Shown: positions 1 to 34,686 of the stretch, one piece after another
Layout of the letters: every line of letters begins with the position of its first letter
How positions within the stretch are numbered: the first letter of the stretch is position 1
Assembly: GCA_037442505.1 (NCBI GenBank)
Contig: JBBIPZ010000023.1
Span: 1 to 34,686 of the forward strand
From: JBBIPZ01 sp037442505 [NCBI: Deltaproteobacteria bacterium]
GTDB taxonomy: Bacteria > CALINM01
Length of the DNA: 34,686 nucleotides
Reading direction: 5' to 3'
Notes under the pieces: model-generated
What the model saw: only the letters and a program-made list of their open reading frames with translations
What the model was told of the DNA's origin: nothing
Databases searched by the model: none
Made by a program: the position numbers and the translations under genes

Positions 1-108
1 TCACCACAAACATCATTAGCAAACCGTAAACAAGTAGTCAAACTAAGGAAAAAAAATCAGCCAAAAGCCAAAAATTATCAACTTTGATTAAATAAAATTT
101 GTAATTGT

Positions 109-127
109 AAATAATGGACCTGTCCCC
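109..127 (-). repeat. Interspersed 19-base repeat, copy 1
   Basis: Read on the minus strand this is GGGGACAGGTCCATTATTT. It differs at one base from the copy at 19178-19196 and at two from the copy at 19079-19097, allowing for the variable twelfth position. Its plus-strand form creates the ATG at 114 that would otherwise look like the start of the PilZ gene. No transposase gene is next to it. From memory, GGGGACAGGTC-type sequences occur near REP-associated Y1 transposases in other genomes; that link is not shown here. Confidence 0.75.
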
Positions 128-176
128 TATAAAAAATTTTGTTGAAGTTTTTGTGAGTTCTGGTATTATTCTATCA

Positions 177-521
177 ATGGAAAGAAGGGCGCACAAAAGG
201 GTACGGCTTTTTGTTACTGCACGTTTTGGCAGAGAGAGCGAAGCTAAGGCGTTTTTTGGCAGCATTGTTGATGTTTCTTATTCAGGAGTTTTTTTAATGA
301 CAGCAATGACTCTAAGGCCGGGTGAGAGGGTTTGGATTGAGTGCACTATGAATGGACAGAAAGTTAAATTAACTGGTACCGTAGCAAGGGCTAAGATTGT
401 AAGTCATCCTCAGCTTGTTTCTTACTCTAAAGGTGGAGTCGGGGTAAAGGTAGATTTTATGCACCCGCATTTGCTTGATTTTATCGATTCGAGGTTGAAA
501 GAAGAGGGACGGCTAATTTAA
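177..521 (+). CDS. PilZ-domain protein (probable c-di-GMP receptor)
   Basis: A small soluble protein of 114 residues made of little more than one PilZ domain. The two c-di-GMP contact motifs are visible: RRAHKR (RxxxR, residues 3-8) at the N-terminus and DVSYSG (DxSxxG, residues 32-37) about 25 residues later. Such single-domain proteins usually pass a c-di-GMP signal to a partner, often in motility, pili or polysaccharide export; no partner is identifiable here. An in-frame ATG exists at 114, but it lies inside an interspersed repeat and would add 21 residues with no PilZ character, so the ATG at 177 is preferred. Neither start has a good Shine-Dalgarno. The gene ends five bases before the pyr promoter, so it is a separate unit. 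Confidence 0.8.
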   Translation: MERRAHKRVRLFVTARFGRESEAKAFFGSIVDVSYSGVFLMTAMTLRPGERVWIECTMNGQKVKLTGTVARAKIVSHPQLVSYSKGGVGVKVDFMHPHLLDFIDSRLKEEGRLI

Positions 522-525
522 TGAG

Positions 526-555
526 TTGACAATGTATTTCCTGAAGGTGTAAAAT
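526..555 (+). promoter_or_regulatory. Sigma-70-type promoter of the pyr operon
   Basis: A perfect -35 TTGACA (526-531) and a -10 TAAAAT (550-555) are separated by 18 bases. Transcription would start near 562, giving a leader of about 62 bases before pyrR. It lies directly after the PilZ stop codon. Confidence 0.8.
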
Positions 556-579
556 ATGACTTTGATGACAAGTAATATC

Positions 580-623
580 TTTTTTTATAAATATAAAAAA
601 ACCTCCGCAAGGGAGGTTTTTTT
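580..623 (+). promoter_or_regulatory. pyr leader: competing hairpins covering the pyrR ribosome binding site
   Basis: Seen directly: A595-601, CCTCC 602-606, loop GCAAG 607-611, GGAGG 612-616, T617-623, then ATG at 624. The arms are fully symmetrical, so this is a GC-centred hairpin with a T tract, like an intrinsic terminator, and GGAGG is also the pyrR Shine-Dalgarno at a seven-base spacing. The same A tract can instead pair with T580-586 (a ten-pair A/T stem, 580-589 with 592-601, loop AA), so the two stems partly compete. PyrR proteins are known to act on leader RNA by attenuation in Bacillus and by blocking translation in Mycobacterium and Thermus. That PyrR binds here is inference. Confidence 0.75.
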
Positions 624-1178
624 ATGACAAAAACCTCTAAAAACGTAGAAATTTTTGATTCTAACACTTTTAAAAGGGTTGTTACCCGTATCACCCACGA
701 AATTCTTGAAAGAAATCCTGATATAAATGCACTGGTGCTTATTGGGATTAAACAGGGTGGAGCGTTTTTGAAACAAAGAATCAAAAACGAGATCGAGAAG
801 AAGGAAAACGTTATCGTAGCGGATGGCGATATTGATATAACGATGTATCGTGACGACATCTTTCGTGTGGGATATCATCCTAAAATTGAAACGACAGAGA
901 TTCCTGTTAATCTTAATGATAAGGTTGTAATACTTATTGATGACGTACTGTTTACCGGTAGAACTGTAAGGGCAGCTATGGACGCGCTTTTTGATTTTGG
1001 CAGGCCAAAAAAGATACAGTTAGCTGTGATGATAGATAGAGGACACAGGGAGTTGCCAATTCAGGCAGACTTTGTTGGGAAAAAGTTAGACACATCAAAA
1101 CGAGAAATAGTTGATGTGAAGTTTGCAGAAAGAGATGGTATTGATGGTGTTTTTTTAAGGGAAAGAGATGGAAGATAA
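624..1178 (+). CDS. pyrR: PyrR bifunctional pyrimidine regulator / uracil phosphoribosyltransferase
   Basis: PyrR senses UMP/UTP and PRPP and represses pyr genes by binding their leader RNA; many members also make UMP from uracil and PRPP. The 184-residue length fits the family. The type I phosphoribosyltransferase PRPP loop is clear at residues 102-114 ([13 protein letters not shown], acidic pair D106-D107), and the C-terminal [17 protein letters not shown] stretch is typical of PyrR. The start is well supported: GGAGG lies seven bases upstream, inside the leader hairpin. It is first in an operon in which each of the next three genes overlaps its predecessor; the last 11 bases overlap pyrB. 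Its place behind a structured leader suggests autoregulation. Whether it acts on RNA or only as an enzyme cannot be read from the sequence. Confidence 0.93.
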
Positions 1179-2124
1179 TAACTTCTCCTGGAAAAGAAAG
1201 CACTTAACTGGACTATACGACCTTACGGTTGAAGAAATAAGCTTTATTCTTAAGACTGCAGAAGCGTTTGAAGAGGTACTTAAAAGAGATGTGAAAAAGG
1301 TGCCAACGCTTCGTGGCAAATCTGTTCTTACCTTATTTTATGAGCCTTCTACAAGAACAAGGACTTCTTTTGAAATGGCTGCAAAGATTCTTTCAGCTGA
1401 TACGATAAATGTTTCTGTAGCAACAAGCAGTGTAACTAAGGGCGAAACACTTAAAGATACTATAAAAAACTTTCAGACGATGGGTATTGATGCGATCGTT
1501 ATTCGTCATCAGAGTTCAGGTGCAGCGGAGTTTGTGTCAAAGTTTGCAAAGCTATCTATTATCAACGGTGGTGATGGCTGGCATGAACATCCAACACAGG
1601 CGTTACTTGACCTATTGACCATAAAAGAATACAAAAAAGCGATATCAGGATTAAAGGTTGCAATAGTTGGAGACGTTTTACATAGCAGGGTGGCTCGCTC
1701 TAACCTGTTTGCGCTAAAAAAATTAGACAATGAAGTCAGGTTTGTTGGACCTAAGACCTTTGTCCCGGAATACTTTAAAGACTTTGGTGCGGTAGTTTGT
1801 CATTCCATTGAAGATGGGCTGGAAGATGCAGATGTTGTTATGATGCTTCGAATTCAAAAGGAAAGGATGGGGAAAGGCTTTTATCCAACAGAGAGGGAGT
1901 ATGCGCAATTTTTTGGATTGAACAAAAACACAATCAAGTTCGCTAAACCTGATGCTATAATTATGCACCCCGGACCGGTTAATAGAGGCCTTGAAATTTC
2001 TTCAGATATCCTTGATGGTGAGCGTTCAGTAGTTTTATCACAGGTAAGTAAAGGTGTGGCTGTAAGGATGGCTGTTTTGTATCTTTTGCTCACAGGAGGC
2101 GATGTTGAAGATAGTAATAAATGA
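1168..2124 (+). CDS. pyrB: Aspartate carbamoyltransferase catalytic chain
   Basis: Catalyses carbamoyl phosphate + aspartate to N-carbamoyl-aspartate, the committed step of pyrimidine synthesis, in the cytoplasm. The carbamoyl phosphate loop STRTR is at residues 61-65 and the second signature HPTQALLD at 141-148; [12 protein letters not shown] near the C-terminus is the aspartate-side motif. Its 318 residues match the catalytic chain, and no pyrI regulatory chain is in the window. The ATG at 1168 lies inside the end of pyrR (11-base overlap, AAGGGAAAGAG purine run upstream) and the 3' end overlaps pyrC by 23 bases, indicating translational coupling. Control is most likely through the shared promoter and leader before pyrR. 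Confidence 0.97.
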
Positions 2125-3376
2125 CGCAACTATCGTCACTTCTACTGGTGTGTTCAGAAAAAACTTGCTGATAAAAGACGGCAGGATTGTAAGGATCGAA
2201 TCTGTTAAGATAAGGTCTACAAATGCAGATTGTTTTATAGAGGACAAGAATTTGCTTGTTTTCCCTGGTTTTATTGACATGCATGTTCACTTGAGGGAGC
2301 CGGGTTATGAGTATAAGGAAGACATCGCTTCCGGGCTGAAAGCCGCCTTTAATGGAGGTTTTGTTGGCGTTGCCTGTATGGCTAACACAAATCCTGTAAA
2401 TGACAATGCGACAGTCACAAATTTTATTAAATGTAAGGCTGATTCTTTAGGTTTGCCTGTAAGTGTTTATCCCATAGCAGCAATTACCAAAGGTCTGATG
2501 GGTGAAAATCTTGTCGAAATGGGCGAGTTAAAGGAGGCAGGAGCTGTTGCGTTTTCTGATGATGGTATGCCTGTTAGTAATGCAGACATTTTAAGGAGGG
2601 CTATGGAGTATGCTGATTCATTCGGTATGCCAGTTATTTGCCACTCTGAAGAGCCTACACTATCTAAATACGGGGTTATGAATGAAGGCAGAGTCTCAAC
2701 ACTTTTAGGATTAAAAGGAATTCCGAAAGAAGCAGAGATACTTGGAATATACAAGGATTTATGTATTGCAAGGTTGACAAACGCAAGGGTTCATATAGCA
2801 CACGTAAGCACAAAGGAAGGCATAACACTGATTAGAAAGGCAAAAAAAGAAGGTATAAAGGTTACATGTGAGACATGTCCACATTATTTTACTCTGACAG
2901 AAGAAGCGATGTTAGGCTACAACAGTTATGCGAAGGTTAATCCCCCTCTTAGAACAGAAGATGACGTTGAGGCTATTAAACAGGCACTGGCAGATGGTAC
3001 TATTGATGTAATCGCTTCTGATCACGCCCCACACCATAAAGACGAAAAAGAGATAGAGATCGATAAGGCAGCGTTTGGAATGATTGGTTTGGAGACGATG
3101 GTACCGTTAACACTTGAACTTGTCAGACAGGGTGTTATTGATTTTAAAGACATGGCAGAAAAGCTATCGCGCAAACCACACCAGATACTTGGTTTAAAGC
3201 CACCGACTATTAAGGTTGGCGAAGAGGCAGTTTTGACTATAGTTAATCCTACGGAAGAATGGTTATTAAATGAAGAAAACATCGCGTCTAAAAGCAAGAA
3301 CACACCATTTTTAGGCGCTAGGTTGGTTGGCAAGGCAAAATACATTGTGAAGAAAGGAGAACTCTTTGAAATATAA
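2102..3376 (+). CDS. pyrC: Dihydroorotase (class I)
   Basis: Closes N-carbamoyl-aspartate to dihydroorotate with a binuclear zinc site. The metal motif HVH is at residues 61-63 in [10 protein letters not shown], followed in order by [28 protein letters not shown] and SDHAPHH, all landmarks of the amidohydrolase fold of class I dihydroorotases. The length, 424 residues, is normal, and the conserved metal and active-site residues argue that it is an active enzyme rather than an inactive PyrC-like chain. AGGAGG at 2094-2099 is only two bases from the ATG at 2102, an unusually short gap; the adjacent TTG codon at 2105 is five bases away and could be the true start. It overlaps pyrB by 23 bases and carA by 11. 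Confidence 0.96.
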
Positions 3377-4505
3377 GCAGAAAAAAAAAGCGGTTTTAAT
3401 TTTAAAAGATGGCAGATGCTTTGAAGGATATAGTTTTGGTGCTGAAGGTGAGACAGGAGGAGAGGTTGTTTTTACAACTTCTATGTGTGGTTATCAAGAG
3501 ATACTAACTGACCCATCATATGATAAACAGATTGTCTGTATGACTTATACCCAGATTGGCAATTACGGAATAAATGATGAGGATATGGAATCCAGAATGC
3601 CATTTGTAGCGGGATTTGTGGTTAGGGAATATCAGGATATTCCCAGCAACTTTAGAAGCACGGATAATCTTGAAAGCTTTTTGAAAAAATATGGAATAAT
3701 AGGCATTGAAGGCATTGATACGCGTGCATTGACGGCACATTTGCGCGATAAAGGGGCTATGAACGGCATCATATCGACAGTTGATTTTGATAGAAACAGT
3801 CTTATGAAAAAGCTAAACAACCTTCCTTCGATGGTGGGGCTTGACCTTGTAAAAAATGTTTCTACAGACAAACCTTACGATTGGGATCAGGGGCTATGGA
3901 CATTAGAAAATGGTTATATAACCAAACCAGACGGAAACTACTTTGTTGTTGCCTATGATTATGGTATGAAGTTTAATATCTTAAGAAATCTTGTTAATGT
4001 TGGATTTAAAGTTAAGGTAGTGCCCGCTTCATTCCCTGCAGAAGATGTGTTAAGGATGAAGCCAGATGGCGTTTTTCTTTCAAATGGTCCGGGAGATCCG
4101 GAACCAGTAACTTATGCGATAGAAAATGTAAAAAAACTGATTAATAAGAAACCAATCTTTGGTATATGTCTTGGGCATCAGATACTTGGATTGGCTCTTG
4201 GTGGAAAAACGTATAAGCTGAAGTTTGGTCATCGTGGCGGAAATCAGCCAGTAAAAGACCTCACCACTGGAAAGGTTGAGGTTACATCACAGAACCACGG
4301 TTTTGCTGTTGATATAGATTCTTTGAAGGGAAAGGCTGAGGTTACACATATCAACTTAAATGATAATACAGTAGAGGGATTGATGCACAAGGAATATCCA
4401 ATCTTTTCTGTGCAGTATCATCCTGAGGCTTCTCCCGGTCCTCACGACGCCTCGTATCTTTTTAAAAGATTTTATGATCTGGTGGCGCAGGTAACTTCAC
4501 GTTGA
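3366..4505 (+). CDS. carA: Carbamoyl-phosphate synthase small (glutaminase) subunit
   Basis: Hydrolyses glutamine and channels ammonia to CarB for carbamoyl phosphate, used for pyrimidines and arginine. The N-terminal CarA domain contains the typical [15 protein letters not shown] region; the C-terminal class I glutamine amidotransferase domain has nucleophile C268 (FGICLGHQ) and H352/E354 ([10 protein letters not shown]), so the triad is complete. The length of 379 residues is standard. The start is a TTG codon at 3366, chosen because AAAGGAG (3353-3359) lies six bases upstream and the reading begins inside the pyrC stop region (11-base overlap). A gap of 32 bases to carB keeps both in the same operon. 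Confidence 0.97.
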
Positions 4506-4537
4506 TTTTTTTTAGAAATTAAAGGGGTAATAAGATT

Positions 4538-7500
4538 ATGCCTAAAAGAGAAGACATTAAAACCATTTTTGTGATTGGATCCGGACCTATTGTTATCGGA
4601 CAGGCTTGCGAGTTTGATTATTCTGGTACTCAGGCGGTGAAGGCGTTAAAGGAAGAAGGGTATAGGGTTGTCCTTGTCAATTCTAATCCTGCAACGATAA
4701 TGACAGACCCGGAGCTGGCTGATGTTACCTATGTTGAGCCACTTACAGTTGAACATTTAGAGGAGATTATAAAAAAAGAGAGACCTGATGCACTTTTACC
4801 GACATTAGGAGGACAGACCGCCTTAAATCTGGCTGTTTTCCTGCATGAAAGAGGTGTGCTTGATAAATATGGAGTTAAGCTGATTGGTGCCAATATAAAT
4901 GCGATAAAAAAGGGCGAAGACAGAGAGCTTTTTAAAAAAGCCATGCAGAATATAAACCTTGATGTGCCCAAAAGTGGGCTCGCTACAAATCTCGGTGAAG
5001 CCATTGAGATAATCAAAATGGTAGGATTTCCTGCTATAATCAGGCCTGCATTTACACTTGGTGGCACAGGTGGTGGTATTGCTTACAATATGGAAGAATA
5101 TGAACGGCTTGTAAAATGGGGGCTTGACCTTAGCCCGGTAAGTCAGATATTGATTGAAGAGTCTGTTTTAGGCTGGAAAGAGTTTGAATTGGAGGTGATG
5201 CGAGACAGGCTGGATAACGTTGTAATTATATGTTCTATAGAAAACTTTGACCCCATGGGTGTGCACACAGGTGATAGTATAACCGTTGCCCCTGCCCAGA
5301 CATTAACCGACAAAGAATACCAGATAATGAGAGATGCTGCGATCAGGATTATTCGAGAGATTGGTGTTGATACCGGTGGGTCTAATATACAGTTTGCTAT
5401 AAATCCGCATAATGGAAAATTGGTTGTTATAGAGATGAATCCACGCGTTTCAAGGAGTTCTGCCCTTGCATCTAAAGCCACTGGATATCCGATCGCCAAA
5501 ATAGCTGCTAAACTGGCTATTGGTTATACACTCGATGAGATTAAAAACGATATAACAAAAGAAACGCCGGCATCTTTTGAACCTGCACTTGATTATGTGG
5601 TGGTAAAAGTTCCTCGTTTTACTTTCGAAAAGTTCCCCAAAGCTGATGCTACACTTAACACTCAGATGAAATCTGTTGGCGAAGTGATGGCTATTGGAAG
5701 AACGTTTAAAGAGGCTTTACATAAAGCTATACGCTCTTTAGAGATTGACAGCTTTGGTTTTGATGAAAAAATAAAAGATGTGCCGGCATCTGAAGTAAAA
5801 AACTTCATTCGTAGCAAATTAGTAACACCTAATGCTGAACGTCTTTGGTATATTGCAGAGGCATTTAGAAACGGGTTTAGTGTCGAACAAATAAACGAGT
5901 TAACCAAAATAGATCCATGGTTTCTTTATAACGTAAGGGAAATAATTGATTTTGAAGACGATCTAAAAGAGTTCTCAAAAAAACGTAGCTTTGATGTGCG
6001 TGAACTGCCTGACGATGTGTTTCTTTATGCAAAGAAAATGGGCTTTTCTGATAGAAGGCTGGCAAAACTTTTTAATGTAGATGAGAAAAGCGTAAGAGCT
6101 GCAAGGCAAGAGAAAAACATAACCCCTACTTTTAAGATGGTTGATACCTGCGCAGCTGAATTTATCGCAAGGACACCATATCTTTATTCTACCTATGAGG
6201 TTGAAGACGAGGCGTTACCTACAGATAGAAAGAAGGTGATAATCTTAGGTGGTGGTCCTAACAGAATAGGTCAGGGCATCGAGTTTGACTACTGCTGTGT
6301 GCATGCGGTGTACGCATTAAAAGAAGATGGCTACGAAACGATAATGATAAACTGCAATCCCGAGACCGTCAGTACCGATTACGACACATCTGACAGATTG
6401 TATTTTGAACCACTTACGTATGAAGATACACTTAATATCATCGAACGTGAAAAACCAGAAGGCATCATTGTCCAGTTTGGTGGGCAAACGCCATTGAAAT
6501 TGGCAGTACCTTTAGAAAAGGCAGGTGTGAAGATACTTGGTACTTCTCCAGACAGCATTGACAGGGCAGAAGATAGGGAAAGATTTAGAGAAGTGCTTCT
6601 TAAACTTAATCTAAAACAGGCTGAGAGCGGCATCGCACGTTCATTCATGGAAGCAATCGTCGTTGCAGAAAGGATTGGTTATCCTGTTATGGTTAGGCCT
6701 TCCTATGTGCTTGGCGGAAGGGCTATGGAAATTGTTTATGATAGAAAAGGCCTGGAAAGGTATATGAACGAAGCCGTTACCGCTTCTCCGGAACATCCCG
6801 TACTTATAGATAAGTTTTTAAAGGATGCGATCGAGGTAGATGTAGATGCGATAAGTGATGGAGAGATTTGCGTGATTGGTGGCGTGATGGAACATATTGA
6901 GGAGGCAGGTGTTCATTCAGGAGATAGTGCCTGTGTTACCCCACCGTATTCTTTATCACCAGTGATTGTAGAAGAGATTATGCGTCAGGCAAAACTACTT
7001 GCGATGGAGTTGAACGTTGTAGGACTTATAAACATTCAATTTGCTGTAAAAGGTGACGAGATTTATATACTCGAGGTAAATCCTCGTGCATCAAGAACCG
7101 TACCTTTTGTAAGCAAGGCAATAGGAATACCGTTAGCAAAATTGGCTGCAAAGTGTATGACTGGCAAAAAATTAAAGGAGTTAGGCTTTACAAAAGAAGT
7201 TATTCCACCTTATTACTCTTCAAAAGAAGCGGTTTTCCCTTTTATAAAGTTTCCGGGTGTTGATACTGTTTTAGGTCCAGAGATGAAATCTACCGGTGAG
7301 GTTATGGGCATTGATACGACTCCAACAAAAGCATTTGCAAAGGCTCAGATAGCTGCTGGAAACCGTATTCCAGAGTGTGGCAGTGTGTTCATCAGTGTAA
7401 AAGATGATGATAAACCACATCTTTTTGAGATTGCAAAGACGTTCAAAAATGCCAACTTCAAACTTTTTTGCACCAAGGGCACATCTGAGTTTTTAAAAGA

Positions 7501-7786
7501 GCGTGGCATCGACAACGAGAGGGTATTGAAAGTTATAGAAGGAAGACCAAATATAGTGGACAAGATAAAAAATGGAGAGATAAACTTGATAATAAACACT
7601 ACCTTTGGTGCCAAGGAGCTGGAAGACTCTTATTCGATAAGACGCTCTGCGCTTGAGATGAATGTGCCATACTTTACAACTATCGCTGCGGCAAAGATGG
7701 CTTCGGCATATCTATTGAACAATAAAGACGGGATAGTTAACGTGAAATCTTTGCAAATATACCATTCAGATTTTCGGAGGTGCTAA
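4538..7786 (+). CDS. carB: Carbamoyl-phosphate synthase large subunit
   Basis: Makes carbamoyl phosphate from bicarbonate, ammonia supplied by CarA, and two ATP. At 1082 residues it has the complete two-half architecture: a first synthetase half beginning [17 protein letters not shown] near residue 14, a second beginning [16 protein letters not shown] near 568, each with an ATP-grasp region ending in [18 protein letters not shown] or its counterpart [18 protein letters not shown], and a C-terminal MGS-like allosteric domain from about 950. The allosteric domain suggests nucleotide feedback, but the effector cannot be read off. AAAGGGG sits before the ATG. Its last bases (CGG AGG TGC TAA) form the ribosome binding site of greA, linking the two genes. 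Confidence 0.98.
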
Positions 7787-7788
7787 CA

Positions 7789-8262
7789 ATGGAACGCTAT
7801 CCAATGACACAAGAATGCTTTAATAAGCTCAAAGAAGAACTTGAATATTTAAAAAAGGTCGAGAGACCTAAGGTTGTGAAAGACATTGCTGAGGCAAGAG
7901 CTCATGGTGATTTGTCAGAAAATGCAGAATACGATGCAGCAAAAAACAAACAGGGAATGATAGAGGCAAAAATCAGCTTGATAGAAACAAAGCTTTCACG
8001 GGCGATTATTGTTAACCCCGCTACTTTAAAAACTGACAAGGTCGCTTTTGGTCTGCTTGTTACTGTTCTTGACCTTAATACAGATGAGGAAGTCACTTAT
8101 CAGATTGTTTCAGAAGACGAGGCGGATGTTTCAAAAGGAAAGATTTCTTATACCTCGCCGATAGGCAAGGCTTTAATAGGCAAAGCGGCAGGAGAAATTG
8201 TGAAGATTCAGGTTCCTGCAGGGGTTAAAGAATTTGAGGTTATTTCTATTGAGAGACCTTAA
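7789..8262 (+). CDS. greA: Transcription elongation factor GreA
   Basis: Rescues backtracked RNA polymerase by stimulating cleavage of the nascent RNA through the secondary channel. The 157 residues comprise an N-terminal coiled coil with the acidic tip in ARAHGDLSENAEYDAAKN (residues 38-55) and a C-terminal FKBP-like domain containing SYTSPIGKALIGK. An upstream GTG at 7780 is in frame, but it belongs to the Shine-Dalgarno GGAGGTG (7776-7782); the ATG at 7789 is six bases from it and gives the usual MERYPMT start. The ribosome binding site lies in the last codons of carB, so greA is translated with the pyr operon. The same carB-greA neighbourhood is known from Geobacter-like genomes. Confidence 0.95.
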   Translation: MERYPMTQECFNKLKEELEYLKKVERPKVVKDIAEARAHGDLSENAEYDAAKNKQGMIEAKISLIETKLSRAIIVNPATLKTDKVAFGLLVTVLDLNTDEEVTYQIVSEDEADVSKGKISYTSPIGKALIGKAAGEIVKIQVPAGVKEFEVISIERP

Positions 8263-9676
8263 AGGGCTTACAAAATTTCTTATACTTTTGTCTTTTTTTT
8301 CTCTATGTTGTGTGAAAAAAGAGGCTTATTCCTATGAACGGCCACTATTTACAATAAACAACATACTTAAAGATGAGTATCTGGGTCTTTTTTTTCAAGA
8401 AAAAAAGATGGGATACTTTCACGGTTCTGCTTATGAAGTGTCTATAAAGGATAAAAAGGGCTATTATGTCTCTGGTGACGCTGTTATCAAAATAGCGATG
8501 GACAACGAAACTTTATACACAATTTTAAAAGAAGAAATTTTACTGGACGAAAGTTTCAAAACGATATATTTCAATTACAATCAGAAAATAGGTGACTCTT
8601 CGCTAAACATTGTTGCTAAGAGTCATGGTTCTGATTATGCCATAAAGACAATATCTGCAGGCAAAACAGAAGAATCTATTATTTCAGAAGAGTTTTTACC
8701 ACTGGCAGCTGCAGGTTTTATTATCTGGAAAAAAGGCATCTCAGAAGGCAAAACATATAGTTTTAAGGTCTTCGTAGAGGCAATGCAAAAGACAGAAAAC
8801 TTAACGATAACTATAGGGAAAAAGTCAGTTGAAGATGGCAATAATGTGTTTCCAGTAAACCAGAAATTGGGCAACATCGAGATAACCTCTTATGTTCTTG
8901 AAAATGGAGATACGTTTAAAGAAGAGTCTATTCAAGGATTTACAATGCGTAAAATGTCAAAAATTGAAGCACTTAAATTTGACATAAATGCGCCGTCTTT
9001 TTATGACCTTTTTTCTTTTTCACTTATTCCTGTTGACGTTGATTTGAACGGAAAATTTTCCAGACTAACCGTCCTTGCTTCAAATATCGATAGTAACGTA
9101 AAGATCGAAAATGGCTTTTATCAAATCGCAGAAAAGGTAGAAGATGGTTATAAAATCACTGTATCGGATACCAAAATTACTTCATCTCAGCCCAAGAATC
9201 TTTCTGCCTATCTCGCAAAGACTCCCAAAATACAGAGTGATGCTAACGAGATAAAAAGCCTCGCGAAAGCTTTAACAAAAGATGCAAAGAATGATAAAGA
9301 AAAGGCTGAAATAGTTGTTAAGTGGGTGAATAAAAATATCAGTAAACGCTTAAAAGATAAGACATCAGCTCTGGATGTATTATCAAGTAGAGAAGGCGAA
9401 TGCGAAGCACACTCAATGCTTGTTGCCGCTTTATTGAGAAGCCTGTCTATACCTGCTAAAGTAGTGGGTGGTATTGTTTATTCTAAGCTAAACAAGGGGT
9501 TTTTGTATCATGCCTGGAATGAAGTCTGGGTGGATGATCATTTTTTACCTGTAGATGCTACCTTTGGCGAATTTCCAGCTAAACCCTATCATATAAAGTT
9601 GACAGAAGAAAACAATATGGAAGATGTTGTGTTGTTTATCGGAAAGCTTAAACTTAAGGTGCTTTCTGTTGAGTAG
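8249..9676 (+). CDS. Exported transglutaminase-like cysteine protease-fold protein
   Basis: About 475 residues with a signal-like N-terminus (basic residues, then FLILLSFFSLCC), a long central region of beta-rich character with no recognised motif, and a C-terminal transglutaminase core. Counting from TTG 8249, the triad is C385 (GECEAHS), H421 (YHAWNEVWV) and D436 (PVDATFGE), so it is probably catalytically competent as a peptidase or acyltransferase in the envelope. There is no ATG near the 5' end. TTG 8249 has GAGG nine bases upstream; TTG 8234 is an alternative adding five residues. Both lie inside greA, so translation is coupled to it. The double cysteine might be a lipobox but does not fit the consensus well. 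Substrate unknown. Confidence 0.8.
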   Translation: MRDLKGLTKFLILLSFFSLCCVKKEAYSYERPLFTINNILKDEYLGLFFQEKKMGYFHGSAYEVSIKDKKGYYVSGDAVIKIAMDNETLYTILKEEILLDESFKTIYFNYNQKIGDSSLNIVAKSHGSDYAIKTISAGKTEESIISEEFLPLAAAGFIIWKKGISEGKTYSFKVFVEAMQKTENLTITIGKKSVEDGNNVFPVNQKLGNIEITSYVLENGDTFKEESIQGFTMRKMSKIEALKFDINAPSFYDLFSFSLIPVDVDLNGKFSRLTVLASNIDSNVKIENGFYQIAEKVEDGYKITVSDTKITSSQPKNLSAYLAKTPKIQSDANEIKSLAKALTKDAKNDKEKAEIVVKWVNKNISKRLKDKTSALDVLSSREGECEAHSMLVAALLRSLSIPAKVVGGIVYSKLNKGFLYHAWNEVWVDDHFLPVDATFGEFPAKPYHIKLTEENNMEDVVLFIGKLKLKVLSVE

Positions 9677-9702
9677 GTATTAACTAACCTGATCTTTTTA
9701 TT

Positions 9703-11202
9703 ATGCTAAATATTACGTTTGTTTATCCGGATTTTGAGAATTTGGGTGTTGAGTACTTAATATCGGTCTGCAAAAGCGGTGGCTTTAATGTCAAGTTTGT
9801 TTTCTATTATGCTGAAGATCCTTACACAAAGCTGAAAAATTTTTCAGTGGATTATGCAAAAATTGCTGATAACGTGATAAAGTCAAATCCCGATGTTGTC
9901 GTTTTTTCCTGTGTGACAGATAACTATCTCCATCAGCTAAATTGTGCTAAAGAGGTAAAAAAGAGGTTGCCATCAGTTATCACAATCTTTGGGGGTATTC
10001 ACATAACAGCTGCGTGGAGAAATGTTCTTAGAAATAGTTGTGTTGATTGTGTGTCGATTGGGGAAGGTGAAGTATCTTTGCCGGAGTTTTTGTTCAAATG
10101 CATCGAAAAAGGTTCTTTTTCATTGCCGGAATCTCCAATTAAGGGCTTGGTTTTTAAAAAAGATGGCAAAATTATAGGTGATGGCGAAATGGGACTGACC
10201 ACTGAATTGGATTCAATACCTTTCCCGGCTAAAGAGATATTTTATTCGGGTATGGGATTTTACCCAAAAGAATATTACATTATAACAGGCAGAGGTTGTC
10301 CTTATAAATGCAACTATTGTTACAACTCTATCTTTGATAAACAACCGCTGCGAAGACGTAGTGTTGAAAATGTCATAAGTGAGCTTGGCTGGGCAAAAGA
10401 TAGCTTTAAAATAAAGTATGTGCATTTTTGCGACGATTCGTTCACTTCTAACATTGAATGGCTGAGTGATTTTTGTGAAGCTTACAAAAACAAAGTAAAA
10501 CTACCTTTTTTATGCAGTGCGAATCCTATGCTTATAAACAATGATGTGGTTAATTATTTGAAAGATGCGGGATGTGTAGATGTGCAGATTGGGGTACAGT
10601 CTTTATCTGAGACGATTTGTAAGCATGTTCTCAACAGACCAACAAACGAAAAAAAAGTAGAAGAAGCTATACGCTTGATCAAAGATGCTGGAATGATGGT
10701 GCAGGTAGATCACATGCTTGGAATCCCTGACGACACCATAGAAGAACAGGAGAAGGCGGCTATGTTTTACAACAAGGTCAGGCCTAACGTGGTGAGTGTA
10801 TTCTGGCTAACTTATTATCCCGGAACTAAAATTATAGAAATTGCAAAGCGAAAAGGCTTACTAACTGAAGAAGAGATAGATAAGATTTATGATGGCAAAA
10901 AGGTGACAGAGGGCGATATGCATATGGGCGGCAGTTTAAAAAATCCCGAGCAGTTTTTAACAATAGCGTTTTTACTTAATTATCTGCCAATATTGCCGCA
11001 ATGGTTTGTTAGCTTATTGTTGAGTAAAGGGTTGTATAAATTTTTTAAGATAAAGAGCTATTTCTTAAGTACGGTAGTAGTGCGTGTAATTTTGTCAATT
11101 TTTGATAAAAGATATTTCACAGGTAGAGGGCATATTTTGAGATTTATAAAACGATTTTTTCAAAGTAGAAATCGTGATTTAATTTTTAAATTTTTCTGTT
11201 AA
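9703..11202 (+). CDS. B12-binding-domain radical SAM protein of unknown substrate
   Basis: A 499-residue protein of the B12-binding/radical SAM class. Residues 1-135 look like a cobalamin-binding fold (FVYPDF start, PDVVVFSC and FGGIH strands) and lead to GEGEVSLPEF. The iron-sulfur motif CPYKCNYC gives C199, C203 and C206, which bind the 4Fe-4S cluster that cleaves S-adenosylmethionine. After about residue 415 there is a hydrophobic, basic tail (FLTIAFLLNYLPILPQWFVSLLL and onward) that may sit on the membrane. Relatives include methyltransferases and cyclases such as BchE- and HpnP-like enzymes; nothing here selects one. No Shine-Dalgarno is visible before the ATG, and no pathway partner is adjacent. 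Confidence 0.82.
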   Translation: MLNITFVYPDFENLGVEYLISVCKSGGFNVKFVFYYAEDPYTKLKNFSVDYAKIADNVIKSNPDVVVFSCVTDNYLHQLNCAKEVKKRLPSVITIFGGIHITAAWRNVLRNSCVDCVSIGEGEVSLPEFLFKCIEKGSFSLPESPIKGLVFKKDGKIIGDGEMGLTTELDSIPFPAKEIFYSGMGFYPKEYYIITGRGCPYKCNYCYNSIFDKQPLRRRSVENVISELGWAKDSFKIKYVHFCDDSFTSNIEWLSDFCEAYKNKVKLPFLCSANPMLINNDVVNYLKDAGCVDVQIGVQSLSETICKHVLNRPTNEKKVEEAIRLIKDAGMMVQVDHMLGIPDDTIEEQEKAAMFYNKVRPNVVSVFWLTYYPGTKIIEIAKRKGLLTEEEIDKIYDGKKVTEGDMHMGGSLKNPEQFLTIAFLLNYLPILPQWFVSLLLSKGLYKFFKIKSYFLSTVVVRVILSIFDKRYFTGRGHILRFIKRFFQSRNRDLIFKFFC

Positions 11203-11233
11203 TTCTTTAGTTTTTGTGTTAAAAAATCAATAT

Positions 11234-12034
11234 ATGAAAATAGGTCTTGTTTCAAAAAAAGCAGAACAAGCAGCTGTTTTTTCGAAAGAAGTTTCTGATT
11301 GGCTTTTAAGCTGTGGGCATAAGGTTATCAATCTCGAAAGTGGCAACTTTTCTAAAGACTTAAGCCTTGTTATTGTTATTGGCGGTGATGGGACTTTGCT
11401 GCATTCTGCACGTATTTTAAAGGGGCTACCAATACCTATAATAGGCATAAATATGGGGGGGTTAGGCTTCCTCACTGAAATAAGCAAAGAAAATGCTAAG
11501 GTAGCTATTACAGAGTTTTTTGAAGGTAAATGCTCTTTGAGTGAAAGGATGATGTGTGAGGTATCCCTTTATAGAAAAGAAAAAGTAGTTATTAACGAAA
11601 CCGTTCTTAACGATGCAGTTGTTACTAAAGGCAAGATAGCAAGAATGATCGAAATGAATGTTTTTGTTGATAACATCACATTTAGTCATTATAGGGCGGA
11701 TGGTCTAATTGTTTCTACACCCACTGGTTCTACGGCTTATGTGCTTTCTGCAGGTGGGCCTATTGTTGAACCAGAATTAGACTGTATGGTAATATGTCCT
11801 ATCTGTCCGCATACACTTACAAATAGGCCGGTAGTAATTTCGTCTAAAGCCACAGTTTCTATTGTCATCAAGTCTAAAGAGGATGTATACCTTACGCTGG
11901 ATGGACAGCAGGCGTATCCTTTGAAAGAGAATGACAGAATCGTTGTAAAAAAGGCTCAGGCAAAAACCTATCTTGTAAGGTATAAGAATTTTTTTGAGGT
12001 GTTGAAGAGCAAGATGCATTGGGGTGAGAGATAA
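11234..12034 (+). CDS. nadK: NAD kinase
   Basis: Phosphorylates NAD to NADP. The signature GGDGT is at residues 50-54, followed by NMGGLGFLTE, the substrate loop NDAVV, STPTGSTAY and the conserved CPICPHTLTNRPVV. The length from ATG 11234 is 266 residues. A GTG at 11216 would add six residues, but MKIGLVSKK is the usual beginning of the family and neither start has a clear ribosome binding site. The stop codon TAA shares one base with the ATG of recN (TAATG), so the two are translationally coupled; nadK-recN pairing is common in bacteria. Confidence 0.95.
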   Translation: MKIGLVSKKAEQAAVFSKEVSDWLLSCGHKVINLESGNFSKDLSLVIVIGGDGTLLHSARILKGLPIPIIGINMGGLGFLTEISKENAKVAITEFFEGKCSLSERMMCEVSLYRKEKVVINETVLNDAVVTKGKIARMIEMNVFVDNITFSHYRADGLIVSTPTGSTAYVLSAGGPIVEPELDCMVICPICPHTLTNRPVVISSKATVSIVIKSKEDVYLTLDGQQAYPLKENDRIVVKKAQAKTYLVRYKNFFEVLKSKMHWGER

Positions 12035-13698
12035 TGATTCTGGAACTTCACGTTAAAAACTTTGCCTTAATAAATGACGCCCGCATAGAGTTTAAGACAG
12101 GTTTAAATGTGATAACAGGAGAAACAGGGGCAGGCAAGTCATTGATAATTGACGCACTTTTGGTGATTGGTGGCAGAGGTGGAGCAGATTTCGTCCGCAA
12201 AGGATGCGAGCAAGCGGTGATTGAGGCGATTTTTTCCTCAACAGAGGATCTAAGAGCCCTGTTTGATGAGATTGGTGATGATGACTTTATCAGCTTAAGA
12301 AAGGTAATAACTAATTCTGGCAAGACAAAACAATATATAAATGGCAATTTTGTAAGTCAATCTCGCATGAAACTACTTTTTAACAGGCTTTTACATGTTT
12401 ACGGGCAGAACGAGACAAAAGACCTGTATGACGAGGCTTATCAAAGGGAGCTTTATGACCTATATTGCGATAACAGGGTGTTGTTAGATGAATTTAAAAC
12501 TATACTACAACGGGCAAAAGAACTGAAAAAGCAGTTGTTAGAGCTTGAAGAACAGGAGTTGACAAGAATAAAGGAGATTGATTTTTTAGAATATCAGATA
12601 AACGAAATTAGTTCTGCCAATTTGAACGAGGATGATGAAGAAGAACGATTGGTTAGTACCAGAGAACGACTTCTGGCTCGTGACCGCATATCAAAAAGTC
12701 TTGGAGCGATTTACGAACTGTTATATGCAGGTGAGCCCAACGCATTTGATCTATTATCTCAGTCTGATCGCCTGTTAGGAGGGCTTAATAATAACGATGA
12801 GTTTTTTATTGATACCGAAACTGATATAAAAGCTGCGGCAGAATTAATTAAAAGCAGGGCTTTACAGATTAAAAGCTACCTTGAAGACCTCGAAAACACA
12901 GAAGAAAATATCGATAAGGTGGAAGAACGGCTTGATGCTATTTATAAGCTCAAAAAGAAGTATGGTAAAAGCATAAAAGAAGTAAAGGCGTTCCTTGTGC
13001 AGCAACAAACAAGACTTGAGCATCTTAAGAATATCGATATTCAAAAAGAAAGTTTAGAACAGCAACTAAAAAAAGCCAGGGAAGAGGTTTTAGCTGTTGT
13101 AGAAAAGCTAAGTAATGAGAGAGAAAAATACAGGGTGGCATTTGAAGAAAGTGTTATGAACGAGTTATCGCAACTGGGTATGCCAAAAAGCTTGTTCAAA
13201 GTGGCTTTTAATAGGCTCAGTTTTAAGGCAGCAGAAGAACTGCCTACGTATGGTGGCGAATCTATTCAGTTTTTGTTTAGTTCTCATTCTGGAGAAGATG
13301 CAAAACCTCTAAGTAAAATAGCTTCTGGAGGAGAACTTTCACGTGTTATGCTCGCAGTGAAAAATTTGATACCCCGTGAGAAAGAAATGACGGTTATTTT
13401 CGACGAAATTGATACGGGAGTGGGCGGCAAGACTGCTGAGATGCTTGGTGTTAAACTAAAACAGATAGCTACCCACCATCAGGTTATCTGCATAACACAT
13501 TTGCCACTGATAGCTGTCTTTGGCAGTAACCATTTTAAGGTGGAAAAACAGGAAACGAACGGAAAGCTCGATATAAAAGTTAGAGAATTGAGTCCTGACG
13601 AAAGGTTGGAGGAAGTTACTCGTATGCTCGGAGGCGATACCACTTCTAAAGGTTTTGAATATGCAAAAGAGATACTTAAAAAGGCAGAATCTGCTTGA
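12034..13698 (+). CDS. recN: DNA repair ATPase RecN
   Basis: An SMC-like ATPase that acts at DNA double-strand breaks to promote recombinational repair. The 554-residue chain has Walker A GETGAGKS (29-36), long central coiled-coil helices rich in E, K and L (about 150-390, with a break near the middle), the ABC signature ASGGELSR (430-437) and Walker B VIFDEIDTG with D457-E458. A QVICITHLPLIA segment follows, as in the family. All ATPase elements are intact. Its start overlaps the nadK stop by one base. No LexA-type operator is apparent, since the gene has no promoter region of its own. Confidence 0.96.
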   Translation: MILELHVKNFALINDARIEFKTGLNVITGETGAGKSLIIDALLVIGGRGGADFVRKGCEQAVIEAIFSSTEDLRALFDEIGDDDFISLRKVITNSGKTKQYINGNFVSQSRMKLLFNRLLHVYGQNETKDLYDEAYQRELYDLYCDNRVLLDEFKTILQRAKELKKQLLELEEQELTRIKEIDFLEYQINEISSANLNEDDEEERLVSTRERLLARDRISKSLGAIYELLYAGEPNAFDLLSQSDRLLGGLNNNDEFFIDTETDIKAAAELIKSRALQIKSYLEDLENTEENIDKVEERLDAIYKLKKKYGKSIKEVKAFLVQQQTRLEHLKNIDIQKESLEQQLKKAREEVLAVVEKLSNEREKYRVAFEESVMNELSQLGMPKSLFKVAFNRLSFKAAEELPTYGGESIQFLFSSHSGEDAKPLSKIASGGELSRVMLAVKNLIPREKEMTVIFDEIDTGVGGKTAEMLGVKLKQIATHHQVICITHLPLIAVFGSNHFKVEKQETNGKLDIKVRELSPDERLEEVTRMLGGDTTSKGFEYAKEILKKAESA

Positions 13699-13715
13699 AA
13701 CTGGAGGTTGTTTAG

Positions 13716-14168
13716 ATGATTAGAAAGGCAAAGGTTGCAGATGCGAAAGATATTCACCATCTTTTGTTAGAGGGTGCGAATAAAGGCGAGTTACTACCTC
13801 GTTCACTCAACGAGATTTATGACAACATAAGGGACTTTTTTGTAATATACGATGAAAACATTTTGCTTGGTGTGGCTGCATTACATATCTGCTGGGAAGA
13901 TCTTGCGGAGGTACGTTCGTTAATGGTGAAGGATGAAAGGCGTGGAGAAGGCTGGGGAGCTATATTACTTGAAGCTTGCTTAAATGAGGCTTTAGATATG
14001 GGAATTAAAAAGGTTTTTGCTTTGACCTATAAGGTTGGATTTTTTAGAAAATATGGTTTCGTAGAGGTTGACAAGAGAGAACTTCCTCATAAGATCTGGT
14101 CTGACTGTATAAAATGTTCCAAATTCCCCGATTGTGACGAATCCGCTGTAGTAAAAATTTTAAAATAA
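13716..14168 (+). CDS. argA: Short GNAT-type N-acetylglutamate synthase
   Basis: A 150-residue GNAT acyltransferase. The acetyl-CoA loop is visible in ERRGEGWGAILLEACL, and the C-terminal pattern IWSDCIKCSKFPDCDE with paired cysteines is, from memory of the family, typical of the short N-acetylglutamate synthases of Geobacter-like bacteria. These lack the amino-acid-kinase domain of E. coli ArgA. The reaction would be acetyl-CoA + glutamate to N-acetylglutamate, the first step of arginine synthesis, which uses carbamoyl phosphate from the CarAB pair in this window. GGAGG lies before the ATG. It sits 17 bases after recN and 11 before the next gene. A generic N-acetyltransferase of other specificity is the alternative. 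Confidence 0.75.
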   Translation: MIRKAKVADAKDIHHLLLEGANKGELLPRSLNEIYDNIRDFFVIYDENILLGVAALHICWEDLAEVRSLMVKDERRGEGWGAILLEACLNEALDMGIKKVFALTYKVGFFRKYGFVEVDKRELPHKIWSDCIKCSKFPDCDESAVVKILK

Positions 14169-14179
14169 GGAGTTACTGA

Positions 14180-15472
14180 TTGATTAACATATTAGCTGAA
14201 AGACTGAATAAAAGTTTCAGTGATTTTGAAATCTGGCAGGAAAAAAGGCATACAAAATCATTTGAACACGGAAAAAACAATATTGTGATTGAACAGATAT
14301 CCAGAACAGAAACAGCCGTGCGAGTATTTGTTGATGGCAGGATTGGGTTTGCGTTTTTTAGTGGAGAAGAGTTTGATATAAACCGTGTATTGGATAACTT
14401 AAAGTTTTCTCTGGAAAACTCATTTATGGATAACGACAATAGGTTGCCTGAAATTAAAAAAGAACAACAGGCTTATGGTGAATTTAAAGATGATGTTAGC
14501 AAAGAAGCGGCTTTAGAAGTTTTTGGCTTGATGCAGGAAGAAATTCCTCGAATGAAGTTTTTAAAAGGGATCGAAAGACTTTTTTTAAGCGATGAAAAGG
14601 TGACCGTTACACTATTCAACTCAAAAAATGGCTTTATCGAACAAAAACTTAACAAGATTTCTTTAGGTAGCGTTATAGTTGCAGAAAAAGACGGTGAAGA
14701 AAAGGTGGAATGGGACTTCGAAATAGAAGAACATCTCAATAAGCTTGACGGGAAAAAAGTTATAAATAGAGCGTATAACAGGGCTTTAAATATTTTAAAC
14801 TCTTCTCCAACTTATACCGGTAAATATCCTGTGCTTCTCGAAAGTCGCTCGGCATCAGAGTTTCTCGAGATATTAGCCAAAAGTTTTCTGGCAGAAAATG
14901 TTTATAAAAAACGTAGCATTTTTTCTGATGGCATATCATTTTCACCGTTATTAAATATAGTGGAAGATCCATTTCTTACTGTTGGTGCCCGCTGTTTTTA
15001 TTTTGATGGAGAGGGACATAAAGCTTATAGCAAAAATGTTGTGAAAGATGGCAACGTGGAAGATCTGTTGTATGATTCTCTTTATGCCAGAAAGTTTGGG
15101 AAAAAAAGTACAGCCAATTCTGTTAGAACCAGAGTTTCATCTCCCCCGCAAAATGGTTACAGCAATATTTATATAAAACCTGGCAGAAACAATATATTTG
15201 AAGCTGTTAAAAACATGAACAATGTCATTTGTGTAAACTCTTTAATAGGCATGCACCTGGTAAATCCAGTAACAGGTGAAATATCTGTTGGCTTTGAAGG
15301 TTATCTGCTACAGGCTGGAGAGTATAAAAAGGCTTTGTCCAACATGATAATATCGGGCAATTTGAAACAGCTTTTTCAAAATATTATTGAGCTTGGCGAT
15401 GATCTATCTTTTTATGGAAGTGTTGGCAGTCCAGCTATTTTAATTGAAGAAATGTCTGTAACGGGCATTTAG
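14180..15472 (+). CDS. PmbA/TldE-family protein
   Basis: A 430-residue member of the TldD/PmbA (peptidase U62) family. TldD and TldE form a cytoplasmic heterodimer in E. coli that degrades unfolded peptides and matures microcin B17; only TldD carries the HExxxH zinc motif. No such motif is seen here, so it matches the non-catalytic TldE/PmbA type. No tldD is within the window. Landmarks are TAVRVFVDGRIGFAF near the N-terminus and the C-terminal LIGMHLVNPVTGEISVGFEG. The start is TTG at 14180, supported by AAGGAG (14167-14172) seven bases upstream; no ATG is nearby. It is followed four bases later by the sensor kinase gene, with which it may be co-transcribed. Confidence 0.8.
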   Translation: MINILAERLNKSFSDFEIWQEKRHTKSFEHGKNNIVIEQISRTETAVRVFVDGRIGFAFFSGEEFDINRVLDNLKFSLENSFMDNDNRLPEIKKEQQAYGEFKDDVSKEAALEVFGLMQEEIPRMKFLKGIERLFLSDEKVTVTLFNSKNGFIEQKLNKISLGSVIVAEKDGEEKVEWDFEIEEHLNKLDGKKVINRAYNRALNILNSSPTYTGKYPVLLESRSASEFLEILAKSFLAENVYKKRSIFSDGISFSPLLNIVEDPFLTVGARCFYFDGEGHKAYSKNVVKDGNVEDLLYDSLYARKFGKKSTANSVRTRVSSPPQNGYSNIYIKPGRNNIFEAVKNMNNVICVNSLIGMHLVNPVTGEISVGFEGYLLQAGEYKKALSNMIISGNLKQLFQNIIELGDDLSFYGSVGSPAILIEEMSVTGI

Positions 15473-15476
15473 TTAG

Positions 15477-17669
15477 ATGAAGTTTAGCATCAGATACAAA
15501 GTATATCTTGCATTCTTATCGTTATCGATTCTTCCGCTAATTATTTTGTCATATATAAGCATCTATAGCCTCAAAGAAAATGGGAAAAAATTGATAAACG
15601 ATTCCATAGGCAACCTTGAAAAAGAAGAAGAAAAAAGATTAACTAAAGAGGCTGAGAATTATGCACGTATAGTTTCTGAATTTTTAAATGAACGGGCAAA
15701 TGAGTTAAAAGAGTTGTCTTCACAACCTTTAAAAGAAAAAAATATTCAACTATTTTACGAAACTAAAAAAGGAAAAGTCTGGCATGCAATCAAAACTGCT
15801 GCAGGAATAAAAGAAGTAAAGCAGTACTTACCGCTTTATAAAGAAATTGCTTTTATAGATGTAAATGGTAACGAAAAGATTGCCATCAAAAACGGCAGAC
15901 TTGTCCCCGCAAACTTACTTAAAAATATTACACTTCCAGTAAATACTACATATTTGAACGAGGACTATTTCCGAAAAGTGAAGCAACTGAAAAACGGTGA
16001 AATCTATTTGTCTGAGCTAAAAGGATTTGCGATGACAAAAAAAGACCAGATTGGTGATGCTGCTAAACCAGAAGATGTTAAAGGTGGAAAGCATTATGAT
16101 GGTGTATTGCGGTTTTCTACACCTATATACGAAAACAATGTTTTTAAAGGCATTTTAACTATCGCACTCGACCATATTCACTTACAGGAATTAACAATAC
16201 ACATAGACCCACGATATGGTAGCAACACCGTATATGCCGGGTACGATTCGGGAAATTATGCGTTTATTTTTGATATAAATGGTTGGATTATCTCTCATCC
16301 AAAATACTGGGATCTACCGGGTGTTTACAAGAATGGCAAAGAAAAACGTTATATGACTGTAAAAAGCTCTAAACAAGATATAGATAAAGGTTACGAAGGA
16401 TTTAATTTAGATTATGCAGGTTTTATATCTGAGGGGTATCCCATTGCAGCAAAAGAAGTCAGAGAAGGGAAAAAGGGTATTGTTACCGTAACTAACGTTG
16501 GTGGTGTGCGCAAAGTGATGGCTTACGCGCCTATCTTTTGCAATCTAAAACCATACGATAAACTGAAGGTTTTTGGTGGCTTTACTTTGGGGGAAAGACT
16601 GGAAGATTTTAGCGAATCTGCACTCCATTCTCAGCAAACACTTATAGAGATGCTCGATAAATACCAAAAAAATATTGGAGCACTCTTTTTGTTTATAATT
16701 TTTTTGGTAGCTTTTTTGGGTGCGATTTTTTCTAAACATATAACAGAACCTATACTTTACCTTTCCAAAAAGTCACGCTTTATAGGTGAAACTAACTTTG
16801 ATTATTGGGAAAAGATTGACAGAAACGATGAAATCGGCGAACTGGCAAATCTTTTTTATGAGATGAACAAAAAGATTAGCGAACAAACAGCCGAATTGAA
16901 AATGTCTATGGCAGAAATTGAAAAGAATAAACGCCAGCTGGAAGAGTATAATCAATATTTGAAAAAAGAGATCGATATTTTAAAGGACGAAAAGTTCAGA
17001 CAGGTAGATAGATTATCGTCTATTGGGAGGTTGGCGGCAGGACTTGCTCACGAAATTAGAAATCCCCTGACAGGTATTACACTTTTTCTTGATGATCTTC
17101 ACGACAGGTTGTGTGGCGATAACGAATCGCAAAAATTAATTGTACACGCACTAAAAGAGATAGAAAGGGTGGAAAAGTTAATCAGCGAATTATTATATTT
17201 TTCATCATCAAAACCGTCTGAACGAATAAGCTTTGAGGTTTCTTCTTTGTTAGATTCTATAATTGTTTTTGTAAACAAAATTTGTGAAAAGAGTGGCATA
17301 AAGATTGTGATGGATAGTCAAAAAGATATTTTTATTACAGCAGACAAGGAAAGGCTTAAACAGGCTGTTTTAAATGTTGTTTTAAACGCAGTTCAAGCTA
17401 TGGGAAATGGTGGAGTATTGACAATTGTTGCAAAATCAGCTATGAAAAATGATGAAGATTGTCTTTTGCTACAGGTGAAAGATACTGGTAAAGGACTTGA
17501 AGAATCAGATTTTGAAAAGATTTTCGAACCATTTTATACATCAAGAAAGGAAGGCACGGGCTTGGGTTTGGCTATAGCACGCAGTATTATCAATGAACAT
17601 CAAGGCATAATTCTTGCAAAAAATTGGGATAAGGGGGCTTTGTTTGAAATCTGGCTACCCCTTAAATAA
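15477..17669 (+). CDS. Membrane sensor histidine kinase (Cache-type sensor, HAMP, HisKA, HATPase)
   Basis: A 730-residue transmembrane kinase. Membrane segment 1 is at about 9-29; a large periplasmic region (about 35-395) resembles a double Cache sensor, as in DctB-type kinases that bind carboxylates or amino acids; segment 2 is at 399-419; a HAMP region and an E/K/L-rich coiled coil lead to the HisKA helix with phospho-acceptor H525 (GLAHEIRNPLTGI). The ATPase domain has the N box NVVLNAVQAM, DTGKG and GTGLGLAIA, all intact. Its partner is the regulator starting four bases downstream. Position directly upstream of a Liv-type uptake operon suggests it senses the solute that operon imports; the ligand is not readable from sequence. 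Confidence 0.93.
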   Translation: MKFSIRYKVYLAFLSLSILPLIILSYISIYSLKENGKKLINDSIGNLEKEEEKRLTKEAENYARIVSEFLNERANELKELSSQPLKEKNIQLFYETKKGKVWHAIKTAAGIKEVKQYLPLYKEIAFIDVNGNEKIAIKNGRLVPANLLKNITLPVNTTYLNEDYFRKVKQLKNGEIYLSELKGFAMTKKDQIGDAAKPEDVKGGKHYDGVLRFSTPIYENNVFKGILTIALDHIHLQELTIHIDPRYGSNTVYAGYDSGNYAFIFDINGWIISHPKYWDLPGVYKNGKEKRYMTVKSSKQDIDKGYEGFNLDYAGFISEGYPIAAKEVREGKKGIVTVTNVGGVRKVMAYAPIFCNLKPYDKLKVFGGFTLGERLEDFSESALHSQQTLIEMLDKYQKNIGALFLFIIFLVAFLGAIFSKHITEPILYLSKKSRFIGETNFDYWEKIDRNDEIGELANLFYEMNKKISEQTAELKMSMAEIEKNKRQLEEYNQYLKKEIDILKDEKFRQVDRLSSIGRLAAGLAHEIRNPLTGITLFLDDLHDRLCGDNESQKLIVHALKEIERVEKLISELLYFSSSKPSERISFEVSSLLDSIIVFVNKICEKSGIKIVMDSQKDIFITADKERLKQAVLNVVLNAVQAMGNGGVLTIVAKSAMKNDEDCLLLQVKDTGKGLEESDFEKIFEPFYTSRKEGTGLGLAIARSIINEHQGIILAKNWDKGALFEIWLPLK

Positions 17670-17673
17670 AAAA

Positions 17674-19041
17674 ATGAACAGTATTTTAGTCATTGATGAT
17701 GAAGAATTTATCCGTGAAAATCTGACGCGTATCCTCAGTAATGATGGATATATCGTTAAGGTTGCAAAAACAGGCAAAGAGGGCATTGATACTGTTAGCA
17801 CAAACGAAGTTGATCTCATACTTTTGGATCTTAATCTGCCTGATATTAATGGTATAGATGTATTAAAAAATGTAAAGCAGTTGTCGCCATCAACTCTTGT
17901 GATAGTTATAACTGGCTATGCAACTGTTGACTCAGCTGTAGCAGCATTAAAGTTGGGCGCTTACGATTATATAAAAAAGCCTTTCAAGGCAGACGCAATC
18001 AAACTAATTGTCAAACTGGCACTTGAAACACAACTTTTAAGGAAAGAGGTTGATGTCTTAAAAAAGATGACAAGAAGCGAAACTACGCTGATTGCTGAAA
18101 GTTATGCGATGAAAAATGTGTTTAAAATAGCTACAGACGTTGCCCAACATTCAGATACCGGTGTTCTTATTACAGGAGAAAGTGGCACAGGAAAAGAAGT
18201 TGTCGCCCGCTTTATTCACCAAAACAGCAGTAGAAGTACATTTCCTTTTATCGATATAAATTGTGCAAGCCTTCCTGAACAGTTGCTGGAAAGCGAGTTA
18301 TTTGGATATGAGAAAGGTGCGTTTACAGACGCAAGGTCTTCTAAAACGGGGCTTTTTGAAGAGGCAAATCACGGCACACTCTTTCTGGACGAAATTGCCG
18401 AAATGTCACTTCCTTTGCAAGCAAAATTATTACGTGTGATAGAAAACAAGAGCTTCAGAAAGGTTGGGGGAAACAAAAATATTCAGCTTGATATAAGGAT
18501 AATTGCTGCAACTAATAAGAATTTAAAAAAGGCAGTCTCAGAGAAGACCTTTCGTGAAGACCTTTATTACCGTCTGAATGTGTTTCCGATACATATTCCC
18601 CCATTAAGAGAGAGAAAAGACGATATCATACCACTCACCAGGCTTTTTTTAAAACATTTTTCTAAAAAGTTTGGTAAAAATATGACAGGGCTAAACGAAG
18701 ATGTCAGGGATGTGTTGTTAAACTATTCATGGAAGGGTAACGTTAGAGAGCTAAAAAATATGATAGAGAGGGTATGTATAGTTCATAATGACACTGAATT
18801 GAGATTAGAGCATATCCCATTGGATATTAAAGAAGAAACGATAATGCAAACGGCTCAAAAAACGGAAGTTGAGTCTTTGCACGAAAAAATTGACGAAACA
18901 GAAAAAGCTCTGTTATTAGATGCCCTTTATAAAACAGGTGGCAATGTATTGAAGGCAGCAAAGCTTCTTGGCATCCCCCGTGGTACATTGAGACATAAAA
19001 TCCAGAAACATAACATTTCAGTGGCTAAAATTAGCCAATAA
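17674..19041 (+). CDS. NtrC-family sigma-54-dependent response regulator
   Basis: A 455-residue enhancer-binding activator. The receiver domain begins directly (SILVIDDEE) with phospho-acceptor D52 and conserved K in DYIKKPFK. The AAA+ domain has Walker A GESGTGKE near 168, the sigma-54 contact loop GAFTDA at 215-220 (most members have GAFTGA), and Walker B FLDEIAE with D239-E240. A Fis-type helix-turn-helix (VLKAAKLLGIPRGTLRHKI) ends the protein. ATG 17674 is chosen because an upstream TTG at 17614 would lie within the kinase gene and add a non-homologous tail. It should be phosphorylated by the adjacent kinase and act at -24/-12 promoters; one such element lies 244 bases after its stop, before livK. 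Confidence 0.95.
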   Translation: MNSILVIDDEEFIRENLTRILSNDGYIVKVAKTGKEGIDTVSTNEVDLILLDLNLPDINGIDVLKNVKQLSPSTLVIVITGYATVDSAVAALKLGAYDYIKKPFKADAIKLIVKLALETQLLRKEVDVLKKMTRSETTLIAESYAMKNVFKIATDVAQHSDTGVLITGESGTGKEVVARFIHQNSSRSTFPFIDINCASLPEQLLESELFGYEKGAFTDARSSKTGLFEEANHGTLFLDEIAEMSLPLQAKLLRVIENKSFRKVGGNKNIQLDIRIIAATNKNLKKAVSEKTFREDLYYRLNVFPIHIPPLRERKDDIIPLTRLFLKHFSKKFGKNMTGLNEDVRDVLLNYSWKGNVRELKNMIERVCIVHNDTELRLEHIPLDIKEETIMQTAQKTEVESLHEKIDETEKALLLDALYKTGGNVLKAAKLLGIPRGTLRHKIQKHNISVAKISQ

Positions 19042-19052
19042 AGGCTTTTTTT
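19033..19052 (+). terminator. Weak terminator-like hairpin at the end of the response regulator gene
   Basis: AGCC (19033-19036) can pair with GGCT (19043-19046), followed by a run of T. The neighbouring GGCTAA/TTAGCC pair (19023-19028 with 19031-19036) and GTGGC/GCCAC (19021-19025 with 19054-19058) are alternatives, so the region is self-complementary, but no single stem is strong. Confidence 0.35.
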
Positions 19053-19078
19053 GGCCACGGGTAAAAAAGGGTAAAAAA

Positions 19079-19097
19079 GGGGACAGGTCAATTATCT
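19079..19097 (+). repeat. Interspersed 19-base repeat, copy 2
   Basis: GGGGACAGGTCAATTATCT, preceded by two tandem copies of the ten-base unit gtaaaaaagg (19061-19080). It is in direct orientation to copy 3, 99 bases downstream, and in opposite orientation to copy 1 near the window start. It lies in the 297-base gap between the response regulator gene and livK; no transposase remnant could be recognised in that gap. Confidence 0.75.
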
Positions 19098-19139
19098 CTT
19101 TTTGATGTTTCTGTTTTGTTCTATCTTGTCTGGCAAGCG

Positions 19140-19175
19140 TTTTCAAATATTTGTAAGCTCACAACGTTTTGAAAA
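19140..19175 (+). promoter_or_regulatory. Inverted repeat, possible enhancer site upstream of livK
   Basis: TTTTCAAA (19140-19147) and TTTGAAAA (19168-19175) are perfect inverted arms 20 bases apart, and CAAATATTTG (19144-19153) is itself a perfect ten-base palindrome. The centre is about 150 bases upstream of the predicted sigma-54 start, a usual distance for an enhancer-binding regulator. It also abuts repeat copy 3, so it could instead belong to that repeat element. Confidence 0.3.
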
Positions 19176-19177
19176 AA

Positions 19178-19196
19178 GGGGACAGGTCTATTATTT
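19178..19196 (+). repeat. Interspersed 19-base repeat, copy 3
   Basis: GGGGACAGGTCTATTATTT, one mismatch to copy 1 (reverse orientation) and two to three to copy 2. It directly follows an inverted-repeat arm at 19168-19175. The copies resemble a dispersed non-autonomous element or its ends rather than a gene. Confidence 0.75.
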
Positions 19197-19264
19197 TTGA
19201 ATTTCTTGCCAACAGGGACCGGGAATGTTCACGCCAGTGTAAAAAAGTTTTCAAATGGCTTTTT

Positions 19265-19293
19265 TTGTTTGTTAATCAATTTTTTGGTATAAT
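19265..19293 (+). promoter_or_regulatory. Sigma-70-like promoter before livK
   Basis: A perfect -10 TATAAT (19288-19293) lies 17 bases after TTGTTT (19265-19270), which matches only the first half of the -35 consensus. It overlaps the -24/-12 element at 19285-19300, so the two polymerase forms would compete for the site if both are real. Confidence 0.5.
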
Positions 19294-19300
19294 AGTTGCA
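19285..19300 (+). promoter_or_regulatory. Sigma-54 -24/-12 element before livK
   Basis: TGGTATAATAGTTGCA matches the consensus TGGCACG-N4-TTGCW at 9 of 12 informative bases, with GG (19286-19287) and GC (19298-19299) exactly ten bases apart and a perfect TTGCA. The start would be near 19311, with AAGGAGG (19324-19330) and the livK ATG at 19339 well placed. A sigma-54 activator gene ends just upstream. Confidence 0.6.
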
Positions 19301-19338
19301 TATATAAAAAACCATTTTATTTTAAGGAGGGTGTATTT

Positions 19339-20535
19339 ATGAAAAAAGTAGTTTTAGCCTTTTTAGCGTTACTCCTACTTTCGTATGGAGCAAAAGCACA
19401 CGCAGATGAAATTGTGTTTGGTGCAGCTTTGTCTCTGACAGGCAAACTTGCCAAAGAAGGAAATCTTGTAAAGAGTGGTTACGAACTTTGGAAAGAAATG
19501 GTTAACAAAAAGGGTGGTATCAAGATCGGCAACAAGAAATACAAGGTCAACATTAAGTACTATGACGATGAAAGTGATCCTAACAGAGGCGCTAAGTTGG
19601 TAGAAAAGCTAATCACGGAAGACAAAATTAAATTGATACTAGGACCTTATGGAAGCGAATCTGTTTTTGCTACCAGTGCGATAACTGAAAAGTATGGTGC
19701 ACTTATGGTGCAGGGTGGTGCAGCAGCTGACAAGCTATACACAAGGGGATTTAAAAACCTTTTTGGTATTTATACCGTAGCCACAGAGTATATGGACGAT
19801 ATATTAGAAATGTTGAGAAATAAATCACCTAAACCTGCTACAGTTGCGATAATTTATTCTAATGACCTATTTTCTGCACAAGTAGCTCAAGGTGCAAAAA
19901 AATCTGCAGAAAAGTATGGCTACAATGTTGTTCTTTACAAAGATTATCCTAAAGGTACTCAGGACCTTTCTACAGTAATTGTTGAAATTAAAGGCAAAAA
20001 CCCCGATATTATACTTGGTTGTGGACATTTTCAGGATACAATCGTGATAGTGAAACAGAGCAAGGATTATAAAGTTAATCCTAAAGCTCTCGCATTTTCT
20101 GTAGGCCCAGCACTTCCTGACTTTGTTGATTCTTTAAAGTCAGATGCAGAGAACGTGTTGGGTGCAGCACAATGGACAACTACACTTAAGTATAAAGACC
20201 CTGTCTTTGGTTCAAATACTGAGTTTGTTAAGGCATATAAGGCAAAGTATAAAGAAGATCCAGCATATCATGCGGCAGGTGGAGCAGCTGCAGGCGTTAT
20301 CTTTCAAAGAGCTATCGAGAAGGCTGGCACAAAGGATGATATTGCAAAAATCAGGACGGCTCTAAGTAACTATAGCGAAGAGACTCTTTACGGAAAAATA
20401 AAGTTTGACCAGACTGGAAAGGTTGTTGGTAAAGGCATGGCTGTAATACAGATACAAAATAGAAGTCAGAGGACTGTATACCCAGAGGCTGTTGCAGAGT
20501 CTAAGGCAGTTTATCCAAAACCAGCATGGAAGTAA
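19339..20535 (+). CDS. livK: Liv-type ABC transporter periplasmic binding protein
   Basis: The extracytoplasmic receptor of a HAAT-family importer. A 22-residue signal peptide (MKKVVLAFLALLLL then AKAHA before DE) leads to a mature protein of about 376 residues starting IVFGAALSLTGKLAKEG, the ligand-loop start of type I periplasmic binding proteins. GPYGSESVFATSAI and FGIYTVATEYMDD are further family landmarks. Relatives bind branched-chain amino acids, amides, urea or aromatic acids, so the name is positional. The malic enzyme at the end of the operon and the carboxylate-type sensor kinase upstream hint at an organic acid instead. AAGGAGG is a strong ribosome binding site. A hairpin after the gene probably lets it be expressed above the membrane genes. 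Confidence 0.9.
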   Translation: MKKVVLAFLALLLLSYGAKAHADEIVFGAALSLTGKLAKEGNLVKSGYELWKEMVNKKGGIKIGNKKYKVNIKYYDDESDPNRGAKLVEKLITEDKIKLILGPYGSESVFATSAITEKYGALMVQGGAAADKLYTRGFKNLFGIYTVATEYMDDILEMLRNKSPKPATVAIIYSNDLFSAQVAQGAKKSAEKYGYNVVLYKDYPKGTQDLSTVIVEIKGKNPDIILGCGHFQDTIVIVKQSKDYKVNPKALAFSVGPALPDFVDSLKSDAENVLGAAQWTTTLKYKDPVFGSNTEFVKAYKAKYKEDPAYHAAGGAAAGVIFQRAIEKAGTKDDIAKIRTALSNYSEETLYGKIKFDQTGKVVGKGMAVIQIQNRSQRTVYPEAVAESKAVYPKPAWK

Positions 20536-20550
20536 ATCGCATATAGTTTT

Positions 20551-20577
20551 AAAGGGTGAGGCTTTGCCTTACCCTTT
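20551..20577 (+). promoter_or_regulatory. Intercistronic hairpin between livK and livH
   Basis: AAAGGGTGAGGC (20551-20562), loop TTT, GCCTTACCCTTT (20566-20577): a 12-pair stem with a single G-U pair. Only four T follow, so it is at most a partial terminator. A stem here would protect the livK message and reduce read-through into livH, as in other binding-protein operons. Confidence 0.65.
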
Positions 20578-20606
20578 TCATTCAACACTATCTTACGAGG
20601 TATCTT

Positions 20607-21485
20607 ATGATAATTTTGCAGATATTGGTTAACGGATTTTTGTTAGGTGGATTTTATACACTTATTGGGGTAGGCTTTACCCTTGTCTGGGGTGTTACTA
20701 ATATTATAAATCTTGCACACGGCGCTATTGCTTTACTTGGTGCATACATTACTTATTTTATTTTTCAGTATTGGCACCTAGACCCTTTTGTCACGCTTCC
20801 AGTAAGCTTTTTATCAATGTTTCTTTTTGGTTATGTTTTACAACGCTATTTAATGAATCTGGTTGTGAAAGCCCAAATTTTTATGTTGCTGATACTCACA
20901 TTTGGGCTTGAGATATTTTTAGTCAACTTTATGACAACGTTTTTTTCTGCGGATTTTAAGTCGGTTACACCCGACTATGCAGGCAGCAGTCTTGTGTTAG
21001 GTGATATTGTGATACCCTATATAAGATTGGGTGTTTTTGCTATATGTGTGATAGTAACGCTTCTGATGAGTTTTTTCCTGGATAGGACTTGGACGGGTAA
21101 GGCTATCAAAGCTACATCCCTTGATATAGAGGCTGCAATGATGTCAGGCATTAACCCGGCAAAAATTTATGCGCTAACATTTGCATTTGGCTCAGGACTT
21201 GCGGGGCTTTCTGGTTCTCTTCTATCCTTGACGCAGGCTTTTTCTCCAAATATTGCAGGTGGGTTGACTTTGAGGGCTTTTATAGTCAGCATTTTAGGTG
21301 GCTTAGGGCGTATAGAAGGTGCATTTTTGGGTGGTTTAGTTTTAGGAGTTGTTGAAACAATGAGTTCGTATGTTATTGGTGAGAGTTACAAAAATGCAAT
21401 AGCTTTCGGCTTGATGGTGTTAATGCTTATTATTAAACCTTCGGGACTTTTGGGCAGAAAATATTATGCGGAGGTTAAACACTAA
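20607..21485 (+). CDS. livH: Liv-type ABC transporter permease LivH
   Basis: The first of two inner-membrane permeases of the importer. About 292 residues with roughly eight hydrophobic segments, beginning ILQILVNGFLLGGFYTLIGVGFTL and containing the conserved NLAHGAIALLGAY and, near the C-terminus, LGGLGRIEGAFLGGLVLG, the loop that contacts the ATPases. The ATG at 20607 is preferred, with ACGAGG (20595-20600) six bases upstream; an in-frame ATT/ATG-less extension back to 20556 would begin inside the livK-livH hairpin. Its TAA shares one base with the ATG of livM. Confidence 0.93.
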   Translation: MIILQILVNGFLLGGFYTLIGVGFTLVWGVTNIINLAHGAIALLGAYITYFIFQYWHLDPFVTLPVSFLSMFLFGYVLQRYLMNLVVKAQIFMLLILTFGLEIFLVNFMTTFFSADFKSVTPDYAGSSLVLGDIVIPYIRLGVFAICVIVTLLMSFFLDRTWTGKAIKATSLDIEAAMMSGINPAKIYALTFAFGSGLAGLSGSLLSLTQAFSPNIAGGLTLRAFIVSILGGLGRIEGAFLGGLVLGVVETMSSYVIGESYKNAIAFGLMVLMLIIKPSGLLGRKYYAEVKH

Positions 21486-22444
21486 TGCTGATTAAAAAAC
21501 TCTTTTTATTTTTAATTTTTCTTTTGATTCTGGTGTTTTTACCGTTTGTAATATCAGGTTACTGGTTACGCGTTTTAACCCAAACCTTTCTTTTTGCCGC
21601 TATTGCAACAGGAAGCAACATTATTATAGGATACACAGGATACCCTGCGTTTGGTAATATAGCCTTTTTTGGCGTCGGCGCCTATGTTACAGGTGTTCTT
21701 ATGACAAAATATGAGATGGGCTTTTTAGCAACACTACCATTTAGTGCTTTAGCTGGAATCATTTTAGCCTCTATACTTGGTATACCAATTTTAAGATTGA
21801 AAGGACATTATTTTGCTATTGCCACTGTTGGCATTATGGAAACTATAAGAGAGCTTGTTGATAATATGACAGAACTAACAGGTGGAGGACTCGGGCTTAC
21901 GCTACCAATTATGCAGGGTGAGCCAGAGTTTATTTACAAATATTTTTATTTTGCCATGCTTATTTGTCTCGTTTTTGCCCTTCTGATTTCGTTTGTAGTT
22001 TCAAAAATTAAGTTGGGATATGCTTTAAAGGCAATCAGGGTAGATGAAGATGCTGCAAGCGTTATGGGCATAAATACACCACTGTATAAAACCGCTGCAT
22101 GGGCAGTTAGTGCTGCGATAGTAGGCGTCTGCGGAGGAATTTATGCTTACTGGCTTAGTTATATAGATCCGCATACAGTTTTTGTAGGAACATATTCTGT
22201 TAAGATGTTTGCTATGATACTCTTGGGCGGTGGTACAACGGTGATTGGACCGATGTTGGGTGCTTTTATCCTTGAACTTATCTCAGAAGTAGTGTGGAGT
22301 AAATTTATAGCTATTCACGGTATGGTTCTGGGGCTTCTTATCATTTTTATCATTCTATTTTTGCCAAAGGGGCTTTTTGAGACCTTTAAAGGCGGTTTTA
22401 GTTTTAAAAAGCTTTTCAGCAATTTGAGAGAAAACAAACTTTAA
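21485..22444 (+). CDS. livM: Liv-type ABC transporter permease LivM
   Basis: The second inner-membrane permease, 319 residues, with an N-terminal hydrophobic stretch (LFLFLIFLLILVFLPFVI) and further segments. Landmarks are NIIIGYTGYPAFGNIAFFG near residue 45, LRLKGHYFAIATVG, and the ATPase-contact loop ILLGGGTTVIGPMLGAFIL near the C-terminus. It pairs with LivH to form the membrane channel. The start overlaps the livH stop by one base, and livG follows after ten bases with AAGGGG as ribosome binding site. Confidence 0.93.
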   Translation: MLIKKLFLFLIFLLILVFLPFVISGYWLRVLTQTFLFAAIATGSNIIIGYTGYPAFGNIAFFGVGAYVTGVLMTKYEMGFLATLPFSALAGIILASILGIPILRLKGHYFAIATVGIMETIRELVDNMTELTGGGLGLTLPIMQGEPEFIYKYFYFAMLICLVFALLISFVVSKIKLGYALKAIRVDEDAASVMGINTPLYKTAAWAVSAAIVGVCGGIYAYWLSYIDPHTVFVGTYSVKMFAMILLGGGTTVIGPMLGAFILELISEVVWSKFIAIHGMVLGLLIIFIILFLPKGLFETFKGGFSFKKLFSNLRENKL

Positions 22445-22454
22445 GGGGAATATT

Positions 22455-23192
22455 ATGGTGTTACTGGAAGCTAAAAATGTTGCCAAAAGTTATGGTGGTC
22501 TTAAGGTTCTAACTGACGTGACGTTTAATGTAAATAAAGGCGAAATTGTAGGAATTATTGGCCCTAATGGCGCTGGTAAAACAACATTTATGAATCTCGT
22601 TTCACGGCTGACAAACATAACAGGCGGTGTAATCAATTATAAAGGACAACCTATCAATAATAAAAAGCCACATGAAATTGCAAAACTTGGCATTGCAAGG
22701 ACGTTTCAGGTTGTAAAACCATTTGGAGGTCTTTCTGTTCTTGAGAATGTAATGGTTGGTGCCTTTTATGGCAAAAGAAACGTAAATTCCAAAAAAGAGT
22801 CGATGGAAGTTGCTGAAGAAGCATTAAAAGTTGTTGGACTTGAAGATGTAAGGCATAAAGACCCCCGGATTTTACCTCTTGCAAAGCGTAAAAAATTAGA
22901 AGTTGCAAGGGCTCTGGCGATGGGACCAGATTTGTTGCTTTTGGACGAAGTAATGGCAGGACTTGGTGCTAAAGAACTTAATGATATGATGACAGAAATT
23001 ATTAAGCTTAAAGAAAAAGGCATAACGATTATTGCTATAGAACATGTTATGAAGGCGATAATGGGTATTTCTGACAGGATAGTTGTCTTGCATTTAGGAA
23101 AACTTATTTGCGAAGGGACTCCGCAAGAGGTGGTAAAAAATCCAGCCGTTATTGAGGCTTATTTAGGTTCAAAATACGCAAAAAAGGAGTAA
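22455..23192 (+). CDS. livG: Liv-type ABC transporter ATPase LivG
   Basis: One of two cytoplasmic ATPases driving the importer; 245 residues. Walker A is GPNGAGKTT (residues 36-44), Walker B LLLLDEVMAGL. The signature helix reads LPLAKRKKLEVARAL, without the LSGGQ core; LivG proteins commonly vary here, though this copy has neither glycine nor glutamine at the core. RTFQVVKPFGGLSVLENV is the typical Q-loop region of LivG and distinguishes it from LivF. The gene is followed by livF after three bases, and the livF ribosome binding site AAGGAG is the end of livG. Confidence 0.93.
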   Translation: MVLLEAKNVAKSYGGLKVLTDVTFNVNKGEIVGIIGPNGAGKTTFMNLVSRLTNITGGVINYKGQPINNKKPHEIAKLGIARTFQVVKPFGGLSVLENVMVGAFYGKRNVNSKKESMEVAEEALKVVGLEDVRHKDPRILPLAKRKKLEVARALAMGPDLLLLDEVMAGLGAKELNDMMTEIIKLKEKGITIIAIEHVMKAIMGISDRIVVLHLGKLICEGTPQEVVKNPAVIEAYLGSKYAKKE

Positions 23193-23195
23193 TGC

Positions 23196-23900
23196 ATGGC
23201 TCTTTTAGAGGTGAAAAATTTAAATACAGGATATGGCGATTTACAGATACTAAGGGATATTAATTTAGTTGTTGAAAAAGGCGAAATTGTATCACTTTTG
23301 GGTTCTAACGGTGCTGGCAAGACAACCTTTATGAGAACTGTTTTTGGCTTGAATAGGGTCTGGAGTGGAGAAATCATTGTTAATGGTGAAAATGTTGCAA
23401 ATCAATCTTCCACCAAAGTTGTTAGCTCCGGTCTTAGCATTGTTCCTGAAGGTAGAAGACTTTTTGCAGGCATGACAGTTACAGATAATCTCGAGATGGG
23501 GGCTTTTACAAATAGAAAATCTATTAAAGAAAGAATCGAAATGATATTTTCTATTTTCCCTCGTCTTTATGAGAGACGCAATCATCTTGCTGGCGATCTT
23601 TCTGGAGGAGAACAGCAGATGGTTGCGATTGGAAGGGCGTTAATGAACAATCCTAAGGTTTTGCTGATAGATGAGTTTTCCTTGGGCTTAGCGCCGACTG
23701 TTGTTGAAAATCTTGTAAAAGTAGTTCAAAACATTCACGAAAATGGAGTGAGTATTCTTATTGTGGAACAGGATGTTCAGATGGTGCTTGAGCTAAGCCA
23801 CAGAGCCTATGTTATGGAAACAGGTAGTATAGTTTTAACAGGTGAATCTAAGGAACTCATCAATAATTCTAAAATTAAAGAGGCGTATTTAGGCATCTAA
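23196..23900 (+). CDS. livF: Liv-type ABC transporter ATPase LivF
   Basis: The second ATPase, 234 residues, with Walker A GSNGAGKTT, a full signature LSGGEQQMVAIGRALM and Walker B LLIDEFSLGLAP. YGDLQILRDINL at the start and IVPEGRRLFAGMTVTDNLEMGAF are typical of LivF. With a degenerate LivG signature, the canonical signature of LivF would make the two ATP sites unequal. The malic enzyme starts 11 bases after the stop, with AAGGAG before its ATG, so it belongs to the same transcript. Confidence 0.94.
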   Translation: MALLEVKNLNTGYGDLQILRDINLVVEKGEIVSLLGSNGAGKTTFMRTVFGLNRVWSGEIIVNGENVANQSSTKVVSSGLSIVPEGRRLFAGMTVTDNLEMGAFTNRKSIKERIEMIFSIFPRLYERRNHLAGDLSGGEQQMVAIGRALMNNPKVLLIDEFSLGLAPTVVENLVKVVQNIHENGVSILIVEQDVQMVLELSHRAYVMETGSIVLTGESKELINNSKIKEAYLGI

Positions 23901-23911
23901 AGGAGATTTTT

Positions 23912-25318
23912 ATGTTGAAACCAACGCCAAGCTTTAGCGTTACTGTTCGCGTAGAGTATCCAAATGTTGTAGGAATGCTTGGAAAGCTTACATCTCTAAT
24001 TGGTGAGTCAGGAGGTGACATAGGATCTATTGACATAGTTAAGATAAGCAAAAACACAATTACAAGGGATATAACCTTTTCCGGTGCAAACGAAGAACAT
24101 GTTCACAAAATAGTTGATGTCATTAAAGGCATAGAAAACGTTAAGGTTAAGCATGTTACAGACAAAACCTTTGCTGTTCATCATGGCGGCAAAATTTCTA
24201 TTCAGTTAAAGCATAACATTAACACAAGGGATGATTTATCAATGGTTTACACACCAGGAGTTGCAAGGGTGTGTATGGATATTTACAAAAATCCAAAACA
24301 TGTGTACAACTTTACTATAAAAGGCAACGCTGTAGCAATTGTCACAGATGGAACTGCAGTTCTTGGGCTTGGTAATATTGGCCCTTATGCTGCATTACCT
24401 GTTATGGAAGGCAAGGCTATGCTTTTTAAGCAGTTTGCTGATGTTGATGCCTACCCGATATGTATTAACACAACAGAGACAGATGAGATAATAAAAACTG
24501 TCAAACTGATTTCTCCTGTATTTGGTGGTATTAATTTAGAGGACATCTCTGCCCCTCGTTGCTTCGAAATTGAGGAGAGATTGAGAAAAGAACTTGATAT
24601 ACCTGTGTTTCATGATGATCAGCATGGCACTGCGGTGGTGGTGCTTGCTGCGTTATACAATGCCTTAAAATTGGTTAAAAAGGAGATTGATAAAATTAAA
24701 GTAGTTGTTTCTGGTGCTGGTGCTGCAGGGCTTGCTTGTGTTAAGCTTCTTATTTATGCAGGTGTTGATGCTGGTAAAATTATTGTTTGCGACAGTAAAG
24801 GAAGTATTTATGATGGTAGAGAGAAAGGGATGAACAACTACAAGGTAGAGATTGCAAAAATCACTAATAAACAAATGATAAAAGGCACTGTGCATGACGC
24901 ATTAAAAGGTGTTGATGTGTTTATAGGCACTTCTGGACCGGGGCTTCTTACAGGAGAGGACATAAAAAATATGGCTTCAGATGCCATAGTGTTTGCTATG
25001 GCAAACCCAGTTCCTGAGATTATGCCAGAAGAAGCTGTTCCATATGCAAGGATTATTGCCACTGGAAGATCTGACTATCCAAACCAGATAAACAATGTGC
25101 TTTGCTTCCCTGGCTTTTTTAGGGGCTTGCTTGATTCAAAGGCAAAAACTGTAACTTATGAAATGAAGATCGCCGCCGCACAGGCAATAGCGTCTTTAAT
25201 TAAAACAAACGAACTTAACGAAGATTATATTATTCCATCACCGTTTGATAAAAGAGTACCGAAGGTTGTTGCAAAGGCTGTTGAGACTGTCGTAAAAAAA
25301 AGAAAACTTACAAAATAA
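23912..25318 (+). CDS. ACT-domain malic enzyme
   Basis: Oxidatively decarboxylates malate to pyruvate and CO2 with NAD or NADP. Residues 7-85 form an ACT domain (SVTVRVEYPNVVGMLGKLTS), a small-molecule regulatory fold; the catalytic part follows with Y113 (YTPGVA), K168 (EGKAMLFKQFAD), metal ligands E210-D211 and D236 (HDDQHGTAVV), and the dinucleotide loop GAGAAG (268-273). At 468 residues it is the short bacterial type with an N-terminal ACT domain. Cofactor preference cannot be told. It is the last gene of the livKHMGF transcript, 11 bases after livF, and ends at a strong terminator. This placement suggests that the transported compound is metabolised through malate or C4 acids. Confidence 0.93.
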   Translation: MLKPTPSFSVTVRVEYPNVVGMLGKLTSLIGESGGDIGSIDIVKISKNTITRDITFSGANEEHVHKIVDVIKGIENVKVKHVTDKTFAVHHGGKISIQLKHNINTRDDLSMVYTPGVARVCMDIYKNPKHVYNFTIKGNAVAIVTDGTAVLGLGNIGPYAALPVMEGKAMLFKQFADVDAYPICINTTETDEIIKTVKLISPVFGGINLEDISAPRCFEIEERLRKELDIPVFHDDQHGTAVVVLAALYNALKLVKKEIDKIKVVVSGAGAAGLACVKLLIYAGVDAGKIIVCDSKGSIYDGREKGMNNYKVEIAKITNKQMIKGTVHDALKGVDVFIGTSGPGLLTGEDIKNMASDAIVFAMANPVPEIMPEEAVPYARIIATGRSDYPNQINNVLCFPGFFRGLLDSKAKTVTYEMKIAAAQAIASLIKTNELNEDYIIPSPFDKRVPKVVAKAVETVVKKRKLTK

Positions 25319-25349
25319 AAAAGGGTGCCAGAAGGCACCCTTTTTTTTT
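25317..25349 (+). terminator. Bidirectional intrinsic terminator between malic enzyme and acs
   Basis: GGGTGCC (25323-25329), loop AGAA, GGCACCC (25334-25340), with an A tract before and nine T after. It works for the malic enzyme on the plus strand and for acs on the minus strand, whose stop codon is at 25351-25353. Confidence 0.92.
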
Positions 25350-25350
25350 C

Positions 25351-27342
25351 TTAGATGCCAAATCTCCCCGACTTTTTACCTTCAATAATTATTCCTACTA
25401 CAGTAGGATCTGCAAGTGTTGTTGTATCACCAATATTTTCGAATTCGTTTTCAGCAACTTTTCTTAAAATTCTTCTCATAATCTTGCCACTTCTTGTCTT
25501 TGGCAGATTTGGAACGAAATGGAGTATATCAGGTGTAGCTATAGGTCCAATCTCCTTTCTAACATGCTGAATGAGTTCTTTTCTTAACTCTTCTGAAGCG
25601 GTAAACCCTTCTTTTAATATGACATAAGCGTATATGCCCTGACCTTTAATATCATGGGGCATACCTACAACCGCCGCTTCTGCCACGGATGCATGTGATA
25701 CAAGGGCGCTTTCCACCTCAGCTGTACCAATACGATGACCGGAGACGTTTATAACGTCATCTACACGTCCCATCAACCAGAAGTATCCATCTTCATCCTT
25801 TCTTGCACCGTCACCAGTAAAGTATTTACCTTTAAACATAGTAAAATAAGTTTGTCTAAACCTTTCATGGTCGCCATACACCGTTCTCATCATTCCAGGC
25901 CATGATTTTTCAATAACAAGCTTTCCACCTTCGTTAACGCCAACTTCGTTACCGTTGTCGTCAACAACCTTTGGTACTACACCAAAAAATGGCAAGCCAG
26001 CAGAACCTGGTTTCTGGAAGGAAGCGCCAGGAATTGTAGCTATTAAATGCCCCCCAGTCTCTGTCTGCCACCAGGTATCAACAATAGGGCATTTGTTTCT
26101 GCCTATGTGTGTATTATACCATACCCATGCCTCTGGATTAATTGGCTCACCAACCGTGCCAAGAAGCCTAAGTGAAGATAGATTTCTTCCATTAGGCCAC
26201 TGTTCTCCATCCCTCATCATCGCCCTTATAGCGGTAGGAGCTGTATAGAAAATGTTTACTCCATACTTTTCTACCACTTCCCAGAAACGATCTGGCTTTG
26301 GATAATTTGGTACGCCTTCAAAGACGAAAGAGGTTGCGCCAAAGGCAAGAGGTCCGTAAACGATGTAGCTATGGCCTGTTACCCAACCAATATCAGCTGT
26401 GCACCAGAATAAATCGTTATCTTTGTAGTCAAAAACATACTTGAATGTAGAGGTGACATACAATAAATAACCGCCTGTGGTGTGTAAAACGCCTTTAGGC
26501 TTACCGGTGCTTCCTGACGTATATAGAATAAACAGCGGATCTTCTGCATCCATCTTTTCTGGTTCGCAGTAGTCTTTTAATTCTGGATCTGCCATAAGCT
26601 CATGCCACCAGTAGTCTCTACCTTCTTTCATGTTGACTGGGTTGCCTGTCCTTTTAAAAACAACTACGGTTTTAATTGAAGATGCTTTTGGATCGTTTAA
26701 TGCCTCATCAACATTTTTCTTTAGTGGCACGATCTTGCCTGCTCTTAAACCTTCATCAGCCGTAATTAAAAAGGTTGATTTTGCGTCATCTATACGATCA
26801 ACGATGGACGAAGGGCTGAAACCAGCAAAAATTATGCTATGTATCGCTCCAATCCTTGAGCATGCAAGCATTGCAATTGGAAGTTCCAGTATCATAGGTA
26901 GATAAATTGTTACTCTATCACCTTTCTTAACTCCAAGCTTCTTTAACACGTTAGCAAATCTGTTGACTTCTCTGTAAAGTTGTCCATAAGTTAATGTTCT
27001 GGTTTCGTAATTATCGCCTTCCCAAATTAAAGCAGCCTTATTTCTTCTCCATGTCTTGATATGCCTGTCCAGACAATTGTAGCTAACATTGAGCTTTCCC
27101 CCCTTGAAATACTCAATCTTAGCATTCTCAAAATCATAATTTTCAACCTTCTGCCAATCGGTGCTATACCAGTCAAGCAGTTCCTTAGCCAAATCACCCC
27201 AGAATCCTTCAGGATCATTAACTGAACGATCATAAAGACGTTTGTACTCTTCGTAACTCTTAATATACGCTTGCTCAACAAACTCTTTTGGTGGGTCGAA
27301 TTTTCTCGACTCCTGTTTTAAAGACTCCATCTTTTCTGCCAT
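25351..27342 (-). CDS. acs: Acetyl-CoA synthetase (AMP-forming)
   Basis: Activates acetate to acetyl-CoA through acetyl-AMP. The 663-residue chain has the intact A3 loop [19 protein letters not shown] near 272, the A5 region [11 protein letters not shown] near 424 (the second W closes the acyl pocket to short acids, known from the Salmonella enzyme), the hinge [17 protein letters not shown], and [15 protein letters not shown] near 618, whose Lys is the catalytic residue often controlled by acetylation. Specificity for acetate over propionate is likely but not proven. GGAGGAGGGAG (complement of 27346-27356) precedes the ATG. It is transcribed away from the iclR-type regulator, with which it shares a 262-base control region. 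Confidence 0.94.
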
Positions 27343-27379
27343 AAACTCCCTCCTCCTTTATTTTTGTAAATCATCTTTT

Positions 27380-27408
27380 ATCATATTGAATGTTACTCAG
27401 TCAAGCAA
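27380..27408 (-). promoter_or_regulatory. Possible acs promoter
   Basis: On the minus strand a -10 TATGAT (27385-27380) lies 17 bases after TTGCTT (27408-27403); TTGACT (27404-27399) overlaps the latter but is too close to the same -10. Both halves together are only moderate. Confidence 0.4.
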
Positions 27409-27443
27409 ATTAGTAAAACAAAACGACTTTGTGAAAAAAATAA

Positions 27444-27459
27444 TTTTTAAATTTAAAAA
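27444..27459. promoter_or_regulatory. 16-base perfect palindrome between divergent acs and iclR
   Basis: TTTTTAAATTTAAAAA reads the same on both strands and sits between the predicted acs and iclR -35 elements. A shorter TTTTAAAA palindrome follows at 27465-27472, just before the iclR -35, and another occurs at 28557-28564 in the 5' leader of the second synthetase gene. They could be operators for the IclR-type regulator, but such patterns also arise by chance in AT-rich DNA. Confidence 0.3.
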
Positions 27460-27475
27460 CAGGGTTTTAAAATTC

Positions 27476-27505
27476 TTGACATTTAAGTTTAAAAATGATT
27501 ACATA
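27476..27505 (+). promoter_or_regulatory. Possible promoter of the iclR-family gene
   Basis: A perfect -35 TTGACA (27476-27481) is followed after 18 bases by TACATA (27500-27505), a weak -10. The leader would be about 90 bases and very AT-rich, with AAAGGAG before the ATG at 27605. Confidence 0.45.
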
Positions 27506-27604
27506 GTATTGTAGATTTAAAACGATTTTTGTTTTATGAATTTTTTGTATTTGTTGTTTAAAAATAAAATTAAAAAATTGTAATAGAAAGGAGATTGGCT
27601 ATTT

Positions 27605-28405
27605 ATGAAGTTAAAAGAAAGAAAAAAAAGTAAAAAGGAGTATGTGATTCAATCTGTAGTTCATGCAATTGATTTATTAGAGGCTTTTAAAGGGGATACA
27701 GATGAGTTAGGCGTTACGGAGCTAAGTAAAAAGCTTTCATTACATAAAAATAACGTTTTTCGCTTGCTTGCTACCTTAGAGCTACGTGGCTATATAGAAC
27801 AGGATAAACAGACTGGTAACTATAAACTTGGCGTGAAGGTGCTTGAGTTAGGACAGCAGTTTGTGAAACATCTTGGTCTTTTGAGACAGGCGCATCCTGT
27901 TATGCGTGACCTTTTGGCTAAATGCAACGAGAATATTTATATTAGTGTTTTAAGAGGCAACAACTGTGTTTACATAGATGGTTTAGAAGCAAATCAGGTA
28001 GTAAAAGTTACATCAAGGATAGGCAACAGGCTGCCACTTCACGCTACTGCATCTGGTAAGGTATTGCTCGCCAACGAAACTGAGGATGAGCTACTAAAAT
28101 ATTTCCCACAGGAAGAATTGAAAAAATTTACTGATAATACAATTATTTCTCGTAAAGAACTGTTCGAACAGATAGAGCACGCTCATGAAAATGGTTATGC
28201 ACTTGATATGGAAGAGCTGGATTTAGGCGTGAGATGTGTTGCCGCCCCGATTCGTGACTATACAAGAAAGGTTGTTGGAGCAATCTCAATTTCTGCCCCA
28301 TCACTAAGAATGGATGACGACAAGATAAAAAATTTCTTTGTTCCGCTTGTTAAAGAAGCGGCAAAAGAAATTTCGCATAGGCTTGGGTTTTTAGAAGAAA
28401 ATTGA
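27605..28405 (+). CDS. IclR-family transcription regulator
   Basis: A 266-residue regulator. A basic N-terminal tail (KLKERKKSKKE) precedes the winged helix-turn-helix (about 15-80: SVVHAIDLLEAF, LGVTELSKKLSLHKNNVFRLLATLELRGYI), followed by the GAF-like effector domain with ISVLRGNNCVYID, RLPLHATASGKVLLA and VRCVAAPIRD, all family hallmarks. IclR proteins bind small organic acids such as glyoxylate, pyruvate or aromatic acids and control nearby catabolic genes. Here it lies between divergently transcribed acs and a second acyl-CoA synthetase gene, so control of one or both is the obvious inference. The ATG follows AAAGGAG at a normal distance. The effector is unknown. Confidence 0.92.
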   Translation: MKLKERKKSKKEYVIQSVVHAIDLLEAFKGDTDELGVTELSKKLSLHKNNVFRLLATLELRGYIEQDKQTGNYKLGVKVLELGQQFVKHLGLLRQAHPVMRDLLAKCNENIYISVLRGNNCVYIDGLEANQVVKVTSRIGNRLPLHATASGKVLLANETEDELLKYFPQEELKKFTDNTIISRKELFEQIEHAHENGYALDMEELDLGVRCVAAPIRDYTRKVVGAISISAPSLRMDDDKIKNFFVPLVKEAAKEISHRLGFLEEN

Positions 28406-28510
28406 CAGCAAAAATCAGTATGTTATAACTTCTATCAACAATTGAAAGTTCAGATGTTGCGCCTTGTTTTTTATTTATACTAAATTTTTTTTTGTATCAA
28501 TAAAAAAACA

Positions 28511-28539
28511 TTGACACGTTATTTTTTTACTGTTATATT
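28511..28539 (+). promoter_or_regulatory. Sigma-70-type promoter of the second acyl-CoA synthetase gene
   Basis: TTGACA (28511-28516) and TATATT (28534-28539) are 17 bases apart. The start would be near 28546. TTTTAAAA (28557-28564) directly before GGGAGG (28565-28570) is a possible operator in the leader. Confidence 0.8.
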
Positions 28540-28575
28540 TCATAAACAAAATAATGTTTTAAAAAGGGAGGGTTT

Positions 28576-30522
28576 ATGGAACAAAAGGGGAGTAAGGTGG
28601 AGTTAATTCCGCCTCAGGTGAAAAGCTTTTTAAAGTGGGGGTACGAAGATTTAGAAGGTTTCTGGGAAAATGCGGCTTTATGTTCAATGGATGAGATTTA
28701 TTGGTTTAAAAAATGGGACAGATGTTTTGAATGGCAGTATCCAACATTCAAATGGTTTGTTGGCGGATTAACTAACATATGTTTTAGTGCGGTTGACTAC
28801 AATGTAATGAAAGGTCGTGCTGGAAAGGCTGCGATAATTTCTGAAATAGCAGAAACGGGAGAGACAAGGGTAGTCACCTATGGTCAACTTTTACATCTTG
28901 TAAAACAATATGCAGCTGCCTTAAGAGGAATGGGGGTAAAGAAAGGCGATAGGGTAGTTATCTATATGCCTATGGGTATAGAGCCAGTGGTAAGTATGCT
29001 TGCTTGCGCAAGGATTGGCGCAATCCATGTGGTCATATTTGCCGGATTTTCATACAAAGCAGTTGCGGATAGAGTGAACTTATCTGGTGCAGAATATATA
29101 TTGACGCAGGATGTCAACCACAGAAGAGGGGCAACTATAGAACTCAAAAAGGTTATTGACGATGCGTTGAACGAGGTGCCTGAAGGACAGGTAAAAAAAG
29201 TAGTCGTGCTTAAGAAGACTCATGACACAGAAAGGCCAATGAAGCCTGGTAGAGACATATTTTGGGAAGAGTTTCTAAGTTACGCAGAGGGACAAAGCAG
29301 TGAGGTAGAGATGATGGAGTCAAACGAACCATTATTTTTACTTCCTACATCTGGAACTACCGCAAAGCCAAAGGTTACGGTCCATGTCCATGGTGGTTAT
29401 CAACAGTATGTTTATTCAATGGGACAGTGGATATACAAGATAAGACCGAATGATGTCTGGTTCGCAACTTCTGACATTGGCTGGATTGTTGGACATAGTT
29501 ATAACGTTTATGGTCCTTTAATATCTGGATGTACAACAGTATTATACGAAGGAACACCTGACTACCCAAGGAAAGATATGATTTTCGACGTCATCGAAAG
29601 GAATAAAGTTTCTGCTTTATGGATATCTCCAACAGGAGTTAGGGGTTTGATGAAATTAGGTATTGAAGAGGCAAGAAAGCATAATTTGTCTTCTGTAGAA
29701 AGGGTCTTCTGTGCAGGCGAAGTGTTAAATCCTGCTGCGTGGGAGTGGCTACAGAAAGAAGTATTTGAAGATAAAATACCTGTCATAGACCATATGTGGC
29801 AAACAGAGACATCAGGACCGGTCATCGCAAATCCTTACGGGCTGACAATGTATCCCATTAAGCCGGGCTCATCTTCTTTAGCGGCACCTGGTGTACAGGT
29901 TGATATTATTGATGAAAAAACCGGTAGACCTTGCGAGCCGGGTGAAAAAGGCATCTTTGTGATTAAAAAACCTTTTCCGGGACTTACCCCAACACTCTGG
30001 GGAGAACCAGAAAGATATAAAACAGATTATTGGGAAAAGATTGACACATTGAAAGGAATGTATTGCTCAGGTGATGGTGCGTATCGTGACGAGGACGGCT
30101 ACATCTGGTTTGTTGGACGTTCTGATGAAGTAATTAAGATTTCTGCTCATAGAATTGGAACCATTGAGATTGAGAATGCACTTATATCTCATCCAGCAGT
30201 TGCAGAATCTGGTGTTTCTGGCGTTCCAGATGAGTTCAGAGGAGAGGTCGCTTGTGCATTTGTAGTTTTAAAAACAGGCTATACACCTTCAGAGGAGCTA
30301 AAGAAAGAATTAATCCAGCATATTAGAAATGTGATGGGACCTATTGTAGTTATGAAGGATATTCAGTTTGTTAAGATGCTTCCTAAAACAAGAAGTGGCA
30401 AGATTATGAGACGTGTAATGAAAACACTATGGCTGGGTAAGGATTTGGGAGACCTTTCTACGATAGAAGATGGAGCTTCGGTTGAAGAAATTAAAGAAGC
30501 CATAGGCAAGATGAAAGAATAA
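28576..30522 (+). CDS. Divergent acetyl-CoA synthetase-like acyl-CoA ligase
   Basis: An AMP-forming acyl-CoA synthetase of 648 residues, clearly related to Acs over its full length. The A3 phosphate loop reads PTSGTTAKPKVTVHVHGGY (257-275): the two glycines usual in TGxPKG are replaced by A263 and V267. The rest is conserved: HMWQTETSG with W408, E411, the hinge GDGAYRDEDGYIWFVGR, and [11 protein letters not shown] with catalytic K609. The retained W suggests a small acyl pocket (acetate, propionate or a similar acid). It has its own strong promoter and GGGAGG site and follows the iclR-type gene. It may be a specialised ligase for another short acid; the true substrate is open. Confidence 0.85.
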   Translation: MEQKGSKVELIPPQVKSFLKWGYEDLEGFWENAALCSMDEIYWFKKWDRCFEWQYPTFKWFVGGLTNICFSAVDYNVMKGRAGKAAIISEIAETGETRVVTYGQLLHLVKQYAAALRGMGVKKGDRVVIYMPMGIEPVVSMLACARIGAIHVVIFAGFSYKAVADRVNLSGAEYILTQDVNHRRGATIELKKVIDDALNEVPEGQVKKVVVLKKTHDTERPMKPGRDIFWEEFLSYAEGQSSEVEMMESNEPLFLLPTSGTTAKPKVTVHVHGGYQQYVYSMGQWIYKIRPNDVWFATSDIGWIVGHSYNVYGPLISGCTTVLYEGTPDYPRKDMIFDVIERNKVSALWISPTGVRGLMKLGIEEARKHNLSSVERVFCAGEVLNPAAWEWLQKEVFEDKIPVIDHMWQTETSGPVIANPYGLTMYPIKPGSSSLAAPGVQVDIIDEKTGRPCEPGEKGIFVIKKPFPGLTPTLWGEPERYKTDYWEKIDTLKGMYCSGDGAYRDEDGYIWFVGRSDEVIKISAHRIGTIEIENALISHPAVAESGVSGVPDEFRGEVACAFVVLKTGYTPSEELKKELIQHIRNVMGPIVVMKDIQFVKMLPKTRSGKIMRRVMKTLWLGKDLGDLSTIEDGASVEEIKEAIGKMKE

Positions 30523-30540
30523 GTTTTTTGGCAGATTAAA

Positions 30541-30570
30541 AAAAGGGGGCTTTTTTAGCCCCCTTTTTTT
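30541..30570 (+). terminator. Bidirectional terminator between the acyl-CoA ligase and fhs
   Basis: GGGGGCT (30545-30551), loop of five T, AGCCCCC (30557-30563), A tract before and T tract after. It serves the plus-strand ligase gene and the minus-strand fhs, which ends at 30589. Confidence 0.92.
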
Positions 30571-30588
30571 ATTGAACAATTAAAGCTT

Positions 30589-32388
30589 TTAGAACAATCC
30601 TTTTACCTTTCCAGTATTAACATCCACATCTATTCTTCTGTATGCGGGGTCGGATGCTGTTCCGGGCATAAGTTTAATAGGCCCAGCAACGGGGACGATA
30701 AATCCAGCACCTTTAAAGACCAATATGTCTCTAACAAAAAGCTTCCAGTTTTTTGGCACTCCCTTTATATTAGGATTGTCAGAAAGACTTAAGTGTGTTT
30801 TCACCATGCAGGTTCCAAGCTCAGAAGAAGCCGGGTCTGCTTCTAAAGCCTTAGCCTTCGCCAATGCTTCTGGTGAATATTCGACATCATTGGCTCCATA
30901 AACATTAGTAGCGATGAGTTTAATCCTTTCCCTTAATGGGGTAGAAAGTTCATATAAGAATTTAAAATTTGTAGGCTCATTGCATGCATCTGTTACAGCA
31001 TCTGCTAGCTCTAATGCACCCTCTCCACCATACTGCCAATGTTTAGATAAAGCAACTCTTGCACCAGCCTGTTCGCAAAGTCTTCTAACCGTCTTAATTT
31101 CATTTTCAGTATCAGTATAAAATGCGTTAATACAGACAACAGGATTTGCACCTGATTTTTTAACTACGTTAACCATATGCAGTAAGTTTTCACATCCTTT
31201 TTCTACAAATCCGATATTTTCTTTACTGTACTCTTCAGGCAATGGTCTTCCAGGAATAGGAAGTGGAGCACCACCATGACTCTTTAATGCCCTGACAGTT
31301 GCTACAATAACTACAGCATTGGGGGTAAGCCCAGAATATCTGCACTTTAGGTTCCAGAATTTTTCAAATCCAATGTCAGCTGCAAAACCAGATTCTGTAA
31401 CATTGTAATCAGCCAACTTCAATGCAACTTTATCAGCGATAACAGATGACTGTCCTATTGCTATATTTGCAAAAGGTCCAGCATGCACGAAAACAGGCTG
31501 TCCTTCTATTGTCTGAATCAAATTAGGATTAAGTGCGGGCATCATCCATGCCGTCATTGCGCCTGCCACATCAAGGTCTTCACAGGTAACAGGTTTGCCT
31601 GATTTGCTATAACCGACAACAATTTTCCCAATTCTCTCCCTGAAATCTTTCAGATCTTTTGCAACTGCAAGTATAGCCATAACTTCCGAGGAGACAGCAA
31701 TGTCAAAACGGGATTCCATCATAAAACCGTCCTGTTTTCCACCAAGACCAATAATAATCTTTCTCAATGCTTGAGCACAGAAGTCCATTATCCAGCCCAT
31801 CTGAACGTTTCTTGGGTCGATATCAAGCCTTTTAAGACCTCTTTTGGCAAGCTCTTCATCAGTGTAGTTAAATTCGTGCTGCATCCTTGAAGTTAAAGCT
31901 ACCATAGCAAGGTTGTGTGCATTCATAATCGCATTGATATCACCGGTGAAACCCAATGAAAACTCTGTTAGCGGAATACACTGTGAGAGACCACCACCAG
32001 CTGCCGAACCCTTTACGTTCATTGTAGGACCGCCAGAAGGCTGTCTTATTGCAGCACAAACCTTTTTCCCTCTTCTACCTAATCCCTGAACAAGACCAAT
32101 GGTTGTTGTTGACTTTCCTTCCCCGAGAGGTGTTGGTGTAATAGCTGTAACGTCAATGTACTTGCCATTTGGTTTGTCTTTTAATCTTTCCAATACCTTC
32201 TGATAATCAACCTTAGCGATGTAGTGTCCGTAGGGCAGTAACTCTTCATCTGTCAATCCTAACTCTTTTGCGATCTGTTTAATTGGCTTCATTGTTTTTT
32301 CAGCTTCTTCTGCAATCTGCCAATCTTTGAGTTCACCTCTTCCTAACTTTTCCGAGAACTCTTTAAATGTCTGTTCACTTAGCGGCAT
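30589..32388 (-). CDS. fhs: Formate-tetrahydrofolate ligase
   Basis: Makes 10-formyl-tetrahydrofolate from formate, ATP and tetrahydrofolate, the entry of formate into one-carbon metabolism or the methyl branch of the acetyl-CoA pathway. The ATP loop [17 protein letters not shown] is clear, followed by [20 protein letters not shown], which holds further nucleotide and folate contacts. At 599 residues it is somewhat longer than the usual 555-560, mostly through an N-terminal extension before the loop. The ATG at 32388 is chosen because AGGAGGGG (complement of 32393-32400) is next to it; in-frame codons further up to 32436 lack such a site. No folD or metF is in the window, so the direction of flux cannot be inferred. 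Confidence 0.95.
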
Positions 32389-32528
32389 AATACCCCTCCT
32401 CATGTTTTTATTTATTGCATTTTTGGCAATAATCAAAAATTAATAAAGATTTTTAGCAAAAAAAGCTAAAAGCAATTTTGATATGTCTCCTCCCCCAAAA
32501 AAACAAAAAGTTTAAGATAAAGTTTTGA
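32389..32528 (-). promoter_or_regulatory. fhs 5' leader with hairpin and orphan purine run
   Basis: The predicted fhs transcript starts near 32528, giving about 140 untranslated bases. The leader contains a hairpin (TTTTAGC and GCTAAAA at 32451-32457 / 32465-32471, loop of seven) and, upstream, GGGGGAGGAGA (minus strand, 32496-32486), which looks like a ribosome binding site without a following ATG; the nearest possible start is a TTG opening an 11-codon frame. No tetrahydrofolate riboswitch core was recognised. The rest of the 351-base gap to 32739 holds only promoters. Confidence 0.35.
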
Positions 32529-32534
32529 ATAACT

Positions 32535-32562
32535 ATTATCACATTTTATAAAATAATATCAA
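32535..32562 (-). promoter_or_regulatory. Predicted fhs promoter
   Basis: On the minus strand TTGATA (32562-32557) and GATAAT (32540-32535) are 16 bases apart, each one base from consensus. Confidence 0.55.
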
Positions 32563-32702
32563 GGTTTTTTTTAACATTGTGGTTGGTGTATTTAAAAATT
32601 ACATATGGTTTTCAAATATTTTGCTGACATACTGAGTGTTTTACTTTTACTATTCTGTCTTATCCTTTGCCTTAAATATCTCACTTTCTGCCAAAAATTT
32701 TT

Positions 32703-32731
32703 TTGATTAAATACTTTGAATAATTTATAAT
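32703..32731 (+). promoter_or_regulatory. Promoter immediately before the DUF192-like gene
   Basis: TTGATT (32703-32708) and a perfect TATAAT (32726-32731) are 17 bases apart. The expected start, 32737-32740, coincides with the GTG at 32740, so the message would have almost no leader. Confidence 0.65.
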
Positions 32732-32739
32732 TAAACAAC

Positions 32740-33156
32740 GTGAGAAGTGTAATTACATCTCTTTTCTTACTGCTTATAACTGTTAATTCAGCCCTCGCTA
32801 TTAATCTGCATAGCTTCAAAAAGAAAAATATTATTGTTAATGGAAGGCCATTAACAGTTTTTCTTGCAGACAGTAGCAAAAAGAGAGAGCAAGGTTTGTC
32901 AAATATTAATCTTGAAACATTAAAAGCAAATGGTGTTGATGGAATGCTTTTTGTCTTTGATAGTGATGACGAGAAAACTTTTCAGGCATGGTTTATGAAA
33001 TTTGATTTACTTTTGTTAGCTCTGCAAAACACAACTAATAATAATACATATAAAATATATGACCGTAAAGTTTTGAACATCGGAACAACCACCAAGATTA
33101 AAGGCAAATATATATTAGAAATTCCACTAAGTAATTCGCTTATCAATGGGCGCTAA
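32740..33156 (+). CDS. Small exported DUF192-like protein
   Basis: A 138-residue protein with a clear signal peptide (SVITSLFLLLITVNSALA, cleavage before INLH). The mature part follows the DUF192 pattern: a VNGRPLTVFLADSSKKREQGL start, GMLFVFDSDDEKTFQAWFMKFDL in the middle, where typical members have FWMKNT, and a C-terminal beta strand. The FWMKNT core is degenerate here, so it is a divergent member. Function of the family is not established. The start is GTG at 32740, directly at the predicted transcription start and without Shine-Dalgarno, since no better start lies downstream before the signal peptide. The following operon is 253 bases away with its own promoters. Confidence 0.7.
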   Translation: MRSVITSLFLLLITVNSALAINLHSFKKKNIIVNGRPLTVFLADSSKKREQGLSNINLETLKANGVDGMLFVFDSDDEKTFQAWFMKFDLLLLALQNTTNNNTYKIYDRKVLNIGTTTKIKGKYILEIPLSNSLINGR

Positions 33157-33268
33157 CTCACCTTTTTTAAAGTCAAACTTTATAACTATTTCAAACATTT
33201 ATAGCTACAATTACCAACATTGAGTTTCCTTTAAAACTAACGTTATATTAAAAAAAGTAAATTTTGTG

Positions 33269-33297
33269 TTGACCTATTGCAGCTTTTATAGTATAAA
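33269..33297 (+). promoter_or_regulatory. Sigma-70-like promoter upstream of the NHL-repeat gene
   Basis: TTGACC (33269-33274) and TATAAA (33292-33297), spacing 17 bases. The start would be near 33304, leaving a leader of about 106 bases that includes the -24/-12 element. Confidence 0.55.
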
Positions 33298-33346
33298 TTT
33301 ATTAGATTAAAAAAATGTAAATATTTTAATTAAAAAATATTAATAA

Positions 33347-33362
33347 TGGCATACAATTTGCA
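33347..33362 (+). promoter_or_regulatory. Sigma-54 -24/-12 element before the NHL-repeat gene
   Basis: TGGCATACAATTTGCA matches TGGCACG-N4-TTGCW at 10 of 12 informative bases with exact spacing between GG (33348-33349) and GC (33360-33361). Transcription would begin near 33373, 37 bases before the ATG, with GGGAGG (33398-33403) in between. It closely resembles the element before livK. Confidence 0.65.
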
Positions 33363-33409
33363 ACTACCCAATGTAGAGAACTAAAAAAGATATTGATGGG
33401 AGGTTTAAA

Positions 33410-34585
33410 ATGCTAACTAGTAGAAGGCATGAAAATAAAAAAACAAAAGGTTTCATTCCCATCTTCTTAGGTGCAATAATAGTAATTGTTAGCTTGTGTT
33501 ATAACGTAGGATACTCCGCTGTTTCACTGAATTTATATCAGATACTGGGTGAGGATAAAGGATTTGCAACACCACTTGGAGCTACAGTTGACGCAAGCAA
33601 TAATGTTTATATCGCAGACTATACAGCGGGTAAAATCTTTAAGTTAACTCCCCCACCAACCATTAATGTTACAGCGTTTATCACTATAGAAAAGCCAGTT
33701 TCAGTTGCCTATTATAATAACAAACTTTATGTTGTTTCTGAATCGGTGGGCGGTCGCGTTTACAATGTGTCAGACGGTAGCTATGCAAATATTTCCTTTG
33801 GTACGGGCTATGGTGATTACAGGGATATTAAAAAACCAGCTGATATTGTCATTGATGGTGGTGGATATATCGATGTTGCAGATATGTATGATAACTCAAT
33901 TAAAAGGTATGACTCTTCGGGGGCATTTTTTGAGGTTATTGGAGGTGCATTCCCGATATCACAACCAACTACTTCTTTTGGAAATGGGAAGTTTTATATA
34001 ATTACAACTGTCGCTTATGATTCGGGGACTAACAGGTTATTGGCGGGAGATACAGGAAATGCTTCAGCTTATGTAAAAGTTGGCAGCACATATAGCTATA
34101 AAACGAAAACATGGACAAAATCAACTAAGCTTTCTGGCAGACCAAAAGGAAAGGTACAAGTATATAATTTATCAAATTCTACTTGGATAAGACAAGCATT
34201 GGTGCATGGAGGTAGGGGTGATTATGGGCAAGTTTATACGGTGGCAGGCCTTTGGGTGGATTCAACTAATAATCACATCTACGTGGTGGATTCTCAAAAC
34301 AAAAAAATTGTTGTAATAGATAATTTTGCAAATGATGCTAAAGCGCCTCTCTGGAGTACAAGATCTGCGCAAGATCAACTTCAATTGAATGTCAACGAAA
34401 CTGCAGTTGCAGATGCACCTGAACAAGAACCAATAAATAATCCTACAAGATATTCAGTCATACAGGGCGTATATGATTTAAGCAGCTATTTTGGATTTTT
34501 TAAGGATGTTGTAAAAGCTGGCAACTATCTTATAGTTACAGATAAAACAGGCAAGGTTTATTATTTAAGTGTGACAATATATTAA
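33410..34585 (+). CDS. Exported NHL/beta-propeller repeat protein
   Basis: A 391-residue protein with a long basic N-terminus (about 15 residues) and a hydrophobic stretch (FIPIFLGAIIVIVSLCY), acting as signal peptide or membrane anchor. The remainder shows NHL-type blades: ATPLGATVDASNNVYIADYT, KKPADIVIDGGGYIDVADMY, VAGLWVDSTNNHIYVVDSQN, each with the pattern of a valine/isoleucine-D, then YI/VxD strand. The fold should be a beta-propeller outside the cytoplasm, often a binding scaffold. Function is not known. It is preceded by sigma-70-like and sigma-54-like promoters and GGGAGG, and followed after 19 bases by another exported protein gene, so an extracytoplasmic complex or surface structure is plausible. 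Confidence 0.75.
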   Translation: MLTSRRHENKKTKGFIPIFLGAIIVIVSLCYNVGYSAVSLNLYQILGEDKGFATPLGATVDASNNVYIADYTAGKIFKLTPPPTINVTAFITIEKPVSVAYYNNKLYVVSESVGGRVYNVSDGSYANISFGTGYGDYRDIKKPADIVIDGGGYIDVADMYDNSIKRYDSSGAFFEVIGGAFPISQPTTSFGNGKFYIITTVAYDSGTNRLLAGDTGNASAYVKVGSTYSYKTKTWTKSTKLSGRPKGKVQVYNLSNSTWIRQALVHGGRGDYGQVYTVAGLWVDSTNNHIYVVDSQNKKIVVIDNFANDAKAPLWSTRSAQDQLQLNVNETAVADAPEQEPINNPTRYSVIQGVYDLSSYFGFFKDVVKAGNYLIVTDKTGKVYYLSVTIY

Positions 34586-34604
34586 TTTGCGGGGAAGGAA
34601 GAAG

Positions 34605-34686
34605 ATGATGAAGTTGAGATTTTTTAAAGTTATTCTATTTTGTGTTGTTATGTTAGTTTCATATCAGGTTATGGCGAAGGGTCCGC
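34605..34686 (+). CDS. Start of an exported protein (cut by window edge)
   Basis: An open frame from ATG 34605 (or 34608) runs off the window. The 27 visible residues are a signal peptide: MMKLRFF, then a hydrophobic stretch VILFCVVMLVSYQ ending VMA before KGP, a good signal peptidase I site. GGGGAAGGAAGAAG lies before the start. It is 19 bases after the NHL-repeat gene and presumably in its operon. The mature protein is not visible, so no function is assigned. Confidence 0.7.
   Translation, partial: MMKLRFFKVILFCVVMLVSYQVMAKGP

Follow-up and report, generated by a model that had tools for sequence, protein, structure and literature searches.

C4-dicarboxylates usually enter cells by ion-driven carriers, namely DctA, Dcu, DASS and TRAP. 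The malate loci maePE-maeKR of Lactobacillus casei and MalKR/maeN/ywkA of Bacillus subtilis bring together a sensor, a permease and a malic enzyme, so that the acid is sensed, imported and decarboxylated, but they employ secondary carriers and CitB-type regulators, with no sigma-54. In the systems controlled by DctB/DctD (dctA and DctPQM), a Cache kinase and a sigma-54 activator stand before the uptake operon. HAAT-type ABC importers are represented by LivJ/K-LivHMGF of Escherichia coli and by UrtABCDE, and no report of a HAAT importer for C4 acids was found in the open-licence literature on HAAT/Liv proteins with dicarboxylates.

The window, which is the whole analysed stretch of 34,686 nucleotides, contains between positions 15,477 and 25,318 a sensor kinase, an NtrC-type regulator, a Liv-type importer and a malic enzyme (ME). 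The eight genes listed by the earlier note are all present as intact open reading frames, in the order that it gave; domains were called from Pfam (the importer families score over the gathering scores). The features are the following.

15,477 to 17,669, plus strand: membrane sensor histidine kinase, 730 aa (Pfam HisKA and HATPase_c, weak dCache_1)
17,674 to 19,041, plus strand: NtrC-type response regulator, 455 aa (Pfam Response_reg, Sigma54_activat and HTH_8)
19,022 to 19,037, plus strand: 16-bp palindrome TGGCTAAAATTAGCCA, a putative activator site overlapping the regulator stop
19,284 to 19,300, plus strand: sigma-54 (-24/-12) promoter-like site TTGGTATAATAGTTGCA, 38 bp upstream of livK
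19,339 to 20,535, plus strand: LivK, HAAT-type substrate-binding protein, 398 aa (Pfam Peripla_BP_6)
20,607 to 21,485, plus strand: LivH permease (Pfam BPD_transp_2; the reading frame is open from GTG 20,556, homologues begin at about ATG 20,607)
21,485 to 22,444, plus strand: LivM permease (Pfam BPD_transp_2)
22,455 to 23,192, plus strand: LivG ATPase (Pfam ABC_tran)
23,196 to 23,900, plus strand: LivF ATPase (Pfam ABC_tran)
23,912 to 25,318, plus strand: ACT-domain malic enzyme (Pfam ACT_4, malic and Malic_M), 11 bp 3' of livF
25,317 to 25,346, either strand: bidirectional terminator-like hairpin with a 13-bp stem, between the ME gene and a convergent acs gene

LivKHMGF and the ACT-domain ME form a single tight block on one strand, with gaps of at most 71 bp, and the ME domains malic and Malic_M score 100.3 and 84 bits against Pfam cut-offs near 23. 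One Peripla_BP_6 protein, two BPD_transp_2 permeases and two LivG/LivF-type ATPases in the order K-H-M-G-F bear out the description of a HAAT/Liv-type importer with malic enzyme as its last gene. This is the five-gene set, with the families and the LIVBP-like fold, of LivJ/K-LivHMGF and UrtABCDE, from which the locus differs in a LivK without the residues for the alpha-amino group and in its genomic partners, which are C4 enzymes.

The kinase has an extracytoplasmic dCache-like domain at about residues 37-398, between two transmembrane segments placed by eye; the dCache_1 match (E 1.7e-9, 38 bits) is under the 45-bit gathering score of Pfam. A PDB sequence search with this domain returned no credible solved relative, and its model, built from a two-sequence alignment, has a pLDDT of 31.8. 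The regulator is composed of a receiver, a sigma-54 AAA+ domain and a Fis-type HTH, and its start is likely ATG 17,674, because the TTG reading frame from 17,614 overlaps the kinase. It carries GAFTDA, a variant of GAFTGA which is also present in L001, the one syntenic relative, whose kinase sensor domain is 62% identical. The kinase core and the regulator obtain their best NCBIfam scores with AtoS and AtoC, both below the cut-offs. The resemblance to DctB/DctD that had been proposed is thus one of layout only, a Cache-like sensor kinase with a sigma-54 activator, which here precedes an ABC importer instead of DctA or TRAP.

In the sigma-54-like site, 10 bases separate GG from GC and the activator gene adjoins; TGG-N8-TTGCATATA is found upstream of livK in L001 as well, at position 9947. 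The palindromic pattern TGGC-N8-GCCA has 2 matches in the window against 0.34 expected, and L001 has a near-palindrome at 9805-9820, directly 3' of its regulator stop, although MAFFT left the two palindromes unaligned. For both promoter site and palindrome, the comparison consists of two sequences, the window and L001. It is plausible that the sigma-54 regulator has its target promoter directly 5' of livK, and the operon model draws on the promoter site common to the two loci and on rpoN, which was found in 12 of the 12 related genomes searched. No sigma-54 site was seen at that place, before livK or ME, in the nine Nitrospirota loci scanned, so the control seen in the window is not general.

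The locus is best explained, with a probability of roughly 0.55, as a substrate-inducible uptake-and-use operon for a C4-dicarboxylate (malate, fumarate or succinate). The importer would be a sensor-controlled HAAT type for a non-amino carboxylate, a C4-dicarboxylate being the most likely ligand. The kinase would sense an organic acid through its periplasmic Cache domain and phosphorylate the NtrC-type regulator; this, binding upstream and perhaps at the palindrome 19,022-19,037, would drive sigma-54 RNA polymerase from 19,284-19,300, giving livKHMGF-ME as one transcript. The carboxylate then captured by LivK would carry no alpha-amino group, with malate, fumarate or succinate as the most likely ligands; LivHMGF would import it at the expense of ATP, and ME would convert malate to pyruvate and CO2. 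The earlier proposal of regulated C4-acid uptake through a Liv-type importer is supported in part, by the promoter, by the linkage to C4 enzymes, by replacement with a TAXI-TRAP system and by the improbability of a branched-chain ligand; recurrence of the literal gene order and a DctB/DctD likeness beyond layout are not supported.

The AF2 model of LivK (pLDDT 85.9) has a LIVBP-like fold, with Z scores of 34-42 among the best 50 matches listed, leucine-binding proteins included. In LIVBP, the alpha-amino acid is held by Ser79, Thr102, Tyr202 and Glu226. In the clade of LivK to which the window belongs (clade A), all 12 members have His for Tyr202 and Ala or Gly for Thr102, with Ser106 kept, and 0 of the 12 have an acidic residue at the Glu226 place. 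Judged from these alignments, the LivK pocket is without the residues that hold the alpha-amino group, which argues for the C4 reading and makes the binding of branched-chain amino acids unlikely. As a guess, carboxylates may be contacted by His230, Lys36 and Lys39 of LivK. LivK reaches 111.5 bits with PRK15404 of NCBIfam, under that subfamily's cut-off of 477. The closest solved structure by both sequence (27% identity) and fold (Z 42.4) is SAR11_0655 (PDB 8wch), which has a similar YPxPxW C-terminal end and bound co-purified L-pyroglutamate, a further point in favour of the C4 reading.

Close relatives of the window LivK, at 77-84% identity, were found in 11 other genomes; the clade (78% identity or more in the search) occurs in 9 of the 176 Thermodesulfovibrionales genomes, 18 further ones having LivK relatives of 34-39% only, and in 2 of the 3 genomes of the small phylum of the window. 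The exact eight-gene order is present at 1 of the 12 loci of the clade, which is the window itself; parts of it do recur, and the seven genes without ME are found once more, in L001. What recurs is the linkage. In 8 of the 9 clade A Thermodesulfovibrionales, livK and genes of succinate dehydrogenase/fumarate reductase (SDH) lie at most 6.5 kb from ME, the ninth (G004) having no ME match. The layouts are KHMGF-ME-SdhC-SdhA-SdhB in G132, FumC-ME / SdhA-SdhB-KHMGF in G023, ME / SdhAB-KHMGF in G002 and SdhABCD / ME-KHMGF in five genomes, as read by Pfam on four loci and by blastp likeness on the other four. Two SdhA types, 29% identical, are present among the ME-livK loci. Such recurrence in rearranged layouts and with two SdhA types supports the C4 reading, and with the importer beside SDH, and once also fumarase, ME could be supplied from succinate and fumarate as well as from malate.

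Thirteen genomes share an SDH-ME block. The slot that follows ME is occupied by LivKHMGF in 5 of them, whereas the other 8 have there a TAXI binding protein with a fused TRAP permease (assigned to their families by Pfam in two genomes, by NCBIfam in one and by likeness in the rest). None of the 5 Liv-bearing genomes has the TAXI gene, which is present in 6 of the 6 tested among the 8 others. TAXI-TRAP is ion-driven and unrelated to the HAAT protein family, according to the excerpts available of two sources (PMC11574862, PMC12344293), and its replacement of LivKHMGF at the same slot is a further argument for the C4 reading. In the same excerpts, the TAXI substrates named are mostly not C4 (glutamate, 2-oxoglutarate, 2-hydroxyglutarate, phthalate), so the replacement argues for a carboxylate and not for C4 alone. 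A TAXI knockout in Psychrobacter pointed to fumarate as one of several acids taken up (PMC11574862), which counts for the C4 reading. The cluster of G023 is also present in G021, followed by the same gene (94% identical), but with no Liv genes at that place. The recN-tldE locus of G180 was considered as an empty site and dropped, since the contig ends about 225 bases past tldE.

Among 97 classified ME loci (in 51 of them the sequence around ME extended more than 5 kb in each direction), Liv genes were near ME in 21 of the 41 with SDH against 1 of the 56 without it (Fisher 4e-9, relatedness ignored), which again favours the C4 reading. Survey ORF calling missed ME in 4 of 101 loci, two of these being the same G033 gene. 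The reading is weakened by the commonness of ME without Liv (ME is present in 99 of the 176 Thermodesulfovibrionales genomes) and by the 12 of 41 SDH-linked loci without a recognised transporter, as well as by the window, where no SDH gene was recognised, and by G001 and G003, of the phylum of the window, where ME does not adjoin livK. The sensor part is weakened by the finding of the kinase sensor domain in only 1 of the 12 genomes searched.

The ME reaction is reversible, and the C4 reading is also weakened because the enzyme may work in the direction of malate, in which case pyruvate or lactate would be the substrate. Import of such a C3 acid, with ME, fumarase and SDH/fumarate reductase reversed to build C4 acids, appears unlikely but would agree with Thermodesulfovibrio sp. 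N1, which uses lactate and pyruvate, has electron donors that exclude malate, succinate and fumarate, and does not use fumarate as acceptor (PMC5165239). This phenotype of N1 counts against the C4 reading. The loss of the amine-binding residues is just as compatible with a keto or hydroxy acid, and for one HAAT protein (4obb) a 2-oxo acid is given as the bound ligand. Against this, the Pfam-annotated neighbours include SDH, fumarase and ME, with no lactate or pyruvate enzyme recognised among them, and a sensor-controlled operon ending in ME would better fit an ME that uses the imported acid.

Somewhat less probable still is another carboxylate, such as 2-oxoglutarate, pyroglutamate or glutarate, or else an acidic amino acid bound atypically, as the pyroglutamate in the nearest structure and the glutamate or 2-oxoglutarate taken by the TAXI transporters named in the excerpts (PMC11574862, PMC12344293) would allow; the linked enzymes, however, act on C4 and not C5 acids, and LivK has no acidic residue at the usual place of the amine. 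That an ordinary branched-chain amino acid importer stands before ME by chance, with a two-component system serving something else, is very improbable: the best NCBIfam names of the importer parts are LivK, UrtB, LivM, LivG and LivF, all under the cut-offs, but the pocket residues are lost here while 5 of 10 other HAAT-type binding proteins of these or sister genomes keep Thr102 and an Asp at the Glu226 place, and neither the repeated ME/SDH linkage nor the replacement by TAXI-TRAP fits such a role.

If the C4 reading is true, there is an ATP-driven C4 route among proteins that are as a rule labelled 'branched-chain amino acid transporter'; some of the importers so labelled in anaerobic and subsurface bacteria would in fact carry organic acids, and the predicted carbon diets of uncultured lineages would change. 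The related genomes, some nearly single contigs, are a source of LivK orthologues for binding tests. The LivK relatives of 41-46% identity that occur in 8 of 395 genomes drawn from the phylum to which G005 belongs (locus L005 is labelled Myxococcota) were no help as a clue to the ligand: their neighbours are other genes (RmuC, Fis-type regulators and hydantoinase B among ten proteins scanned), and queries with ME, SDH and fumarase found no match in these loci.

The window ME shares 76% identity with those of G001 and G003 and 58-61% with the eight from Nitrospirota that were compared, and a quick tree built from 94 ME proteins puts it together with G001 and G003 (support 0.985). For the window Liv genes, G001 is only slightly closer than Nitrospirota; a concatenated Liv tree with LivF left out places them with G001 and G003, weakly supported (82/77), and LivK alone goes with G023/G132/G002 (96/86). 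The differing affinities led us to reject the idea that ME travelled along with Liv, and suggest that Liv probably moved across phyla; the window would have acquired its ME-Liv pairing independently, or would keep an ancestral arrangement that G001 and G003 have lost.

A second HAAT clade (B, as in G177), with a LivK 31% identical, lies close to ME in a further 14 genomes, of which 13 also have SDH there (assigned by LivK likeness, in G175 by LivH plus LivM). The chances seem evenly balanced that Thermodesulfovibrionales and a small further phylum regularly take up C4-dicarboxylates through HAAT importers, with at least two distant clades (A and B) at ME/SDH loci, clade A alternating with TAXI-TRAP at one locus and standing, in the lineage of the window, under a Cache kinase and a sigma-54 activator. 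The two clades may have had a common C4-importing ancestor, in a tree which holds few other HAAT proteins. At the position of Tyr202, clade B has retained Tyr, and the pockets of A and B therefore differ there.

The gene block and its candidate control elements, identified by open reading frame (ORF) and Pfam where they are genes, are as follows:

15477-17669, same strand as the other seven genes: Cache-type histidine kinase
ATG at 17674 to 19041, same strand: NtrC-type response regulator
19284-19300, 38 bases 5' of livK: sigma-54 -24/-12 element TTGGTATAATAGTTGCA, with correct spacing
19339-20535, same strand: livK
In order between livK and the malic enzyme gene, same strand: livH, livM, livG, livF
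End at 25318, same strand: ACT-domain malic enzyme (ME)
25317-25346: strong bidirectional terminator-like hairpin, between ME and the convergent acetyl-CoA synthetase gene (acs)
Overlapping the stop codon of the regulator gene: palindrome TGGCTAAAATTAGCCA

From livK to ME the intergenic gaps are at most 71 bp. Because of the hairpin, the genes past it (acs, iclR and a second acyl-CoA ligase) are considered a separate unit. This adjoining unit (25351-30522), in which an IclR-type regulator accompanies acetyl-CoA synthetase and another acetyl-CoA-synthetase-like ligase, would serve acetate or propionate. LivG (22455-23192) carries ILPLAKRKKLEVA at the place of the expected ABC signature such as LSGGQ, and the LivF signature in the translated ORF is LSGGE.

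The literal order of all eight genes, whose recurrence in other genomes the earlier note had proposed to check, was found at one of the 12 loci of the window's LivK clade (clade A), namely the window alone; among 12 genomes searched, the kinase sensor domain had a match in G001 only. The transporter set livKHMGF is present at all 12 loci, including G003, although its assembly has livK shortened and livF split. ME lies near livK in the window and in eight of the nine Thermodesulfovibrionales genomes with clade A LivK, the ninth (G004) giving no ME match, and a wider search of 395 genomes of the same phylum (E 1e-110) returned the same nine LivK genomes. The window's own phylum was sampled by three genomes (G001, G003 and G180), to which the window's formate-THF ligase is 92-93% identical, against 64-76% for six other genomes searched. 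The order recN-GNAT-tldE-kinase-regulator-livKHMGF is common to the window and L001, the syntenic locus of G001, which has no ME after livF; in G001 and G003 ME is located elsewhere, away from livK. The window ME matches those of G001 and G003 at 76% and groups with them at support 0.985. Judged from sequence, it is inherited vertically within its phylum and the Liv genes appear to be held in common with Nitrospirota, so the pairing would not have been simply copied from the latter.

Pfam annotation of four clade A loci (L047, L048, L049, L062) identified the livK/ME neighbours as subunits of succinate dehydrogenase/fumarate reductase (SDH), joined in G023 by fumarase C; the remaining four SDH-linked clade A loci were assigned via blastp likeness to these. 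The arrangement of ME, SDH and Liv genes varies among genomes, and there are two SdhA types, 29% identical. ME is present in 99 of 176 Thermodesulfovibrionales genomes, from which 101 loci were fetched and 97 classified. Among the 41 with SDH nearby, 8 carry clade A, 13 a second, distant Liv-type clade (clade B), 8 a TAXI-TRAP system and 12 no recognised transporter; the 56 without SDH include one clade B locus and none of clade A or TAXI. Fisher's test gave 4e-9, an index rather than a probability since the surveyed genomes are related. The clade B loci with SDH and ME (L101, L142, L145, L151 and others) are uncharacterised and merit separate study. At one locus, L090, the gene adjoining ME is methylenetetrahydrofolate reductase; L089, L091 and L092 have ORFs of equal size (293 aa) beside ME, which may encode it too.

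A T2SSF-SdhDCBA-ME block is common to 13 genomes (in one, G122, the contig ends within SdhA), and the slot after ME holds livKHMGF in 5 and a TAXI-TRAP set in 8. The latter, named via Pfam in L084 and L086 and via NCBIfam in L086 (TIGR02122, TIGR02123), has three ORFs: one for a TAXI binding protein (~336 aa), one of ~120 aa, and one for a fused TRAP permease (~650 aa). The next gene past the cassette belongs to one family (L049_5) in 4/5 livKHMGF and 6/8 TAXI-TRAP genomes. None of the five livKHMGF genomes has the TAXI gene, which is present in all six tested of the eight; for these eight, a LivK search at E 1e-60 listed no match. In G004, where LivK is present and ME absent, a TAXI gene (69%) lies at another place in the genome. 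As two unrelated uptake systems are swapped at the same slot, the exchange suggests one substrate or one substrate class for both. Similarly, G021 and G023 both have a fumC-ME-sdhAB cluster and share the gene beyond it, and only G023 carries livKHMGF there. In L171 (G117) a stop interrupts ME, yet ORFs for SDH and TAXI-TRAP adjoin.

The binding pocket was mapped on the contact residues of E. coli LIVBP, which we take to be Ser79, Thr102, Tyr150, Tyr202 and Glu226. In the window LivK, Ser79 is kept (Ser106), Thr102 is replaced by Ala, Tyr150 by Phe and Tyr202 by His230, and the Glu226 place has no acid (Val255 or Ala258, depending on the alignment; Thr258 in other clade A members). This pattern holds in 12/12 members, two of which have Gly instead of Ala. 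The comparison set was ten further HAAT-type binding proteins drawn from the same or sister genomes: five (L182 from G180, L183 from G002, L184 from G001, L185 from G023, L187 from G132) retain Thr102 and Tyr150 and have Asp at the position of Glu226, only two of them also retaining Tyr202; four (L186, two in L188, L189) have neither Thr102 nor the acid; L190 has the Asp without the Thr. Four clade A genomes therefore own a more orthodox binding protein as well. In clade B, the acid is missing in 13/15 rows (13/14 genomes, the exception being G033) and Tyr is kept at the Tyr202 place. His230 and Lys36 are not specific to clade A, occurring also in many sensor-type relatives at 37%. The closest structure to the AF2 model of LivK (pLDDT 85.9) is 8wch (Z 42.4, rmsd 2.9 over 370 residues, 27% identity), whose protein bound pyroglutamate, a ligand without a free amine. 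LivK-like proteins of Nitrospirota (L027-L044, 32-38%) form their own clade and are probably binding-protein-coupled sensors with a similar pocket; annotation of five loci with their flanks (L055-L059) placed a histidine kinase beside the gene and recognised no Liv permease.

The earlier note's suggestion of a Liv-type organic-acid importer is well supported through genome comparison, and C4-dicarboxylates would be the first choice of ligand for LivK. ME would run from malate to pyruvate, a direction suggested by the sensor control of the operon. In the main rival reading, ME runs in reverse and the importer brings in pyruvate or lactate. The C4 choice has physiology against it: malate, succinate and fumarate at millimolar levels gave no growth as electron donors in Thermodesulfovibrio sp. 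N1 (PMC5165239, in passages that make no mention of low-concentration C4 acids as a carbon source).

Regarding control, the general -24/-12 pattern shows no clear enrichment in the window (9 found with at most one mismatch vs 5.1 expected) and has two exact matches, the second at 31051, within a gene. The narrower TGG-N8-TTGCATATA, defined post hoc from the window and L001 sites, occurs once in the window (0/100 shuffles) and also 5' of livK in L001. TGGC-N8-GCCA occurs twice vs 0.34 expected. Palindrome TGGCTAAAATTAGCCA is a candidate activator site or else a piece of a weak terminator; L001 has a near-palindrome 3' of the regulator stop, which MAFFT did not align with it. The regulator has GAFTDA in place of GAFTGA in both window and L001, and rpoN was found in all 12 related genomes searched. 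The short repeat GGGGACAGGTC, with none seen in the L001 intergenic region, occurs at 117, 15898, 19079 and 19178 (four copies, three of them exact and one carrying a mismatch, against 0.15 expected); two copies sit between regulator and livK, and it looks like a dispersed REP-type repeat.
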